Shown here piece by piece: positions 1 through 64,000 of a stretch of 64,000 nucleotides of DNA. A program made the translations under genes and the position numbers. The DNA is taken from contig NZ_VCPE01000003.1 in assembly GCF_005938105.1 (NCBI RefSeq), forward strand, positions 1 to 64,000, written 5' to 3'. The stretch comes from Brucella haematophila (GTDB lineage Bacteria; Pseudomonadota; Alphaproteobacteria; Rhizobiales; Rhizobiaceae). The first letter of the stretch is position 1. Every line of letters starts with the position of its first letter. The notes below the pieces were generated by a model. That model searched no databases. It had not been told where the DNA came from and was given only the letters and a program-made list of their open reading frames with translations.

Positions 1-319
1 TAACACCTGGGCAACGCGGCGATGCACCCATTGCCATCCCGCTCCTTGAACCGTTGCCTCCAACGCGCCTCTGCGCTGCAGACACGGCTTACGCAGCTTC
101 CTGACAATACGCGGCACGCAACCAGTCATTCCCAACAACCCAACCCGAAAGAGGATCAGGCCGTTCGACCCGATCGCCTACCGACGACGGAATATCATAG
201 AGCGCACGTTCTGCCGTCTCAAAGACTGGAGGCGTGTTGCAACACGATACGACAAGCTAATGATCAACTTCGCCGCAACATGCTATATTGCAGCGATCAT
301 GACTTGGTGGATCAATTGA
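1..319 (+). pseudogene. IS5-family transposase orfB remnant (3' part)
   Basis: Translating outside the longest open frames gives an IS5-family transposase C-terminus. Frame from 24 reads APIAIPLLEP...LCAADTAY, then after a frameshift near 93-100 the frame ending at the TGA at 317-319 reads PVIPNNPTRKR, then AYRRRNIIERTF, then RLKDWRRVATRYDK. The YRRRN(I/V)IER and LKDWRR(I/V)ATRYD blocks are hallmarks of the DDE transposase end (catalytic Glu in IER). The 5' part lies outside the window. It is broken by the frameshift, so no active transposase is expected. It abuts a second, inverted IS5 fragment. The 105-codon open frame at 22-339 overlaps it in another frame and is not a gene. Confidence 0.7.
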
Positions 320-341
320 GTCTGGAGCCTAGTGCGTAGAC

Positions 342-692
342 TCATAACCATCTGCACCCAATGCGGACAGTGATGAGTTTGACAGCTGCCAGGAAATTGG
401 CAGGGTTCTTATCGTAACGTGTGGCGATGCCACGATAGTGTTTGATGCGATTAAAGAACCGCTCGACCAGATTTCTCTGGCGATATACCCATGGCGAGAA
501 CGCGAAGACGTCCTTACGGTTGGATTTGGGAGGAATATTGGCCCAGATTTTCCGTTCTGCGGCTGTCTTCCGGATCGCATCGGTATCGTAAGCTTTGTCC
601 GCAAGCAGCGTGCCGCCTGCCTTGATGCGTTCAATGAGACCCTCGGCCCGAGAGCAATCGGCAACCTGTCCGCCGGTCAGGCAAAGATTGAC
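342..692 (-). pseudogene. IS5-family transposase fragment, C-terminal half
   Basis: Minus-strand frame with an IS5 (IS427-type) orfB C-terminus: VNLCLTGGQVADCSRAEGL, LLADKAYDTDAIR, NIPPKSNRKD, YRQRNLVERFFNRIKHYR and ATRYDKNPANFLAAVKL, which includes the second Asp and the Glu of the DDE triad. The N-terminal half is missing; homology stops near 690, where it meets an oppositely oriented IS5 copy. The sequence just past its stop (TAGACTCATAA, about 335-345) resembles the terminal repeat also seen at the end of the related remnant near 47760. Non-functional as it stands. Confidence 0.75.
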
Positions 693-1159
693 TCGACCTG
701 TGTCCGTGTTCACCAGCATGCGGCTACGGGAAAAAAGGGGATGGAGATGAGGGCGGCATGGGACGTTCCCGCGGCGGGCTTACGAGCAAAATCCACGCAC
801 TCGTTGACGCCAAAGGTCGCCCCGTCACCGTCCATCTGACCGGAGGGCAGATTGCCGACTGCACCGAGGCCGACGCGCTGACGGACAAGCTCGGCGAAGG
901 AGACATCCTGCTGGCCGACAAGGGTTATGACAGCAATGCCATTCGAGCCAAGGCCGCCGAGCGAAAGGCCTGGGCCAACATTCCGCCGAAGACAAACCGC
1001 AAGGGCTCCTTAGCATTCTCGCCTTGGGTCTATCGACAACGAAACCTCGTCGAACATTTCTTCAACAGAATCAAAGAGTTTCGGGGTATTGCGACCCGGT
1101 ATGACAAGCGCCCCGAAAACTTCCTCGCTGCCGTAAAGCTCATCGCCGCAAGAATCTGA
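686..1159 (+). pseudogene. IS5-family (IS427-type) transposase, 5'-truncated, with -1 frameshift site
   Basis: Starting near 690, one frame reads IDSTCVRVHQHAATGKK and the -1 frame continues GDGDEGGMGRSRGGLTSKIH, then LLADKGYDSNAI, NIPPKTNRKG, YRQRNLVEHFFNRIK and ATRYDKRPENFLAAVKLIAARI with a stop at 1157-1159. This is the usual orfA/orfB layout of IS427-group elements fused by programmed -1 slippage. All of orfA before the DST motif is absent, so the copy is dead. Its left end is fused head-to-head with the inverted copy at 342-692 (shared bases around GATTGACTCG). The element's right end lies near 1175-1190. Confidence 0.75.
731..737 (+). other. -1 ribosomal frameshift heptamer A AAA AAG in IS5 remnant
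   Basis: The bases AAAAAAG sit in phase as xxA AAA AAG in the upstream transposase frame (codons GGA AAA AAG). After a one-base backward slip the next codon is GGG at 737, exactly the frame that continues into the orfB part with its own ATG at 758. This fits the X XXY YYZ rule used by many IS elements. The element is truncated upstream, so the site is a relic here. Confidence 0.65.
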
Positions 1160-1186
1160 TGTCAAAGTTAATGAGTCGACGGCCTA

Positions 1187-1423
1187 GTGCCTAGTCGTTC
1201 TAATGAGTTTAGCGGCAAGATTCGATGTCGATTCAATCTGTTCTGATAGGTTTAATTGACTACACCGTGCAGGCTGAGATCTGAATTTCGCATTTGACTA
1301 TAAAATTGGATGTGGCAAAACATGCGGCAGTTGGAGTGTCTCCCCAACTGCTCTGCTCTATCCTCACTATCAAGCATTCACTCTCACAAAATCACGCGAG
1401 CAAGCACGGATTGGACATGCCAT
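1187..1423. other. Intergenic, no gene seen
   Basis: About 240 bases between the IS5 remnant and livF. Apart from the hairpin at 1327-1351 I see no coding signal. The short open frames here match nothing I recognise. Confidence 0.5.
1327..1351 (-). terminator. Hairpin downstream of the livJHMGF operon
   Basis: Perfect 8-bp stem GCAGTTGG/CCAACTGC with a 9-base loop, about 75 bases past the livF stop on the minus strand. A TTTT run follows only after six further bases on that strand, so it is a plausible but not textbook intrinsic terminator. Confidence 0.45.
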
Positions 1424-2188
1424 TTATATCGTCAGCGCATGTTCACCAACGGCAGTACCGAGATAGAGATGCGTCAGTTCAGGATGATGAGCGACTTCCT
1501 CGGAAGACCCGTTTAGTCTCATCCGCCCACCTTCCAGCACATAGATATGATCGGCAATTTCCAGAGCCAACCGCACGTTCTGTTCGACGAGTAGAATTGA
1601 CATACCATTGGACGCCATTTCCAACACAATCTTAAAAATCTGCGTAATGATCTTCGGTGCAAGACCAAGCGACGGCTCGTCCAATAGAAGCAGTTCCGGT
1701 TCCTGCATGATGGCACGACCGATGGCGAGCATCTGCTGCTGCCCTCCAGAAAGCCGAAGAGCCGACCCGTTGCGACGCTCCTTCAGGATTGGAAAGAGAT
1801 CGAACACCTCCGTCCTCAGTGCCTCAAAGCTGCGTTCCCCACGTCCAACATGGGCGGCGACAAGATTCTCCTCCACCGTCAGGCGATGGAAAATCTGGCG
1901 CCCCTCCGGTGCGTGGGCCAGACCGCGACGGACGATAAAATCAGGACGTTTGCGTGTTATATTCTCGCCGTGATAGGTCACGCTTCCGCCGAATATCTGG
2001 CAAGCCCCAGAAATTGCGGATAGAAGCGTGGTTTTCCCCGCGCCATTCGGCCCGACAATAACAACAATCTCGCCCTTGTTCAGGCCAAGATTCACATCCG
2101 ACAGAATCTGCTTACGCCCGTAACCTGCGGAGAGCTTTTCGATTTCGAGCAAGTTCCCCGATCTCATCGAGTTCATTTTCTGTTCCAA
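1424..2188 (-). CDS. livF: Branched-chain amino acid-type ABC transporter ATP-binding protein LivF
   Basis: Cytoplasmic ATPase of a hydrophobic amino-acid/carboxylate uptake (HAAT) importer. Walker A GPNGAGKT, Q-loop region APEGRQIF, signature LSGGQQQM, Walker B LLLLDEP and switch His region LLVEQNV are all present; about 254 aa, the usual LivF length. I place the start at TTG 2188: AGGAGG lies six bases upstream, inside the end of livG, and gives the same N-terminal length as the paralogue at 30463. ATG 2176 is the alternative. The longer open frame reaching back to 2314 runs over livG and is not used. Last gene of livJHMGF, overlapping livG. The real substrate may be an aromatic or acyl carboxylate, judging from the linked CoA ligase genes (inference). 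Confidence 0.9.
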   Translation of the reverse strand: MEQKMNSMRSGNLLEIEKLSAGYGRKQILSDVNLGLNKGEIVVIVGPNGAGKTTLLSAISGACQIFGGSVTYHGENITRKRPDFIVRRGLAHAPEGRQIFHRLTVEENLVAAHVGRGERSFEALRTEVFDLFPILKERRNGSALRLSGGQQQMLAIGRAIMQEPELLLLDEPSLGLAPKIITQIFKIVLEMASNGMSILLVEQNVRLALEIADHIYVLEGGRMRLNGSSEEVAHHPELTHLYLGTAVGEHALTI

Positions 2189-2930
2189 GGTAAGCCTCCT
2201 GTACTTGGGAGTTGGCCTGTACTTCTGTTGGGCTACCGCCGAAAAGCAGCATTCCCTGATGCAAGACATAAACGTGATCGGATACGGCCATGACCAAATC
2301 CATATCGTGTTCAATCACGATAATGGCGCGGTCTTTGGATCGCAGTTTTTCCAGCCGGTAGCGCAACTCGAGTGTCTCGGCTTCATTCAACCCGGCGGCG
2401 GGTTCATCCAGCAGCAAAACACGCGGATTGCGCACCAGAGCTCGAGCGATTTCGAGCATTCGCTGTTTGCCATATGGCAGCATGCCCGCCTGTTCAAATG
2501 CCAGATCATCGAGACCGAAATCCGAAAGGATCCGTCTGCAATGACCAAGGCGCTTGTTTTCCTGACGCTTTGATCTTCTCCATGCGAAGAGATCGCGCCA
2601 GACACCGCCTTTGTCCTGCGGATAAAGACAGACATCAAGATTGTCTTGGACCGACATACGGTCGAACAGCCGGATATTTTGATAGGTTCGGGCAATGCCA
2701 GCGAGACTAATCTTGTGCTTGCCTAATCCGTCAATACGAGAGTCATCCAGCATGACTGCTCCCGATGTCACTGAATAAGACCCCGTGACCATGTTGACGA
2801 ACGTCGATTTTCCTGCGCCGTTCGGCCCGATAATCGCGTAAATCTTGCCCGGCTCAAACGTCATCGATACGTCGTTCATCGCAACGTTTGCACCATATTT
2901 CTTGGTGAGATTGCGCACTTCCAAGCTCAT
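2112..2930 (-). CDS. livG: Branched-chain amino acid-type ABC transporter ATP-binding protein LivG
   Basis: 272-aa ABC ATPase. Walker A GPNGAGKS near residue 36, the LivG-type signature LPYGKQRM in place of LSGGQ, Walker B LLLDEPAAGLN and switch region IVIEHDMDLVM are visible. It energises the importer with LivF. ATG at 2930 overlaps the livM stop (ATGA-type coupling). The C-terminal tail after QEAYLG (about 23 residues) overlaps the livF start. Part of the minus-strand livJHMGF unit. Confidence 0.92.
   Translation of the reverse strand: MSLEVRNLTKKYGANVAMNDVSMTFEPGKIYAIIGPNGAGKSTFVNMVTGSYSVTSGAVMLDDSRIDGLGKHKISLAGIARTYQNIRLFDRMSVQDNLDVCLYPQDKGGVWRDLFAWRRSKRQENKRLGHCRRILSDFGLDDLAFEQAGMLPYGKQRMLEIARALVRNPRVLLLDEPAAGLNEAETLELRYRLEKLRSKDRAIIVIEHDMDLVMAVSDHVYVLHQGMLLFGGSPTEVQANSQVQEAYLGTENELDEIGELARNRKALRRLRA
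2195..2200 (-). promoter_or_regulatory. Internal ribosome binding site for livF, embedded in livG
   Basis: AGGAGG on the minus strand is formed by the codons for the QEAYLG motif near the livG C-terminus, six bases before a TTG codon in the livF frame. The same arrangement recurs in the second Liv operon (30451-30456). Confidence 0.6.
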
Positions 2931-3934
2931 CGACGCACCGCCTTCAGAAGAGTTTCGATACCGAAGTTTCGCGGAACGATGCCGCCAGGACGAACGATAA
3001 TGACAACGGCCATTGTCAGCCCGAGAAGCAGCATCCGGTATTCCGCGAATTCGCGCAGAAGTTCCGGGAGAAGGATGAGCACTAATGCGCCAACGATGAC
3101 GCCGAGGATATTACCAACCCCACCGATAACAATCAGCAAAACAATCAAAACGGATTCATTCAGGGTGAAGCTTTCGGGGCTGATGAAACGCTGAAAGCCA
3201 GCAAAGAAGACACCAGCCGCACTGGCGATCGAAGCACTGACAGAAAAGGCGATCAGTTTGACTTTGGTCGTATTAATGCCAACACCGCGTGCTGCATCCT
3301 GATCTTCACGGATCGCCGACCATGCCTTGCCTAGAAGTGAATGCTTGAGCCGGTACGCTGCTATAGCTGTCAATATAGTCGCCGCCAGAAGCAGGAAAAA
3401 GTAGTCCTTTGGGGTTGTGAAGGTGAAACCGAACATCGAAATGCGATCAAGTCTGGCAAGTCCGCGAGGACCGTTGGTTACAGCATCCAGATTGTTGATG
3501 AGAACCCGAATAATTTCACCGAAGCCGAGCGTGACGATTGCGAGATAATCGCCTCTCAACCGTAAAACCGGAAGTCCCAGCAGAATGCCCGCAATTGCAC
3601 CAATGACCATTGCTATGGGCAGAATAATCAGAAAGGGAAGATGCAGATCGAACTGAGGACTTGCCAACAGCGCAAAACTATATGCGCCGACCGCGTAAAA
3701 TGCTACATATCCGAGATCAAGAAGCCCCGTGTAGCCCACGACGATATTGAGGCCGAGTCCCAGCATAATGTAAATGAGAATGCTATCCGCTACACGGATG
3801 TGCGTTCCGCTGAGCATAGGAACAATAACGATGGCACCGACGATCGCAGCGATTGTCAGCCACGCGCTTATCCGCGTGGTCATAGAAAGATCGGCTTCCG
3901 TCGTTGACTGAGATGTTTGTACGAGATCAGACAT
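2927..3934 (-). CDS. livM: Branched-chain amino acid-type ABC transporter permease LivM
   Basis: 335-aa polytopic inner-membrane protein with the LivM hallmarks GLGLNIVVGYTGLLDLGYVAF, cut here as GLNIVVGYTGLLDLG, then GLPVLRLRGDYLAIVTLGFGE (quoted in part: LRLRGDYLAIVTLGFGE) and AIREDQDAARGVGIN, the cytoplasmic EAA-like coupling loop that meets LivF/LivG. It pairs with LivH as the heterodimeric channel. The start ATG at 3934 shares bases with the livH stop. The N-terminus is about 30 residues longer than the first membrane helix. Confidence 0.92.
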   Translation of the reverse strand: MSDLVQTSQSTTEADLSMTTRISAWLTIAAIVGAIVIVPMLSGTHIRVADSILIYIMLGLGLNIVVGYTGLLDLGYVAFYAVGAYSFALLASPQFDLHLPFLIILPIAMVIGAIAGILLGLPVLRLRGDYLAIVTLGFGEIIRVLINNLDAVTNGPRGLARLDRISMFGFTFTTPKDYFFLLLAATILTAIAAYRLKHSLLGKAWSAIREDQDAARGVGINTTKVKLIAFSVSASIASAAGVFFAGFQRFISPESFTLNESVLIVLLIVIGGVGNILGVIVGALVLILLPELLREFAEYRMLLLGLTMAVVIIVRPGGIVPRNFGIETLLKAVRR

Positions 3935-4887
3935 CAGAAATCACTCTTATAAACTGTGGTTTCTTCGGAAACCGGCTCACCAATCAGGCCAGCTGGGCGG
4001 AACAGAAGCACCAGGATCAGAGCCGTAAACGCAAAAATATCGCGATACTCTGTTCCAAGAGCTCCATTTGTCAAAATGGGCAGCATGCTGGTACCAAACA
4101 CTTCCAGGAAGCCAAGCAACAACCCACCGAGGACTGCACCCGGTATGCTCCCGATACCGCCAAGAATGGCGGCGGTAAAAGCCTTTAGTCCCACAATGGC
4201 ACCCATCGTCGGGGTCATGACGCCGTAGTATCCGGCATAGAGTATCCCCGCCAGACCACCAAGACCTGGACCGATAAGGAAGATCAGGCTGATCGTACGA
4301 TTTACATTGATGCCCATCATGGCTGCGGTGCGAGCATTTTCCGAAACCGCGCGAACGTGAATGCCGATCCGGGTGCGTTCAATGAAGATTGTCAGCCCTG
4401 CGAGAAGCACCAATGCCAGCACAGTGATGCCCAACTGTGTGGTTGTAATCGACGCGCCCCAAATTTCAATTCGCGTGTTCGGCAATATGGCCGGAAAACC
4501 AATCGGAGCTGGGCCCCAGATCAACTGAATTGCGGACTGAACCGCGAGACTAAGGCCAAGCGCGCTCAGGAGCGGAGCCAATCGGGAAGAATGCCGGAGC
4601 GGCTTGTAAGCAATCCGCTCAAGCCCTACCCCCAGCATTCCCACGATGAGGAATACCGCGATAAATATCCCGAACAGAACAAGCGGACCTGTCCCAATGG
4701 AGCCGCCCGCAGCAAGTCCAATAAGAACGACAGAGACATAGGCACCAATAGCGAAAAGCTCGCCGTGCACAAAGTTGATCAGGCGCAGCACGCCGTAAAC
4801 CATCGTATAGCCAAGCGCTATCAGCGCATAAATTGAGCCTATGGTCAGAGCGTTGAAAAACTGCTGGAGAATGAAAGCGCTATCCAA
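3934..4887 (-). CDS. livH: Branched-chain amino acid-type ABC transporter permease LivH
   Basis: Inner-membrane permease, about 317 aa, with ALTIGSIYALIALGYTMVYG at the N-terminus, VLRLINFVHGELF, and AFTAAILGGIGSIPGA near the C-terminus, all LivH-typical. I choose TTG 4887: AAGGAG lies seven bases upstream and the resulting start (xDSAFILQQFFNAL) aligns with the paralogue's MSSFLLQQTVNAL at 27789. The open frame extends to ATG 4971, but the extra residues look non-homologous. Cotranscribed with livJ upstream and livM downstream. Confidence 0.88.
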   Translation of the reverse strand: MDSAFILQQFFNALTIGSIYALIALGYTMVYGVLRLINFVHGELFAIGAYVSVVLIGLAAGGSIGTGPLVLFGIFIAVFLIVGMLGVGLERIAYKPLRHSSRLAPLLSALGLSLAVQSAIQLIWGPAPIGFPAILPNTRIEIWGASITTTQLGITVLALVLLAGLTIFIERTRIGIHVRAVSENARTAAMMGINVNRTISLIFLIGPGLGGLAGILYAGYYGVMTPTMGAIVGLKAFTAAILGGIGSIPGAVLGGLLLGFLEVFGTSMLPILTNGALGTEYRDIFAFTALILVLLFRPAGLIGEPVSEETTVYKSDF

Positions 4888-4996
4888 AGCCCACTCCTTC
4901 ACTGCTATTGATCTGCCGGAACGCGGTTGACGTTTCCGGCAGACTGGAAAGAACGCGGTGATATGCTGCATCTATCAGCACATCACCAGACTAGAC

Positions 4997-6118
4997 TTAT
5001 TGGTCGCTGCCAACGAGTGTGAAACCGTCCTTCTCCACGCGGAACATATAGAGACCACCAGTATCGATACCGCCTTTGTCATTGATCTTGATGTGACCGG
5101 CGACCGTGTCCATGTCCGTTGCACGAGCGTTCTTCAGGATCGCCGCGCGATCCAGATCCGGAGTGGCCTTGATCGCATTTTCCAGCACCTGCATCTGCAT
5201 CCAGCCCAGCGCGGATTGGGGGCCTGGCTTATCGCCGTATTTCGCTTTGTACGCATCCGCGAAAGCCTGCAACTCCGGTGTTGAATCATATGGTGGCGCC
5301 TGGAACGTCACAAAGGTTCCAACGGCAGGATCGCCGGCCAACTTAACATAGTCAGGCGCATAAGCACCATCTGGAACCAACAGCTTCGCATTCAACCCAA
5401 GATCGTGCATCTGCTTTGCCAGAAGGGCAATCTGGGGCATCACGCCTCCGAAATAGACCACATCCGGTTTGCTTTGCTTGAGCTTAGTGATGACAGAGCT
5501 GAAATCCACGTCTTTGGCGTCGACACTGACAGAATCCGAGATTTTCCCACCCAGTGCCTTGAAGTTATCATCAAACAACTGAGCGACGCCCTGACCGAAC
5601 GCCTGCTTGTCGTTGATCGACGCCGCATTGCGTGCGCCCAACTCGCGATAGGCGTAAGTCGCTGACAATTTGCCCTGGGCAAAGTCATTCGAAACCGGCT
5701 GAATGATATTCGGATAGTTGAGTTCGGTAATCTGCGGGTTCGTAGAAACGGTTATCTGGGTCAGATCACAGCCGCTATAGATATCCATCGTCGGAATGGT
5801 GATACCGCTGTTGAAGTGACCGATGACGGCCTTAATCCCGTCATCATCGCAGAAACGCTGCGCCACGATTGTGCCTTCGCGCGCGTCGGCCTTGTCATCT
5901 GCCGGTACAATGATAACTTTCGATCCATTGATGCCACCAGCGGCATTCAACTTTTCGACGTAAAGCTGAACTCCGTTCAGCCAAGTGGTGCCGAAGTAAG
6001 CTTGCGGTCCCGTCAATGGTGCTGCAAAGCCGATCTTGATGTCGTCGGCGCGCGCCATGGTCGCAGCGATACCCATTACTATCGCCGTCGATGAAAAAAG
6101 AATTCCCTTGAATTGCAT
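4997..6118 (-). CDS. livJ: Branched-chain amino acid-type ABC transporter periplasmic binding protein (LivJ family)
   Basis: 373-aa periplasmic solute-binding protein. The N-terminus MQFKGILFSSTAIVMGIAATMARA is a Sec signal with likely cleavage after the ARA motif; the mature part opens DDIKIGFAAPLTGPQAYFG, typical of the LivJ/LivK fold. RBS AAAGGGGAATACC precedes the ATG. It is followed by livHMGF. A 110-base gap with a hairpin separates it from the upstream aldehyde dehydrogenase, a common arrangement that lets the binding protein be made in excess. Substrate not readable from sequence; linked genes suggest an acid that is activated as CoA thioester. Confidence 0.9.
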   Translation of the reverse strand: MQFKGILFSSTAIVMGIAATMARADDIKIGFAAPLTGPQAYFGTTWLNGVQLYVEKLNAAGGINGSKVIIVPADDKADAREGTIVAQRFCDDDGIKAVIGHFNSGITIPTMDIYSGCDLTQITVSTNPQITELNYPNIIQPVSNDFAQGKLSATYAYRELGARNAASINDKQAFGQGVAQLFDDNFKALGGKISDSVSVDAKDVDFSSVITKLKQSKPDVVYFGGVMPQIALLAKQMHDLGLNAKLLVPDGAYAPDYVKLAGDPAVGTFVTFQAPPYDSTPELQAFADAYKAKYGDKPGPQSALGWMQMQVLENAIKATPDLDRAAILKNARATDMDTVAGHIKINDKGGIDTGGLYMFRVEKDGFTLVGSDQ

Positions 6119-6188
6119 GGTATTCCCCTTTGTTGTTTGAGTTAGGCTTGAATGTTCTATTTGTGTAGGTCTGGTTCTACCTATCGAA

Positions 6189-6209
6189 GCCTCCGGTCAC
6201 GCCGGAGGC
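6189..6209 (-). terminator. Hairpin between aldehyde dehydrogenase and livJ
   Basis: Perfect stem GCCTCCGG/CCGGAGGC with a 5-base loop, 20 bases past the aldehyde dehydrogenase stop on the minus strand. Only a short TTCGAT follows, so it may be a partial terminator or an mRNA-stabilising hairpin within the operon. Confidence 0.5.
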
Positions 6210-6228
6210 CCCGATGATCTTGGTCTCG

Positions 6229-7662
6229 TCAGAGATGCGTTTGAGAAACAAACTTCACTGACTGGAAAGTCTCCAGTGCTTCCGATCCACCTTCGGAGCC
6301 ATAACCGGAATCCTTGGTTCCATTGAACGGGACCTCAGCATAAGCGAGGCCGTAGTCATTAATCGACAGCATGCCCGTCTGAACCTCGATGGAAAGCAGA
6401 TGGGCCGTCTGCTGGGAACGTGTGAATGCATAGGCAGCCAAACCAAAAGGCAGGCGATTGGCTTCCACGATTGCATCCTCCAGAGAGGAGAAGCGGTTGA
6501 TGATCGCAACCGGTCCAAAGGGCTCTTCATTCATGATTGCCGCGTCAACGGGCACATCAGCAAGAATGGTTGGCTCGAAAAAGAATCCTTCATTACCGAT
6601 GCGTTTGCCGCCCGTAAGAAGGCGCGCTCCCCGCTCGACAGCGTCATTGATCAACCTGTCCATCGCATCGAGCCTGCGGGCATTCGCCATAGGCCCCATA
6701 TCGGTTCCGTCGGTCAGGCCGTCGCCAACTTTCACAGCTTCAGCAGCGTTCACTGCCCGGTCGAGGAAATCGTCATAAACTTCCTCTGCAACGAGGATAC
6801 GCGTCGGCGCGATGCAAACCTGACCAGCATTATGATATTTGTGTCCTGCCAGCATCTCTACCGACGAAGAAATGTCCGCATCGGCACAGACGATATAGGG
6901 AGCATGCCCGCCCAGCTCCATCACAACGGGCTTCATGTGCGCACCGGCAAGAGCCGTCAGGTGTTTGCCCACTGGTGTGGAGCCCGTAAAGGACACGGCA
7001 CGGACAATCGGATGAGGAACTAGATACTCCGAAATCTCCGAAGGCGTACCATAGAGAAGATTGACTGCACCGGACGGTACACCCGCATCCACGAAAGCCT
7101 GGACCATTGCTGCGCAAGAAGCCGGTGCCTCTTCAGCAGCCTTCAGAATAACCGTGCAGCCCGCAGCAAGGGCGGCAGAAATCTTGCGGATTGCTTGCGC
7201 GACCGGATAGTTCCAAGGCGTGAAAGCAGCCACCACACCGAGCGGCTCCTTAACCACCATTTGCTGGACACCAGGACGGCGTGCGGGAATGAGGCGGCCG
7301 TAGGAACGGATACCTTCCTCCGCAAACCAGCGGATGACATCGTCAGCATTCGTCAATTCAGAACGCGCTTCCGTCAGCGGCTTGCCTTGTTCAAGCGTGA
7401 GGACAGGCGCTATCTCGTCGATACGGTTACGCAGATTGTCAGCGGCGCGGTGGAGAATTTTGGCGCGTTCACGTGCAGTAACCTTGCGCCATTGGGCGAA
7501 GGCATCAGATGCTGCCGCCAAAGCGCGATCCATGTCCGCAACTGTTGCACGAGCCACACGTCCGATTTCCTGTCCCGTGGCGGGGTTAAGTACCGCCAGA
7601 GTTTCACGACCGGCTCCATCGACCCACTGGCCATCAATCAGAAGCTGTGTATTGGGATACAT
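6229..7662 (-). CDS. NAD(P)-dependent aldehyde dehydrogenase
   Basis: Oxidises an aldehyde to the acid. ALDH-superfamily features: FTPWNYPVAQAIRKI, nucleotide-binding SFTGSTPVGKHL, catalytic Glu in MELGGHAPYIV, catalytic Cys in GQVCIAPTR, and PFGPVAII. About 477 aa from ATG 7662 (MYPNTQLLIDGQW), the usual ALDH length; ATG 7674 or 7692 are less likely because they overlap the alcohol dehydrogenase end. Closest in style to succinate-semialdehyde/betaine-aldehyde type enzymes, so substrate is open. Lies directly after an alcohol dehydrogenase, suggesting an alcohol to aldehyde to acid sequence. Confidence 0.9.
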   Translation of the reverse strand: MYPNTQLLIDGQWVDGAGRETLAVLNPATGQEIGRVARATVADMDRALAAASDAFAQWRKVTARERAKILHRAADNLRNRIDEIAPVLTLEQGKPLTEARSELTNADDVIRWFAEEGIRSYGRLIPARRPGVQQMVVKEPLGVVAAFTPWNYPVAQAIRKISAALAAGCTVILKAAEEAPASCAAMVQAFVDAGVPSGAVNLLYGTPSEISEYLVPHPIVRAVSFTGSTPVGKHLTALAGAHMKPVVMELGGHAPYIVCADADISSSVEMLAGHKYHNAGQVCIAPTRILVAEEVYDDFLDRAVNAAEAVKVGDGLTDGTDMGPMANARRLDAMDRLINDAVERGARLLTGGKRIGNEGFFFEPTILADVPVDAAIMNEEPFGPVAIINRFSSLEDAIVEANRLPFGLAAYAFTRSQQTAHLLSIEVQTGMLSINDYGLAYAEVPFNGTKDSGYGSEGGSEALETFQSVKFVSQTHL

Positions 7663-7688
7663 CGAATGTCTCATTTCAAGATTGAGTA

Positions 7689-8792
7689 TCAATTATCGAA
7701 GCAAATGAGCGTGCGTGCGAGGACGCCTTGCTCAAGCCAGCGGAAGGCTTCGTTGATCTGCTCCAGCGGTACGCGTTTGCCCACCTGACGGTCCAGATCG
7801 AACTTGCCAGCACGGTAAAGACCGAGAATCCGTTCGAAATCCAGTTCGGGAACGCCGCCGCCGTAGTTGCTTCCAATGATGCGCTTTTGCGTATTTGGCA
7901 AAGTGGAGGCCGGCAGAGCCACCATCTCACCTTTGGCAGCAATGCCAACAGAGATAACCGACCCACCGAGACGGACGGCATCATAGGCAAGACAAATGGC
8001 TTGTGGACGACCTGTACAATCGACAATGCTATCAGCTCCCCGTCCACGATTGATCGCCTTGAGTTCGGCAACAACATCTTGGGTCGCAGAGTTAAGGAAA
8101 TGCGTAGCGCCGAAAGACCGGGCGACCGCCTCTTTCTCGGGATTGATGTCGATTGCAACAACGGCTTCCGCTCCAGCGATGGCAGCAGCGGCAATGGCAT
8201 TGATGCCAACGCCACCGACACCGATCACCCCGACAACGTCACCCGCTTCCACGCGCGCGTCGTTGACCACTGCTCCAAAGCCGGTGGTAACGGCACAGCC
8301 CACCAGAGCTGCCACTTCGAACGGAATGTCGCTCTCAATCTTCGAGCATCCGGCCTCCGGCACGACAGCAAACTCTGCGAAACTCGACACGCATGTAAAA
8401 TGGTTCACTGGCTTTGCCGCAGTACCAAGCCGTCGCACGCCATTCCAAAGCGTGTTGTTGCCCGCGGCTGCTCCATAGGTGTCACACATGGTGGGCAGGC
8501 GCTTGTAGCAGTAAAAGCATTCACCACAATTCGGCGCCCATGACAGGATAACATGATCGCCCTTGCGAACCTTAGAGACAGCCGACCCGGTGCGCTCCAC
8601 GATACCAGCGGCTTCATGTCCAAGAATAACGGGCAAGTTTGGTCTGGACTTACCTTTCGCAGCGCTCAGATCGCTGTGGCACACGCCCGTTGCAATAATT
8701 CGCACCAGAACCTCAAGATCGCCGGGATTTCCAATTGGAACATCCTCGATGACCATGTCTTCATTGTAGTTGTATAAAACTGCCGCCTTCAT
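7689..8792 (-). CDS. Zinc-dependent alcohol dehydrogenase (MDR family)
   Basis: 367-aa medium-chain dehydrogenase. Catalytic zinc ligands in GVCHSDLSA (Cys) and LGHEAAGIV (His-Glu), structural zinc cysteines in PNCGECFYCYKRLPTMC, and Rossmann motif GVIGVGGVGINAIAAA followed by Asp in VVAIDIN, which indicates NAD preference. RBS AAGGACTAAGAA precedes ATG 8792. The class resembles class III/aryl-alcohol dehydrogenases. Between the CoA ligase and the aldehyde dehydrogenase in one minus-strand run, so it probably works on the same substrate chain (inference). Confidence 0.9.
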   Translation of the reverse strand: MKAAVLYNYNEDMVIEDVPIGNPGDLEVLVRIIATGVCHSDLSAAKGKSRPNLPVILGHEAAGIVERTGSAVSKVRKGDHVILSWAPNCGECFYCYKRLPTMCDTYGAAAGNNTLWNGVRRLGTAAKPVNHFTCVSSFAEFAVVPEAGCSKIESDIPFEVAALVGCAVTTGFGAVVNDARVEAGDVVGVIGVGGVGINAIAAAAIAGAEAVVAIDINPEKEAVARSFGATHFLNSATQDVVAELKAINRGRGADSIVDCTGRPQAICLAYDAVRLGGSVISVGIAAKGEMVALPASTLPNTQKRIIGSNYGGGVPELDFERILGLYRAGKFDLDRQVGKRVPLEQINEAFRWLEQGVLARTLICFDN

Positions 8793-8841
8793 TTCTTAGT
8801 CCTTGTGTTCCCGATCAATTCAGACGTTTGGAGGTGCGGGT

Positions 8842-10368
8842 TTATTGAACAGTCGCCTTGAGGCGATCCCAGCTGCTCTCGATGTCCGATGAAAGACGGT
8901 GTTTCATGATGCGCTGGCTTGGCGTGCGTTCGAATTCATCCACCACTTCAATGAAGCGAGGGATCTGATACGGAGCCAATCGAAGAGAAAGCCAGTCAGA
9001 GAAGCTGCCAAAGTCGAGCGTTTCGCCTTGCTTTGCCTTGACGAAGAGTTTGATTTCCTGTTCGCCGACATCCGCCTTGACGCCGATCAAAGCGCAATCC
9101 TCAACCACAGGATGACCGCTCGCCACATGCTCCACTTCAAAGGCAGATACGTTCTCACCCTTGACGCGCACACTGTCGCTAAGACGCCCCAGGAAAAACA
9201 GGTTGCCTTCCTCATCAAGCAAACCAAGGTCACCGGTATAAAAGCCATCTGGACGAAGGGCCTTTTCAGTCGCGTCCGGATTGCGGAAATAGCCGGCAAA
9301 GATGGCGCCCGTCTGTCTGGCATGAACGACAATCTGGCCCTGCATATTAGGTCCGACAACATTGCCATGCTCATCACGGATATCAACCGCAAGCCATGGA
9401 ACTGCCGTGCCTACGGAACCGACAACACCATTCGCGTTGAATGTCGTCAGACTGGATGCCTCCGTCATTCCGTAGCATTCGCGAATGGTCACACCAAAAC
9501 GCTCTTCAAACAGACGCCAGATTTCTTTTGGACAGCCGCCGCCCCAGGCAATGCGAACGTTGTGGTCGCGATCCCGATCGCTTTCCGGCTGTTTGAGCAA
9601 TATCTGCAAAACACCGCCCAGATAGTGGATCTGCGTCGCGCCGCTTTCCCGCACCTGATCCCAGAACCGGCTCGCGCTAAAGCGGTGAACCATCGCAAGC
9701 TTTACGCCGCGCAACAGCGGTATCGGTAGAAGTTGCGCTCCGCCGATATGATAGAGCGGCTCCCAAACGAAGAAGACGTCGCCGTCTTTTGCGTCTGAAC
9801 ACAATATGACGCTTTCAGATGCGTAGCGAAGCATCCGATGCGTGACGAGAACACCCTTGGGACGGCCAGTTGTACCGGATGTGTAGTTGATCGCGAAAAG
9901 ATCATCCGCACTGGGCAATTCGTCTTCAAAAGACAGCCCCTTACTGGCCATGTCCGAAAGAGACTGATCCCCGCCATTGTCGGAAATCAGCTGAAATTCA
10001 GTCAGGTCGACACCACAATCCCCAATCGTTGAATGGAGATCGCCGTTGGCAATAACAACGCGGGGCGCGCAATGCTCAAGGATGTATTTCAGCCCATCAC
10101 CGCGAGCCTGAACATTGACGGGAACCCACACCCCGCCGCACTTGGCGATGCCAAACAATGCCGCGAGACTATCAGCGCTATTGCGCAACATAAGGGCGAC
10201 CCGGTCACCCTTGAGAACGCCAAGGTGGCGCAGCGCAGCTGCAACGCTGTCGGATTTCTTGTCCAACTGCGCAAAGGTAATTTCCTCGCTCTCGAATGTC
10301 GCATAGATGCTATCGGGAGAGGACGCTGCCAATTTTGGCAAGTTTGATATGAAACTCTGGTTTTCCAC
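8842..10368 (-). CDS. AMP-dependent acyl-CoA synthetase/ligase
   Basis: Adenylates a carboxylic acid and transfers it to CoA. ANL-superfamily motifs: P-loop-like YTSGTTGRPKG, WGGGCPKEIW, YGMTEASSL, YTGDLGLLDEEG, and the C-terminal hinge FFLGRLSDSVRVKGENVSAFEVE. Near the C-terminus the catalytic Lys lies in RTPSQRIMKHRL. 508 aa from a GTG start at 10368 with AGGA upstream. The family resembles crotonobetaine/carnitine or short aromatic acid CoA ligases; specificity cannot be told. Follows the enoyl-CoA hydratase by 45 bases. Confidence 0.9.
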   Translation of the reverse strand: MENQSFISNLPKLAASSPDSIYATFESEEITFAQLDKKSDSVAAALRHLGVLKGDRVALMLRNSADSLAALFGIAKCGGVWVPVNVQARGDGLKYILEHCAPRVVIANGDLHSTIGDCGVDLTEFQLISDNGGDQSLSDMASKGLSFEDELPSADDLFAINYTSGTTGRPKGVLVTHRMLRYASESVILCSDAKDGDVFFVWEPLYHIGGAQLLPIPLLRGVKLAMVHRFSASRFWDQVRESGATQIHYLGGVLQILLKQPESDRDRDHNVRIAWGGGCPKEIWRLFEERFGVTIRECYGMTEASSLTTFNANGVVGSVGTAVPWLAVDIRDEHGNVVGPNMQGQIVVHARQTGAIFAGYFRNPDATEKALRPDGFYTGDLGLLDEEGNLFFLGRLSDSVRVKGENVSAFEVEHVASGHPVVEDCALIGVKADVGEQEIKLFVKAKQGETLDFGSFSDWLSLRLAPYQIPRFIEVVDEFERTPSQRIMKHRLSSDIESSWDRLKATVQ

Positions 10369-10413
10369 CGGAAGTGATCCTGAAATCGATTAGCGCTGGG
10401 AGACAGAGTCGCC

Positions 10414-11193
10414 TTACGACGACTTGACTTTCCTGGCTGCTCGCTCGGCGAGAAATTTTTCCATCATGCGAGCCGGTTCGCCCGAGGCATAAGCCTCCTT
10501 CTGGATCCGCGAACCAGCTTCCAGACAATCCCTGAAACCAGCTTCCGTCATTTCCCGGAACCGCTGCTTGTTCAGACGCATGACAACCGGCGGCTTGGCA
10601 CCGAGTTCGCGGCCAAGCGCAACTGCTTCATCAAGAACGTTCGCCTGATCCACGATGCGGTTGATAATGCCAATTGCGATGCATTCATCAGATTCCATTA
10701 GACGGCCGCTCAGCGTCAGGTCGATGGTACGCGCCAGGCCGATAATCTCGCGCATGATCCAAGGGCCGGTCGTGCTTGCGATACCTGAGTTAATTTCAGG
10801 CTGTCCCATGCGCACTGCGCTATGGCCGATACGAAAATCGCACAGCAATGCGACCTGAAACGCTGACCCAGCAGCCACACCATTGAGCGCAGCGATAAGC
10901 GGCTTGGACAGCGACCGCATGCGATCATAGAGGCGCTCCCATTCACCGACCCACTCCTTACCGCGCTCGGCATCGAAAGTGCGTGTTTCATTGAGGTCCT
11001 GACCGGCGCTGAAAGCACGCTCACCTGAACCCGTGAGAATGATCGCCCGGATATCGGCATCGTTTTCGAACTGATCGAATGCATCGACGAGCTGACGACG
11101 CATCGCACTGTGCCAGGCATTGAGCACTTCAGGACGGTTCAGTGTAATGATGCCAACCTCGCCGCGGCGTTCAGTCAGGATAAAGCGATCCAT
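10414..11193 (-). CDS. Enoyl-CoA hydratase/isomerase family protein
   Basis: About 259 aa crotonase-fold protein. The oxyanion-hole regions AFSAGQDLNE and NGVAAGSAFQVALLCDFRI are visible, followed by PEINSGIASTTGPW where the catalytic Glu of hydratases normally falls. Start ATG 11193 is set by the strong RBS AAGGGAGAACGAA; the longer frame from 11217 lacks one. First gene of the minus-strand run towards livF, divergent from the IclR gene at 11347. With the CoA ligase, alcohol and aldehyde dehydrogenases this could be a phenylpropanoid side-chain or carnitine-like route; crotonase paralogues are too alike to decide. Confidence 0.88.
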   Translation of the reverse strand: MDRFILTERRGEVGIITLNRPEVLNAWHSAMRRQLVDAFDQFENDADIRAIILTGSGERAFSAGQDLNETRTFDAERGKEWVGEWERLYDRMRSLSKPLIAALNGVAAGSAFQVALLCDFRIGHSAVRMGQPEINSGIASTTGPWIMREIIGLARTIDLTLSGRLMESDECIAIGIINRIVDQANVLDEAVALGRELGAKPPVVMRLNKQRFREMTEAGFRDCLEAGSRIQKEAYASGEPARMMEKFLAERAARKVKSS

Positions 11194-11229
11194 TTCGTTC
11201 TCCCTTGGATTTCGCATTTCACTATTTTT

Positions 11230-11246
11230 TTATTGCATTGCAATAA
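11230..11246. promoter_or_regulatory. Palindrome in the IclR/enoyl-CoA hydratase divergent region
   Basis: TTATTGCATTGCAATAA has perfect 7-bp arms (TTATTGC/GCAATAA) around three bases. It lies 37 bases before the hydratase ATG and about 100 before the IclR ATG. Palindromes of this size are typical IclR-family operators, so it is a reasonable operator for the whole minus-strand catabolic run. Confidence 0.5.
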
Positions 11247-11346
11247 TTCTTATTTTATAGTGATTTTGATATATTGCTATGTCAAGCATATTTTGCGATG
11301 CTTGGGCATATTGTTATTGTTGAACGATTATCTCAGGCGAGTTTTG

Positions 11347-12162
11347 ATGGCACAAAAAGCGAAGAAATCAGGGATCGAAAGCACTGGCGATGAGCGAGAC
11401 CCGCTGCTCGTCCAGTCTGTGGAAAAGGCTTTTCGTGTGCTGCAAGCCTTCGACGGCAGCAGGCCGACACTGAGCCTTTCTCAAATCGCCGAAGAGACGG
11501 GGTTTGATATTTCGGCGACACAGCGGTTTACGCATACGCTCACAAAGCTGGGTTATCTGATTAAGAACAACGACACCAAGCGGTTTGAGTTGAGCGTGAA
11601 GATGCTCGACTTTGGCTTCCACTACACGCGCTCCAGCAGTCTGGTAGAACGTGCGATGCCCTTCTTGCAGCACCTGAGCAAGACGACGGAAGAGACGGTC
11701 AATCTCACGGTTCTGGATGGCACCGACATCGTTTTCGTCGCTCGTTTCATGAGCCGCTATGTTTTGAACAATGATGTTATGACAGGTACCCGATTGCCTG
11801 CTTACTGTACCGCTCCGGGCATCGCTATTCTCTCGCTGTTGCCCGAGGTCCAAGCGTACGGCATTCTCAACAGTTCGGAACTGCATCCCTATACCCCGCA
11901 GACGACGTGGGACTTGGGTGCTCTCAAAGAAAAACTGTCTGTCTCCGCCGCCAGAGGTTACGCCACGGCCTTTGAAGAGTATTTTCATGGCGATCTGTCG
12001 GTCGCTGCGCCTGTCATGGGTGTCGATTCCAGCCCCATTGGAGCCATCAATATCGCAGTCTCCAGAAGCAGACATACTCCTGAGGAGGTCGAAGAGCGTT
12101 ATGCCCCTCTTGTGACTGCTGCGGCTCGGTCCGTCTCCGTTCTGTGTGGAGCCCGCCGCTAA
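11347..12162 (+). CDS. IclR-family transcriptional regulator
   Basis: About 271 aa from ATG 11347 (MAQKAKKSG). N-terminal winged helix: PLLVQSVEKAFRVLQAF, then LSLSQIAEETGFDISATQRFTHTL, cut here as SQIAEETGFDISATQRF. C-terminal ligand-binding domain ends AINIAVSRSRHTPEEVEE. IclR proteins usually sense a pathway intermediate and act on a divergent catabolic operon; here that is the enoyl-CoA hydratase to livF run. The frame stays open upstream to 11110, but that part overlaps the hydratase promoter and reads as AT-rich non-coding sequence. A 339-codon antisense open frame over this gene is a shadow. Confidence 0.9.
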   Translation: MAQKAKKSGIESTGDERDPLLVQSVEKAFRVLQAFDGSRPTLSLSQIAEETGFDISATQRFTHTLTKLGYLIKNNDTKRFELSVKMLDFGFHYTRSSSLVERAMPFLQHLSKTTEETVNLTVLDGTDIVFVARFMSRYVLNNDVMTGTRLPAYCTAPGIAILSLLPEVQAYGILNSSELHPYTPQTTWDLGALKEKLSVSAARGYATAFEEYFHGDLSVAAPVMGVDSSPIGAINIAVSRSRHTPEEVEERYAPLVTAAARSVSVLCGARR

Positions 12163-12436
12163 GCCAGCTTGGATTAAGCGTACAAAGATCGCCGGGAGGC
12201 TTCGCACAATTGCGAAGCCTTGTCCTGGGTGACCATCAAGATAAGCATCGAGCCGGTAGGAAAGTACAGCCAAGGAAATTTGCGGACGCGGTATATCGAA
12301 ATACCAGCCGAAGAAAGAAATACGTTCGACCGATTGCAACGATCTGTTCAATCGTAAAACATCCATTGTGACCTCCCTTGTTCTCACAACTCAGCAGTTA
12401 CAATCTGATTATGTGACGCATTCCTTAAGCGTCGGC
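12163..12436. other. Intergenic, hairpin only
   Basis: About 270 bases between the 3' ends of the IclR gene and the SDR gene. It contains the hairpin at 12197-12220 and otherwise no coding region that I can support. Confidence 0.5.
12197..12220 (+). terminator. Hairpin after the IclR gene
   Basis: Perfect 10-bp stem AGGCTTCGCA/TGCGAAGCCT with loop CAAT, 35 bases past the IclR stop. It lacks a following T run on the plus strand. It lies between two convergent genes and may serve both. Confidence 0.45.
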
Positions 12437-13207
12437 CTAAGCCCCAAAGGTTCCCGCGGTAGTCCCCCCATCGATGACATAAGACATTCCGTTGACGTAG
12501 CTCGCCTGATTGGAAGCAAGATGACCAATCGCATCAGCCACTTCGTCCGCGCGTGCGAAACGTCCAAGCGGAACTCGACGTTCATAAAACTCGCGGCCAA
12601 ACTTCTCGTCTCCAGCCAGGAGCCCGTCCGCCATTGGCGTCTCCACGAAGCTTGGGCATACGACATTCGAACGCACACCTCGCGGCCCATAATCCAAGGC
12701 GAGACAGCGCACGAGGCCAATAACGCCATGTTTGGAGGCCGAGTAAGCCGAATAGCCGGCAGATCCGCGTATTCCAGCATCCGAACTGATCGCTATGAAA
12801 CTCGAGCGACCATGTTCAAGGAGATATGGCATCGTGTGACGCGCAGTATGATAAACGCCTGTGAGATTGACGGCGATGTTGCTATGCCAGTCCTTCTCGC
12901 TTCCGTCTGTTACGGTTCCCTTGATCGCCACTCCTGCTGCGGCAACAGCACAGCTAAGACCACCAAGCTCATCGGCCACCTTCGCTACCGCGCTATGTAG
13001 CAACTCAGAATCTGTGACATCAGCCTCGGCTACGACAGCACGGACGCCGAACGCGCTCAATTCCTCCGCCACAGACTCGAGTTCCGCCGTCCTCAATCCC
13101 AATAGACCGACCGATGCGCCTCTTTTCGCAAAATGCAAGGCGGAAGCCCGACCGATACCCGAGGCCGCACCGGTTACAAGAACCTTTGCACCTTCAAACG
13201 AATTCAT
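12437..13207 (-). CDS. Short-chain dehydrogenase/reductase
   Basis: 256-aa classical SDR. Cofactor motif TGAASGIGRAS near residue 12, VAAAGV in the NNAG position, catalytic Ser in FIAISSDAG, and YSAYSASKHG with the catalytic Tyr and Lys. C-terminus SYVNGMSYVIDGGTTAG is typical of the FabG-like group. It is 27 bases downstream of an acetoacetate-decarboxylase-like gene on the same strand, so it may reduce the ketone or ketoacid product of that protein (inference). Confidence 0.9.
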   Translation of the reverse strand: MNSFEGAKVLVTGAASGIGRASALHFAKRGASVGLLGLRTAELESVAEELSAFGVRAVVAEADVTDSELLHSAVAKVADELGGLSCAVAAAGVAIKGTVTDGSEKDWHSNIAVNLTGVYHTARHTMPYLLEHGRSSFIAISSDAGIRGSAGYSAYSASKHGVIGLVRCLALDYGPRGVRSNVVCPSFVETPMADGLLAGDEKFGREFYERRVPLGRFARADEVADAIGHLASNQASYVNGMSYVIDGGTTAGTFGA

Positions 13208-13234
13208 CTCATTGCTCCTGCCACTGCTCAGCTG

Positions 13235-13972
13235 TTACGCCAACTGCGCAATCGTCTTGCCCCAACCATTTTGTTCCGTTGCGAAGAAATCGCCTACGAC
13301 ATAGCTTGCACCCAAAACCTTCGCAGGTTGCAGAGCGCCCAGCGGATCGCTCGGCAGATCACCCAGTTTCACCACCGCTGATCCGGATTTAGTGCCAGTG
13401 AGTTTGAAATCTGGCGATGTGTCGCGTTCGATGACGCGTTTGTTCAAAATGCCACCATCGGGAGCAGGCTGAATATGGATATTCAGATGTGGCGTCGTCT
13501 TCAACGCAGGAACTGCCGTGCCATCCACTGCGAGACTGATTTCGATGAGTGTGACGCCCTTTCGGATCACGGTAGCAGTAACCCTATCGCCGTGATCCAC
13601 CAGTTGAATATCACCGTACTTCTTGGGATACCCCCAAAGATCACGCCCCGCCGCAATGGCCGAGTCATTGTCTTCATACTCAAACAGAAAATAGCCCCCT
13701 TCGCGGCCGTCGAAATCGACAGGAATGACAATGCCCGCATCCATGAACGGCACCTTGTCGCAATTCGTGAAATCCGACACATAAACAAGGAATTTGTCGC
13801 CGTTCAGCTTGAAAGGTGTGTTTTCAAGATAGGCAGCCAGAATGGACGGGTCCGTCTGACATACTGCATTCAATGAGCGATTGGCCGGACAATTATACGG
13901 CACAAACGGATCTGGTATCAGCGGGGCCTGAAGCGGCATGTTGTTGCCATTGAGAAGCATGATTTTTTTCAT
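13235..13972 (-). CDS. Acetoacetate decarboxylase-family protein (first copy)
   Basis: 245 aa. Contains DLWGYPKKYGDI (Lys117-Lys118), the position of the Schiff-base Lys pair in acetoacetate decarboxylases, plus GGYFLFEYEDNDSAIAAGR before it and a C-terminal SDPLGALQPAKVLGASYVVGDF, cut here as LGASYVVGDF, matching the family's end. Members decarboxylate beta-keto acids or are lactonase/aldolase-like, so the substrate is unknown. Start ATG 13972 has no strong RBS; ATG 13939 is an alternative. It follows the XRE-cupin regulator by 17 bases. Confidence 0.85.
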   Translation of the reverse strand: MKKIMLLNGNNMPLQAPLIPDPFVPYNCPANRSLNAVCQTDPSILAAYLENTPFKLNGDKFLVYVSDFTNCDKVPFMDAGIVIPVDFDGREGGYFLFEYEDNDSAIAAGRDLWGYPKKYGDIQLVDHGDRVTATVIRKGVTLIEISLAVDGTAVPALKTTPHLNIHIQPAPDGGILNKRVIERDTSPDFKLTGTKSGSAVVKLGDLPSDPLGALQPAKVLGASYVVGDFFATEQNGWGKTIAQLA

Positions 13973-13989
13973 TGATCTGCCGACTTAGA

Positions 13990-14589
13990 TTAGATTGATG
14001 AGACCCAGAGAACCACCGCTGGTTCCTGGTCAGAAAGATTGCGCGACCAATATCTGGACGAGCGTTGGAACATGTAGCTATCGCCTTCACGAAGCTGGAA
14101 AGTTTTATCGTCGATATGCAGTTCCAGTTGTCCTTTGAGGATGTAACCGCGTTCAGTACCGGGGCTGCGGATATTCTTGACTTCCGTTTCAGCGCCGGGA
14201 GGAAAGGTCGAAACCATGAATTCGAGCTTGTGATCGGGAACGGGTGAAAGCAGCTGGGTAAGAATGCCGCTTTGATTGACCGTACGGCGATGGCCCTTGC
14301 GCACCACGAAATTGCGCTCGTTCTCATCGACTTCTTCAGCCGGGATATCATGCACGAACCAGCTCATGCCAACGCCAAACACCGTACTGACGGCATAAAT
14401 GTCCTTCAATGTCGGCTGGGACATCCCTCGTTCCATCTGGCTCACATAACCTGCAGAACGATCGAGCGCGACTGCAAGCTCTTGAATTGTCATGCCTCTT
14501 GCCTTGCGCAGCTGCCGGATCGCAACGCCAGTTTGGCTCGCGTCTCCAACGATCGGTTTATCCTGCGCATCATCGTGAATATTTTTCAT
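13990..14589 (-). CDS. XRE-family regulator with C-terminal cupin domain
   Basis: 199 aa. Helix-turn-helix at about residues 22-80 (IRQLRKARGMTIQELAVALD, then SAGYVSQMERGMSQPTLKDI), and a cupin_2 domain at about 115-195 (GTERGYILKGQLELHIDD, REGDSYMFQ). This architecture occurs in regulators of amino-acid and polyamine catabolism. First gene of the minus-strand set regulator, decarboxylase-like protein and SDR, and divergent from the second decarboxylase-like gene at 14691. It probably controls both sides and itself (inference from position). Confidence 0.9.
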   Translation of the reverse strand: MKNIHDDAQDKPIVGDASQTGVAIRQLRKARGMTIQELAVALDRSAGYVSQMERGMSQPTLKDIYAVSTVFGVGMSWFVHDIPAEEVDENERNFVVRKGHRRTVNQSGILTQLLSPVPDHKLEFMVSTFPPGAETEVKNIRSPGTERGYILKGQLELHIDDKTFQLREGDSYMFQRSSRYWSRNLSDQEPAVVLWVSSI

Positions 14590-14618
14590 GCCACATCAAT
14601 CTCGTGAATTTTTTGATA

Positions 14619-14626
14619 GAATATTC
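14619..14626. promoter_or_regulatory. GAATATTC palindrome in the divergent promoter region
   Basis: A perfect 8-base palindrome lies in the AT-rich 101-base gap between the XRE-cupin gene and the divergent decarboxylase-like gene. A possible operator for the XRE protein, but short enough to be chance. Confidence 0.25.
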
Positions 14627-14690
14627 ATATAAACGATGTTATCGACTCATTCCATCACGTCTGTCAACACATTTCGCTAAAGGAACGATC

Positions 14691-15380
14691 GTGACATACT
14701 CTATTCCGCAATATGCGCCTCTCTTTGGCCGTCCCCCGTACAACTACTTTGGCTATCGAAAAGTCAGCGCGATCTGCCGCGTAGACAGCGCAGCTCTCTC
14801 TGCTGCCTTGCCAGAACAGTTGACGTTGGAATCAGACATCATCGAAGTGTTTGTGATGGACGTTCCCGATGCCGGCTCGCTTGGTTCCTATCGCGAAGGT
14901 GGAATCGTAGCGCGTGTTCGCTATGGCGAATATGTTGGTGGTCATGTTTTGTATGAGTATGTCACGTCAGACGACTCGATGGCTGCGGGTCGTGAAATAT
15001 GGGGTTACCCAAAAAAGCTTTGCGAAATCGATTGGACAGAGACTGGAAACAATGTTTCGGCCCATCTTACGCGCCGTGGCAATGCGCTGATCGATATCGA
15101 GTTCAAAGCTGGTGAGCATGACTATGAGCGCCCGGTGCTTCAACCTCGCCTGCAGGTAAAGCGCATCCCATCGGCAGATGGCCAGGGCAATGACATTGAT
15201 AGCGTTATCCTCAACGAACTCAAAGGTGGAACCATACATCAACGCGTTTCTGGACAAGCTGAAGTCAAGCTTGGAAGCTGGGCTCAGGATCCTTTAGGCG
15301 AACTAAAGATTACAGAAATTATCGGTGCTGAGTTTATCGTTGCCGACTTTGTTCTTGAGTTTGGTAAAAGTCTCGATTGA
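14691..15380 (+). CDS. Acetoacetate decarboxylase-family protein (second copy)
   Basis: 229 aa from GTG 14691; AAAGGAA lies seven bases upstream, and the frame before it is AT-rich regulator-promoter sequence, so the upstream extension to 14409 is rejected. REIWGYPKKLCEIDW holds the paired Lys108-Lys109; the C-terminus WAQDPLGELKITEIIGAEFI, then VADF matches the first copy. The N-terminus (RPPYNYFGYRKVSAI) differs from the first copy. Divergent from the XRE-cupin gene and terminated by the hairpin at 15404-15449. Substrate unknown. Confidence 0.87.
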   Translation: MTYSIPQYAPLFGRPPYNYFGYRKVSAICRVDSAALSAALPEQLTLESDIIEVFVMDVPDAGSLGSYREGGIVARVRYGEYVGGHVLYEYVTSDDSMAAGREIWGYPKKLCEIDWTETGNNVSAHLTRRGNALIDIEFKAGEHDYERPVLQPRLQVKRIPSADGQGNDIDSVILNELKGGTIHQRVSGQAEVKLGSWAQDPLGELKITEIIGAEFIVADFVLEFGKSLD

Positions 15381-15403
15381 TTTAGAATAAAGTTACGCAT
15401 CTT

Positions 15404-15449
15404 AAAGAGACAGCTTGATGTTGTCGAGAAATTTGCTGTCTCTTTTTTA
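15404..15449 (+). terminator. Rho-independent terminator of the second decarboxylase-like gene
   Basis: 11-bp stem AAAGAGACAGC/GCTGTCTCTTT with a 20-base loop, followed by a T run (TTTTTTAC), 24 bases past the stop at 15380. Confidence 0.8.
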
Positions 15450-15599
15450 CTTTTCTTCAATGATCAACTCGAAAATCCGAATGCTATCCTTATGTATTAA
15501 AAGAAAAATTTGAACATATTAGTTGCTGGGGCGCGGAAAATAGATGACACCGCCTTAACCTGGCTATGAATATTTGGAGTCCGAGTGGCTCTTCGTTCA

Positions 15600-16070
15600 T
15601 GCAGCCGGTGCCAAAGCGATCTCACGCCAGAGCTTGTTGGCATTGGCGCTAAAATCGCGGTACTCGGCAGCGTCGAAATGTTTTCTGATGATATAATATA
15701 AACCGGAAACCTGCCCCTGGATCGAGACGAAACGCTGACACTGGTACCCTGACTTGAACCCCATCATCGTTTCGGACGTCCTCGCACTGCAAGGCGCAAA
15801 TTTTTTGCCCGGTTGTTCCAACCTTTATGCGAACGATGCTCGACACCCAGCATGATCTCCCGCTTCGCGGTATCGTAGGAGCGCAGCTTGTTCGTTACCA
15901 TGACGCGCGGTGCGCAGCCCTGCGACTTAAGGAGCTTGCGCATAAGCCTGAAAGCCGCCCTTTTGTCTCTATGACGTTGAACAAGGGCGTCGAGAACATA
16001 GCCATTTTCATCGACGGCACGCCGCAGCCAATACTTCTTGCCGTTAATGTGTTGGGTTTCACGAGAGTTT
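15600..16070 (-). pseudogene. IS6-family transposase remnant
   Basis: Minus-strand translation gives GKKYWLRRAVDENGYVLDAL, then VQRHRDKRAAFRLMRKLLK, QGCAPRVMVTNKLRSYDTAK and REIMLGVEHRSHKGWNNRAK, the conserved core of an IS6-type DDE transposase. After about 15785 a frameshift moves the rest into another frame (FVSIQGQVSGLYYI then RKHFDAAEYRDFSANA). The N-terminal third and the element ends are missing, so this is a dead fragment. It separates the decarboxylase-like block from the hydroxyproline-type operon. Confidence 0.75.
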
Positions 16071-16188
16071 GAACCCGATCTGCCGGATCAGGTCCAAATG
16101 AAACAGTGGGTTCATCTGAGCCACAAATCAACACCCATACGCATGCTGCTCCGAGCCTTGGTCAAGCCCTCCAATTCCAGAGTACCAG

Positions 16189-17034
16189 TCAAGGATGAGG
16201 ACTATCGCTGGACGGACGTCCCGAGTTAACGAAAACGTCTCGCTGTTCTGCTTCAAAAATGAACCTTGTGATAGTCGCCGCAAAATCGTCAGGTGCTACA
16301 CGCGGGTAAAAATGTCCCCCGCTCATCTCTGCAAAAGAGGCGTGAGCGATGCATTTAGCAAGTTCTTCCATACGATCAAACGGGATCATGATATCATCTC
16401 TCGCACCTATTAAAAGTACAGGTTGCCTGATGTTCGAGAGTGACTCTGAGCGGTCAAAATCCAGCAACATTCTGATTCGTTGCGCCGTGATAGAATAAGG
16501 GGCGAGCATTTCCCCGGCCTTCTCAACGGCAGCATTGAGTTCCGTTTCGTGCCGTGCGATCCATTCCGATGTATAGCCGAAAACATGTGTGAGGTTCTGA
16601 TAGGCAGCAACCTCACCCTTCTCCATCAGTTCCAGACGCGACAAAAAAAGCGCACGAAAGCGTGCGTCCGGACGCGCCCAACTGCCACTGATAACCAGCG
16701 ATTTCGCTCTTTCCGGCGCATCAAGCGCGATGGTCTGCACCACCGTCCCGCCAGTGGAATGTCCCACCAGGTGCGCGGCGTCGATCTCTTCCGCGTCAAG
16801 AACTGAGAGAACATCACTCGCGATCCGTTCGATGGAATAGCCACCATCAGGGCGGTCACTACGTCCCGCACCACGATGATCGACAGTAATCAGCCGAAAC
16901 TCTGGTAGTGCCTTCGCGACACCGGCCCAGAAACGTCCGTCACCGCCCAGACCGGGGATGAGCACGACCGGCTCACCCTCGCCTTTAGTTTCGTAATAAA
17001 GACGGCAGCCGTCATCAGCCAATACAAACGCCAT
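16189..17034 (-). CDS. Alpha/beta hydrolase (enol-lactonase-like)
   Basis: 281 aa. Alpha/beta-hydrolase fold with oxyanion region LIPGLGGDGRFW, VDHRGAGRSD, nucleophile elbow GHSTGG (Ser93), and the catalytic His in SGGHFYPR, giving a complete triad region. Similar in style to 3-oxoadipate enol-lactonase and carboxylesterases, and I cannot choose. Last gene of the ten-gene minus-strand operon, 17 bases after the second racemase-like gene. The last residues (VNSGRPSSDSPHP) run towards the IS6 remnant and could be altered by that insertion. Confidence 0.87.
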   Translation of the reverse strand: MAFVLADDGCRLYYETKGEGEPVVLIPGLGGDGRFWAGVAKALPEFRLITVDHRGAGRSDRPDGGYSIERIASDVLSVLDAEEIDAAHLVGHSTGGTVVQTIALDAPERAKSLVISGSWARPDARFRALFLSRLELMEKGEVAAYQNLTHVFGYTSEWIARHETELNAAVEKAGEMLAPYSITAQRIRMLLDFDRSESLSNIRQPVLLIGARDDIMIPFDRMEELAKCIAHASFAEMSGGHFYPRVAPDDFAATITRFIFEAEQRDVFVNSGRPSSDSPHP

Positions 17035-17051
17035 TTTCTACGCTCTTTGGA

Positions 17052-18083
17052 TCAGTTACCAGGCCAAGTGTCGCCGAGCCGGAATCCGGTCGGAAACGGG
17101 TCAGTTGGATCGAGTACATAATTATGGAATGCTGTGATCCAGGCTTGTCCCGTAATCGCCGGGCGAATGGCGGGCATTTCTCCGCATGTCGTCTCTTCCA
17201 GCACACGGCCGATAAATTCGGTGCCGATGATCGATTCATGCACGAAGGTTTCTCCAACAGCGATCTGACCCCGCGCATGCATCACCGCCAACCGCGCGCT
17301 CGTGCCCGTGCCGCAGGGCGAGCGGTCGATACGACCCGGCGAAACGATTACAGCATTGCGCGAGCGCTTAACGCCGTCGCGCTCTTCCAGCGGCCCTGCG
17401 AACAAGGTCTGGTTGATTGTGTGGATTGCCGGATTCTCAGGATGGATGGCCGGAACCTGTTCCGCCGCAGCCTTCTTGATCCGCTCGCCGACCTCTACGA
17501 GCTTGGCGGCTTCGGTCTTATCGACATTGAAACCGATGGATGCCGCATCAACCAGCACATAGATCATCCCTCCATAAGCGACATCGACAGTGATGGTGCC
17601 TAGACTCGGCACATCCACCTTGGCGTCCAACGCGAAAACGAAAGATGGCACATTGTCGAATGTTACGCTGACGCATTTACCATTTTCACAATGCGCGGTC
17701 ACGGGTACCAGACCTGCTGGCGCTTCCAACACCAGCCTTGTTTCCGGTTCCTGCATAGGGATCATGCCGGTTTCCAGCAGCGCCGTTGTGGTGCAGATCG
17801 TGTTGGTGCCGGACATCGGCACATAGAAGTCCGATTCCATAATGACGAAACCGGCGTCCGCTTCCGGTCTTGTGGCTGGCAGAACAAGATTGACGCATTG
17901 TGTCACCCGGCCGCGCGGTTCGTTCAGCAGGAAGTTGCGCAGATCGTCGGCCTTGCTTTCAAGATACTGCATCTTCTCGAACATCGAGGCACCCGGCACG
18001 TCGAGGACGCCGCCAGTAATCACCTCATTCAGTTCTCCCGCTGCATGCACACCGACGACATTGACCATTTTGGAAAAACGCAT
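17052..18083 (-). CDS. Proline racemase-superfamily protein with Ser/Cys dyad
   Basis: 343 aa of the proline racemase/4-hydroxyproline epimerase/trans-3-hydroxyproline dehydratase family. The C-terminal catalytic site is intact (DRSPCGTGTSARL), but the first site reads PMSGTNTIC instead of the usual MCGHG: Cys to Ser and His to Thr. In this family the residue pair decides chemistry: Cys/Cys enzymes racemise or epimerise, Thr/Cys enzymes dehydrate trans-3-hydroxy-L-proline, and Ser/Cys members have been linked to mixed or dehydratase-like activity. The call is therefore family-level. Starts four bases after the DapA-like stop. A Cys/Cys paralogue lies in the same operon (21092-22093). Confidence 0.88.
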   Translation of the reverse strand: MRFSKMVNVVGVHAAGELNEVITGGVLDVPGASMFEKMQYLESKADDLRNFLLNEPRGRVTQCVNLVLPATRPEADAGFVIMESDFYVPMSGTNTICTTTALLETGMIPMQEPETRLVLEAPAGLVPVTAHCENGKCVSVTFDNVPSFVFALDAKVDVPSLGTITVDVAYGGMIYVLVDAASIGFNVDKTEAAKLVEVGERIKKAAAEQVPAIHPENPAIHTINQTLFAGPLEERDGVKRSRNAVIVSPGRIDRSPCGTGTSARLAVMHARGQIAVGETFVHESIIGTEFIGRVLEETTCGEMPAIRPAITGQAWITAFHNYVLDPTDPFPTGFRLGDTWPGN

Positions 18084-18086
18084 GTT

Positions 18087-18986
18087 TCAGTCCTTCCAAG
18101 CTGCGAGCTTGGCGATCGTGTCATTCACGACGCTTTCGACATACACGCGTTCATCGCCCCCAAGCGGCAGGCGCGGTTCACGCACCCATTCAGGCGCACC
18201 ATAAACCAGCTTTTCGGCAAGCTTAATGTATTGCACCAGTTTCACATGTGTATCGAGGTGGAAGGACGGTGTCAGCAACCGGTAAAGCCTGCGTGCTTCG
18301 GCAAAATCGCCGGACGAAGCGAGAGCAAACAGCTTGACGCATTCGGCTGGCCAAACATTGGTCATGCCCGACACCCAGCCCGTGACGCCGAGCGCCAGAC
18401 TTTCAACGATCAGATCGTCCACACCACAAAACACCGAGAAGCGGTCACCACAAACATTGTAAAGGTCGGTCACACGGCGGATATCCCCGCATTCCTCTTT
18501 GATACAGAGGATGGATGGCGTGTCTTCAAGCTGCTTGAGGATTTCCGGCGTGACGTCGACGCCATAGGCAATCGGATTGTTGTAGATCATGATCGGGAGG
18601 CCGCTGCTTGCAGCGAGCGACTTGTACCAGGCCACGGTTTCACGCGCATCGGTCTTATAGGCAAGTGACGGAAAAGCCATCAGCCCCTGAGCACCCAGCT
18701 TTTCGTAACGACGTGCTGCTGCACCCGCATCCGCCGTGGAAATCTGCGCAAGACCGGAAAGAAGCGGCACGCGACCAGCCACAGCTTCCTTGGCGGCCAG
18801 GATCACTTGGTCACGTTCTTCCGCTTTGAGCGATGCATTTTCGCCCAGCATCGGCAGAACGATGACCCCCGAAACACCATTCGAAATCAGCCTGTCAATG
18901 GAGGCCGCGGTTGCATCAAGATCGAGTGCGCCGTCCTGCTTCAGCTTGGTAGTCACAGCCGGGAATACACCAGTCCAGTGTGTCAT
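18087..18986 (-). CDS. DapA/NAL-superfamily lyase, probable 1-pyrroline-4-hydroxy-2-carboxylate deaminase type
   Basis: 299-aa TIM-barrel of the dihydrodipicolinate synthase/N-acetylneuraminate lyase superfamily. Schiff-base Lys163 in CIKEECGD and Tyr135 in IMIYNNP are in place; VLPMLGENASL replaces the common GTTGE loop, so it is not a standard DapA. In hydroxyproline catabolism a DapA-like enzyme deaminates 1-pyrroline-4-hydroxy-2-carboxylate to 2-oxoglutarate semialdehyde; the linked epimerase and oxidase make this the leading guess. No 2-oxoglutarate-semialdehyde dehydrogenase is in this operon. ATG 18986 overlaps the mutase stop by four bases. Confidence 0.87.
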   Translation of the reverse strand: MTHWTGVFPAVTTKLKQDGALDLDATAASIDRLISNGVSGVIVLPMLGENASLKAEERDQVILAAKEAVAGRVPLLSGLAQISTADAGAAARRYEKLGAQGLMAFPSLAYKTDARETVAWYKSLAASSGLPIMIYNNPIAYGVDVTPEILKQLEDTPSILCIKEECGDIRRVTDLYNVCGDRFSVFCGVDDLIVESLALGVTGWVSGMTNVWPAECVKLFALASSGDFAEARRLYRLLTPSFHLDTHVKLVQYIKLAEKLVYGAPEWVREPRLPLGGDERVYVESVVNDTIAKLAAWKD

Positions 18987-20767
18987 GCTCTTGTTCCCTC
19001 TCTGGAAGTTTTTATGAAATTTTCGATAAAGTGAGTCATCACTTCCGGCGTCTCACAAGGCAGGGCGCCGAGCGCTTCGATATCCGCTTTGACATCCACA
19101 GGAAGACCAGAATTGGAATCTTCAGGTATCTCGTTGAGCCGCCCGCCTATAAGCACGGGCATGTCGGAACCGGCAGCTTTCAACACGGCAAGCACATCAC
19201 GCGCATAACGCAGCGCAATGCCGTTATAGGTCGAGATAGCGATGAAATCGGCGCTCTCAGCAATGGCGGCGGCAACCACGGTTTCGGGGTCTGCCGAGGT
19301 ACCACCATCGACAATGCCGACAGCGCTCATGCCCAGAATGCGCTCTATCAGGTTCTTGCCATGTTCATGAACATCCGATGAGGCGACGCAGCAGCGCAAA
19401 GCCCGTTCGGCAATGGCAGCGCGGGCGGTTTCCGGCACCCGGTCCACCCATTCATGAGCGCTTTCCTCAAGGTCCTCGACCCACTCGGCCAGCATCACCG
19501 AACGACGTCCACCCCATGCGGTGGCATCTTCGCGACCCGCACCATAGAGGCTTTCCAGTCGTTTCGGCCCGATCCGCCGGAGAGCCAACATGAGGGCTGC
19601 CGCATCATCAATATCGACGCCCGCCTCTTCCAACCCTGAAAAAACATTTGCACTAAAGCGCTGCCCGGCTTCGATCAAGCCATCGGCGGCCTTGTCAACC
19701 TGGGCCAGATCAATCAGGCTTGCCGTGGAGATAGCATGTTCAGCCATGCGGGTGGCAAAGGTCTGGGCATCAATGATTTCATCAATGTCGGGAATACGCT
19801 GGTTTTCCGTGACCGGAACCGGGTTGATCGCATGGCCGGTATGCTCCCGCGCCAAAGCCCATATGTCGGCCTGCAAATAGCTCGCCAAACTCGCATAATT
19901 GCCTGCCGGGTTCGACTTGTAGCTCACCGTATTGCCAAAGAGCATGGTGCCCGGTGCATCGCTGAATGTGGCCAATGCCTTGTGAAATGCCATGCGAACC
20001 AATGGCGCGGTGTAGTGATGGCCGAAGCAGTGCGACATGCGCCCGCCGATAAGGTTCTCAACAATATGGCGCTCAATCAACACCATGCCGAGCGCCGAAC
20101 TCATGTCGGCAAACAGGCCCGCAAAACCGTCATCGAGATTGGAATGGACGAGAACTGCCTCATCTTGTGCGGCAATCAGTCCAAGCGCGGTGACCGCAGC
20201 TTCAGTCGTCGCAACATCGTCATCCCAATAAGGCAGGCGGAACGTAAAATATTGCCCCAGATTGCCGATGGCCGTAGCGCCTGCCGCAAGCGCGCCCTTG
20301 GTATTTTCGACAGCGCCTGGCAGACCAAGCATGAAGTCACCGAAATGCGCGGCCGCAGGTGCCGCATTGGTGATACGGGCAAAATCTTCGGGACCATTCA
20401 GCACTATGCCGGTTCCCTTGGGTCGGTCCTTGCGTAGCGCCACCGGATAGCCCATCGACCAGTCTAGTGTGATGCCGAAACGATCGACCGTCACACCACG
20501 GCTGGCGCAAGTGCCATGCACTTCGCTGATTGCTTCGACCGTGCGTTCAACGCTGCGAAAACCGATATGTGCATGTTGCATCATACGGCCTTCGGCAACT
20601 TTGCGACGCTTGTATTCGGCCTCGCAGGCAACATTGTTCTCCGAGAGAAAGGCATTTTTGCCCACCCGCCAGTCGCGGGCGAGTTGCCTGCCTTCGGCAA
20701 CAAGATCGGCTCCCGGCTTCATTCGCTCAGGCACAAGATCGGCAAGGGCAGGCAGAACGGCTTTCAT
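18983..20767 (-). CDS. B12-dependent mutase, glutamate (methylaspartate) mutase-like, catalytic and cobalamin domains in one chain
   Basis: About 594 aa from ATG 20767, immediately after the NIPSNAP stop (translational coupling); the frame stays open to 20860 but that part overlaps the NIPSNAP gene. Residues 1 to about 440 resemble the MutE-type TIM barrel (GFRSVERTVEAI, FGITLDWSMGYP, GHAINPVPVTENQRIPD). The last 136 residues are a MutS-type cobalamin-binding Rossmann domain: SSDVHEHGKNL has the DxHxxG signature with His467 as expected axial Co ligand, then VGIVDGGTSADPE and VLIGGRLNE. In clostridial glutamate mutase these are two separate proteins. Reaction here is unknown: a carbon-skeleton or amino-group shift on an amino acid is the family expectation. 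Confidence 0.82.
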   Translation of the reverse strand: MKAVLPALADLVPERMKPGADLVAEGRQLARDWRVGKNAFLSENNVACEAEYKRRKVAEGRMMQHAHIGFRSVERTVEAISEVHGTCASRGVTVDRFGITLDWSMGYPVALRKDRPKGTGIVLNGPEDFARITNAAPAAAHFGDFMLGLPGAVENTKGALAAGATAIGNLGQYFTFRLPYWDDDVATTEAAVTALGLIAAQDEAVLVHSNLDDGFAGLFADMSSALGMVLIERHIVENLIGGRMSHCFGHHYTAPLVRMAFHKALATFSDAPGTMLFGNTVSYKSNPAGNYASLASYLQADIWALAREHTGHAINPVPVTENQRIPDIDEIIDAQTFATRMAEHAISTASLIDLAQVDKAADGLIEAGQRFSANVFSGLEEAGVDIDDAAALMLALRRIGPKRLESLYGAGREDATAWGGRRSVMLAEWVEDLEESAHEWVDRVPETARAAIAERALRCCVASSDVHEHGKNLIERILGMSAVGIVDGGTSADPETVVAAAIAESADFIAISTYNGIALRYARDVLAVLKAAGSDMPVLIGGRLNEIPEDSNSGLPVDVKADIEALGALPCETPEVMTHFIENFIKTSREGTRA

Positions 20768-20769
20768 GG

Positions 20770-21084
20770 TTACACCATCGGTGAAAGAGCGGTTGGCTTG
20801 AGAATACGTATGGTCTGACGTTCGATTAGGCCCTTGATCGCTTCGAGATAGGTCTGCCATCCAGGGTGAGCGAGCATGCGGGTGCGCCTCTCCTCACGCT
20901 CGGCGATATTCTCATACCGCCAGAGCGCAACTACATGGTTCAATTCGCCAATATCGCAAACGAAGTGTCCGACAAAACCGCCGAGAATTTCCGTCTGAAT
21001 GGCGACACCGAGCTTTTCATAGGTCGCAAGGAACTCAGCCATCCGACCCGGAACAATATGATAATCACGCTCTTCGAGGATCAT
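20770..21084 (-). CDS. NIPSNAP-family protein
   Basis: 104 aa. The pattern MILEERDYHIVPGRMAEFLATY, cut here as YHIVPGRMAEFL, followed by LGGFVGHFVCDIG, LNHVVALWRYEN and AEREERRTRMLAHPGW, is the NIPSNAP ferredoxin-like fold. Bacterial members are small proteins in catabolic operons whose role is poorly known. The stop lies next to the mutase ATG (20767), and it follows the epimerase gene by seven bases, so it is firmly in the operon. It may be an accessory to the mutase or an isomerase-like enzyme; I cannot tell. Confidence 0.85.
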   Translation of the reverse strand: MILEERDYHIVPGRMAEFLATYEKLGVAIQTEILGGFVGHFVCDIGELNHVVALWRYENIAEREERRTRMLAHPGWQTYLEAIKGLIERQTIRILKPTALSPMV

Positions 21085-21091
21085 TGTTCGC

Positions 21092-22093
21092 TCACTTCAC
21101 TTGAAAGCCGAGAGCAAGCGGATCACGCTCGTCCACGAGTATGGTGTTATAACCGGTGACACGCGCCCAACCGCCAATGCTCGGGCGAATGGCGGGACGA
21201 CCCGCAACTTCTGCGGCACTTTCCACGCGACCATGGAACAGCGTGCCGATGATCGATTCATGCACGAAGGTTTCGCCAACTTTCAGCAAACCCTTGGCGA
21301 CCCGCTGTGCCATGCGCGAGGATGTGCCAGTGCCGCACGGCGAGCGATCGATCGCCTTATCACCATAGAACACGGCATTGCGCGCATCGGCTTCGGGATG
21401 TTTGCCCTTGTCAGCCCACATAACATGGCTGACCCCGGCAATGCGGTCGTCTTCCGGATGCACCGGAGCGACAACGTCCTGCACCAGTTTGCGCACCAGC
21501 GGGCTGATCTTGAGAATGTCGTCGGCGCTCATCGTGTCGAGACCAACCCAGTTTTTTTGCGGCTCGATGATGGCATAGAAATTGCCGCCATAGGACACAT
21601 CGACCACCAGTTCGCCCATACCCGGAACATCAATCTTCGCTTCGCTTGCGTGAAGATAGGCGGGCACATTGTAGATGCGGACCTCATCCACGAAACGGCC
21701 ATTGCGTTTGTATTCAACCTCGACACGACCGGCGGGCACTTCCAGCACCAGCTTGCCTTCGGTCTTCGGCACGACAAAGCCCTGTTCCAGCGCTACCGTC
21801 ACGGTGCCTATGGTACCGTGTCCGCACATGGGCAGACAGCCCGACACTTCAATGAACAGCACGCCGAGATCACAATCGTCGCGGGACGGCGGATAGAGGA
21901 TCGAGCCGGACATGACATCGTGGCCGCGCGGTTCGAACATCAGCGCCTGACGCACCCAGTCGTGGTCACGCAGGAAAAGCTGGCGTTTTTCAGCCATGCT
22001 GACATTGGGCAGGATCGGCGCACCGCCAGAGACGACACGGACCGGGTTGCCGCATGTATGGGCATCGACACAAATGAAGGTGTGGGGATTCAT
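21092..22093 (-). CDS. 4-hydroxyproline 2-epimerase (proline racemase family, Cys/Cys)
   Basis: 333 aa. Both catalytic cysteines are present: PMCGHGTIGT and DRSPCGTGTSSRM. Members of this group epimerise trans-4-hydroxy-L-proline to cis-4-hydroxy-D-proline, the first step of hydroxyproline catabolism; the Brucella homologue PrpA belongs here. It is followed by NIPSNAP and preceded, 13 bases away, by a FAD amino-acid oxidase that would take the D-product. A 340-codon open frame on the opposite strand is a shadow. Proline racemisation itself remains possible. Confidence 0.88.
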   Translation of the reverse strand: MNPHTFICVDAHTCGNPVRVVSGGAPILPNVSMAEKRQLFLRDHDWVRQALMFEPRGHDVMSGSILYPPSRDDCDLGVLFIEVSGCLPMCGHGTIGTVTVALEQGFVVPKTEGKLVLEVPAGRVEVEYKRNGRFVDEVRIYNVPAYLHASEAKIDVPGMGELVVDVSYGGNFYAIIEPQKNWVGLDTMSADDILKISPLVRKLVQDVVAPVHPEDDRIAGVSHVMWADKGKHPEADARNAVFYGDKAIDRSPCGTGTSSRMAQRVAKGLLKVGETFVHESIIGTLFHGRVESAAEVAGRPAIRPSIGGWARVTGYNTILVDERDPLALGFQVK

Positions 22094-22106
22094 GTAAGGC
22101 TCCAGG

Positions 22107-23333
22107 TCAGGAAAAACGGCTGACGGAAAATGGTGAAAGATCGATGGGTGGTTTTTTTCCTGCTACCAGATCGGCGACCAGGCGGCCTGTTGTCGGCCCG
22201 AGCGTCAGACCACCATGGCTGTGACCATAGGCATGGATAATGTCATTGCGGCGCGGCGAGCGCCCGATGACCGGCAGAGTATCCGGCGTCGTTGGTCGAT
22301 GTCCCATCCAGCGGGTGCCGTCAGTCGACTTGAGATCGGGCAGGTAACGGCGCGCTAGTTTGGCCAACGCATCGCTGCGTGCATAGTTCGGTGCAGCCTC
22401 CAGACCCGCAAATTCGGCAGCGCCACCGATCCGCAACCCCATATCCATGGGTGTCGCGACAAACTTGCGCTCGGCAAAAATCACTTCACGCGTGAGCGAC
22501 ACGCCCGAATTGGGAATCGTGATATTATAACCACGCTCACTTTCAAGAAGAACGCGGTCGCCAATGGTCCTTGCAAGTCTTGGCGACCATGCGCCGATCG
22601 CAATGACCAGTTGATCAAAGCCAATGGCGCTCCCACCCGACAGGCGCAACTGCTGGCCATCGATTGCGTGCGCTTCACCTGTTACGAGCGTCGCCCCTTT
22701 GGCGACCACCAGATCGCGCAGGCGATCCACCACACGCTTGGGGTCATCAAAATGCGACCATTGCGGCGTCAAAGCCGCACGCACCACCGCCTTGCCGAGT
22801 GCCGGTTCGAGCCTGCGAGCGTCGTCACCGTCCATCTCATCGAAGACAACACCATACCTGCGCCGCAGTTCACGATCTGCCGCATCAGCCTTAAAAGCAG
22901 CCTCGGTCTCATAGACCCAGAGTGCCCCGACCTGATGCAATTCACCTGTCAGTTTGAGTTCTTCGAGAAGCGGCAGATAATCCTCATAGACTGGCGCGGT
23001 CAACGCGGCGAGTGCCTTGGTAATACGCAGCATTTCCGACTGTGACCCGCTGCGCATGAAACGCACCAACCAAGGCACAAGTTTGGGAAAATGGGCGGGG
23101 CGCAGGGAAAGCGGCCCAAGCGGATCAAGCAGCCAGCCGGGTATTTTCCAGATCAGGCCCGGCACGCTGGCCGGTACGATCTCGGTCACGCCAAGGCCAC
23201 CGGCATTGCCGAACGATGCCTTGTCACCCGTCGGGTCGCGGTCGACAATGGTGACCTCATGTCCCTCGGCGAGAAGCGAACGCGCCGCGCTCAATCCGAC
23301 GATACCGGCTCCTGCAATGAGAATATGGCTCAT
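22107..23333 (-). CDS. FAD-dependent D-amino acid oxidase/dehydrogenase (DadA family)
   Basis: About 408 aa from ATG 23333 (MSHILIAGAG). N-terminal FAD-binding motif GAGIVGLSAARSLLAEG with the ribose-binding Asp in TIVDRDP; the C-terminal FAD contact region reads WMGHRPTTPDTLPVIGRSP and HAYGHSHGGLTLGP. Fits the DAO/DadA group, which oxidises D-amino acids; cis-4-hydroxy-D-proline is the natural candidate because the epimerase is the next gene. ATG 23345 is an alternative start without better signal. It starts 16 bases after the aspartate-dehydrogenase-like gene. Confidence 0.87.
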   Translation of the reverse strand: MSHILIAGAGIVGLSAARSLLAEGHEVTIVDRDPTGDKASFGNAGGLGVTEIVPASVPGLIWKIPGWLLDPLGPLSLRPAHFPKLVPWLVRFMRSGSQSEMLRITKALAALTAPVYEDYLPLLEELKLTGELHQVGALWVYETEAAFKADAADRELRRRYGVVFDEMDGDDARRLEPALGKAVVRAALTPQWSHFDDPKRVVDRLRDLVVAKGATLVTGEAHAIDGQQLRLSGGSAIGFDQLVIAIGAWSPRLARTIGDRVLLESERGYNITIPNSGVSLTREVIFAERKFVATPMDMGLRIGGAAEFAGLEAAPNYARSDALAKLARRYLPDLKSTDGTRWMGHRPTTPDTLPVIGRSPRRNDIIHAYGHSHGGLTLGPTTGRLVADLVAGKKPPIDLSPFSVSRFS

Positions 23334-23349
23334 TCGGCATTCCATCCAT

Positions 23350-24165
23350 TCATTGTTCCGGGATCAACCGTCCGGCTAAATAATGTGTGACTTCGCGCAA
23401 CAGGCTCGCTGCCGTGATCGCCGATGTCTTTGGATTGTCGGGCGACGGCAGATTGGCGAAGCGCATGAAGGCCTCACCGAATGCGCTGCTGGCTTCGATC
23501 TCATGCGTGTTCAACCGGACCGCAGGATCGGCCACCACACGAACGGCAGTGCGCCCAATCCCGGCAGCGAGCGCAACGGTCAGCCCGGCATTGAGATTGC
23601 GAGGATAGAGTTGCGCGGCGCGTATCGCGTCGCCCTCATAGAGAACGACCGCCTCCTTCAGCGCTGCCGGATCATGCCCCAGTTGCCTTAATTCACCTGC
23701 CCAAGCAGACACAGGCTTGCGCGACGTATAGGTGACGGAAAGATCAGTCGCCTGCGCGACCACGCCCAAATAATCGAGACCACCCACAGCGCCGGTTGGA
23801 AAGATTAGACGCCCACCCCCCTTGTGGCCCGCTTCGGCCGCTGTCTGCTGGAAAGCGACGTCACCGATAGCTCCGACCGAGGCCGCAATCACATCCACAC
23901 CAGCGCTTAAAAAAACCGGACAGGACGCTTTCAAGGCATCCTGTCCGGCAGCCTCAATGACAAGGGCAGGTTTCAATGCCAGCAACGCTTCGATAGAATC
24001 GACAAACTGGACCCTTTGGGGTGGCTGGTCCGGCGTTGCAGCACCTTTGCGCAGAACCACACTGACCTTACAACTATAGGTCAGAAGCTTGCTGCACAAA
24101 TCCCTGCCGATGGCACCGAAGCCCAAAAGAGCGATGTGGGGCAATTGTTCAGGCGCCGTGATCAT
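23350..24165 (-). CDS. Aspartate dehydrogenase-like oxidoreductase (NadX family)
   Basis: About 271 aa from ATG 24165 (MITAPEQLPHIALLGFGAIG). Rossmann motif GFGAIGRDLC, then VIEAAGQDALK, VIAASVGAIGD, FPTGAVGGLDYL and the C-terminal DPAVRLNTHEIEASSAFG, all typical of L-aspartate dehydrogenase (DUF108). The frame upstream of 24165 overlaps the SDR. Such enzymes make or use iminoaspartate with NAD(P). In this operon, beside a glutamate-mutase-like protein, the substrate may be another amino dicarboxylate or its methyl or hydroxy derivative (inference). Confidence 0.85.
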   Translation of the reverse strand: MITAPEQLPHIALLGFGAIGRDLCSKLLTYSCKVSVVLRKGAATPDQPPQRVQFVDSIEALLALKPALVIEAAGQDALKASCPVFLSAGVDVIAASVGAIGDVAFQQTAAEAGHKGGGRLIFPTGAVGGLDYLGVVAQATDLSVTYTSRKPVSAWAGELRQLGHDPAALKEAVVLYEGDAIRAAQLYPRNLNAGLTVALAAGIGRTAVRVVADPAVRLNTHEIEASSAFGEAFMRFANLPSPDNPKTSAITAASLLREVTHYLAGRLIPEQ

Positions 24166-24181
24166 ATCAATTGCAACTCTA

Positions 24182-24934
24182 TTACCAGGCTGACATGCCG
24201 CCATCGACGGTGAACATAGCTCCCGTCGCAAACGACGCTTCATCCGAGGCAAGCCACAGAATGCAGTTTGCGATTTCCTGCGGTTCGGCCCAGCGGTTGA
24301 TTGGCGAACGCGCTTTCAAGGCGTTCTTGAAAGCATCCGGATCAGGCGTTGTCGCAACCATCTTTTCGAAATAGCTCGACCAGGTCACGCCCGGCGCGAC
24401 GCAATTGACACGTATTTTTTCCTTGGCATGGTCAAGTGCCATTGCCTTGGTCAACGCGGCAACTCCGCCTTTCGACGCGACATAGGCCGCGCGATCGAAG
24501 ATGCCGACCGTCGCAACATTGGAAGCGGTGTTGACGATCGTGCCGCCGCCCTGCGCAGCCATGACCGGGATCGCATGCTTACAGCACAGATAGACGCCCT
24601 TGAGATTGACGGCCATCAGCGCGTCCCAGTCCTCTTCCGCCGTATCGACGACTGTGCCGGGAATGCCGTAACCGGCATTATTGGCCAGAATGTCGAGACG
24701 GCCAAACGTCTTGACCGTCGTATCGATCATGGCCTTGACTTCCTCGGAACTGGAAACGTCAACAGTGAACGATAGCGCAGAAGCGCCAAGTTCGGCCGCG
24801 ACTGCCGCAGCCTTCGCACCGTCGCGATCCGCGACGATGACTTTCGCACCTTCGCGCACAAAAATTTGAGCGGCGGCCTTGCCGATACCGGCACCCGCGC
24901 CGGTGATAATGGCGACTTTGTCTTTGAGACGCAT
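24182..24934 (-). CDS. Short-chain dehydrogenase/reductase
   Basis: About 250 aa from ATG 24934 (MRLKDKVAIITGAGAGIGKAA). Cofactor motif TGAGAGIG, LANNAGYG, and YVASKGGVAAL with the catalytic Tyr/Lys; VDGGMSAW end is classical. The preceding eight codons from 24958 lack homology. NAD preference is suggested by Asp in VIVADRDG. Second gene of the hydroxyproline-type operon, 110 bases after the cupin. Its substrate is probably a hydroxy or keto acid of the pathway. Confidence 0.89.
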   Translation of the reverse strand: MRLKDKVAIITGAGAGIGKAAAQIFVREGAKVIVADRDGAKAAAVAAELGASALSFTVDVSSSEEVKAMIDTTVKTFGRLDILANNAGYGIPGTVVDTAEEDWDALMAVNLKGVYLCCKHAIPVMAAQGGGTIVNTASNVATVGIFDRAAYVASKGGVAALTKAMALDHAKEKIRVNCVAPGVTWSSYFEKMVATTPDPDAFKNALKARSPINRWAEPQEIANCILWLASDEASFATGAMFTVDGGMSAW

Positions 24935-25044
24935 GTTTTCCTCGAATATAAGCGGCATGCCGACCCACCAATCGCGGGCCGCCTCAAGCCTTGTTGAAAT
25001 GCTGGCCTCAGCCAGACATAAACTGGATATTGAACGGAAGCGGA

Positions 25045-25581
25045 TCAGACCTTGTGCGGGTCGGACGGCGGCACCGCGAAAACCGTGTCACGCTCGATCT
25101 GCAAAACATTCTCCGGCCGGGGGAACGGTTCCGGCGCAGGCTCCCCATCGGCGCGGACGCGCCCAATCAGGCGAAAGAAATCCTCGAGACCGTTCGGCAC
25201 GATAAGCCAGGTCCAGAAAATATCGGTCTCGCCTTCATTGATGAACATATGGCGGCGGTTCTTGCCGATGAAAAATGCAGAGCCGGGTATCATTTCATGG
25301 CTCTCGCCATCGATCACCGCACGGCCCTTGCCGGAAACCACGAAAATGACTTCCTCATTCTGGTCATGCGCATGTTCGCGAACATAACCGCCCGGCGGAA
25401 CGGTTTGTGTGCCGAAGCCGATCGGATGTTCCATGGGAACACGGTGCGGGGCAAAGATGACATCGATGGAACCGTTTGCCGGTACGGGCTGCCAGTAACT
25501 TTCGGCAGCACCGGGCTGCACAATAAGGACCTCTCCACAGGGGCCCTCACCGGCGACGGCCCGCGTTTTTTCATTCGTCAT
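25045..25581 (-). CDS. Cupin-domain protein
   Basis: 178 aa from ATG 25581, set by the RBS CAGGGGAATAAA; the open frame to 25644 crosses the promoter region. A cupin_2 barrel: PPGGYVREHAHDQNEEVIFV gives the metal-binding HxHxxxE set, cut here to REHAHDQNEE, and the second motif reads PGSAFFIGKNRRHMFIN with the second His. Could be an isomerase, dioxygenase or sensor. First gene of the ten-gene minus-strand operon; its promoter faces the GntR gene across about 185 bases. Confidence 0.85.
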   Translation of the reverse strand: MTNEKTRAVAGEGPCGEVLIVQPGAAESYWQPVPANGSIDVIFAPHRVPMEHPIGFGTQTVPPGGYVREHAHDQNEEVIFVVSGKGRAVIDGESHEMIPGSAFFIGKNRRHMFINEGETDIFWTWLIVPNGLEDFFRLIGRVRADGEPAPEPFPRPENVLQIERDTVFAVPPSDPHKV

Positions 25582-25615
25582 TTTATTCCCCTGATGCGAG
25601 CTGAAGCTCGTCAAT

Positions 25616-25634
25616 ATTGGATACGATATACAAT
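25616..25634. promoter_or_regulatory. Candidate GntR operator near the cupin operon promoter
   Basis: ATTGGATACGATATACAAT contains ATTGGATAC and the near-inverted ATATACAAT. The ATTGGATAC half recurs inverted as GTATCCAAT at 25740-25748, next to the GntR start. FCD-type GntR operators often follow TNGTNNNACNA-like palindromes. Confidence 0.4.
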
Positions 25635-25736
25635 CGTAATGCAAAAAATGTCGCCGTCAACGTCAAAAGTGAAATTATTTTTCTATATTTGTTATATTAG
25701 AGTACATGTTTTCATTCTTGACTCCAGAATTTGCAT

Positions 25737-25748
25737 ATTGTATCCAAT
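25737..25748. promoter_or_regulatory. Candidate GntR operator near its own start
   Basis: ATTGTATCCAAT has palindromic ATTG/CAAT ends and lies 18 bases before the GntR start codon, where binding would block its own expression. Mirror partner of the site at 25616-25634. Confidence 0.4.
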
Positions 25749-25766
25749 TTAGAAATGGAGAATTCG

Positions 25767-26444
25767 ATGTCGAAAAAAATCGGGCGGCAATCCCTGACAG
25801 ATCAGATCGTGGTGGAATTGCGCCGCCGCATCATTGCAGGTGAACTGAGCGAAGGCACCCCGCTGCGTCAGGAAGCGCTGGCAACCGAACTTGGCGTTTC
25901 GCGCATTCCGATCCGCGAGGCGATCCGTCAACTTGAGGCAGAAGGCTTCGTTCAGTCCGAACTCCACAAGGGAACAGTCGTTCGCGCCTTGTCGCTGGCA
26001 GAAATCCAGGAACTCTTCGATATCCGCATCCATCTCGAGACGTGGCTGTTCGAAACGGCAATCCCGCGCCTCAGCGAAGCCGATTTGTTGCGCGCCGAGC
26101 AGTTGACCGACGAGACGATGGTCGAAGGCAATGTCGAGAACTGGGGTGACCTGAACTGGCAGTTTCACGAAACGCTTTATGCGCCAAGTGGCCGCACGGT
26201 AGCCCTGAAACTGCTCAAGAGCGTACATGATAACGCCAATCGCTACATCAATCTCCAGATCGCTGTGGCACAGGACGTGGAACTGGAACTAGCCGATCAC
26301 CGCGCCATCCTCGCCTATGCTCGCCTTCGGGACACAGAACGTGCGGTGGGATCGTTGCGTATGCACATCCAGCGCGTCGCCAACAATCTGATGACATCAC
26401 TGATCGAGAGTCGTTCAGACCGCAGGGATCAGGAAACTGCCTAA
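25767..26444 (+). CDS. GntR-family regulator, FCD subfamily
   Basis: About 225 aa from ATG 25767, with GGAG seven bases upstream. The winged helix spans residues 5-70 (LTDQIVVELRRRIIAGELSE, PLRQEALATELGVSRIPIRE), followed by the all-helical FCD ligand domain with metal-ligand candidates in RIHLET, NWQFHETLY and DHRAI. FCD regulators usually sense a small carboxylate. It sits between the divergent ten-gene operon and the Liv importer and probably controls both. Confidence 0.92.
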   Translation: MSKKIGRQSLTDQIVVELRRRIIAGELSEGTPLRQEALATELGVSRIPIREAIRQLEAEGFVQSELHKGTVVRALSLAEIQELFDIRIHLETWLFETAIPRLSEADLLRAEQLTDETMVEGNVENWGDLNWQFHETLYAPSGRTVALKLLKSVHDNANRYINLQIAVAQDVELELADHRAILAYARLRDTERAVGSLRMHIQRVANNLMTSLIESRSDRRDQETA

Positions 26445-26535
26445 AGAGAAATAAGGAGCAGCAGCGGATAACAGCTCATCCGCCAAGGCAAAATAAAACC
26501 GGTCAAAAAGGCCAGAAAAACCAAAAGAGGGTAAC

Positions 26536-27648
26536 ATGAAAGCGTACAAGAAGTTTCTCGTCGCAACCATTGCGGCTGTGGGCGTGACCAGCACCGCACA
26601 TGCGGATATCGTCATAGGTGCGGCGGGACCGCTTACCAATGCCGAATCCATTTTCGGTGTAACCTGGATGAACGGTATGGAGATCGCTATCCGTCAGGTT
26701 AACGAGGCTGGCGGCATCCACGGTGAGAAAGTCGTGCTCCAGCGCGATGACGACAACGCCGATCCGAAACAGGGCACGCTGATCGCCCAGAAGCATTGCG
26801 ATAATGCCGCGATGATGGGCGTCGTTGCCAATTTCAACAGCGGCGTTACCATTCCGTCTTCCGACGTCTATCATCGGTGCGATCTACCTCAGGTAACTAA
26901 CGCCTCCAACCCGAAGGTCACCCAATCGGGTTACAAGAATCTCTTTCGTCCGATTGCAAACGATCTTTCGCAGGGGTCAGCTCCTGCCGATTACGCCGTC
27001 AAGACTCTCAAAGCAAAAGCTGCCGCTGTGGTTCATGACAAGCAAGCCTTTGGACAAGGCGTGGCCGAAGTGTTCCGCGACACTTTCACCAAGGACGGTG
27101 GCAAGGTGACGTCCTTCTCCGGTGTCACCCAAACCGACGTCGATTTCTCCGCGCTTCTGACCAGCATACGTTCCGAAAATCCGGACGTGATCTATTTTGG
27201 CGGCGTCATGCCTGCCGTTGGTCTCTTCGTGAAGCAGGCGCGTGAATTCGGCATCAAAGCGACCATTTTTGCCGCAGACTCCGCTTTCGCACCGGACTTC
27301 ATCAATGGTGCCGGCCCGGAAAACGCCGAAGGCGCTATCGTGTCCTTCCAGGCACCGCCTTACGACTCCTCACCGGAACTCGAAGCTTTCGCCAAGTCCT
27401 ACAAGGACGCATTTGGTGAAGATGCCGGACCATACTCGGCTTATGGCTATGTGGAGGCTTCGGTCATTCTCGAAGCCATGAAAAAGCTGCCTGCGCCACT
27501 TTCCCGCAAGGCCATTTCGGAAGAGATTGCCAAAACCAATCTCAAAACAATGGTTGGCACGGTTTCCTTCAAGCCGGATGGCGAACTGAACACGCCCTTC
27601 ATCTTCCTTTACAAGGTCGAAGGCGGCAAGTTCGCCCTTGTGAAGTAA
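26536..27648 (+). CDS. livJ: Branched-chain amino acid-type ABC transporter binding protein (second system)
   Basis: 370 aa, secreted to the periplasm by a Sec signal ending STAHA before DIVIGAAGPLTNAESIFG. LivJ fold: NEAGGIHGEKV, DDNADPKQGTLIAQKHCD, VVANFNSGVTIPSSD. It resembles the first system's binding protein (4997-6118) across its length, so the two are paralogues. RBS AAGAGGGTAAC precedes the ATG. It opens livJHMGF next to the GntR gene and is probably the importer for the substrate of the mutase operon; hydroxyproline or a related imino acid is the guess. Confidence 0.9.
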   Translation: MKAYKKFLVATIAAVGVTSTAHADIVIGAAGPLTNAESIFGVTWMNGMEIAIRQVNEAGGIHGEKVVLQRDDDNADPKQGTLIAQKHCDNAAMMGVVANFNSGVTIPSSDVYHRCDLPQVTNASNPKVTQSGYKNLFRPIANDLSQGSAPADYAVKTLKAKAAAVVHDKQAFGQGVAEVFRDTFTKDGGKVTSFSGVTQTDVDFSALLTSIRSENPDVIYFGGVMPAVGLFVKQAREFGIKATIFAADSAFAPDFINGAGPENAEGAIVSFQAPPYDSSPELEAFAKSYKDAFGEDAGPYSAYGYVEASVILEAMKKLPAPLSRKAISEEIAKTNLKTMVGTVSFKPDGELNTPFIFLYKVEGGKFALVK

Positions 27649-27662
27649 AACGCCTGACGAGA

Positions 27663-27687
27663 ACGGGCCCTCTCCTTCGGGGCCCGT
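27663..27687 (+). other. Intercistronic hairpin between livJ and livH
   Basis: Perfect stem ACGGGCCC/GGGCCCGT with a 9-base loop, 15 bases after livJ. No T run follows, so it is more likely a partial terminator or 3' stabiliser that keeps binding-protein mRNA in excess over the permease part. Confidence 0.5.
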
Positions 27688-27788
27688 GATCAATGGCTGG
27701 AATCGGTGCGTCCGGGAATCCCCTATGTCATTGAGCATGGCCAAGCCATGCTTGTCCCCGGCGCTCCTCGACAATCGAGGCTTCGCAG

Positions 27789-28730
27789 ATGTCTTCCTTC
27801 CTTCTCCAGCAAACCGTCAACGCGCTGACGGTTGGCTCGATCTATGCGCTGATCGCGCTCGGCTACACGATGGTTTACGGCGTTCTGCGCCTCATCAATT
27901 TCGCGCACAGCGAAATGTTCATGTCGGGTGCGTTCGTTGCTGTCTTTCTGAGCGGATCGCTCGGCATTTCCGGGTTCCCCGGTGCGGCCATTGTCGTCGG
28001 CGTTCTCGCTTTCGTTATTATCGGCATCCTCGGCATGTCGATCGAAGTTGCAGCCTATCGACCATTGCGCAACAAATCGCGCCTCGCCCCCATGCTATCG
28101 GCCCTCGGTATGGCCGTCATCATCCAGAATGTCGTTATGCTTCTGGCGGGCCGCCGTCCGATCATCTATCCGTCTATGCTGCCGAGCGGTGTGATCGAAA
28201 TTGGTGGTATCATCATCACCTGGAAACAAATTACAATTCTCGCCATCGCACTTATTCTGATGGTGACGCTGGAACTTTTCGTCAATCGCAGCCGTATAGG
28301 CATCCGCATCCGCGCAGTCGCGGAAAACGCCAATACCGCGTCGTTGATCGGCATCAATCCCAACATCCCGATCTCCGTGATCTTCTTCATCGGCCCCGGC
28401 CTCGGTGCAGTAGCTGGCTTGCTCTACGCGTCCTATTATGGCGTCGCGACCTTTACGATGGGCTTCGTCATTGGCATGAAAGCCTTCACGGCGGCCATTC
28501 TTGGCGGCATAGGCTCTATTCCCGGTGCAATGCTCGGCGGCATCATGCTTGGCTTTATCGAGACATTCGCAACTGCTCTCCTGCCCGGCCTCACCGGCGG
28601 TATCATCGGTACGGAATATCGCGATATTTTCGCCTTTTCCGTTCTTGTTCTCATCCTTCTGTTCCGTCCGTCCGGTCTTCTGGGCGCCAAGGTCAGCGAA
28701 GAAACGATGGTGTATAAAAGTGACTTCTGA
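27789..28730 (+). CDS. livH: Branched-chain amino acid-type ABC transporter permease LivH (second system)
   Basis: 313-aa inner-membrane protein. ALTVGSIYALIALGYTMVYG at the N-terminus and AFTAAILGGIGSIPGA near the C-terminus are shared almost word for word with the first system's LivH, and the C-terminal KVSEETMVYKSDF also matches that protein's VSEETTVYKSDF. Pairs with LivM to form the channel. Preceded by a 140-base gap after livJ with hairpins. The close similarity of the two LivH proteins suggests a shared ancestry of the two operons. Confidence 0.92.
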   Translation: MSSFLLQQTVNALTVGSIYALIALGYTMVYGVLRLINFAHSEMFMSGAFVAVFLSGSLGISGFPGAAIVVGVLAFVIIGILGMSIEVAAYRPLRNKSRLAPMLSALGMAVIIQNVVMLLAGRRPIIYPSMLPSGVIEIGGIIITWKQITILAIALILMVTLELFVNRSRIGIRIRAVAENANTASLIGINPNIPISVIFFIGPGLGAVAGLLYASYYGVATFTMGFVIGMKAFTAAILGGIGSIPGAMLGGIMLGFIETFATALLPGLTGGIIGTEYRDIFAFSVLVLILLFRPSGLLGAKVSEETMVYKSDF

Positions 28731-28740
28731 AGCTCCTTCC

Positions 28741-29733
28741 ATGAGCGCAGGCACCGCGCCGACACCAACAACTGGCGCCCTTGGGCGCACCTTGCTGGTG
28801 CTCGCGATCTTCCCCCTCGCTCTTATCATTCTCGGACAATTCCTGCCGACCTATCCGCTACGCGTGCTCGATACGATCCTGCTGTATGCCGTATTGGCGA
28901 TGGGATTGAACATCGTTGTCGGTTATGCCGGTCTTCTCGATCTGGGCTATGTCGCCTTCTACGCTATCGGTGCCTATACTTATGCGCTTCTGGCTTCGGA
29001 CCAGCTTGGATTGCATCTGCCCTTCCCGGTCATTCTGGTCATTGGTGCGACGCTGGCCGGTATTGCCGGTGTCTTGCTCGGACTGCCGGTGCTGCGACTG
29101 CGGGGGGACTATCTCGCCATCGTCACGCTCGGTTTCGGCGAAATCATCCGCGTGCTGATGAACAATCTCAACTGGCTCACCAACGGTCCACAGGGCATCG
29201 CCCGCATAGACGAACCAAAACTGCTCGGCTGGACCATCTCCACCCCGCTGGACTTCCTCTATTTACTGATCGGCTTCCTAATCCTCACCTTCCTGTTCGT
29301 GTGGAAACTCCAACAAAGCGCGCTAGGCATCGCCTTATCAGCCGTGCGCGAGGACCAGGACGCAGCACGTGGCTGTGGGGTTAACACCACCAAGGTCAAG
29401 CTCGTCGCCTTCGCCACCAGCGCAGTGATTGGCGGCATTTGCGGCGTGGTTTTTGCCTCCATGCAGCGCTTTGTCAGCCCTGAAAGTTTCACCTTCTGGG
29501 AATCGCTCACAATCGTGCTCGTGCTGGTGGTCGGTGGTCTCGGCAATCCGTTCGGTGCCATGCTGGGTGCGGCCATTCTGGTTCTGATCCCCGAACTCAT
29601 GCGCGATTATGCCGACTATCGCCAGTTGGTCTTCGGCCTCGCCCTCGTCGCCGTCATTCTGATGCGCCCGATGGGCATCATCAGTCGTCATTATGGTCCC
29701 TCGTGGCTTGTCGCCAAACTGGGGAGGCGCTGA
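28741..29733 (+). CDS. livM: Branched-chain amino acid-type ABC transporter permease LivM (second system)
   Basis: About 330 aa from ATG 28741 (MSAGTAPTPTTGALG); a GTG at 28720 overlapping the livH stop is an alternative. Polytopic membrane protein with GLNIVVGYAGLLDLGYVAF, VLRLRGDYLAIVTLGFGE and the coupling loop AVREDQDAARGCGVN. The frame upstream to 28525 overlaps livH. The stop TGA overlaps the livG ATG. Confidence 0.9.
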   Translation: MSAGTAPTPTTGALGRTLLVLAIFPLALIILGQFLPTYPLRVLDTILLYAVLAMGLNIVVGYAGLLDLGYVAFYAIGAYTYALLASDQLGLHLPFPVILVIGATLAGIAGVLLGLPVLRLRGDYLAIVTLGFGEIIRVLMNNLNWLTNGPQGIARIDEPKLLGWTISTPLDFLYLLIGFLILTFLFVWKLQQSALGIALSAVREDQDAARGCGVNTTKVKLVAFATSAVIGGICGVVFASMQRFVSPESFTFWESLTIVLVLVVGGLGNPFGAMLGAAILVLIPELMRDYADYRQLVFGLALVAVILMRPMGIISRHYGPSWLVAKLGRR

Positions 29734-30566
29734 TGCTTGCGTTTGAACATGTAACCAAGAGCTTTGGTGCGCATAAGGCCGTCGATGACGCTTCCCTCGT
29801 CATGATGCCGGGGAAGATCACCTCCATCATCGGCCCCAACGGCGCGGGCAAATCCACCCTTGTCAATATGGCGGCCGGTTCCTATCAGGTCTCATCGGGC
29901 CGCATTGTCCTCGACGGCGTCGAATTACAACGCTTGCCCAAGCATGGCGTCGCCCATGCCGGACTGGGGCGCACCTATCAGAACATCCGGCTGTTCGACG
30001 GCATGACAGTGATGCAGAACCTTGAAGTGGCGCTCGTTCCGCGCACGCTCACCGCTCTTATCACCGATGCCCTGCCCGGACGCAGTGCCGAACGTCATCG
30101 CCGTAACAAATGCTATGCCATTCTTGAAAAGCTGGGCATTGCCCATCACGCCCAACGGCAAGCCGGTTCGCTCGCCTACGGTCAGCAGAAGCTGGTCGAG
30201 TTGGCTCGGGCAATGGTTAACGACCCGCATGCCATTCTCCTCGATGAACCAGCAGCAGGCCTCAACCATGGCGAGACGGAAGAACTGAAGCACCACATTC
30301 TCGATTTGAAAACAGGAGACATCGCCGTAGTTCTAATCGAGCACGACATGAAGCTCATCATGTCCATTTCGGATGAGATCTATGTGATGAATCGCGGCAG
30401 CGTGCTAGCGCATGGAACGCCCACCGAAATCCGCAACAATCAGCAAGTTCAGGAGGCTTATCTTGGCCAGCCAGGTGCAATCAGTGACATCGAAGCCGCT
30501 GCTCGCAGTCGAGCAAATCGAGTCCGGATACGGGCGGGTGAAGGTCTTGCATGGCATCAGCCTTGA
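29733..30566 (+). CDS. livG: Branched-chain amino acid-type ABC transporter ATP-binding protein LivG (second system)
   Basis: About 277 aa from ATG 29733, where GGGAGG lies just upstream and the TGATG overlap couples it to livM. Walker A GPNGAGKS, LivG-type signature LAYGQQKL, Walker B LLDEPAAGLN and VLIEHDMKLIM are visible. The C-terminal QEAYLG codons carry the AGGAGG for livF, and about 100 bases of coding sequence overlap livF. Confidence 0.92.
   Translation: MLAFEHVTKSFGAHKAVDDASLVMMPGKITSIIGPNGAGKSTLVNMAAGSYQVSSGRIVLDGVELQRLPKHGVAHAGLGRTYQNIRLFDGMTVMQNLEVALVPRTLTALITDALPGRSAERHRRNKCYAILEKLGIAHHAQRQAGSLAYGQQKLVELARAMVNDPHAILLDEPAAGLNHGETEELKHHILDLKTGDIAVVLIEHDMKLIMSISDEIYVMNRGSVLAHGTPTEIRNNQQVQEAYLGQPGAISDIEAAARSRANRVRIRAGEGLAWHQP
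30451..30456 (+). promoter_or_regulatory. Internal ribosome binding site for livF inside livG
   Basis: AGGAGG formed by the livG codons for QEAYLG, six bases before TTG 30463. Mirrors the site at 2195-2200 in the first system. Confidence 0.6.
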
Positions 30567-31200
30567 GCTGCATGCTGGCGAAATTGTTTCCCTCATTGGT
30601 CCCAATGGCGCAGGCAAAAGCACGCTCCTGCGCTCCATAAGCGGAGTGTGCCCAATCTCTGCGGGACAGATCAGCTTCAAGGGCGAGCGCATCGATCGCA
30701 TGAAGCCATATCAGATTGCCAATCGCGGTCTGGGCCATTGCCCCGAAGGACGCGCCGTCTTTCAACATCTGTCCATTGAAGAAAACCTGATGGCCGGTTA
30801 TCTGGATGGCCGCGGCAAGTCGGAAGCCGAGTTGTTCGAATATGTCTATGGCCTGTTTCCCGTGCTTGCCGACCGCCGGAAGAGCTTGGCGGGACGTCTG
30901 TCCGGCGGCCAGCAACAGATGGTGGCCATTGCCCGTTCGCTGATGGGCAATCCCGAGCTTCTGCTACTCGATGAGCCTTCGCTGGGTCTGGCGCCGATCA
31001 TCATTCACCAGATTTTCGAGATCATCATCAAGCTCGCCGAGGCGGGTGTGTCCATTGTTCTGGTCGAACAGAATGTCGATCTGTCCCTTGAAATTGCCGA
31101 CTATGTTTATGCGTTCGAGCATGGCCAGATTCACGTCTCCGGCCCGGCTGACAAGTTGTCCGGCGATGCGCGCGTGCGTGAAATTTACCTCCCAGCTTAA
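30463..31200 (+). CDS. livF: Branched-chain amino acid-type ABC transporter ATP-binding protein LivF (second system)
   Basis: About 245 aa if TTG 30463 is the start. The choice rests on AGGAGG six bases upstream and on equal N-terminal length with the first system's LivF (24 residues to the GYG motif in both). The only ATG (30412) precedes the RBS and lies deep within livG. Walker A GPNGAGKS, CPEGRAVFQ, signature LSGGQQQM, Walker B LLLLDEP and LVEQNVDLSL are present. A hairpin at 31222-31254 follows the stop. Confidence 0.9.
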   Translation: MASQVQSVTSKPLLAVEQIESGYGRVKVLHGISLELHAGEIVSLIGPNGAGKSTLLRSISGVCPISAGQISFKGERIDRMKPYQIANRGLGHCPEGRAVFQHLSIEENLMAGYLDGRGKSEAELFEYVYGLFPVLADRRKSLAGRLSGGQQQMVAIARSLMGNPELLLLDEPSLGLAPIIIHQIFEIIIKLAEAGVSIVLVEQNVDLSLEIADYVYAFEHGQIHVSGPADKLSGDARVREIYLPA

Positions 31201-31221
31201 CTTATGTAACAGAAGGGCAAA

Positions 31222-31254
31222 GGGGTGTATTCAGTAAAGCAAATGATACACCCC
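31222..31254 (+). terminator. Hairpin at the end of the second Liv operon
   Basis: 9-bp perfect stem GGGGTGTAT/ATACACCCC with a 15-base loop, 22 bases after the livF stop. No T run, so factor-independent termination is uncertain. Confidence 0.5.
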
Positions 31255-31730
31255 ACAGCGACTGAAATCGAATGCCCGCCTTCAGTAGGGCAAAACGTTT
31301 TTGAAGAAAAATCTCTTCTCAGTTTAATCCCGATCGATATGATGACATAGGTCGTGGCGTACTATGTCTAACGACGACGTTCTTCGCCGTGAACGGAGTG
31401 CCGCTGGCCGCGGTCGTTGGGCGAGTTGCTGTTTGCCAGTCTGAAAATCAATCTATTCCCAAGAGTTTGGATAAATCATATTTGCTTCGATCTGAGGCAC
31501 ATTCTTCTTTGGGTGCATTTGTGCTGCAAGTTGGGGGAATCCATGACCTTGAGAGTTTACCATCGAGGAATCCTCGCCAAGGAGATAAGCTGGTTTGCAG
31601 TAAAGTTCCGAAGATAATTCGACTCGAACATGCCCGTCGGGTCCAGCTCTAAAATACCACGTTGTTCAAACCGTAACCCTTGCTGTAAACACTAAGTAAG
31701 GTTCAAACACGGGCCACGTCTCTATTGAGT
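31255..31730. other. Intergenic, no gene seen
   Basis: About 475 bases between the convergent livF and thiolase genes. Short open frames at 31389-31652 have no recognisable family, no good RBS and an AT-rich, mixed composition. I see no repeats or IS ends. Confidence 0.5.
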
Positions 31731-32903
31731 TCAAGATTTTACTGCCTCCAGGATGGACACGTAGTTAGCAACGCCACTCCCACCCATATTGAAGACGCCC
31801 GCGAGATCGACACGCGGCAACTGCAAGGCTCCGGCTTCGCCAACAAGCTGCATCGCCGACATGACATGCATCGAAACGCCAGTTGCCCCCACAGGATGGC
31901 CCTTGGCCTTCAGGCCACCAGAACGGTTGACCGGCAGACGCCCGTCCGCTTCTGTCCAACCTTCCAGAGCGGCGCGTGCCCCCTCTCCCGGCTCGGCAAG
32001 TCCCATCGCCTCGTAAGCTAACAACTCTGCAATGGTGAAACAGTCATGCACTTCGACGAAGGAAAGGTCATCAATGCCAACACCAGCATCTTCAAAAGCG
32101 CGAGCCCAAGCTTGCTCCGCCCCTTCCAGACGGTGAATTTCTCGGCTGGAAAGCGGCATAAAATCACTGACATGCACCGCTGAGCGGAATCGTACAGCAC
32201 GCGTAAAACTACCTGCATTATTATCGCTTGTCAGGACGAGCGCCGCTGCCCCATCAGAAATGGGCGAACAATCCGTTCGACGCAGCGGGCCCACGACGAG
32301 CGGGTTCTTGTCGCTGACTGTTCGACAGAAATCATAGCCCAGATCCTTACGCATCTGCGCATAGACATTATCGACACCGTTGCGATGGTTCTTGGCCGCA
32401 ATCTGCGCCAGCGCATCGGACTGGTCACCGTAGCGCTGGAAATAAGCCTCGGCGATCCGAGCAAATACGCCTGCAAAGCCAGCTTTTATTTCGCTTTCTT
32501 CCTTACGATAGCTCGCGCCAAGCAAAGCGTCGCCAACGCTGGCGGTGGTGCCGCCAGTCATTTTCTCGGCACCTATGACCAGCACTGTTCGGCCATCGCC
32601 GCTGCGGATAAAATTGCGTCCGGCGTGAATTGCCGCGCTGCCAGATGCGCAGGCATTTTCACACCGCGCCATCGGCTTGTAACGTAGCTCGGGAAGCGAT
32701 TGCAGAACCAGACTGGCCGGAAAATCCTGCTTTGCCATACCATTATTGAACATGCCAATGAAGACGGCATCAATGTCGCCAGGCTCAAGTCCTGCATCCG
32801 CAATGGCAGCACCTGCAACATCCGCGATCAGCGCTTCCGCATCCTTGCCATCGTGTTTACCGAACGGCGTGTGAGACCAGCCCACAATGAGAGGATTGCT
32901 CAT
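31731..32903 (-). CDS. Thiolase-family protein (SCP2-type acetyl-CoA acyltransferase)
   Basis: About 390 aa from ATG 32903 (MSNPLIVGWSHTPFGK), set by RBS AGGAGTTGAGA. Thiolase fold: nucleophile Cys85 in CENACASGSAAI, VEVHDCFTIAELLAYEAMG, cut here as EVHDCFTIAELL, and GHPVGATGVSMHVM. The layout with NMGGSGVANYVSILE at the end is that of SCP2/non-decarboxylating thiolases that cleave beta-ketoacyl-CoA. Last gene of the eleven-gene minus-strand operon, 24 bases after the CoA ligase. Together with HyuAB it suggests thiolysis of a beta-ketoacyl-CoA formed from a carboxylated ketone (inference). Confidence 0.87.
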   Translation of the reverse strand: MSNPLIVGWSHTPFGKHDGKDAEALIADVAGAAIADAGLEPGDIDAVFIGMFNNGMAKQDFPASLVLQSLPELRYKPMARCENACASGSAAIHAGRNFIRSGDGRTVLVIGAEKMTGGTTASVGDALLGASYRKEESEIKAGFAGVFARIAEAYFQRYGDQSDALAQIAAKNHRNGVDNVYAQMRKDLGYDFCRTVSDKNPLVVGPLRRTDCSPISDGAAALVLTSDNNAGSFTRAVRFRSAVHVSDFMPLSSREIHRLEGAEQAWARAFEDAGVGIDDLSFVEVHDCFTIAELLAYEAMGLAEPGEGARAALEGWTEADGRLPVNRSGGLKAKGHPVGATGVSMHVMSAMQLVGEAGALQLPRVDLAGVFNMGGSGVANYVSILEAVKS

Positions 32904-32927
32904 TCTCAACTCCTGATGGCGCACCTG

Positions 32928-34442
32928 TCATGAAGCGCGGCGTTGTACATCCATATCGCGCAATATCGTCTTGACGATTTTGCCATAGTTGTTCTTGGGC
33001 AAAGCGTCGATGAAGATATAATCCTTCGGACGTTTGAACCGTGCGATCCGGTCCAGACACAGATTGTCGAGTTCGACTGCCGTCGCCTTGCCGACCACAT
33101 AAGCAACAACGACTTCGCCCCATTCTGGGTCGGGTCGCCCAATCACCGACACCTCAGTGACATCTGGATGCACCAGCAGCACTTCCTCGATCTCGCGTGG
33201 ATAGATGTTGCTGCCGCCCGAAATAATGACGTCCTTCGAACGATCCTTCAGTGTCAGATACCCATCTGTGCCAAAGGCACCGATATCACCGGTGTGCAGC
33301 CAGCCATCTTTCAATGTCGCAGCGCTCGCAGTCTCATTTTGCCAGTATCCGCTCATGACCGTCGGACCGCGCACCAGAATTTCGCCCGAAATGCCCGCAG
33401 GCAGTGCATTGCCTTCATCGTCGCAAACCATGACATCAACCATGCCAAAAGGCGCGCCTACACTGCCCAGTACTGCTCGCCAGTTTGCTCGCGTGCGATC
33501 GGCTATCGTCTTGCGATCGAGCACGGTAATGGTCATCGGGGTTTCGCCCTGACCATAAATCTGGGCAAGGCGCGGCCCAAACGCGTCCAGTGCAGCAATA
33601 GCATCCTCGACATACATCGGCCCCCCGCCATAAATAATGGTGCGAAAGGCTGCCGGATCGGCCTTATCCGCTTCGGCAATCATACGCTTGACCATTGTGG
33701 GGGCAGCAAAGAGCGACATCCGTTGCCAGTGTGCGGCCAGTTCGAAAACTTCCTGCGCATCGAAGCCACCGGATTCCGGTATGACATTGACCGCACCGCG
33801 CAATATATGCGCCATCATGTAGAGACCTGCACCATGGCTCATAGGTGCGGCATGCAACGTCGTGTCCCCAATCACGGTCGGGTCGACCTCGCCTAAGTAG
33901 GCGTAAGACATGACCGCCAGATTGGCATGGGAAAGACAGGCTCCTTTAGGCTTGCCTGTCGTCCCACTGGTATAGAATAGCCAGGCCATATCGTCGTCGT
34001 TTTGTGACGCAAGCGCCTGCGGGTCCGATTGCAGCAGATTGCACCAGTCTTGCCCGCCAAGCGCAACCAGATAACGCATTCGCTGCGGCGCAACGACAGC
34101 TATTGCCTCAGCGATATCTCTCGATGCGAGCACGACGGTCGCACCGGAGTCATCAATCGCAAAAGCAATTTCCTGCGCGTGAAGTTTGGCATTGACTGGA
34201 ACCGCGACAGCGCCCGCCCACCATATCGCGTAAAGCGCGGTGACATAGTCGGCCTCGTTCTTGGCTGCGATTACAACGCGATCTCCGGGTCGCAGACCAA
34301 AGCGCTGCACCAACCCGCCTGCGAGACGGGCCGATCGTTCAGCCAGTTCACCATAGGTAGCCACCACGCGGCGGCCGTAACCCACAGCTGGCAATGCCGG
34401 ATTTGCCCGTCCATTTCGGGCAAGCCACGATGCCATGTTCAT
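32928..34442 (-). CDS. AMP-dependent acyl-CoA synthetase/ligase
   Basis: 504-aa ANL-superfamily enzyme. FYTSGTTGKPKGACLSH, YGQGETPMTI, LHTGDIGAFGTDGYL, DRSKDVIISGGSNIYPREIE and the catalytic Lys in LPKNNYGKIVK are all present. Activates a carboxylate to its CoA thioester. RBS AAGGGAGA is about ten bases before ATG 34442; an in-frame ATG two codons later is an alternative. Lies between the cupin gene and the thiolase, so the product is likely the thiolase substrate. Confidence 0.9.
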   Translation of the reverse strand: MNMASWLARNGRANPALPAVGYGRRVVATYGELAERSARLAGGLVQRFGLRPGDRVVIAAKNEADYVTALYAIWWAGAVAVPVNAKLHAQEIAFAIDDSGATVVLASRDIAEAIAVVAPQRMRYLVALGGQDWCNLLQSDPQALASQNDDDMAWLFYTSGTTGKPKGACLSHANLAVMSYAYLGEVDPTVIGDTTLHAAPMSHGAGLYMMAHILRGAVNVIPESGGFDAQEVFELAAHWQRMSLFAAPTMVKRMIAEADKADPAAFRTIIYGGGPMYVEDAIAALDAFGPRLAQIYGQGETPMTITVLDRKTIADRTRANWRAVLGSVGAPFGMVDVMVCDDEGNALPAGISGEILVRGPTVMSGYWQNETASAATLKDGWLHTGDIGAFGTDGYLTLKDRSKDVIISGGSNIYPREIEEVLLVHPDVTEVSVIGRPDPEWGEVVVAYVVGKATAVELDNLCLDRIARFKRPKDYIFIDALPKNNYGKIVKTILRDMDVQRRAS

Positions 34443-34478
34443 CGCTGCTGTCTCCCTTCCTTCTCTGGCCTTTGCATC

Positions 34479-34811
34479 TCAGGCATATTCAGGGCGACGC
34501 GGTGTGAACACATCGAGATTGAGTACGTCTTCGTCACCGATGACCTCCCCCCAGTGAACCACATTCGGCGGAATGACCAGCAGGCCGCCGGGACCGACGA
34601 TATGTTCTTCCGAACCCACCGTGAAACGGATGGTTCCGGCAAGAATATAGGCGATCTGCTCATTCTCGTGCGAATGCGGCTTCGGCTCGTGGCCCGGTTT
34701 CAGCCGGTGGAGCGCGAGCGTGGCACCCTCACCCGAGAAGGCCTTGCGCTCGACACCCTCGCGCACGGGCGTCCAGGGAATGCTGTTCCAGTCAACTTTA
34801 TGAATGTTCAT
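34479..34811 (-). CDS. Small cupin-domain protein
   Basis: 110 aa from ATG 34811. Single cupin_2 barrel with the metal set in PKPHSHENEQIAYI (HxHxxxxE-like) and the second motif LVIPPNVVHWGEV with another His. The frame stays open to 35036 but that part is antisense-like overlap of livH. Role unknown: dioxygenase, isomerase and chaperone-like functions all occur. It is embedded between livH and the CoA ligase of the operon. Confidence 0.82.
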   Translation of the reverse strand: MNIHKVDWNSIPWTPVREGVERKAFSGEGATLALHRLKPGHEPKPHSHENEQIAYILAGTIRFTVGSEEHIVGPGGLLVIPPNVVHWGEVIGDEDVLNLDVFTPRRPEYA

Positions 34812-34833
34812 CGAAATTCTCGTATATTTGAGT

Positions 34834-35703
34834 TCAACGGGCGCTGCCCAGAAGGCCAGAGGGCCGAATGAACAGAAAGAGCAGCAGGATCGACAGCGCC
34901 GCGACATTCTTGAAACCAGCGCCCAGCGACAGGATGGCAAGGGCCTGAACGAGACCGAGCATGATACCCCCGAGGAACGCCCCAAACGGGCGACCGAAAC
35001 CGCCGATGATTGCAGCGATGAACCCGGATATCGCAAACGGTACGCCCATGTTGAACGCCGTATACTGCGTCGGTGTTACGAGAATCCCGGCCAGAGCGCC
35101 CAGCACTGCACTGAGAACGAAAGCGCCTGTCAGCATTGCCGATACCGGAATGCCCTGAAGCGCTGCCGCTTCGGCATTGATCGAGCAGGCACGCATCGCT
35201 TTGCCAAGCCGGGTGCGTTTGAAAAACAGGCCGAGCGCCGCAACGATGAGAAGAGAACCAGCCATGATCCACAGCGACTGATAGTTGATCGCCACCCCGC
35301 CGATCATGATCGGGGGCAGATCAAGAAATACCGGCAAGGTCTTTGGCTGGTCGTCGACCACCAAAAAAGTCAGCCGCTCAATCACGATCTGTGCAGCAAG
35401 CGTCGCGAGGATCATCACGAACATGGCAGCGTTGCGCTTCCAGAGAGGACGAACCACCAGTCGCTCCAGAAGCGCTCCAACGACGGCTACCACCGCTATC
35501 GCCAAGACAGCTGCCAGAAAATAGGGCAGATGATACTGTTCGAGGAAGATATAGGTGACCATGCCGCCCAGCATCACAAATGCGCCCTGCGCGAAATTGA
35601 CAATGCCACTTGCATTATAGATGACACAGAAACCAATGCCGATCAGACCATAAACGCAGCCAATGCTGACGCCGCTGATCAGACTTTGAAAAAGCACATC
35701 CAT
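34834..35703 (-). CDS. livH: Branched-chain amino acid-type ABC transporter permease LivH (third system)
   Basis: About 289 aa; two adjacent ATGs (35706, 35703), of which the second has the better spacing from TAGGAG. Polytopic: SGVSIGCVYGLIGIGFCVIY, ASGIVNFAQGAFVMLGG and AAIIGGFGRPFGAFLGGIML, cut here as GGFGRPFGAFLGG. It is clearly more distant from the two other LivH proteins than those are from each other. Last transporter gene of this system; the 412-codon open frame on the other strand is a shadow. Confidence 0.9.
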   Translation of the reverse strand: MDVLFQSLISGVSIGCVYGLIGIGFCVIYNASGIVNFAQGAFVMLGGMVTYIFLEQYHLPYFLAAVLAIAVVAVVGALLERLVVRPLWKRNAAMFVMILATLAAQIVIERLTFLVVDDQPKTLPVFLDLPPIMIGGVAINYQSLWIMAGSLLIVAALGLFFKRTRLGKAMRACSINAEAAALQGIPVSAMLTGAFVLSAVLGALAGILVTPTQYTAFNMGVPFAISGFIAAIIGGFGRPFGAFLGGIMLGLVQALAILSLGAGFKNVAALSILLLFLFIRPSGLLGSAR

Positions 35704-35712
35704 CATAAGCTC

Positions 35713-36468
35713 CTAACCCAGATATGCCGCGATGACGGCCGGGTCTCGGCGCACCGCTTCCGGCGTGCCTTGGGCGATCTTGCGGCCATAGTCGAGCACG
35801 ACCACTTCGTCGGCTATATCCATGACCAGCTTCATGTCATGTTCGATGAGCAGCACCGCAATTCCGTCGGCAGCAATCATACGCACGGTTTCAGCCAGAC
35901 GCTCGCTTTCTTCGGCATTGAGACCAGCCGCCGGTTCATCCAGCAGCAGCACACGCGGACGAGCCGCCATGGCACGGGCAATTTCGAGAAGACGCTGCTG
36001 ACCATAGGGCAAGGTTGCGGCGGGGCTGTCGGCGACAGATGATAGTCCCACAAGATCGAGAAGCGCTTTCGCCTTCTCCTCCACCTCGCGTTCGGATTGT
36101 CGTTGCCAACCGGGGCGCAACAATGCGGCGAACAGGCCGCCTTTCGTCCGCAGGTGGAAACCGACCTTGACGTTTTCCAGCGCGGTCAGATCCTGGAACA
36201 GTTTGACGAGCTGGAACGTGCGTACCAACCCCAACCCTGCTCTCGTTTCCGTCCGCAAGCTGGTCACATTCGACCCCAACAAAATGATCTCGCCCTCACT
36301 TGGCGGCATGCTGCCAGCGATGAGATTGAAGAGCGTCGTCTTGCCGGCGCCATTGGGCCCGATGACAGCCGTGACACCCCGTTCCGGAACATCAAATGAA
36401 ACATTATCGACAGCCGTCAGCCCACCGAACCGGCGCGTGGCGCCACGTACTTGCAGGATAGCGTTCAT
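35713..36468 (-). CDS. livG: Branched-chain amino acid-type ABC transporter ATP-binding protein LivG (third system)
   Basis: 251 aa. Walker A GPNGAGKT, signature LPYGQQRLLEIARAM, Walker B LLLDEPAAGLN and LLIEHDMKLVMD are present. ATG 36468 overlaps the livM stop by four bases. Ends at IAAYLG, lacking the long tail of the other two LivG proteins. Confidence 0.92.
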   Translation of the reverse strand: MNAILQVRGATRRFGGLTAVDNVSFDVPERGVTAVIGPNGAGKTTLFNLIAGSMPPSEGEIILLGSNVTSLRTETRAGLGLVRTFQLVKLFQDLTALENVKVGFHLRTKGGLFAALLRPGWQRQSEREVEEKAKALLDLVGLSSVADSPAATLPYGQQRLLEIARAMAARPRVLLLDEPAAGLNAEESERLAETVRMIAADGIAVLLIEHDMKLVMDIADEVVVLDYGRKIAQGTPEAVRRDPAVIAAYLG

Positions 36469-37493
36469 TGCGCCCTCCCCGAGGTTTTTGACGGCGCCTT
36501 GCGCGCATCAAGAGACTTAGCCAAACCGACCAACCCCTTGGGCGCGTAAATGAGAATGATAATCAGCGTGACGCCGTAGGCCAGGTCCTGACTTTCACTC
36601 AAGCCACGGAATATCTCCGGCAAAAGGCTGACAATAAGCGCTCCGATAATCGGCCCAGCCACCGTGCCCAGCCCACCGATATAGATCATCGTGAAAGCGA
36701 GAACGACCATATGAAGGCCGAACACCTCCGGGCTAACAAAGCCAACCACATGGACGAAAAGCGAACCCGCAATCGAAGCCAGAGCTGCGGACAGCAGGAA
36801 AGAAAGCAATTTGTACCGCGCCACATTAATACCAAGCGCGCTGGCAGCCTCTTCGCTGCCCGCGACAGCTGCAAATGCTCGACCCACACGCGATTTGCGA
36901 ATGCGCGACATGGCGAAAGCGACGAGAATTGTCAGCGCCGAAAGTGTCAGCAGAATTTGTCTGTCGCTCGCAGCTTCAAACGATCCAATGCCAAGCGGAG
37001 GAATGCCCGAAATCCCGAGATAACCTTGCGTTACAGATTCCCATTCGACCGCGATTTCGTAGACGATCAAGCCGATCGCCAGCGTTGCCATCGCGAGATA
37101 ATGGCCCTTGAGACGAAGTGTTGGAAGACCAATGATGCAAGCCGCCACCATAGCAGCGACGAGCCCAAACATCATGGCTGGCAATGGCGCCCATTCATAG
37201 GTTGTGGTCAACACAGCCGAGCTGTAGCCGCCAATGGCTGCAAAAGCGCTTTGACCAAAGGAGACCTGAGCCGTCAGCCCCATAAAGACATTGAGGCCGG
37301 ATACAAAGATCGCATAAATCAGTCCGAAAGCGACGATAGTGGAAAGATAGCCGCCGAAAATCACAGCATAGCCGACAATGGCCGCCGACAGCACCCAGAT
37401 ACCGGCGGATGCCGTCAACCAGTTTGCGAGCAGACCGCTACCGCTGCCCATCATTGAAGGATCACGCGAAATAATATTGTGCGAGTTCGTCAT
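36465..37493 (-). CDS. livM: Branched-chain amino acid-type ABC transporter permease LivM (third system)
   Basis: 342 aa with LivM-type loops: SGLNVFMGLTAQVSFGQSAF, LPTLRLKGHYLAMATLAIG and the coupling-loop region AVAGSEEAASALGINVARYK. Start ATG 37493 lies inside the livF 3' end (32-base overlap) with GAGG upstream; a later ATG (37454) is possible. Conserved aromatic/acidic positions are LivM-like but the sequence is distant from systems one and two. Confidence 0.88.
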   Translation of the reverse strand: MTNSHNIISRDPSMMGSGSGLLANWLTASAGIWVLSAAIVGYAVIFGGYLSTIVAFGLIYAIFVSGLNVFMGLTAQVSFGQSAFAAIGGYSSAVLTTTYEWAPLPAMMFGLVAAMVAACIIGLPTLRLKGHYLAMATLAIGLIVYEIAVEWESVTQGYLGISGIPPLGIGSFEAASDRQILLTLSALTILVAFAMSRIRKSRVGRAFAAVAGSEEAASALGINVARYKLLSFLLSAALASIAGSLFVHVVGFVSPEVFGLHMVVLAFTMIYIGGLGTVAGPIIGALIVSLLPEIFRGLSESQDLAYGVTLIIILIYAPKGLVGLAKSLDARKAPSKTSGRAQ

Positions 37494-38193
37494 GGGATTT
37501 TACCTCGCGAGGATCAAGTGTGGCGACGATGCGCCCAAGCGAAAGAAGATATGCACGGCAGGCGAGTTTCAGCGCCAGCGGCGCTTTCTGCTCAACGAGG
37601 ATGATCGGTAAGCCCTCCGCGGCCAGTCTGCCGAGAGTTTCAAGAATCTCCCCGGTTACGCGCGGTGCAAGCCCAAGCGACGGTTCATCGAGAAGCAGCA
37701 CCTTGGGATCGGCCATCATGGCACGACCGACAGCGACCATCTGTTGCTCGCCGCCGGACATGGAGCCCGCAACCTGCGAAAGCCGCTCCTTGATCCTTGG
37801 AAACAGATCGAAGACACGAGCGTAGCGACGCTGCAACTCTGCTTTGTCGCGCACCCGATAGGCTCCAAGTTCAAGGTTTTCGAGTACCGTCATTGGACCG
37901 AAGATGCCTCGCCCCTCCGGCACCAGGACAACACCTTTTGCTGCCGCACCCACGGGGTCACGTCGCCCAAGCGGCGTCCCCATGAACCGGACCTCCCCCT
38001 CATTGGGGGTGAGACCCATGATTGCCCGCAACAGTGTCGATTTACCCGCACCGTTTGGCCCAAGGACAGCGACCAGTTCGCCACGACCAACGGAAAGATC
38101 GGCTGACTTGAGCGCCTGAACATGTCCATAATGCGCTTTCAGTCCGCGGGTTTCGAGCACCGGCGCTGCACGGTGCGGCAGCTCAGACGTCAT
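37462..38193 (-). CDS. livF: Branched-chain amino acid-type ABC transporter ATP-binding protein LivF (third system)
   Basis: 243 aa. Walker A GPNGAGKS, VPEGRGIFGPMTVLENL, cut here as PEGRGIFGPMT, signature MSGGEQQMVAVGRAM, Walker B LLLDEPSLGLAP and LVEQKAPLAL are present. ATG 38193 overlaps the binding-protein stop by four bases. Here the gene order is J-F-M-G-H, unlike J-H-M-G-F in the other two systems. Confidence 0.92.
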   Translation of the reverse strand: MTSELPHRAAPVLETRGLKAHYGHVQALKSADLSVGRGELVAVLGPNGAGKSTLLRAIMGLTPNEGEVRFMGTPLGRRDPVGAAAKGVVLVPEGRGIFGPMTVLENLELGAYRVRDKAELQRRYARVFDLFPRIKERLSQVAGSMSGGEQQMVAVGRAMMADPKVLLLDEPSLGLAPRVTGEILETLGRLAAEGLPIILVEQKAPLALKLACRAYLLSLGRIVATLDPREVKSHDELAQYYFA

Positions 38194-39332
38194 TGCGCGA
38201 TCCTCACCTTGCCATCGATGATCTGGGCAATCACAAAGGGATTGACGGCAATGCCCTGATGATTGTCAGCCGCGAAATTATAGGTGCCTGTTGTGCCTTG
38301 AAAATTGGTGATCTGCTCCAGGTTCTGGCGTACCGATGGACCTTCGAAGGACTTACCCTTTTCGATTGCTGCCACCGTGAGCATCACACCGTCCCAGCCA
38401 CGCGACGCCCAGTTCGGATCGCGATCGGCAAATTTCTTGCGCCATGGATCAAGGAAGGTGCCGATGGCCTGCTTGAGCGGACCATCTGGATAGGCTTCGA
38501 ATACCTGAGACGGCGATGCAACGAAGAAGAACCTGTCACCCAGAACCTCGGCGACTGGCTTGAAGACGGCCAGATCTTCCAGACTGGTCAAAAGCAGCAT
38601 GTTCGAACCAAGCTGCTTCAGGTTCTTGGCTGCCGTCAGTGTGGTACCGCCGAGGCCAATCTTGATGATTGCACCAGCACCTGCCGCCTGCATCTTGTTC
38701 AACTGTACACTGAGATCGGCGTCATCCTGCTTGTAGGCTTCCACACCCACAACTTCGATGCCGTATTTAGCAGCCGCCTTTTCAGCGACGGCCTTCTGCA
38801 ACAATGCATAGGGCGTCGGATCATGCAGAACACCAATCTTGCGGATATCTGTCTTGTCACGCAGATATTCCAGACGTTTTTCGACTTCGAAACCGGCAGG
38901 CGGCAAGGTGGTGAATGCCCACTCGATCTCCTTCGGCTGCTTCGGCAAAATGGAACAGAGGATCATCGGTATTTCGCTACGCGCCGTCATGCTCGCAGCC
39001 GCAGCATTACCTGCTGATACGCAACCACTGATGAAGATGTTCGCCCCATCCGAACTCATCATCTTGCGGTAGACGGTAACGGCATCCTGTGGTTGCGAGC
39101 GGTTGTCTTCAACCACGACTTCGAGCTTGCGCCCCAATACGCCGCCCTTAGCGTTGACCGTTTCAACCGCTGTTTCAACGCCGTCGCGCCAAGCACGGTC
39201 AACAGTTGCTGCATAACCCGTCAGACCCGCCGAAATGCCGATCTTGTATACCTCTTCCGATGCGGCAGGGCCTGCAGCGAATGCGCTGAAGACAACCGCT
39301 GCGACGGCCATTTTCTTGGATATGTAAGACAT
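38190..39332 (-). CDS. livJ: Branched-chain amino acid-type ABC transporter binding protein (third system)
   Basis: 380-aa periplasmic protein. Sec signal MSYISKKMAVAAVVFSAFAA, then GPAASEE, before VYKIGISAGLTGYAATVDRA; Type I periplasmic binding fold with VLGRKLEVVVEDNRSQPQDA, cut here as VEDNRSQPQDA. RBS GGGAGGAGTT precedes ATG 39332. It follows HyuB by 44 bases and starts the transporter part of the operon. Ligand unknown; if HyuAB carboxylates a ketone, this could bind a polar precursor, while ketones themselves need no importer. Confidence 0.9.
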   Translation of the reverse strand: MSYISKKMAVAAVVFSAFAAGPAASEEVYKIGISAGLTGYAATVDRAWRDGVETAVETVNAKGGVLGRKLEVVVEDNRSQPQDAVTVYRKMMSSDGANIFISGCVSAGNAAAASMTARSEIPMILCSILPKQPKEIEWAFTTLPPAGFEVEKRLEYLRDKTDIRKIGVLHDPTPYALLQKAVAEKAAAKYGIEVVGVEAYKQDDADLSVQLNKMQAAGAGAIIKIGLGGTTLTAAKNLKQLGSNMLLLTSLEDLAVFKPVAEVLGDRFFFVASPSQVFEAYPDGPLKQAIGTFLDPWRKKFADRDPNWASRGWDGVMLTVAAIEKGKSFEGPSVRQNLEQITNFQGTTGTYNFAADNHQGIAVNPFVIAQIIDGKVRIAQ

Positions 39333-39376
39333 GAACTCCTCCCATAAGTTCGTCTGCTATTTCACTCTCTTAACCG

Positions 39377-40924
39377 TCAGGCAGGCTTGCCGAACCCTCC
39401 GCCGCCTGGCGTTTCCAGTACCACCCTGTCATTAGGCTGCATGGTGAGCTTCTTCGCTTCGCTGACCGACTTGCCATTGACGAGGAACCGCCCCGCGGTG
39501 CCGTCGGACCCGCCACCAAGCCCTTCCGGTCCCTTGTCGAGCCGGCTCGGCACGGCATTCAGAAGCCATGGCACATCGGTGCGCATGTGGAACCCGATGG
39601 TCTGGCCATCGCCACCGCGCATACGTCCTGCTCCTCCCGAACCCCGGCGCAGTTCTTTGCGGTCGAAGACGATCGGCATTGCTGCTTCGAGAATTTCTAT
39701 CGGAACGGCGGCGACGCCAGTCGGATAGCATGTGGCACTGGGCCCGTGCTTTTCGGCGCGCGCGCCCATCCCGCCGGAATAATTGAACATCGACGAGGTA
39801 AACGCCTGCCCTGCATCGTTGCGACCCTGGATCTGGATCGTCCAAACGGCGCCTGATCCTTCGGCGAGTACCTGGGTTGGAATGACCTGATAGAGCGCTT
39901 TCAAAATCGGCATCGGCACATACATACCAACAACGTGGCGCGCATTGACGGGAGCCGGATAGCTGCAATTCACGATGGAGCCTTCCGGGGCGCGGATTTC
40001 AATCGGCGCCAGTGAACCGGAATTATTCGGAAGTTCGGGATTGAGGCAGCTGCGGATGGCGAAAGTCGAGTAGGCGTGGGTATAATTCAACACCACATTA
40101 ATACCCGTCGCTGTCTGCATTGAACTACCATCGAAATCGACAATGATGCTGCCTGCATCCGGATCGACGGTCACGGCAGTCTTTAGCGTGATAACCTCGC
40201 CACCGGGAACATCAAACTGGGATTCGCCGTGATAAGTGCCCCCCTTCAACTTGCGGATAGCCGCGCGGGTGGCTTCTTCGGAACGGGCGATGATTTCATC
40301 CGACAACATCTCGATATCATCGACGCCCTGACGCTCGCACAGTGCGATCAGATGCTCGGCGGCAGCCTGACCGCTTGAAACCTGTGCGGCCAGATCGCCA
40401 AACACGGCATCGGGCGTGCGAACATTACGACGGATCATAGCCTGCAAGACGGGATTCATCACGCCACGCTCGTAGAACTTGAGCGGTGGAATCCAAAGCC
40501 CTTCTTCATGCACATCACGGGCGCCAGCGCCGATACCATAGCCCCCGATATCGGTGTGATGGATGGTCGAGCCGATATAGGCAATAAGGCGCTCACCATT
40601 GAAGATCGGCGTCAGGATCGTGATATCGAAGAAATGCCCTGCCGAAAGCCACGGATCGTTCGTGATGAGCACATCACCCGGTTCGCACCGGCCACTGAAT
40701 TCACGCACAAGATGCTGTCCCGCAAAAGCGAGCGAATTGATATGGCCCGGTGTGCCGGTATTGGCTTGCGCCACCATGCGCCCACGCTGATCGAACAGCG
40801 CGCAGGCCAGATCGCCAGCCTCACGGACGATAGGGCTGAATGCGATACGTTGCAGCGCCTTGGCGCGTTCGGTGACAATTCCGATCAGATTTGACCAGAG
40901 AATCTCAAGTTCGATGCCGTCCAC
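39377..40924 (-). CDS. Hydantoinase B/oxoprolinase (HyuB) family protein
   Basis: About 515 aa from GTG 40924, with GGGAGG seven bases upstream; the frame extends only five more codons. Typical HyuB blocks: SPIVREAGDLACALFD, HINSLAFAGQHLV, VLITNDPWLSAGHFFDITIL, cut here as NDPWLSAGHFFD, HHTDIGGYG and the Gly-rich RGSGGAGRMRGGDG. HyuA/HyuB proteins include ATP-dependent hydantoinases, 5-oxoprolinases and acetone/acetophenone carboxylases. No N-carbamoyl amidohydrolase (HyuC) is nearby, which makes a pure hydantoin route less likely. 74 bases after HyuA. Confidence 0.88.
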   Translation of the reverse strand: MDGIELEILWSNLIGIVTERAKALQRIAFSPIVREAGDLACALFDQRGRMVAQANTGTPGHINSLAFAGQHLVREFSGRCEPGDVLITNDPWLSAGHFFDITILTPIFNGERLIAYIGSTIHHTDIGGYGIGAGARDVHEEGLWIPPLKFYERGVMNPVLQAMIRRNVRTPDAVFGDLAAQVSSGQAAAEHLIALCERQGVDDIEMLSDEIIARSEEATRAAIRKLKGGTYHGESQFDVPGGEVITLKTAVTVDPDAGSIIVDFDGSSMQTATGINVVLNYTHAYSTFAIRSCLNPELPNNSGSLAPIEIRAPEGSIVNCSYPAPVNARHVVGMYVPMPILKALYQVIPTQVLAEGSGAVWTIQIQGRNDAGQAFTSSMFNYSGGMGARAEKHGPSATCYPTGVAAVPIEILEAAMPIVFDRKELRRGSGGAGRMRGGDGQTIGFHMRTDVPWLLNAVPSRLDKGPEGLGGGSDGTAGRFLVNGKSVSEAKKLTMQPNDRVVLETPGGGGFGKPA

Positions 40925-40998
40925 GGTTCTTCCTCCCAACCGTTGCGCTGGCTCTGGCGTTGCCCGTCAAGGCCACCAGAGACCAGAGCGTCAATTCC

Positions 40999-43074
40999 TC
41001 AAGCCTGTGCTGCTTTCCTGGTCGCAACGATGCATCCAAATGCATCAATTGTTGCGACCCAGTGCGGCGGAATGGCTGTCGTGGTTTCGCGTTCCTCGAT
41101 GATCACCGGGCCATCAACAACCTGCCCAACGGCAAGATCGCTACGCTCATAAACCGCAACCATCTCACCATCCTGCCAGGCATGGACAGGGCGGAAACCC
41201 TTCGGCTCGCCAATTGCGCTGGCCGGTTGACCAGCGGGGTGAAAGTGGATCGCGGGACCGTTGACGGTAATGCGCCAGCTAACGACCTCTACAGGAACGT
41301 GCGATGGATTGACTCCATAGAGGGTGCGATAGGCTTCCGAGAACAGTACCTCAATCGACTGCGTATCGTGTGTCTCGCGCGGATCCTGATCAAACGTAAC
41401 GGTGACTTCGTGCTGTTGTCCGAAGTAACGCAGATCGGCACCGACATGAATTTCAACATCGGCAGATGCGCAACCAGCTTCCATGAGCGCCATGCGGCCC
41501 TCTTTTTCCAGTTCGCCCAGGAGCTTTTCCGTACGGTCCCAGTCGATTGCATCGAGCCGCACGAGATCACTGCGAACGAGATCAAGACGCAGCGGCGTCA
41601 CAAGCGTTCCGAATGCCGAAAGCACACTGGAGCGTGGGGGCACAATCACTGACGCGCTTTGCAAAAGCTCAGCAACACCGCAGGCGTGCAGCGGACCAGC
41701 GCCCCCAAAGGCAAACAGCGGCAAACCGCGATAGTCGACGCCCCTATCAGTTGCGTGCGCTCTGGCGGCTGAAGCCATGGCTTCCGTAACCACGCGATAG
41801 ATGCCGCGCGACGCCTGAACGGGGGTTGTACCCAGACCGTCGGCGAGCTTTTGCATGGCCCGTTCGGTGGCTGCGCGATCCAACCGCATCTCTCCACCGA
41901 GGAAATTCTCCGCATCGATGAGGCCGAGCATCAGATCGGCATCGGTTACAGTCGCATTCGCTCCACCCCGGCCGTAACAGGCAGGGCCCGGATTGGACCC
42001 TGCACTTTCCGGGCCGACTTTCAGCAGGCCGAGTTCATCGACATGCGCAATGCTGCCGCCACCGGCGCCGATTTCGATAAGGTCAATCGAAGGCACAGTG
42101 ACCGGCAGGCCGCTGCCTTCCTTGAAGCGATAGCGACGATCCACTTCAAACAGACCCGTCACCAGCGGCGTCCGGTTTTCAATCAGACACGCCTTGGCCG
42201 TCGTGCCGCCCATATCGAAGGACATAAGCCGGTCGATGCCGAGTACCTCAGCGTAATGACAGGCAGCGAGTGCGCCGGCGGCAGGTCCGCTCTCGATCAT
42301 ACGCACTGGGTTGCGCCCCGCAGTCTCCGCGCCGACAACCCCGCCGGAACTGAGCATGATCAGCGGCGTATTGCCAAATCCCTCATCCCGCAGCCGGTCG
42401 CTTAGCCGACGCAGATAGGGCTGCGAGATCGGCATGGTGTAAGCGTTGACGGCGGCCGTTGATGCACGGGGATATTCACGGATCTGCGGAGCGACATCGG
42501 ACGAGGTGCAGATGAACACGTCATTGAGCGACCGCGACAGACGTGCAGCCACATGCGCTTCATTGGCTGCATTGACGAAAGAGTTGAGGAAACAGATGGC
42601 AACCGATTGCGCGCCGCTCTTGCGAATTTCGGAAGCTAGTGCCTCAATTTCTGCATCGGAGGGTGTTTCGGCAGTTGATCCATCGGCAAGCGTGCGCTCC
42701 TTGATACCGAAGGTAAGTTCCGGTGCGACCAGCGGCTCAGGAAACTCAATCTGCGGATCATACATGTCGTAACGATGCTCGTTACGGATCGACAATACAT
42801 CGCGAAACCCCTCAGTCACGACAAGCGCAGTTGGCGGGCCCTTCCGCTCGATCAACGCATTTGTGACCACCGTTGTCGCATGCACGATGACACCATCAAT
42901 CGCATCGGAAGAAATGCCAGCTTTTTTCAATACAGCATTGACGCCACCGAAGAACCCGCTGAGCAGATCTTCATGCGTGGTCAGGGTCTTGTCGACCGAC
43001 AGACGACCGTCAGAATTACGAAGCACGATATCGGTGAAGGTGCCGCCGATATCCACTGCAAGCGAATAAGTCAT
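40999..43074 (-). CDS. Hydantoinase A/oxoprolinase (HyuA) family protein
   Basis: About 691 aa from ATG 43074 (MTYSLAVDIGGTFTDIVL), with GGAGAGAA upstream; the ATG overlaps the IclR stop (ATGA). ASKHA-type nucleotide-binding motifs DIGGTFTD and DMGGTTAKA, HATTVVTNALIERKG, GPAAGALAACHYAE and GAGGGSIAHVD are visible. The ATP-dependent subunit activates a carbonyl substrate by phosphorylation. With HyuB, CoA ligase and thiolase the set parallels acetophenone-type ketone carboxylation; hydantoin or oxoproline hydrolysis remains possible. Confidence 0.9.
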   Translation of the reverse strand: MTYSLAVDIGGTFTDIVLRNSDGRLSVDKTLTTHEDLLSGFFGGVNAVLKKAGISSDAIDGVIVHATTVVTNALIERKGPPTALVVTEGFRDVLSIRNEHRYDMYDPQIEFPEPLVAPELTFGIKERTLADGSTAETPSDAEIEALASEIRKSGAQSVAICFLNSFVNAANEAHVAARLSRSLNDVFICTSSDVAPQIREYPRASTAAVNAYTMPISQPYLRRLSDRLRDEGFGNTPLIMLSSGGVVGAETAGRNPVRMIESGPAAGALAACHYAEVLGIDRLMSFDMGGTTAKACLIENRTPLVTGLFEVDRRYRFKEGSGLPVTVPSIDLIEIGAGGGSIAHVDELGLLKVGPESAGSNPGPACYGRGGANATVTDADLMLGLIDAENFLGGEMRLDRAATERAMQKLADGLGTTPVQASRGIYRVVTEAMASAARAHATDRGVDYRGLPLFAFGGAGPLHACGVAELLQSASVIVPPRSSVLSAFGTLVTPLRLDLVRSDLVRLDAIDWDRTEKLLGELEKEGRMALMEAGCASADVEIHVGADLRYFGQQHEVTVTFDQDPRETHDTQSIEVLFSEAYRTLYGVNPSHVPVEVVSWRITVNGPAIHFHPAGQPASAIGEPKGFRPVHAWQDGEMVAVYERSDLAVGQVVDGPVIIEERETTTAIPPHWVATIDAFGCIVATRKAAQA

Positions 43075-43865
43075 TGTTGTTCTCTCCATCCCAAACGTTC
43101 CGAGATCCGACGCGCCGTCGCAAGGACCTCATTGACCTGTGCGTCTTCCGGTGGAGCACCGATGAATTGCGTCGAGCCAACAATGGCGACGGAACCGGTG
43201 ATTTCCCCACGGTGATTGAATACGGGGGCCGCTAACGCATTAACCGCAGTCAGAAGCTCATCGGCAGCGATGGCCCAGCCCTTGGCGCGAACTTCTGCAG
43301 CTTCTGCCTGCAACCGAGCCGGATCGGTGATCGTCTTCGGCGTCCACACATGCAAAGGCGCAGCCAGGGTCTGGTCCATCAAGGAGGCTGCACCAAAAGC
43401 CAGCCAGACCTTGCCATGCGCGGTGGCATGGACGGACAATTCCGTGCCTGGCCGCGTGCCGAATTCAATCACGGTACGTCCGTGCAGCAGGTCCAGCACA
43501 ACAAGCTTGTTGTCGACCAGACCACAGATCGTCACCGCTTGGCCGGTGCGTTCGCGCAAAGCCGAAAGCTCGTCGCGCGCTGCTGTCGCCACCTGAAAAC
43601 GGTTGCGCACCGCCTCGCCCAGCATCAGTAGCTTAATACCCGCTTCATAACGGCTGGTTTCCGGGTCCTGACGCACGAAGTCGTGGCGCTGCAGGGTAAC
43701 AAGATGCCGATAGACCGTAGCCTTGTTTGCAGAAAACGCCTTCGCGATCTGCGCCAGCGTCATCGGCTGATCCTGCCCCGAAAGGAACTCCAATACGCGC
43801 AAGGCCATATCGAGCGTACTGGTGCCAGCACCAGCCTTCCCGGTTTTGCCGGAAGCCTCATCCAT
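43071..43865 (-). CDS. IclR-family transcriptional regulator
   Basis: 264 aa. Winged helix at residues 17-75 (TLDMALRVLEFLSGQDQPMT, LAQIAKAFSANKATVYRHL) and a C-terminal effector domain (GTRPGTELSVHATAHGKVWL, cut here as PGTELSVHATAHGKV, and VFNHRGEITGSVAIVGS). The stop overlaps the HyuA start, so it is the first gene of the operon it probably regulates, with a strong palindrome 16 bases before its ATG. Similar in type but not in sequence detail to the regulator at 11347. Confidence 0.92.
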   Translation of the reverse strand: MDEASGKTGKAGAGTSTLDMALRVLEFLSGQDQPMTLAQIAKAFSANKATVYRHLVTLQRHDFVRQDPETSRYEAGIKLLMLGEAVRNRFQVATAARDELSALRERTGQAVTICGLVDNKLVVLDLLHGRTVIEFGTRPGTELSVHATAHGKVWLAFGAASLMDQTLAAPLHVWTPKTITDPARLQAEAAEVRAKGWAIAADELLTAVNALAAPVFNHRGEITGSVAIVGSTQFIGAPPEDAQVNEVLATARRISERLGWREQQ

Positions 43866-43880
43866 TTTTTCATCCCCAGT

Positions 43881-43899
43881 CGTTTCAAATAATGAAACG
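43881..43899. promoter_or_regulatory. Probable IclR operator upstream of the HyuAB operon
   Basis: CGTTTCAAATAATGAAACG has perfect 7-bp arms around AATAA, 16 bases upstream of the IclR ATG. The TTTCA-n-TGAAA form matches the general shape of IclR-family operators, and the position fits autoregulation of the whole operon. Confidence 0.6.
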
Positions 43900-44320
43900 T
43901 TGTTTTATTTATTTAAATGATTGATTGAAATCGTCGAGCTGTCAAGAGGCTTTAGAAATACTTTATTGTTTGACGCAGATATGCTCAGCCGCCCCATTTT
44001 ATATGGACACCGCTGGGCCTGATGATGACCAGTTGGAAGTCAGAACACCCAATCTTTACGACCAACTAGGGGTCGAACCAGCCAGCCCGGTTTCGAAGGC
44101 CACGGAAAAAATAACTGCTATAGTGCTAGAAAAATCTCGATGACAGTTCCTGACATTCATCTCGGTCGTTCCCAGCCATCCCTAAAAGCGACAAGAGCGG
44201 ACCTTCGCAACGTCGGAAGGCGCCAGCTTTAATCGACGGTGCAACGTGCCAAGCACAGACTGACAACATTGGGGTGCATCGGTTGGTATATGAGGGAATA
44301 GGCTTGGGTAATCTCGGCAA
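43900..44320. other. Intergenic, no gene seen
   Basis: About 420 bases between the divergent-facing IclR operon promoter and the 3' end of the LysR gene. Short open frames at 43925-44143 (+) and 44126-44320 (-) match no family I know. The first 60 bases are AT-rich and probably hold the IclR operon promoter. Confidence 0.5.
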
Positions 44321-45256
44321 TCATAGAACATCGCTCTTGAGTAATGCTTCAAGCCAATCGGCGAAGACCTGCAATCGCCGCGAGAGATGCTGACGATGCG
44401 GGTAAAGCAGCGTTATGGGCATAGGCTCCGTACGATGGCTTAACATCACCTCAACCAGTTCCCCTGCTTCCAGGTGCCGTCTGACATCGTAGGCAGGAAT
44501 CTGGATCAAGCCGAGTCCTGCCAGGCAACAAGCGATATATGCTTCAGCGCTGTTGACGGTGACGCGGCCTCGCACTGGCAGAGCGCGTAGCTTGCCATCC
44601 TCGATCCATTCCCAGTCGTCGACCCGGCCACTGGAGGGGGAAGCATAGTTGACAGCCCAGTGGGATCCGAGATCACTGGGACCGTCAGGAGCACCATAAC
44701 GTTTCAGATAGGCGGGGCTTGCGACATTGATCAGCGCCAGCTTGCCGATAGGTCGCGCTATCAGGCCTGAGTCATTCAAAGGCCCGACGCGCAGCACACA
44801 ATCTACGCCGTCTTCTATGAGATTCACCGCGCGGTCGCTGACGCCGAGATCGATATCGATTTGAGGGTAACGGTCGAGGAATTCAGGAAGCGCCGGCGCA
44901 ATGATGAGCCGTCCAATACGACCGGGAACGTCAATCTTCAGTCTGCCCGACGGTTGAGCTGCGGTCTGCCGGAACAGGTTTTCCGTGTCTTCAACCTCGG
45001 CAACGACCCGCAGGCAACGCTCGTAAAAAGCTACGCCGTCCTGGGTCGGCGAGACGCGGCGTGTAGTGCGATGGAGCAACCGCGCGCCCACACGCCCCTC
45101 CAGTTCCTGCACGGCCGCGGACACCGACGAGCGTGGCACGCCGAGCGTATCGGCGGCACGAGTGAAGCTCGCGCACTCGACGACGCGGGAGAAAATACGG
45201 AACAGATCAATACGATCCAAGTGGGAAAGCCCTCCATTAGACGAATTCTCTGACAA
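44321..45256 (-). CDS. LysR-family transcriptional regulator
   Basis: 311 aa. N-terminal helix-turn-helix at about residues 14-72 (IFSRVVECASFTRAADTLGV, then PRSSVSAAVQELEGRVGARL), followed by a periplasmic-binding-like effector domain (RIGRLIIAPALPEFLDRYP). The subgroup with GARLLHRTTRRVSPTQDG is common in proteobacteria. Divergent from the SDR at 45361 across about 100 bases, which it probably regulates. Confidence 0.92.
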   Translation of the reverse strand: MSENSSNGGLSHLDRIDLFRIFSRVVECASFTRAADTLGVPRSSVSAAVQELEGRVGARLLHRTTRRVSPTQDGVAFYERCLRVVAEVEDTENLFRQTAAQPSGRLKIDVPGRIGRLIIAPALPEFLDRYPQIDIDLGVSDRAVNLIEDGVDCVLRVGPLNDSGLIARPIGKLALINVASPAYLKRYGAPDGPSDLGSHWAVNYASPSSGRVDDWEWIEDGKLRALPVRGRVTVNSAEAYIACCLAGLGLIQIPAYDVRRHLEAGELVEVMLSHRTEPMPITLLYPHRQHLSRRLQVFADWLEALLKSDVL

Positions 45257-45360
45257 GTGATGTCAGAATGATCGTCTTTATCGTGCAATCATAGTCAGTA
45301 TTCTCCTTCTACGAAAGCGGCCGCCGACGCGGTCGCCATATTGGCAAAGGAGATCGACCT

Positions 45361-46134
45361 ATGACCGATCACAGCATTAAGGGTAAAACCGTCATCATCG
45401 CCGGTGGAGCGAAGAATCTCGGCGGGCTAATCGCTCGCGATCTCGCCGAACATGGCGCAAAGGCAATCGCCATCCATTATAACAGTGCGGCAACGAAGGC
45501 GGATGCGGATGCCACCGTCGCCTCCGTCAAAGCCCTGGGCGCAGAAGCCTTCGCCTTTCAGGCCAACCTCACGACGGCTGGCGCGATGGAAAAGCTTTTC
45601 GCCGACACTGTTGCCGCCATCGGCAAGCCGGATATCGCTATCAACACTGTCGGTAAGGTGTTGAAGAAGCCGATCATCGAGATCAGCGAGGCAGAATATG
45701 ACGAGATGAGCGCCGTCAACGCCAAGTCCGCATTCTTCTTTCTTAAGGAGGCCGGCAAGCATCTCAACGACAATGGTAAGATTTGCACGCTCGTTACCTC
45801 GCTGCTGGGGGCGTTCACGCCCTTCTATTCGAGTTATGCCGGCACCAAGGCGCCGGTCGAGCACTTTACGCGGGCGGCATCGAAGGAATTTGGCGAGCGT
45901 GGCATCTCGGTGACCGCGATCGGTCCCGGCCCGATGGACACGCCTTTCTTCTATCCGGCTGAGGGCGAGGATGCCGTTGCCTACCACAAGACCGCAGCAG
46001 CACTCTCCAAGTTCTCGAAGACGGGTTTGACAGACATTGAGGACATTGTCCCCTATATCCGCTTTATGGTATCAGACGGCTGGTGGATGACTGGACAGAC
46101 CGTCCTCGTCAATGGCGGCTATACGACCAAGTGA
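45361..46134 (+). CDS. Short-chain dehydrogenase/reductase
   Basis: 257 aa. Modified cofactor motif AGGAKNLGGLIA in place of TGxxxGIG, NTVGKVLKK in the NNAG position, SLLGAF near the catalytic Ser and YAGTKAPVEHF with Tyr and Lys. C-terminus GWWMTGQTVLVNGGYTTK. RBS AAAGGAGATCGACCT precedes ATG 45361. The cofactor loop suggests a divergent SDR group often found beside LysR genes. Substrate unknown. Confidence 0.88.
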   Translation: MTDHSIKGKTVIIAGGAKNLGGLIARDLAEHGAKAIAIHYNSAATKADADATVASVKALGAEAFAFQANLTTAGAMEKLFADTVAAIGKPDIAINTVGKVLKKPIIEISEAEYDEMSAVNAKSAFFFLKEAGKHLNDNGKICTLVTSLLGAFTPFYSSYAGTKAPVEHFTRAASKEFGERGISVTAIGPGPMDTPFFYPAEGEDAVAYHKTAAALSKFSKTGLTDIEDIVPYIRFMVSDGWWMTGQTVLVNGGYTTK

Positions 46135-46190
46135 TGGTATCGGCAACCTGCCGCTAAACCGGCAGGTCGTTCGTCCGCAAAGGGGGACAC

Positions 46191-46460
46191 ATGCATATGC
46201 TTCTTGTCATCGTCGGAGGTGTCGTCTTGCTCGGCGTCTCCCTTCTGTTCGGAAAGCTCTGGGGCGGCGACCTTGCCGGTATGGCCGCCGCAGCCAAGCT
46301 CTTTATCCCAGTTTGGTTGGCTGTGGCGGCGGTCAACATGTGGGTCGGCGTGACCAAGGCTGGCTACACGATCGCTCAGGAACTGCCGATCCTCTTTGTC
46401 GTCTTTGCCGTGCCTGCAGCGTTTGCCGCCCTCGTGGTATGGCAATTGTCGCGAGGCTGA
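46191..46460 (+). CDS. Small three-helix membrane protein, unknown function
   Basis: 89 aa, strongly hydrophobic, with predicted membrane segments near residues 2-20, 35-55 and 65-85. I do not recognise a named family. It has an in-frame ATG only two codons after the first (MHM). It starts 57 bases after the SDR stop on the same strand, with AAAGGGGG upstream, and probably forms an operon with it. Confidence 0.7.
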   Translation: MHMLLVIVGGVVLLGVSLLFGKLWGGDLAGMAAAAKLFIPVWLAVAAVNMWVGVTKAGYTIAQELPILFVVFAVPAAFAALVVWQLSRG

Positions 46461-46463
46461 TTA

Positions 46464-46500
46464 GAGCGCCGATCTGATCCAATCAGATCGAAACCCGCTC
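46464..46500. repeat. Nested inverted repeat GAGCG...GATCTGAT/ATCAGATC...CGCTC
   Basis: Inner perfect stem GATCTGAT/ATCAGATC with loop CCA, flanked by outer GAGCG/CGCTC arms. It lies directly after the small membrane protein and could terminate or stabilise that transcript. It is similar in shape to intergenic palindromic elements of Rhizobiales; I cannot test copy number from one window. Confidence 0.5.
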
Positions 46501-46584
46501 GAATGGCGGCCGAAGCTGCACATCACGACGGGGTCAACCTAATTCATTGCAATGCATCACCAAAGGCGGACTGAAGGTTTCGTC

Positions 46585-47160
46585 ATGATTACCATACCCA
46601 GAACGCGGCAGCGCAGTAACGACGGGCTGATTTCGGATGTTATCAGCTTCTGGAAACAAGCCGGGGAGAAGGGCCGATGGTTCGTCAAGGACAAGAGTTT
46701 CGACCGTAGCTTCCGGGAATGCTATCTCGAACTGCATATGGAGGTCGCCGAAAGGCGCCATGACAGCTGGATGGAGACGCCCGAAGGCGCGTTGGCGTTG
46801 CTGATCCTTACGGACCAGTTCCCGCGTAATTGCTTTCGCGGCACTGGCCACATGTACGCCACCGATCCGTTGGCTCGCCACTACGCCCGCGAGGCGCAGA
46901 AGATGGAACATATGGAGCGGGTCGGGGAGGAACTACGTCTGTTCTTTTGTCTCCCCTTCGCGCATTCGGAAGAAATCGCCGATCAGGACGTCTCCGTGGC
47001 CCTCAATGCGAAACTTGGCGAGCCATGGCTCTCTCATGCGGAGAACCATCGAGACATAATCCGCCGTTTCGGGCGTTTCCGGCACCGCAATCCAATGTTG
47101 GGACGGATCACGACCACAGCAGAAATCAAGTTTCTCGAGGCAGGCGGTTTTCAGGGATAG
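46585..47160 (+). CDS. DUF924-family protein
   Basis: About 191 aa from ATG 46585 (MITIPRTRQRSNDGLISDVI). DUF924 hallmarks: ISFWKQAGEKGRWF, LALLILTDQFPRNCFRGTG, cut here as LILTDQFPRNCFRG, AREAQKM, FFCLPFAHSE and FGRFRHRNPMLGR. The family is a helical bundle without settled function. The ATG at 46552 adds eleven codons without homology. It stands 120 bases after the membrane protein. Confidence 0.85.
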   Translation: MITIPRTRQRSNDGLISDVISFWKQAGEKGRWFVKDKSFDRSFRECYLELHMEVAERRHDSWMETPEGALALLILTDQFPRNCFRGTGHMYATDPLARHYAREAQKMEHMERVGEELRLFFCLPFAHSEEIADQDVSVALNAKLGEPWLSHAENHRDIIRRFGRFRHRNPMLGRITTTAEIKFLEAGGFQG

Positions 47161-47240
47161 CTTGCATCGCAGTGATCATATCGCCGCAGCTTTTCCTGCG
47201 ACCACAGACAATGACGGAGTTTGGCGACAGGACTTTATTT

Positions 47241-47357
47241 GGATCTGTCGCAAACGTCTCGTCAATGAGCACTGATATAGGTCTCCAGCTCTCAAGAAGC
47301 TGGGCTATTCGATGTCCAAAGGCCCCTATTTCGATAGGTCCGTCATCGTTCTATGTT
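47241..47357 (+). mobile_element. Left end of an IS6-type element (fragment)
   Basis: The 117 bases from GGATCTGTCGCAAACGT, through CTCGTCAATGAGCACTGATA, to the coding start YFDRSVIVLC match the end of the IS6-type element at 59006-59813 (there on the minus strand) in both the terminal repeat region and the first transposase codons. Homology stops where IS5 sequence begins near 47358. Confidence 0.65.
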
Positions 47358-47776
47358 CGAAAGCAACTGTGTTCGTGTTCACCAGCGCGGAGCCGCGGGG
47401 AAATGGGGTTGCCGGCGATGGTTACATGGGACCTTTCCGTGGAGGCCTCACAAGTAAAATCCACGCGATTGTTGATGCGGAAGGCCGTCCGATCAATCTT
47501 TGTCGAACAGGCGACCAAGTGCTGACTGCTCTCAGGCTGAAGGCCTCATGGCTTGTATCAAAGAAGGCGACGCGCTGCCTGCGGACAAAGCTTACGACAC
47601 CGATGCCATCCGCAAGACCGCAGCAGAACGGAAAACTGGGCGAGCTGTGCTTTAATCGCATCAAACACTATCGTGGCATCGCCCCACGTTACGATAAGAA
47701 CCCGCCCATTTCCTGGCCGCTGCCAAACTCATCGCTGTCGGTGTCTGGTGCATCAGTTTATGAGTCTACGTTCTAA
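47358..47776 (+). pseudogene. Degenerate IS5-family transposase remnant
   Basis: Begins TVFVFTSAEPRGN, the degraded counterpart of TCVRVHQHAATGK at 695-735, then MGPFRGGLTSKIHAIVDAEG, RPINLCRTGDQ, and in other frames ADKAYDTDAIRKTAAER, FNRIKHYRGIAPRYDKNP. Several frameshifts and an internal deletion (after KTAAERK, straight to the FNRIK region) kill it. It ends at the TGAGTCTACG terminal repeat near 47762. The same IS species as the remnant at 342-692. Confidence 0.7.
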
Positions 47777-47876
47777 CTGATCGAGCAAAGCGTCTGCCTA
47801 AGGTTGGCGCCCATCGAATGGCATAGTTACTCATCCCTTCTAACAACCCAATATCGTTGCCATCAATGATAATCTG

Positions 47877-48836
47877 TTAGAATGACGCCGCCGCTAATAG
47901 CGCCTCGATTTCAGAACGATCCGGCATTGCTTGCGCAGCTCCCTTTCGGGTGACCGCAATTCCGGCAGCAGCACAACCAAAGCGGACAGATTCAACCGTT
48001 TCCATTCCGTTGGAGAGAGCGGCTGCGAAACCACCAACGAATGCATCACCAGCTCCAGTCGTATCCACCGGCGGACCATTAGAAATGACGGGAATATGCG
48101 TTGATAACGTTGAGGAGTGCACAAGGACGCCCCGCGAGCCTAGCGTGATAATTGCTGCCTTTGCTCCACGATTCACAAGGATATCACCGGCGCGGCGTGC
48201 ATCATCGAGCGAACAAAGATCGAAGCCGACCAATGCTGCGGCCTCGGTTTCATTCGGAATAATGAAATCACAAAGCGCATACATAGATTCAGGAAACGCT
48301 TCCGCCGGCGCGGGGTTGAATATGGTCGTGACACCAGCATTTTTAGCAATCTGCAATGCCCTGACGGCCGCTTCCAACGGTTGTTCAAGCTGGGTAACAA
48401 AAACGCGGGCGCATTCAATTGCGTCTCTCGCATTTTCGACGTCATCCACTGATATCGTCCCAGCTGCTCCCGGATAAATTATTATCGAATTATCACCGTT
48501 ATTCGTGTTCACAAAGATGAATGCCGCTCCAGTTGGAACGTCATCAAGTTGTACAATACGAGTACGGACTCCCGCCTTTCTATAGGTCTGTAACGCAATC
48601 TCACCAAAGGCATCATTGCCAATTTTTGAGATAAACGTTGTTGTTGCACCGGCCATCGCTGAGGCAACAGCCTGATTGGAACCTTTTCCCCCAGGACCAA
48701 GGGCAAATCCATTGCCTTTAATTGTTTGGCCAATCAGGGGTAATTGCTGAGCTTGATATACGGTATCGGCGACGAAGACTCCGAGGATGACGACATTCGA
48801 CTGCATGCTGTTCTTCTTCATGTCTGCTTTACTCAT
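47877..48836 (-). CDS. rbsK: Ribokinase
   Basis: 319-aa PfkB-family kinase. Substrate-side motif ALGPGGKGSNQAVASAMAGA, cut here as GPGGKGSNQAVA, and the ATP/anion-hole signature PPVDTTGAGDAFVGGFAAAL, cut here as DTTGAGDAFVGG with catalytic Asp. Phosphorylates ribose to ribose 5-phosphate. The ATG at 48836 overlaps the mutarotase stop by eight bases; an ATG five codons on is an alternative. In this block ribose would come from the nucleoside hydrolase at 54736. Confidence 0.88.
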   Translation of the reverse strand: MSKADMKKNSMQSNVVILGVFVADTVYQAQQLPLIGQTIKGNGFALGPGGKGSNQAVASAMAGATTTFISKIGNDAFGEIALQTYRKAGVRTRIVQLDDVPTGAAFIFVNTNNGDNSIIIYPGAAGTISVDDVENARDAIECARVFVTQLEQPLEAAVRALQIAKNAGVTTIFNPAPAEAFPESMYALCDFIIPNETEAAALVGFDLCSLDDARRAGDILVNRGAKAAIITLGSRGVLVHSSTLSTHIPVISNGPPVDTTGAGDAFVGGFAAALSNGMETVESVRFGCAAAGIAVTRKGAAQAMPDRSEIEALLAAASF

Positions 48837-49287
48837 TCGCTGCTGGCGGTATGACGCCCATGGTCAAGAGGAAGCAGCCAAAGAAGCGCGGTTCGCCGGT
48901 CTGGACCACGCAGTATGCCTTTTTGGCTAATTCATAGAAAGCAAAACGCTCGATACTGTACATTGGACAGTCACGCCCTTCGGCAAGGTTTACCTGCAAC
49001 TGAACTTCCCGTTGGACCATTGGAATTTCATCCGGGTTACCAGAGACCTCCATGCGCCCCGCGGAATTCTGCAAAGCAGTGTCAAGCGGCATCACAGAAA
49101 GTATAGCTTGAACGGCGCGTGCAGCCCCGACATTATCGACGTGCAAGGCTTTACCTACAACGGTTTGTCTCGCGATGCGATCTGTCGGAAAATTTGTGTC
49201 CACGACCGCTATTTGATCGCCGTGTCCCATCGACCGTAATGCGTGAAGAAGGTCGGCGTTCAGCATGACATCGATATTTTTGAGCAT
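48829..49287 (-). CDS. RbsD/FucU-family sugar mutarotase
   Basis: 152 aa. MLKNIDVMLNADLLHALRSM, cut here as LNADLLHALRSMGHGDQI, with the catalytic His in MGHGD and VVDTNFP is the RbsD/FucU signature. It interconverts sugar anomers so the kinase gets the right form. The length (152) is typical of FucU. Immediately upstream of ribokinase with overlapping ends, so ribose is the likely sugar. Confidence 0.88.
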   Translation of the reverse strand: MLKNIDVMLNADLLHALRSMGHGDQIAVVDTNFPTDRIARQTVVGKALHVDNVGAARAVQAILSVMPLDTALQNSAGRMEVSGNPDEIPMVQREVQLQVNLAEGRDCPMYSIERFAFYELAKKAYCVVQTGEPRFFGCFLLTMGVIPPAANE

Positions 49288-49329
49288 TGCAAACCTCGCT
49301 TAAGTGGTTGCCAGAAACATCCCAAAACT

Positions 49330-49354
49330 CACCGTCCCCAGATAGGGAACGGTG
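49330..49354 (-). terminator. Hairpin between the permease and mutarotase genes
   Basis: Stem CACCGT/ACGGTG continuing with CCC/GGG after one mismatch; on the minus strand it is followed by AGTTTTGG. It lies in the 100-base gap after the MalG-type gene and may reduce read-through to the mutarotase and kinase. Confidence 0.45.
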
Positions 49355-49389
49355 TCGTTCTCGTTTGATGTTAGAGATTCTTCTTTGTT

Positions 49390-50217
49390 TTATTCTTTGC
49401 TGCCAGTGGCGGCGATGGATGCAGAGTAGAAGCGTTGCATGATCGTGAGTATCAACATCGGAATTACTGCGATGAACAATGCCGCGGCAAATATAAGACC
49501 ATAATCAGTCTGATACCCCGTCGAAAACTGTGCAATAGCGACTGCAGCCACTTTGTAGTCAGCACCAGGGGCTATCAAAAGAGGCCACAAATAAGCCTGC
49601 CACTGGAATATAAACAGGATAAGCGCTGCACTCACCATTGCGGGGATCGAGAGTGGCAGATAGATGGAATAGTAAATTCGGAACCAGCCCATCCCGTCAA
49701 CAATAGCGGCTTCTCTGATTTCCTTTGGAATCCCCATGAAGAACTGTCGAAGCAAAAACACGGCAAGTCCATTTCCGATTCCTGGTAGTATCAATCCGGT
49801 ATAGCTATCCTGAAGGCCGAACATCCGCATTATACTGTAGAGCGGAACAGCAATTGCATCAAACGGGATCAGGAAGCTGATCACCATCAGCATAAAAACT
49901 CCATTTCGGAACGGAAACTCAAGTACGGCAAGCGCAAATGCCGCCATAGAACAAAGTATCAAGCCAATAACAACCGTTACGGCTGATACAAGTATCGAGT
50001 TCCAGATGGCCAGACTGAATGGGCTTTTCCATACACCAATGATGTTCGCTAATGTCCACTCATCTGGCCAGAAAGTGTAGACTCCAACCGGGGAAAGATA
50101 CCGGAATATCGAATCTGTTGGCCGGAATGAACTCACGGCAAGCCACCAAAGAGGCAAAAAGAAAGCAAGCGCTACCAATATAATGAAGAACTTGCGCGCT
50201 AACGATACTTTGTTCAT
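49390..50217 (-). CDS. CUT1-type sugar ABC transporter permease (MalG-like)
   Basis: 275-aa inner-membrane protein with about six helices. The EAA coupling loop reads REAAIVDGMGWFRIYYSIYLPLS, cut here as EAAIVDGMGWFRIYY, and the N-terminus LPLWWLAVSSFRP is typical of MalG/UgpE. Starts within four bases of the MalF-like stop. With the MalF-like permease, binding protein and ATPase at 53639 it makes a complete CUT1 importer. Confidence 0.9.
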   Translation of the reverse strand: MNKVSLARKFFIILVALAFFLPLWWLAVSSFRPTDSIFRYLSPVGVYTFWPDEWTLANIIGVWKSPFSLAIWNSILVSAVTVVIGLILCSMAAFALAVLEFPFRNGVFMLMVISFLIPFDAIAVPLYSIMRMFGLQDSYTGLILPGIGNGLAVFLLRQFFMGIPKEIREAAIVDGMGWFRIYYSIYLPLSIPAMVSAALILFIFQWQAYLWPLLIAPGADYKVAAVAIAQFSTGYQTDYGLIFAAALFIAVIPMLILTIMQRFYSASIAATGSKE

Positions 50218-51071
50218 ACCCGCTCCTCCTGAGCCCGCATCAAACGGAACTGCACTGTGACGACGATGAGCGCAACTGCGACCAGAATGACGGTCGACGC
50301 GGCCGCACTGCTCGGATCACTAAGAACAAAGGCCTGCGAATAAATCTCGTTCATGATCAGGTTTGTGGAACCCATTGGGCCGCCCTGTGTCAAAATCTGC
50401 ACCGGCGCGAACACAAGGAAGTTGGCCACTGTATTTGCTACCAAAACAAATGTGAGCGGCCGTCGGAGCTGTGGCAATGTAATGTAGCGGAACTGTTGCC
50501 ACCGGTTTGCTCCGTCAATCTTGACGGCTTCGTATAGCGATTTCGGGATTTCCTGTAAGCCGGCGACCAGGAACGTCATCCAATAGCCAACCCCGATCCA
50601 GCTCACAATGAGCATAATCGATGCGAGGGATTGATCTGGAGACGTCAGAAAGCGTTGAGATTCAAACCCCAGCGAATTCAGCAGCGAGTTTACAAGTCCG
50701 TCCGGACGCAATGCTACGCCCCAGACAACAGCCGATACACTTTGTGGAATAGCAACCGGCAAAAGAATGATTGTTCGCCAAAATCCTATTGTCCGCATGC
50801 CGGCATTCATGAGTATGGCCAGCGCTAAGGCAATCGCAATTTGCAAGGGATTGATGATGATTGAGTAAATTGCCGTAATCTTCAGGCTATTCAAAAACTC
50901 TTCGTCAGTGAATATAAAGGTGTAGTTATCAATGCCATAGCCTCCACCGGGTATTTCGAACGAATTTACCACGGCGAGAGCAGCTGGCCACAGTCGCAAC
51001 AGAAAAACAGATAGCAAGGCCGGCCCCAGAAAAGCCAGAGCGACCAGGTAGCGTGACTTTGACGATGTCAT
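50214..51071 (-). CDS. CUT1-type sugar ABC transporter permease (MalF-like)
   Basis: About 285 aa from ATG 51071 (MTSSKSRYLVALAFLGPALL). A GTG at 51116 is in frame but falls inside the hairpin at 51099-51124, so it is unlikely to be used. The EAA loop LYEAVKIDGANRWQQFRYIT is clear. Sits between the binding-protein gene and the MalG-like gene. Confidence 0.88.
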   Translation of the reverse strand: MTSSKSRYLVALAFLGPALLSVFLLRLWPAALAVVNSFEIPGGGYGIDNYTFIFTDEEFLNSLKITAIYSIIINPLQIAIALALAILMNAGMRTIGFWRTIILLPVAIPQSVSAVVWGVALRPDGLVNSLLNSLGFESQRFLTSPDQSLASIMLIVSWIGVGYWMTFLVAGLQEIPKSLYEAVKIDGANRWQQFRYITLPQLRRPLTFVLVANTVANFLVFAPVQILTQGGPMGSTNLIMNEIYSQAFVLSDPSSAAASTVILVAVALIVVTVQFRLMRAQEERV

Positions 51072-51098
51072 GGCGATAAATCCGCTTGCAAGTAAAAG

Positions 51099-51124
51099 GA
51101 GATGCCGCCGATACACGGCATCTC
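51099..51124 (-). terminator. Hairpin between the binding protein and the MalF-like permease
   Basis: Perfect 9-bp stem GAGATGCCG/CGGCATCTC (minus strand) followed by CTTTTAC, directly after the binding-protein stop. A partial terminator here would raise binding-protein output over the permeases. Confidence 0.6.
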
Positions 51125-51146
51125 ATATTCTAAGGACCGATACCAA

Positions 51147-52415
51147 TTAGCGAATGCGCGACATTTGCCTGGTGAGCTGCTTGTCGGCCGCCTTCAGTGT
51201 CTCCGAAGCGTTAGCGCCGTTTCTGATGTCGCTGAATGCCTTATTCATGATCGTTTCAAATGCGACGTAGCCGACAGTACGCGGGCGTCCTACAGCCGAG
51301 TTTTGCAGTTCGTAATTTATGATATCGATCGCAGGACCAATCTTGCCGCTTTCCGCCTTGAACTTTTCGGCATAGCTTTTGAAAGCATCTGCGTTGGTTG
51401 GCGGTAAAGGATTGGCCGAAACGGTCAAGGAGTTGCCCTCTGCGTTCAGTGAAGCGAACTCAGCAAATTCCCGCGCTTTGTCGATATTCTTGCTGTGCGG
51501 GTTTAAGGCAAGCGCCCATGAGCCAGTTGGCGTGACGGGTTTTCCATCCTTAAAATAAGGTACTGGTGCAACACCATAGTCAAGATCCTTGACTCCGTCA
51601 TATCGCCCGATCGCCCATGGACCGGCAATCATGAAGGCGACTTCTCCCTTCATAAACTGATCGTCTGTTTGCTCAGGTTTGACACCACGGGGAGACAGAT
51701 TGTTGCTAAATAGATCCCCATACCATTGCGCTGTCTTAATCCAGTCGTCGCTTGCAATATTGGATTCGAGCAGACGTTCACCCTTGAGACCAGGCCCGGC
51801 GCCAGCGGATTCGAACAACATCTGCAATTGATAGTAGCGGTCGACCTGCTGGAAGTTTAAGCCCCATTTCGCACCAGCCTTTTGCGCAGACTGTGCCTGC
51901 TCAAGCAGTTGATCCCACGTCATTCGCTTGCCTGGATCACCAGACGGAAGCTCGATCTTTGCGTTCTTGAGTAACGCGCGATTGTAAAAGAGAAGCTGTG
52001 TCGATGTCCACATTGGGTAAGCGTAGACCTTACCGTCGTAAGTTACCTGCTCCAGATCGACAGGATTAGGGTTTGCCAACTTGATGGCATCGCTTCGGTC
52101 CGTCACATCTTGCAAATAACCACGCGACGCAAATGCCGGGATGCGGGGCGTGTCTGCGGCGATGACGTCAATACTGGTGTCACCTTGACCTATACGTGAC
52201 TCCACAGCCGCATTCAGATCGTTAAAAGGAACGGACTGATGCACCACCTTGATATCAGGATGAAGCTTTTGGAACGCGTCTATGACCGGCTTGAACGTCG
52301 TATCCTTCTCTGCGCTCAAAAAGGTGATCGTAGTTTCTTCTGCGTGCGCCATCCCTCCAAATAGAAGGGTCGTCGCACCAAACATTGCGCCAGCAAGCTT
52401 GGTTAGCCGGGTCAT
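51147..52415 (-). CDS. CUT1-type sugar ABC transporter binding protein
   Basis: About 422 aa from ATG 52415, set by GGAGGAACGAA. Sec signal ending GMAHA before EETTITFLSAEKDTTF. Extracellular-solute-binding family 1: VIDAFQKLHPDIKVVHQ, MKGEVAFMIAGPWAIGRYDG, cut here as GEVAFMIAGPWAIG. Its promoter carries a palindrome (52434-52447) matching one near the LacI gene. Ligand inferred as a nucleoside or ribose derivative from the linked hydrolase and kinase; most family members bind oligosaccharides or polyols. Confidence 0.9.
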   Translation of the reverse strand: MTRLTKLAGAMFGATTLLFGGMAHAEETTITFLSAEKDTTFKPVIDAFQKLHPDIKVVHQSVPFNDLNAAVESRIGQGDTSIDVIAADTPRIPAFASRGYLQDVTDRSDAIKLANPNPVDLEQVTYDGKVYAYPMWTSTQLLFYNRALLKNAKIELPSGDPGKRMTWDQLLEQAQSAQKAGAKWGLNFQQVDRYYQLQMLFESAGAGPGLKGERLLESNIASDDWIKTAQWYGDLFSNNLSPRGVKPEQTDDQFMKGEVAFMIAGPWAIGRYDGVKDLDYGVAPVPYFKDGKPVTPTGSWALALNPHSKNIDKAREFAEFASLNAEGNSLTVSANPLPPTNADAFKSYAEKFKAESGKIGPAIDIINYELQNSAVGRPRTVGYVAFETIMNKAFSDIRNGANASETLKAADKQLTRQMSRIR

Positions 52416-52433
52416 TTCGTTCCTCCTCCAATG

Positions 52434-52447
52434 TGCACACATGTGCA
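52434..52447. promoter_or_regulatory. LacI-type operator upstream of the binding-protein gene
   Basis: TGCACACATGTGCA, with perfect TGCACA/TGTGCA arms, lies 19 bases before the binding-protein ATG. A second close match (53547-53560) lies in the promoter region between the LacI gene and the ATPase gene. Confidence 0.6.
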
Positions 52448-52485
52448 GTTATGTTTTTGCACCTGCCGTATTCGTTGTCAATCGT

Positions 52486-53502
52486 TCACGCAGAAGCGTT
52501 CGTCGACTGACGAACAACAAGTGTGCCTGTCACATGCAGATGCTGCCCCGTTAGCCCGGGCTCTCCGCGGAGCTGACGCATTACGTTATCGATTGCGAGT
52601 TCGATCATTTGGCTGATGTTCTGATCAACGGATGTCAGATTATACGATTGCCAAGAACCAATAACGGCGTTGTCAAAGCCAGCTACGAGCAAATCTTCCG
52701 GTATTTTAAGCCCGAATTCAGTCCGAGCAATATCAATCACACCGATAGCCATGAGGTCATTGGCGCAAAAAATGGCGTCTGGCTTGAGCCTTGCCGATAA
52801 CAGTTTTCGTGCAGCCTCGGCACCACTATCGTGGCTATAATCGCCATTTTCGATCGCAACGGGCACGATTCCACGCTTGATAAGTGCGCGAACGAAGCCG
52901 AGCTCCCTGTCACGGCTGCTCGATGCGTCTGGCTTGCCCGTAATCAACGCAATCTTTGAACATCCTCGGTCCAGCAAATGGTCGGCCATTGCTGCTGCGC
53001 TTGCGGCATTATCGCAAGTTATCGATGTAACCCAGTCCTGAGGGAAATAGCGGTTAATTGCAACAACCGGTAGCTTCATACGGCTTATACTCTCGGTGAG
53101 AGCTGAAGACAGAACGGCGTTTGTTACGATTAGAGCGTCTACCTGATACGATAGTATCTGGGAGATCTGCATTTTTGTACTGGTTTCATCGCCAAAAAGC
53201 ACAAGTGAAGCGAAACCTCGCTCTTGTAACGCAGTTCCGATTTTTTCCAGCGTGTCAGCATAGAACGGGTTTTGCAAATCCGCAGAAACAACGCCAATTA
53301 TCCCGCTTTTCTGGGTGATCAGGCTTCGGGCCATCGCATTGGGATGGTAATCCAATGTTTTGGCGGCGCGCAGAACTTTTTCCCGAGTGGCCTTTGAAAC
53401 GTATGCGTCTGGAGTGAACGTTCGCGAAACGGCGGATCTGCTCACTCCGGCCAGTCGAGCGACGTCTATCGAACGGGAACGTCCTTCTTTTTTGTCGCTC
53501 AT
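52486..53502 (-). CDS. LacI-family transcriptional regulator
   Basis: 338 aa from ATG 53502, with AAGAGAAAG upstream; the longer frame to 53667 crosses the divergent promoter. The DNA-binding domain is SIDVARLAGVSRSAVSRTF at residues 10-30, hinge YHPNAMARSLITQKSG, then a periplasmic-binding-like core with GVVSADLQNPFYADTLE, cut here as LQNPFYAD, and VAGFDNAVIG. Between the importer genes (minus) and the ATPase/hydrolase genes (plus), it probably represses both. Confidence 0.93.
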   Translation of the reverse strand: MSDKKEGRSRSIDVARLAGVSRSAVSRTFTPDAYVSKATREKVLRAAKTLDYHPNAMARSLITQKSGIIGVVSADLQNPFYADTLEKIGTALQERGFASLVLFGDETSTKMQISQILSYQVDALIVTNAVLSSALTESISRMKLPVVAINRYFPQDWVTSITCDNAASAAAMADHLLDRGCSKIALITGKPDASSSRDRELGFVRALIKRGIVPVAIENGDYSHDSGAEAARKLLSARLKPDAIFCANDLMAIGVIDIARTEFGLKIPEDLLVAGFDNAVIGSWQSYNLTSVDQNISQMIELAIDNVMRQLRGEPGLTGQHLHVTGTLVVRQSTNASA

Positions 53503-53546
53503 TTGATTCTTTCTCTTGACCACTCGTAAACACCTTCTGTACATAC

Positions 53547-53560
53547 TGCACACGTGCTCA
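53547..53560. promoter_or_regulatory. Second LacI-type operator, LacI/ATPase divergent region
   Basis: TGCACACGTGCTCA matches the operator at 52434-52447 in the TGCACA arm and the first two bases of the other arm (TGTGCA versus TGCTCA). Located 45 bases before the LacI ATG and 79 before the ATPase ATG, so it could control both directions. Confidence 0.5.
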
Positions 53561-53638
53561 CATTTCAAGTTGAGCTTTTGTTCCTTCTGCTCAAAGCCAT
53601 TGGAGTAGTCAGGTACAAAAAAATGGGAGGAATTGCTC

Positions 53639-54736
53639 ATGGGTGCTGTTGAGCTTCGCGGCCTCAAGAAATCTTATGGCCAGGCGCAAATCGTTCATGG
53701 GATTGATCTGACGGTAGAGGAGGGAGAGTTTCTTGCCCTTGTGGGACCGTCAGGGTGTGGCAAATCAACATTGCTTCGGATGGTAGCTGGACTGGAGACG
53801 ATCTCGTCCGGTGAAATCGTCTTTGACGGCAAAGTTGTAAATTCACTCGATCCAAAGCAACGCAATGTGGCAATGGTCTTTCAGAACTATGCCCTCTATC
53901 CGCATATGACTGTTCGCGAGAACATGTCGCTTAATCTCCGTCTTTCGAAGGTGAGCAAGACGGAAATTGAAAAGCGCGTCGAGGACGCAGCTCGATTGCT
54001 TCACATTGATGCAATTCTTGAGCGACGGCCTTCACAACTGTCTGGAGGACAGAGACAGCGCGTTGCCATGGGCCGTGCAATTGTCCGCAATCCGGCGGTG
54101 TTTTTATTCGATGAACCGCTTTCAAATCTGGACGCCAAACTTCGTGTCATGATGCGCGCCGAGATCAAGGCCTTGCATCAGAAAGTCAAGACCACATCTA
54201 TTTACGTCACACATGACCAGATCGAAGCCATGACGCTGGCAGACCGTATCGCAGTCCTCAATGCCGGTAAAATCGAACAGATCGGCACGCCCATTGAGCT
54301 CTACAATAATCCAAGCAATAAATTTGTCGCCGGATTCATCGGCTCACCAGCTATGAACTTTATTCCCGGAAGAGTGGAGCGTGGCTATGCAGTTGTTGAG
54401 AAACTGTCAGACGGGTTTCCTTCCATAGCGCTTGCCGATATCTCCGACGGCACTCCTCTCGAGTTTGGTGTCAGGCCTGAACATCTCCGTCTTTCAGACA
54501 ACGACCATGGTCTTCCTGCAACAGTGCAGCAGGTTGATCAGACCGGCTCGCAAACGCATGTCGTGGCCGATGCGCTTGGTTCGACTGTGACGGTCGTTCT
54601 TGAAGGAATGGTGATGCTGAACGTAGGCGACAGCATCAAACTCACCACCAAAGCTAGCGATATCTATCTATTTGAGTCCAGCGGTGGGAAGGCCGTCGGA
54701 CCGCGACCAGAACCGCGTTTAAGGGAGAAAACTTGA
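53639..54736 (+). CDS. CUT1-type ABC transporter ATP-binding protein (UgpC/MalK-like)
   Basis: About 365 aa from ATG 53639, with GGGAGG upstream. Walker A GPSGCGKST, Q-loop FQNYALYPHMTV, signature LSGGQRQRVAMGRA, Walker B FLFDEPLSNLDA, and switch His in YVTHDQIEAMTLAD. C-terminal OB/TOBE domain follows (GIRPEHLRL-like VRPEHLRLSD). Serves the permeases at 49390-51071, encoded on the other strand. The stop overlaps the nucleoside hydrolase ATG. Confidence 0.92.
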   Translation: MGAVELRGLKKSYGQAQIVHGIDLTVEEGEFLALVGPSGCGKSTLLRMVAGLETISSGEIVFDGKVVNSLDPKQRNVAMVFQNYALYPHMTVRENMSLNLRLSKVSKTEIEKRVEDAARLLHIDAILERRPSQLSGGQRQRVAMGRAIVRNPAVFLFDEPLSNLDAKLRVMMRAEIKALHQKVKTTSIYVTHDQIEAMTLADRIAVLNAGKIEQIGTPIELYNNPSNKFVAGFIGSPAMNFIPGRVERGYAVVEKLSDGFPSIALADISDGTPLEFGVRPEHLRLSDNDHGLPATVQQVDQTGSQTHVVADALGSTVTVVLEGMVMLNVGDSIKLTTKASDIYLFESSGGKAVGPRPEPRLREKT

Positions 54737-55662
54737 TGACCCAGCTCGATTACGCCACCAGAATTGGAATGCTCGCGCTACCAAAGGGACGGATTCGATG
54801 TGTTCTGGATACAGACACCTACAACGAAATTGACGACCAGTTCGCAATCGTTCAAATGTTGCTTTCCTCGGATCGCCTCGACTTGAAGGCTATCTATGCG
54901 GCTCCGTTTCATAATTCCCGATCGGATAATCCGGGCCATGGCATGGAGCTGAGCTACGATGAGATATTGCGTTTGCTCGCTCGACTAGACATTGACCCGG
55001 AGAACTTTGTCTATAAAGGTGTTAAAAACTACGTCGGGTCTGTAAAAGTTGCACAGGAAGCACCTGCCGTAGACGATCTGATCACTCGCGCTCGGGCAAG
55101 TTCCAGCAACGATCCGCTCTATGTCGTCGCAATTGCCGCAATTAGTAACGTTGCTTCCGCAATTCTAAAAGCCCCTGATATTATTGACAAAATTGTTGTC
55201 GTTTGGCTCGGTGGGCATGCATTGGAATGGCCGAACACCAGGGAATTCAATCTTCGCCAGGATGTCGGCGGCGCACAGGTGCTGTTCGATAGCGGTGTGC
55301 CACTTGTACTTCTGCCCTGCATGGGTGTGGTGTCGCACCTATTGAGTTCCGTTCCTGAAATCGAGCGACATGTCGAGCCTTATGGCGAGATCGGGAAGTT
55401 CCTCGCGCAGCGATACAAGGAATATTCTGATGATCACGTTGGTTGGTCGAAGGAGATATGGGATATGGCGCCGGTGGCTTGGCTCCTGAATCCTGATTGG
55501 TGTGAAAGCGTTATCACGCATACGCCGATACTATCCGATCAAGTGACATGGAGTGTCGATCAAGCAAGACATCCCATGCGTTATGTTTATCGGATTCATC
55601 GCGATCCGATCCTGAAAGACTTTTTTGAGAAGATTAAAGCCCACTCAGAAAAAGCGGCCTGA
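54736..55662 (+). CDS. Nucleoside hydrolase (IU family)
   Basis: About 308 aa from ATG 54736 (TGATG overlap with the ATPase). Ca-binding Asp cluster CVLDTDTYNEIDDQFAI (Asp25, 27, 33, 34), AIAAISNVASAI, and VWLGGHALEWPNTREFNLRQD, cut here as WLGGHALEWPNTREFN, matching the active-site Asn/Glu/Asn region. Hydrolyses N-ribosides to base and ribose. The spacing DTDTYNEIDD is looser than the usual DTDPGIDD, so a modified nucleoside or related riboside is possible. Followed by a strong terminator. Confidence 0.87.
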   Translation: MTQLDYATRIGMLALPKGRIRCVLDTDTYNEIDDQFAIVQMLLSSDRLDLKAIYAAPFHNSRSDNPGHGMELSYDEILRLLARLDIDPENFVYKGVKNYVGSVKVAQEAPAVDDLITRARASSSNDPLYVVAIAAISNVASAILKAPDIIDKIVVVWLGGHALEWPNTREFNLRQDVGGAQVLFDSGVPLVLLPCMGVVSHLLSSVPEIERHVEPYGEIGKFLAQRYKEYSDDHVGWSKEIWDMAPVAWLLNPDWCESVITHTPILSDQVTWSVDQARHPMRYVYRIHRDPILKDFFEKIKAHSEKAA

Positions 55663-55692
55663 ACCAGGACTGAGGCTCTCAGAATGACTGAA

Positions 55693-55718
55693 AAATAGGA
55701 GGGGCCGCCCTCCTATTT
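55693..55718 (+). terminator. Rho-independent terminator after the nucleoside hydrolase
   Basis: 11-bp perfect stem AAATAGGAGGG/CCCTCCTATTT with loop GCCG, 30 bases after the stop; the A and T ends make it usable in both directions. Confidence 0.75.
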
Positions 55719-56437
55719 ATATTCGTTATTGATACATAGTAAAACCGACCAGATCAGTACAGGGTGAGACAGGCGTCTTGCAAGCAAAGCCCAGATGGAA
55801 GTAGGTACGCTTTCGTGGGAAGGAATGCTTCAACTACTATGCGGACTATTACTGTCTGGCATTCGCTTTTTTACGTCCTCTCATACCCGCATCGCCAATG
55901 ACGTTTCTTACGGTTCATCTGCCCGAGAGACAACGATATGGGCTTACCACGCTCCCACAATGCCACACGGTTGAGTTAGGGTATGCCTTTCTGTCGGTAG
56001 CGCGTGACGACAACGTATACCCCGGTTTCACAGGAATATCCGGCCACACACCTTTGGTTGATGCCTGTCATTGGCTTTGGTATCTTCTTTCGTAACGGCA
56101 TTTGTCAGCAATTCACTCATGTCACAAATACCCACCGAGCCTTGCTCCTTTTTTCCATGCACCAAGGACCTTCTACATCATTTCTCCCGGCATGTGCGCC
56201 CCCGGCGAGGGTTGTCAGAGCCGCTTCAGACAGAGCTATTGCTAGTTCTGCCTGCTCTCGTGGGCTACTGTTGGTCGCAGAACAGGTTCACTGCCAGAGT
56301 TGCCTCAGATCGAACGATAGAGTGCGGACCGCCACGATGAGAAGGCTGAACAACATCGGTCCTGATGGAGTTCGCAAAAATACTCGCGGCTCGTAGCTGA
56401 GACTGCACACCCGAACGTGCTGGTCTCGTGAGCAATG
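55719..56437. other. Intergenic, no gene seen
   Basis: About 720 bases between two blocks. Open frames at 55898-56396 are overlapping, lack RBS and match nothing I know. No IS terminal repeats are evident. Possibly decayed sequence. Confidence 0.45.
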
Positions 56438-57289
56438 CTAACGATAGAGCTTCTTTGACCAGCTAGAAATTGCCTCTGCAATCGCTTCTGGCTGTTCTGG
56501 GAAAAGAGCGTGCGAAGCATCTGGAATGATGACCGTGGTAACACGCTCACCGAATTCGCGGCGCATTTCCTTCCAACGGTCCTTCGGTTTAAAGGGATCA
56601 TCTTCCGGAATGAGTTCCAGCAGCGGAGCGTTGCCCGCGCCCCACCAGCTCTCTCGTGGCACAGAAGCAGCGACCTCCATTTTGGACACATCTGGATACC
56701 AGCCTTGCAACCATGAAGCGGCATTATTGCCATTTGAGAAAAAGGCTCCTTTCAGAGAAGCAAGCCGGTCCTCATCAGCAATTGCCGGATTGGCAGCATA
56801 TCTCGGCGCACGCCAGACTAACGGAAAGCGGTCGCGTGTATCACTTGCTGCCCCCGCCGCTATGACGACGCCTCGAATGCGTTCGGGATATCTCGCAGCC
56901 AGAATGCGGGATATGAATTGACCATAAGCATGTCCAACCATGATAGCCTGCCGGTCTCCGAGCTTATCGATGACAGCCGTAATATCTTGAGCCAAATCAT
57001 AGTATGTTACCCCATTCATGGGGCCTTTTGACTTGCCAATCCCTCGTGGTTGTGGCCGCAAAACCTTAAAGCCATCACGCGCTAGAAGTTCAGCCGCCGC
57101 ATTATAATCTTCATAACCATCACGTCCCAATGATGGAAGAATGACCACCGCCGGACCATTGCCGTCAACGACCGTCTCGATGCTCACGTCGCCATTTGTT
57201 ACGATCTCGACGCGGCTTGCAGCCATAGCCGAGCTGCCTGTAGAAATGAACAGGGCAACAACACATGCTTTTCTACTGATCGCTTTCAT
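56438..57289 (-). CDS. Exported alpha/beta hydrolase-fold protein with Ala at the nucleophile site
   Basis: 283 aa. Sec signal: MKAISRKACVVALFISTGSS then AMAA, cleavage near residue 24. Alpha/beta fold: VVILPSLGRDGYED, PRGIGKSKGP, elbow VGHAYGQFI and catalytic-type His260 in PDASHALFPEQ. The GxSxG nucleophile position (121) is Ala (codon GCT), so ordinary hydrolysis is not expected unless the codon is a sequencing or recent mutation. Downstream of the two intradiol dioxygenase-like genes on the same strand. Confidence 0.87.
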   Translation of the reverse strand: MKAISRKACVVALFISTGSSAMAASRVEIVTNGDVSIETVVDGNGPAVVILPSLGRDGYEDYNAAAELLARDGFKVLRPQPRGIGKSKGPMNGVTYYDLAQDITAVIDKLGDRQAIMVGHAYGQFISRILAARYPERIRGVVIAAGAASDTRDRFPLVWRAPRYAANPAIADEDRLASLKGAFFSNGNNAASWLQGWYPDVSKMEVAASVPRESWWGAGNAPLLELIPEDDPFKPKDRWKEMRREFGERVTTVIIPDASHALFPEQPEAIAEAISSWSKKLYR

Positions 57290-57426
57290 GGCTATGTTCC
57301 TTTACTGCGGTTCAAAAATAAGGAACAGGTGGGATAGATATTTCTCTGTTCCTAAGTTTGATCTGATTACCGCCTAGCGAATGCTGTTTCTCGGCCCGCA
57401 TTGTAAATGAAAGCAGCAAGCGCTTT

Positions 57427-58098
57427 CTATTCAAAGAATACTGCGTTCCTCCCGCCAATTGCGATATCGAATCGATATCCATGAACCGTATCGTCGGCTG
57501 CAGTCTGATACTGTTTGCCAACATTACGATCAAAATCGTCCCCCATGAATAAGGCTTGCTGATCAGTGAGATTGTAGGGATCGCCCGCAAAGTACATCTG
57601 GGTGATCATTCTGGAGCCACCACCACGAATGGAGAAATGAATATGCGCAGGACGCCAGCGCCCAATGTCCGGACGTGCGAGATAGGAGCCTGGTCGAATA
57701 GTCAGAAAACGGTAGTTCCCGGCTTCATCGGTAATCGTACGCCCCAGCCCCAGGAAATTTGGGTCCGGTTTATGCATGGATGAATCGAGCACATGGCCAT
57801 ACCGGCCATACTTGTTTGCATTCCATATTTCGACAAGAACTCCTGCCAGCGGTCGGCCGTTACTGTCGACGAGGCGCCCCGATAGCTCAACAGCATCTCC
57901 GTCCGCACGCGGTCGGCCAGGCGCGATCCGTGTAAGATCGTTTTCGCCAACACGTAGAGGCGGCAGTATGGAAAGATATGGAACAAAAGAACTTCTAACC
58001 TCCGGTGGAATTAGCCGCAAAGGTTTCGTGGGTGTTCGCCTTTCCGATCCGGTGTTCGTCAAAACAACAGGAAGAGTACGTCCGAATTGGCTGCTCAT
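57427..58098 (-). CDS. Intradiol dioxygenase, protocatechuate 3,4-dioxygenase beta-subunit-like (PcaH-like)
   Basis: 223 aa. All Fe(III) ligands are in place: Tyr100 in KYGRYGH, Tyr129 in GNYRFLTI, His152 and His154 in RWRPAHIHFSI, plus the Arg149 before them. The SGRLVDSNGRPLAGVLVEIW block is classic. ATG 58098 follows AAGGAG and no signal peptide is present. It pairs with the alpha-like subunit encoded just upstream (10-base gap); the heterodimer would cleave a catechol-type ring between the hydroxyls. Confidence 0.9.
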   Translation of the reverse strand: MSSQFGRTLPVVLTNTGSERRTPTKPLRLIPPEVRSSFVPYLSILPPLRVGENDLTRIAPGRPRADGDAVELSGRLVDSNGRPLAGVLVEIWNANKYGRYGHVLDSSMHKPDPNFLGLGRTITDEAGNYRFLTIRPGSYLARPDIGRWRPAHIHFSIRGGGSRMITQMYFAGDPYNLTDQQALFMGDDFDRNVGKQYQTAADDTVHGYRFDIAIGGRNAVFFE

Positions 58099-58108
58099 CG
58101 TATGCTCC

Positions 58109-58855
58109 TTAACTCAAAAGATCATCGAAAAACGGTGCTTCGTTATCGCCGGAGAGACTAAGTTCAAGAGTATATACCTGGGCTCCATCCTCCACTTCTT
58201 CTGTTCGCTGCGCAAGAAGACGCGCCTGGTCTTGTTTAGGTAGTGACATCAATAACGGATCATTCTTATTCTCGGGTGCGTCATTGAAATAAATTTGCGT
58301 AACAAGCCGGTTGAAACCATTTGAAAAGATTGTCAGCGTCAGATGAGGCGCGCGCACCAATCCCTTTTCCAGTGTCTGTGTCGATCCGGGGCGGACACTG
58401 CGCAAAGTGAAACTGCCATCTTTTGGTGTGAAACAACGCGCATTCCCTTCAAACCACGGGTCAGCATTGGGGTCATCTGAATTATCAGCGCGGCGCGTGA
58501 AGCCAGCCGCATTCGCTTGCCAGAATTCCATTATGGCTCCATCTGCGCCATTGCCACGGCTATCAAGCAAGCGTCCTCTCAAAACGAAGGGCCGTCCTTC
58601 GGGCTTCATCCAGAGGCCCGGATGGCCCCTTGTCAGATCCATCCGATCATCATCGAGAAATGACAACGGATAGTACGGCCCCGATGAATCGTCGCTTGTG
58701 ATCGGAATGGAATAGCGCGCATCCGAGCTCGAAGGGGGCTGATCAATTACGACCGTGTCCAAAGCCTGTGTCTGCGCATGGGCGGATTTTGTATCTGCCA
58801 GTGCAAGAGATGTAACGGTTGCTGCGCCCGCTAATAAAAAGGAACGGCGTCTCAT
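58109..58855 (-). CDS. Intradiol dioxygenase alpha-subunit-like protein (PcaG-like) with Tat signal
   Basis: 248 aa. Residues 1-28: MRRRSFLLAGAATVTSLALA with the twin-arginine motif RRSFLL and a cleavage site after AHA, so export by Tat. The body matches PcaG: SSGPYYPLSFLDD, IMEFWQANAAG, VRAPHLTLTIFSNGF, then VTQIYFND. It lacks the His-x-His iron ligands, as alpha subunits do. The beta partner has no signal, so it may be co-exported with this one as a folded complex. RBS GAGGATATCTG precedes the ATG. Confidence 0.88.
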   Translation of the reverse strand: MRRRSFLLAGAATVTSLALADTKSAHAQTQALDTVVIDQPPSSSDARYSIPITSDDSSGPYYPLSFLDDDRMDLTRGHPGLWMKPEGRPFVLRGRLLDSRGNGADGAIMEFWQANAAGFTRRADNSDDPNADPWFEGNARCFTPKDGSFTLRSVRPGSTQTLEKGLVRAPHLTLTIFSNGFNRLVTQIYFNDAPENKNDPLLMSLPKQDQARLLAQRTEEVEDGAQVYTLELSLSGDNEAPFFDDLLS

Positions 58856-58937
58856 CAGATATCCTCATAGTTGAACGGACAAAGACTGTTCGTTGTTTTA
58901 TGGCGAATGAGATGCTTCTTGTGCGGTTCATTTTTTA

Positions 58938-58951
58938 ATTAACAAGTTAAT
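58938..58951. promoter_or_regulatory. AT-rich palindrome upstream of the dioxygenase operon
   Basis: ATTAACAAGTTAAT has perfect ATTAAC/GTTAAT arms and lies 83 bases before the PcaG-like ATG. Shape fits a MarR- or LysR-type operator; no linked regulator gene is visible. Confidence 0.4.
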
Positions 58952-59005
58952 CTATTGCGTGATATTCTGTCAAACCAAGAGGTATCACATAGTCGTGAAA
59001 TAGAA

Positions 59006-59813
59006 GGGCTCGGTTGCAAAAATTACGTTGGGGCAAAGCGTGGCCGGCCGCTGGACGCAACTATGCTACAAGTGTTGTGAATTGTTGTTTGAGTGAAAGC
59101 GGTGCGGTTGATCGAGATTGCCTTGCAGCTTTCGCATCATGTGAACGAGAGCAATACCAGCCAGAGTGATGCTGGGGGCAGCTTCGGACTTGAAGCCGAG
59201 CACGCATCGTATCGGTCGTTTGACACGGCGATGATCCTGTTCGATGGCGTTGTTCAGGTATTTAATGGAGCGGATCGTGTGGGACCTTCCATCCTGTCGC
59301 AACCGGCTCTCGGCATCACACTGCATAATGGCCATTCGATTGGTCTGACTGCTGCCGATAGTAATCTTCTCTGGCCTGCCCTGTTGGGCCAGAGCCTTGC
59401 GGACAAAGCGTTGGGCAGCCTTCAGGTCCCGGTCTCAGCTGAACAGAAACTCGACGTTATTGCTGCCGATGGCACGGTACAGATAAAGCCACTCACCTTT
59501 GACCCTCACATAGGTCTCATCCAGTTTCCATTTGCGTGTGACCGGACGCTTCTTCCGATTGTAGCGCTCAAGCAGGATGGAGCTGAAATGCAGAACCCTG
59601 CGGTGCACCGTGGAATGGTCCACCGTTATGCCGCGCTCGGCCTTCATTTCTTTAAGATTGCATAAGCTCAGATTGTAAGTCCGGTACCATCGAACACACA
59701 GAAGGATGACGGACTTATCGAAATGGCGACCTTCTAACATCGAATAGTCCAGCCTCTTGAGAGCTGGAAACCCTATATCAGTGCTCGTTGACGAAACGTT
59801 TGCAACATATCCC
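59006..59813 (-). mobile_element. IS6-type element, decayed copy
   Basis: 808 bases bounded by GGGCTCGGTTGCAAAAATTA and, inverted, GGGATATGTTGCAAACGTTT, imperfect terminal repeats sharing GGG and GTTGCAAA. No matching 8-base target duplication is seen at its flanks. Its inner end sequence recurs at 47241-47357. The neighbour gene's stop codon lies at 59816-59818. Confidence 0.65.
59066..59740 (-). pseudogene. IS6-type transposase, inactivated
   Basis: N-terminal part from ATG 59740: FDKSVILLCVRWYRTYNLSL, cut short, then KWKLDETYVRVKGEW with the first catalytic Asp, ending at a TGA (59435-59437) in FLFS. Coding then continues DRDLKAAQRFVRKALAQQG and, after a frameshift near 59360, EKITIGSSQTN, then IKYLNNAIEQDHRRVKRPIR with the catalytic Glu. 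One stop plus one frameshift inactivate it. Confidence 0.8.
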
Positions 59814-59815
59814 GG

Positions 59816-60787
59816 CTAACTGCTAGCCACTCTATCGATCTCAATCCAAAAGTGCTCATCGACCGCAAAATGCTGCAGAGCTGTGAGGTTTCGTTTCAGC
59901 AGAGTCGGGTCTGAATTGCCAAGCAATACGGTTTCTACATTTTGATGTCTGAACGGAAAGTTCAAGGCGGCCTCGGCAAGGGTCGTGCCCGCCTGCCAGC
60001 AGATATCTTGCATCATCGCCACCTTGCGGAGCACAGGTTCCGGCGCTTCGCCGTAGTCCCAATGCGCTCCCGGTCGAGGACCCGTGGCAAGAATTCCGGA
60101 ATTGAAGACGCCTCCGATTACAAGCTTCACTCCTTTTTGGGCGCAACGGTCGAGCAAAGCACGCTCCGCAGACCTATCGAGCATCGTATACCGACCTGCA
60201 AGCAGGATGCAATCGAGGTCGAAGTCGTCGAGCAGAGCCTCGCAAATCTCAACCTCGTTCACACCCAGCCCAATGGCGGAGACGACGCCGGTCCTCCTTA
60301 ATTCGTCGAGCGCGCGCCATCCGCCTTCATGCAATTGCCTGACATAGGCTTCATTGTTTGGCCCATGTGTCCGCGTTCCGATATCATGAATGAAGAGCAC
60401 GTCCAGGCGATTGAGGCCAAGTCGTTGATAACTATCTTGCACCGACCGCATGACGCCATCGTAGGAATAGTCGAAGTGCTGATCGAACGGCAGAGGAAGC
60501 TGAAACATGTTCAGTTCCGTACGATACTGGCTCGCGGGTCGTAATAGACGGCCAACCTTCGTCGACAGGACATAGCTTCCTATCGGCTTGTCACGCAGGA
60601 AATCGCCCAGTCTTCGCTCCGCCCTGCCCTGACCATAGTGTGGTGCTGTGTCGAAATAGCGGACTCCATTTTCCCACGCCGCTTGCAGAGTGTCTATCGC
60701 CTCTTCGGCGCTGACGGGTTTGAAGAGCCCAGCAATTGCCGCTGTGCCGAGCCCAATTCTTGGTAGTACGGCTTCAGACCGGATCAT
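59816..60787 (-). CDS. Aldo/keto reductase (D-threo-aldose 1-dehydrogenase-like)
   Basis: About 323 aa from ATG 60787 (MIRSEAVLPRIGLGTAAIAG). Catalytic tetrad regions: Asp/Tyr in YFDTAPHYGQG, Lys in LSTKVGRLL, His in LFIHDIG. Similar to L-fucose/D-threo-aldose dehydrogenases, which oxidise sugars to lactones. The frame upstream to 60874 runs towards the IS6 element at 60908 and is not needed. Sandwiched between two IS6-type elements, its stop only two bases outside one of them; the last residues could be slightly altered. Confidence 0.87.
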   Translation of the reverse strand: MIRSEAVLPRIGLGTAAIAGLFKPVSAEEAIDTLQAAWENGVRYFDTAPHYGQGRAERRLGDFLRDKPIGSYVLSTKVGRLLRPASQYRTELNMFQLPLPFDQHFDYSYDGVMRSVQDSYQRLGLNRLDVLFIHDIGTRTHGPNNEAYVRQLHEGGWRALDELRRTGVVSAIGLGVNEVEICEALLDDFDLDCILLAGRYTMLDRSAERALLDRCAQKGVKLVIGGVFNSGILATGPRPGAHWDYGEAPEPVLRKVAMMQDICWQAGTTLAEAALNFPFRHQNVETVLLGNSDPTLLKRNLTALQHFAVDEHFWIEIDRVASS

Positions 60788-60907
60788 ATCAAAGCCGTTG
60801 TCCGGATGCGGGGTTGAAAAAATGCGCCAGTGCTGGATCGAAAGTGAAGCGTATCTTGTCTCCTGACTGTGCAACGGACCGTTCTTTGATCGCGGCGAGG
60901 CACGTTT

Positions 60908-61723
60908 GGCTGTGTCGCAAAATTTTCACTTCTTCTGAGCTATGTGAACGACGGTGCGTATAACTGAGTGAGGCGGATGCGAATGACAGTTGATTTCAAA
61001 GGGACGCATTTTCCCAAAAGTGTCATCCTGCATGCAGTTTTCTTTTACGTGCGCTATCCGATTTCCTATCGCGACCTTCAGGAAATTCTGGCCGAACGGG
61101 GTGTATCCGTCGATCATGCAACTTTGAACCGGTGGGTTGTTCGCTACTCACCGCAGATCGCAGCACAAGCTCAGATGCACAAGCGCCCCACAGCCCGCTC
61201 CTGGCGTGTTGATGAAACTTATATCAAGGTTCGTGGTCAATGGACCTATCTGTACCGAGCCGTTGACCGCGATGGCCAAACACTTGATTTCATGCTATCT
61301 GAGCGTCGGGATTTGGCAGCGGCACGCAGATTTTTCAAGAAAGCCATCACTACCAACGGCGTTCCTGAGAAGATTGTCATTGACAAGAGCGGTGCCAATC
61401 TGGCCGGGTTGCAGGCCGTCAACGCGATCCTGAAATTCACAGGCACGAGCGCCATGATTGAAATCCGGCAGATCAAGTATCTCAATAATATCCTTGAACA
61501 GGATCATCGCTTTATCAAACGGATCACCAAACCAATGATGGGGTTCAAAGCGTTCCATTCCGCATCGGCCACCCTCGAAGGCATCGAAGTGGCACACATG
61601 ATCCGCAAGAACCAATTCGCAAATGCCAACCGCTCACCATTTCAGACATTCGCGCAACTCGCAGCATAAGTGCGTCCAGAGATAAGAGCGCTTCTATCCT
61701 GCTCAAAACTTTGCGACACTGCC
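60908..61723 (+). mobile_element. IS6-type element, apparently intact
   Basis: 816 bases with terminal inverted repeats GGCTGTGTCGCAAAATTTT and, inverted, GGCAGTGTCGCAAAGTTTT (two mismatches in 19). It carries one full transposase. Flanks differ (GCACGTTT versus CGTTGGCG), so no target duplication remains, as after IS6-mediated deletion or recombination. Confidence 0.8.
60968..61669 (+). CDS. IS6-family transposase
   Basis: 233 aa from GTG 60968 (or ATG 60977/60983). DDE triad: Asp in WRVDETYIKVRGQW, Asp in VIDKSGANLAG, Glu in NNILEQDHRFIKR; FFYVRYPISYRDLQEILAERG, cut here as VRYPISYRDLQE, is the N-terminal helix-turn-helix region. Full family length and no internal stops, so probably active in replicative transposition. 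Confidence 0.88.
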   Translation: MRRMRMTVDFKGTHFPKSVILHAVFFYVRYPISYRDLQEILAERGVSVDHATLNRWVVRYSPQIAAQAQMHKRPTARSWRVDETYIKVRGQWTYLYRAVDRDGQTLDFMLSERRDLAAARRFFKKAITTNGVPEKIVIDKSGANLAGLQAVNAILKFTGTSAMIEIRQIKYLNNILEQDHRFIKRITKPMMGFKAFHSASATLEGIEVAHMIRKNQFANANRSPFQTFAQLAA

Positions 61724-62221
61724 CGTTGGCGGATACACGGCCAGAATATGCGCTTATGCGGCCGGGAAAGAGCAGTTCGTCGGCGTTGGCTTGGCCTGAC
61801 TGAGGGACAACAAAGTCTGTTTATCAACATTCGCTTGTGCGGCCGCGATGGCTATGCGGGCCGGCAACGCGGACATCCGTCCAGCAGCGAGATATTGAAA
61901 TGTTAGATCGACTATTTAATGAAAAGAAAGTTCTCCCTTTATCCTGTTAGCCAGACAGTCACCCAACGGCGCTGCCAGCGGTTTGGCGTTCAGCTATGAA
62001 AAAGACAGCGAAAGCTGAAGTAGTGGACTATTTATAACCGATGTGAAAGACACACTCTTTCTTCAAGCCGAATTGAAAAAGGCCCGTGTTTGCGAGTAGC
62101 TAGTGCAGCCTTCTGACGTCTTAACGTTAATTTCCGAATTTATGCTCAAATGAGTTCCATCTGAGGGAATATTAAGCGTGAACAAGCCGACCTTATAGAA
62201 GCCGGCATGTTCGTTCGTCCA
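61724..62221. other. Intergenic, no gene seen
   Basis: About 500 bases between the IS6 element and the RraA-like gene stop. A 78-codon plus-strand frame starts inside the IS and runs out here; I see no family match. It may be decayed DNA. Confidence 0.45.
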
Positions 62222-62896
62222 TTATAACGAGTGAGGCTCCAAGACTTTGGAGGGTGTCATCTGATACATATCCATAATTGTATGGCCATTGCGGATTCCA
62301 TCGATATAGATAGCTTCCTTTTTCAGATGCGCTTGAGCCGCAGCGAGAATTTCACTTGTCCGCTCCAGGGGGATAACGACTACCCCATCATCGTTGCCTA
62401 GAACCAAATCGCCTGGACGGATTGTGGCACCATTAATGGCGATACTTCCGTCAATGACCCCACCAAACCCGTGATGGGGTCCCTTCGGTACAATAGACTT
62501 GCAGAACATCGCGAAACCAAGCTGACGGATCTCGGCGACGTCACGTATTGCCCCGTAAACAACAGCGCCACCAATACAACGATGAGTAGCTTCCGTCGCC
62601 ATGATGCCGCCCCAAACTGCGGTGTCTTCAAAGCCACCAGCGTCAACAACGATGACTTCGCCTGGCCGCGCAGTACTGATCAACTCGCAAATACTGGCAC
62701 AATCGCCGACCATCACTTCGGCTGTCCGTGCCTGCCCGCAGATGGTTAGACCCGGCGTAATCGGCTTCAATGCTGCTCCAAGTGATTGCGTGCGATTCAT
62801 GCAATCCGACGCGACCGCAGGTGGTATCTCCTTCCACGCGTTGAGAACGTCGTCGCTGAGCGGATGAAATGACTGGTTTATACGAATGAATGCCAT
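62222..62896 (-). CDS. RraA-like protein / 4-hydroxy-4-methyl-2-oxoglutarate aldolase family
   Basis: 224 aa. The family's substrate/metal site is visible: WGGIMATEATHRCIGGAVVY, then GAIRDVAEI with the conserved Arg-Asp, and GDLVLGNDDGVVVIP. Class II HMG/CHA aldolases and RraA regulators share this fold, and some members act as oxaloacetate decarboxylases. With the linked dehydrogenase, an aldolase or decarboxylase role on a 2-oxo acid is more likely than RNase E inhibition (inference). Starts 16 bases after the dehydrogenase. Confidence 0.87.
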   Translation of the reverse strand: MAFIRINQSFHPLSDDVLNAWKEIPPAVASDCMNRTQSLGAALKPITPGLTICGQARTAEVMVGDCASICELISTARPGEVIVVDAGGFEDTAVWGGIMATEATHRCIGGAVVYGAIRDVAEIRQLGFAMFCKSIVPKGPHHGFGGVIDGSIAINGATIRPGDLVLGNDDGVVVIPLERTSEILAAAQAHLKKEAIYIDGIRNGHTIMDMYQMTPSKVLEPHSL

Positions 62897-62911
62897 TGTC
62901 GTTCTCCAACG

Positions 62912-63934
62912 TTAGCGAGCTACGGTCTGCCAACCGGGATTAACGTTGTTGCGAATCTTCTCTTTCAACAAGAAATCCATCAGGATTTCTGCGGAGAAGG
63001 TACGCATATCAACGTAACCAGCCTCGGAATAGAAGGCAGCATGTGGAGATACAATAAACCGGCCAGCCAACCATTTTTCTTCATTGCGCCAAGCAGTCAG
63101 TAGCGTTGGCTCGTTCACTGGTGGTTCTTGGGGAAGCACATCAAGACCCGCTGCGGCGAGCTTTTCGCTACGCAGCGCCCGCTCGAGTGCCTCGATATCG
63201 ACCAGTCCTCCACGAGCAATATTGACGAACACCGCACCATCTTTGCACATCGCCAACAAATCGTCGTTCACCATGCTGCGCGTTTCGTCATTCAGCGGCG
63301 TGTGGATGCTTATTACATCGGCATCTGCAAGCAGCTCCTTCAGCGAGTGGCGACGCTCAAAACCTATACCTAAATCATGGCCTTCCGGCAGATAGGGATC
63401 GTAATAAGCGACATTCATGTCAAAAGCAGCGGCACGACGCGCTACAGCAGTACCGATGCGGCCAAGCCCGATGGCCGCGAAACGACTTCCACGAATACGT
63501 CGCACCACAGGAACATTTTCCGCCACAAATCCCGCAACCGGATCAGCTTTCATGCGCTTCTCGTAACTGCCAAGGCCTCGGACAAGATATAGGATCATAG
63601 CAAGCGCATGATCGGCAACCTCGGTAGTTCCATAGTTCGGTACATTGGAAACCGGAATGCCAGCATCGCCGCAGGCGGCCACATTGACATTGTCGTAGCC
63701 AACTCCGACACGGACGATATGCTTGCAATTCTCCAGCTTAGCAATGGTTTCCGGCTGGATGCGCATACGGTGCCACACGAGTATCGCATCGCAGGAACGC
63801 CACTCGTCATCAGGGATCGCAGAGGGGTCAGTCTCATCGTAGATGACATAGTCGAAATGGTCGCCAGTTATGGCTTTTTCGATTTCAAGATCGCGCTGAT
63901 GCGCATCAGGAACGAGAACCTTATATCTCTTCAT
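62912..63934 (-). CDS. D-isomer specific 2-hydroxyacid dehydrogenase
   Basis: 340 aa. NAD-binding GLGRIGTAVARRA, catalytic Arg in NIARGGLVDIEAL, Glu and His in VSPHAAFYSEAG. Family includes glyoxylate/hydroxypyruvate reductases and phosphoglycerate dehydrogenase; CtBP-like style. RBS GAGGTCTAAACT precedes ATG 63934. It follows the end of an amino-acid ABC transporter ATPase gene by ten bases. Confidence 0.9.
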   Translation of the reverse strand: MKRYKVLVPDAHQRDLEIEKAITGDHFDYVIYDETDPSAIPDDEWRSCDAILVWHRMRIQPETIAKLENCKHIVRVGVGYDNVNVAACGDAGIPVSNVPNYGTTEVADHALAMILYLVRGLGSYEKRMKADPVAGFVAENVPVVRRIRGSRFAAIGLGRIGTAVARRAAAFDMNVAYYDPYLPEGHDLGIGFERRHSLKELLADADVISIHTPLNDETRSMVNDDLLAMCKDGAVFVNIARGGLVDIEALERALRSEKLAAAGLDVLPQEPPVNEPTLLTAWRNEEKWLAGRFIVSPHAAFYSEAGYVDMRTFSAEILMDFLLKEKIRNNVNPGWQTVAR

Positions 63935-63944
63935 AGTTTAGACC

Positions 63945-64000
63945 TCATAGAACCTTTGAAAGGAATTCGCGGAAGCGTTCATCTTTGGGGTTTTTGAACA
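63945..64000 (-). CDS. Amino acid ABC transporter ATP-binding protein, C-terminal end (partial)
   Basis: The minus-strand frame that ends with TGA at 63945-63947 reads FKNPKDERFREFLSKVL, the usual C-terminus of GlnQ/HisP-type polar amino-acid importer ATPases (F-x-N-P...R-x-x-x-FLSKVL). The rest lies beyond the window. It would put an amino-acid importer in the same operon as the 2-hydroxyacid dehydrogenase and RraA-like genes. Confidence 0.6.
   Translation of the reverse strand, partial: FKNPKDERFREFLSKVL

What the first reader, a model, noticed from the sequence alone, without database searches (positions are those of the whole stretch)
16189..25581. Ten-gene operon centred on a one-chain B12-dependent mutase: possible undescribed imino/amino acid catabolic pathway
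Seen: cupin, SDR, NadX-like dehydrogenase, DadA-like oxidase, Cys/Cys hydroxyproline epimerase, NIPSNAP, MutE/MutS-like fused mutase (DVHEHG signature), DapA-like lyase, Ser/Cys racemase paralogue and alpha/beta hydrolase on one strand, mostly with short gaps or overlaps. Known: epimerase, oxidase and DapA-like deaminase make 2-oxoglutarate semialdehyde from 4-hydroxyproline. Inference: the mutase, NIPSNAP and NadX-like steps mean a different or extended substrate, since the known route needs no carbon-skeleton rearrangement.
Basis: partly seen in the sequence, partly recalled or inferred. Interest (0 to 1): 0.82.

Follow-up and report, generated by a model that had tools for sequence, protein, structure and literature searches.

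The report
Undescribed B12 mutase family in operon
A self-contained gene set in soil and plant bacteria, next to its own regulator and importer, appears to break down an unknown ring-shaped amino acid using a vitamin-B12 enzyme of a family whose reaction is not known.

The parts
16189..17034 (-). alpha/beta hydrolase (RutD/PcaD-like)
   Evidence: Pfam PF00561; NCBIfam RutD 164 bits, under its cut-off of 238.5; in 15 of 15 type A loci
17052..18083 (-). proline-racemase-family enzyme with Ser/Cys pair
   Evidence: PF05544; T3LHypDht 440 bits, under cut-off 550; Ser/Cys pair
18087..18986 (-). DapA/DHDPS-family lyase, overlaps the mutase gene by 4 bases
   Evidence: PF00701; the only one of the window's genes found beside the mutase in Acetobacter L037
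18983..20767 (-). one-chain B12-dependent mutase homologue (594 aa): GlmE-like barrel about 15-435, mutase-type B12 domain about 454-588, DVHEHG at 465-470
20770..21084 (-). NIPSNAP-family protein
   Evidence: PF07978
21092..22093 (-). 4-hydroxyproline epimerase-like protein, Cys/Cys pair
   Evidence: PRK13971 577 bits, over cut-off 376; Cys/Cys
22107..23333 (-). DadA-like FAD amino acid oxidase/dehydrogenase
   Evidence: PF01266; D-amino acid dehydrogenase 197 bits, under cut-off 383
23350..24165 (-). NadX-like (aspartate dehydrogenase family) dehydrogenase
   Evidence: PF01958 and PF03447; subfamily model NF009828 179.1 bits, just over cut-off 177; L-aspartate dehydrogenase 2dc1
24182..24934 (-). 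SDR oxidoreductase
   Evidence: PRK06138 353 bits, over cut-off 312
25045..25581 (-). cupin protein, first gene of the operon
   Evidence: PF07883
25617..25633 (.). palindromic operator-like site 1 (TTGGATACGATATACAA)
   Evidence: one of only two exact matches in the 5.5 Mb genome
25731..25747 (.). palindromic operator-like site 2 (TTGCATATTGTATCCAA)
25755..26444 (+). GntR-type regulator, divergent
   Evidence: ORF; called GntR by eye from the sequence, no family search run; similar gene in 15 of 15 type A loci
26536..31200 (+). Liv-type ABC transporter: binding protein, two permeases, two ATPases
   Evidence: ORFs, named by eye; binding protein matches Leu/Ile/Val-type binding proteins; conserved in type A loci

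Best explanation
A GntR-controlled uptake and breakdown unit for one cyclic (proline-like) amino acid. The Liv-type transporter imports it. Racemase-family enzymes, an FAD oxidase, dehydrogenases, a DapA-type lyase and a hydrolase process it. One intermediate is isomerised by an adenosylcobalamin (AdoCbl) mutase of an undescribed family: a GlmE-like barrel fused to a mutase-type B12 domain, working by 5'-deoxyadenosyl radical chemistry as in glutamate mutase, but on a substrate that lacks glutamate's carboxylate pattern. Shown here: the operon, its conservation, its two palindromic sites, the mutase fold and B12 motif, and (in a weak alignment) the loss of glutamate-binding residues. Inferred: that GntR binds the sites; use of AdoCbl rather than methylcobalamin; a cyclic amino acid as substrate (from racemase, oxidase and ProC-like neighbours); the order of steps; the breakdown direction. 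In most relatives a ProC-like imine reductase is found instead of the racemase, oxidase and lyase set, also around closely related mutases, so both sets probably meet the mutase at a cyclic imine or amine.
Confidence: 0.5

Rival explanations
1. An ordinary hydroxyproline operon into which a mutase gene has been recruited for a side task: the epimerase, oxidase and DapA-like enzyme break down 4-hydroxyproline, the Ser/Cys enzyme handles a further isomer, and the mutase acts on a downstream compound.
For: The epimerase is over the NCBIfam cut-off (577 against 376 bits). Standard-looking racemase, oxidase, DapA-like and aldehyde dehydrogenase operons lie beside the mutase in L127 and L077, and L077 has glutamate mutase, methylaspartase and a fumarase-family hydratase downstream. 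A Ser/Cys member of the family is a proven 4-hydroxyproline epimerase (PMC4113996, passages). GntR-type control of hydroxyproline genes is reported in Streptomyces (PMC6608401, search listing only).
Against: No semialdehyde dehydrogenase among the ten genes, and no further exact operator site in the genome. DapA-like only 25-27% identical to those of L077 and L127. 72 of 89 long mutase loci have no racemase-family gene. The genome has another epimerase-oxidase pair.
Confidence: 0.22
2. The mutase is an aminomutase (amino-group migration with PLP, like lysine 5,6- or ornithine 4,5-aminomutase) rather than a carbon-skeleton mutase.
Confidence: 0.12
3. A corrinoid methyltransferase or demethylase, not a mutase.
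For: The C-terminal domain scores to MetH and corrinoid proteins; dimethylglycine-dehydrogenase-like genes lie near some relatives (L091, L099, L103, L161, L169, L173).
Confidence: 0.06

Closest known systems
Glutamate mutase (methylaspartate mutase, GlmE + GlmS)
   Same: Barrel fold, B12 domain with DxHxxG, GlmL-type gene beside two distant members, weak colinear profile alignment
   Different: One chain; not found by PF06368; arginine claw and E171/Y177 not kept in that alignment; different neighbours
2-methyleneglutarate mutase (Eubacterium barkeri; single chain, recalled)
   Same: Single-chain barrel plus B12 domain of similar size (recalled)
   Different: No sequence at hand to compare; neighbours here do not fit nicotinate breakdown (recalled pathway)
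trans-4-hydroxy-L-proline pathway (4HypE, DAAO, DHDPS, aldehyde dehydrogenase; PMC4113996, passages)
   Same: Epimerase, DAAO-type oxidase and DHDPS-family lyase in one operon
   Different: No aldehyde dehydrogenase; extra Ser/Cys racemase-family enzyme, NadX-like, SDR, NIPSNAP, cupin, hydrolase and mutase; divergent lyase
Lysine 5,6- and ornithine 4,5-aminomutase
   Different: PLP site not shown; 10-12% identity

Membership tests
B12 (base-off/His-on) mutase superfamily | B12 domain with DxHxxG and GG motifs | tested here: met
   PF02310 over cut-off; D465, H467, G541, G542 in 107 of 107 rows, G470 in 101 (A in 6)
B12 (base-off/His-on) mutase superfamily | Mutase-type TIM barrel in front of or beside the B12 domain | tested here: met
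B12 (base-off/His-on) mutase superfamily | AdoCbl use and isomerisation | not testable with these tools
   needs purified protein
Glutamate mutase | GlmE sequence family PF06368 | tested here: not met
   only an E 0.27 match elsewhere in the genome; no hit at E 0.01
Glutamate mutase | arginine claw R66, R100, R149 and E171 | tested here: not met
   H67, I99, H141, G168 in the alignment (weak alignment, E 0.03)
Glutamate mutase | two separate subunits | tested here: not met
   one 594-residue chain
PLP-dependent aminomutase (LAM/OAM) | PLP-binding lysine in the B12-side domain (recalled) | tested here: inconclusive
   no lysine among invariant positions of the B12 domain; structures not superposed residue by residue
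Corrinoid methyltransferase/MetH | B12-binding_2 helical cap in front of the B12 domain | tested here: not met
   only PF02310 reported at E 0.01
2-methyleneglutarate mutase | sequence and active-site similarity | not tested
trans-4-hydroxyproline pathway operon | 4HypE-family epimerase with Cys/Cys | tested here: met
trans-4-hydroxyproline pathway operon | DAAO-family oxidase and DHDPS-family lyase | tested here: met
   families met; lyase only 25-27% identical to those of L077 and L127
trans-4-hydroxyproline pathway operon | 2-oxoglutarate semialdehyde dehydrogenase in the unit | tested here: not met
   none among the ten genes; an aldehyde-dehydrogenase-like ORF at 6229-7662 lies outside the unit
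trans-3-hydroxyproline dehydratase | NCBIfam T3LHypDht cut-off 550 | tested here: not met
   440 bits; the genome's other copy scores 636

The most novel reading that the evidence does not exclude
The mutase is the first B12-dependent carbon-skeleton mutase of proline-type amino acids. It converts a branched or ring-isomeric cyclic imino acid (for example a methyl- or hydroxymethyl-proline type compound, or its opened imine) into an isomer that a ProC-like reductase, or the epimerase-oxidase-lyase set, can feed into central metabolism. The family has spread through Alphaproteobacteria with exchangeable partner genes.
Probability: 0.25. Interest if true: 0.88.

Novelty: new variant of a known kind. 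Interest (0 to 1): 0.62.

Why it matters
Natural carbon-skeleton B12 mutases are few (recalled). This family has 242 relatives in one scan of species genomes. Of nine plasmids with a match, three name it 'cobalamin-dependent protein', one 'hypothetical protein', four list no name, and one is a partial match under another name. It comes with linked partner genes, a transporter and a regulator, so its substrate can be sought by growth and induction tests. It would add a B12-dependent step to amino acid turnover in soil, plant and sea bacteria.

Tried and rejected
Rejected: that the mutase is glutamate mutase itself or a corrinoid methyltransferase. Rejected as too strong: that the mutase belongs to hydroxyproline breakdown in general (racemase family in 17 of 89 long loci). 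L127 and L077 share one related hydroxyproline-type operon (racemase 68%, oxidase 66%, lyase 78% identical), so they may not be two independent associations.

Led nowhere: searches for a paper on such an operon or mutase. Searches found no paper with all terms; one search found one unrelated paper; one search found 16 with three of four terms, ten listed, none of those ten with 'cobalamin-dependent protein'. These cover open-access PMC papers only. The eLife paper PMC4113996 has no occurrence of B12, mutase or NIPSNAP in its main text. One search (2-methyleneglutarate mutase) listed six papers, none opened; one search gave a lead on methylproline making, seen as a listing and starts of abstracts only. 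Rfam found no cobalamin riboswitch in the window. The profile against one GlmE matched 25 columns only. The solved relatives of the binding protein are Leu/Ile/Val-type and amino-acid-type proteins in general and point to no ligand. My label 'DUF3830' for a neighbour in type B loci was wrong: Pfam and NCBIfam give it no family. The tree is of the quick kind with SH-aLRT support only; ten loci that repeat named loci (L019-L028) and mutase frames under 75% of full length were left out. One search leaves out the same ten loci and uses bit-score thresholds printed there.

Full report
What is there. Ten ORFs on the - strand run from a cupin (ATG at 25581) to an alpha/beta hydrolase (16189), closely packed. 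The order is cupin, SDR, NadX-like dehydrogenase, DadA-like FAD enzyme, Cys/Cys 4-hydroxyproline epimerase-like protein, NIPSNAP, B12 protein, DapA-like lyase, Ser/Cys racemase-family protein, alpha/beta hydrolase. A divergent GntR-type gene and a Liv-type ABC transporter (25755-31200) complete the unit (named by eye, the binding protein also). The palindrome TTGNATAYNRTATNCAA has exact matches at 25617-25633 and 25731-25747 and nowhere else in the 5.5 Mb genome. Similar site pairs stand in the same place in the 15 relatives with this architecture (the most-shared words are in 14 of 16 sequences). The pattern was taken from these sites, so its absence elsewhere is the informative part.

It is not glutamate mutase. 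PF06368 does not find it. A profile alignment with eight GlmE-family rows is weak (E 0.03, probability 1.65) but colinear over 299 columns. In it, the arginine claw R66, R149, R100 and the residues E171 and Y177 (PMC10947579, passages) stand opposite H67, H141, I99, G168 and F176; H141 is kept in 104 of 107 rows. E321 stands opposite GlmE E330, which I recall as an adenosine-ribose contact; the paper's main text does not name it. So the cofactor side looks kept and the substrate side changed. Two of the most distant members, L172 and L173 (33-34% identical), adjoin a GlmL-type gene, the accessory protein of glutamate mutase (MutL PF13941 398 and 450 bits; TIGR01319 over its cut-off, the GlmL equivalog model under its own).

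How widespread. Window genome included, 16 of 394 genomes of its family, 17 of 385 of its class and 4 of 398 of its phylum have it. One scan of species genomes found 242 relatives, 80 kept. Nine plasmids have a match, one of them partial.

Neighbourhoods. Type A, the window's set, stands in 15 of 80 named loci (Brucella/Ochrobactrum, Ancylobacter, other Xanthobacteraceae, Bosea sp. 117, Lichenifustis, Methylocapsa): nine genes in all 15, DapA in 12. In Acetobacter (L037), of the window's genes only mutase and DapA-like gene are found in the 21.8 kb seen, in the same order. Type B, 24 of 80, has an FAD enzyme (3-ketosteroid-dehydrogenase-like), cupin, NadX-like and hydrolase genes beside the mutase. 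Of these 24, some cut short by contig ends, 22 also show genes of an acetoin-dehydrogenase-like complex, 21 NIPSNAP and 20 a ProC-like gene; a protein without any family, a carnitine-dehydrogenase-like protein and an SDR are usual too. Six Bosea-type loci (L040-L045) have ProC-like, SDR, cupin and NadX-like genes, and a peptide-type transporter in the one I listed, L041 (by eye). Others have a ProC-like gene alone (L092) or with a PhyH dioxygenase (L088, L093, L095, L104, L109, L111, L160, L163). Over 89 loci of at least 15 kb: ProC-like 58, NadX-like 43, cupin 43, hydrolase 37, NIPSNAP 37, FAD oxidase 18, racemase family 17, DapA-like 16, PhyH 8, GlmL 2, of which one (L077) belongs to true glutamate mutase. 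The window genome has a single P5CR_dimer gene, so one near the mutase by chance would be rare. Racemase family and ProC-like occur together in the loci seen only in L127; in L077 a ProC-like ORF lies further off (L131, by eye).

The tree (107 rows, quick method) puts the window, the 15 type A loci, Acetobacter and the six ProC-bearing Bosea-type loci in one clade of 23 (support 100, order inside unresolved). Closely related mutases thus work with either partner set. This suggests to me that both sets handle the same kind of compound, a cyclic amine or imine. That is an inference.

Hydroxyproline. The eLife study of the racemase superfamily (PMC4113996, passages) gives the standard route: 4HypE, DAAO-type oxidase, DHDPS-type deaminase, semialdehyde dehydrogenase. 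It also shows a Ser/Cys member to be a 4-hydroxyproline epimerase, so Ser/Cys does not by itself mean a dehydratase. Here the semialdehyde dehydrogenase is missing, the Ser/Cys enzyme is below the trans-3-hydroxyproline dehydratase cut-off (440 of 550), and the DapA-like protein is 25-27% identical to those of two standard-looking operons near other mutases, L127 and L077. The same genome has another epimerase with an oxidase (62% and 39% identical) and a Ser/Thr dehydratase over its cut-off. So the window set is a parallel one, likely for another or a further substrate.

Judgement. Firm: a conserved operon with its own regulator, transporter and operator-like sites; a B12 mutase fold; not glutamate mutase. 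Likely: an AdoCbl radical isomerase. Open: substrate, reaction and step order. I file it as a new variant of a known kind (a B12 mutase family without a described function that I could find); the searches were of open-access papers only.

Noticed in passing
L077 17828-21144 and L130 13162-17651: In a Mesorhizobium MAG, genuine glutamate mutase genes (GlmS, GlmL, GlmE; GlmE 581 bits to 6h9e_B and 577 to C. cochlearium 1cb7_B), methylaspartase and a fumarase-family hydratase follow the hydroxyproline-type and mutase genes.
   Followed up: partly
L164 2285-11278: Five tandem mutase frames (one with an in-frame stop) and two ProC-like genes on one 12 kb contig.
   Followed up: partly
L024 4238-5107: A conserved 290-residue protein near the mutase in 27 of 85 loci has no Pfam or NCBIfam family.
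   Followed up: no
L134 7542-9536: Roseibium plasmid: a long gene annotated methylaspartate mutase subunit E between an adenylation-domain gene, an aromatic amino acid lyase and an amino acid racemase, as in a peptide cluster.
   Followed up: no
L132 1-10727: Gemmobacter plasmid: histidine breakdown genes followed by glutamate mutase, methylaspartase, CoA-transferase and CoA ester lyase genes.
   Followed up: no
window 56145-56286: Group II intron D1-D4-7 match on the - strand (57.1 bits).
   Followed up: no
window 13235-15380: Two ORFs that look by eye like acetoacetate-decarboxylase-family proteins flank an XRE-cupin-type regulator; no family search was run on them.
   Followed up: no
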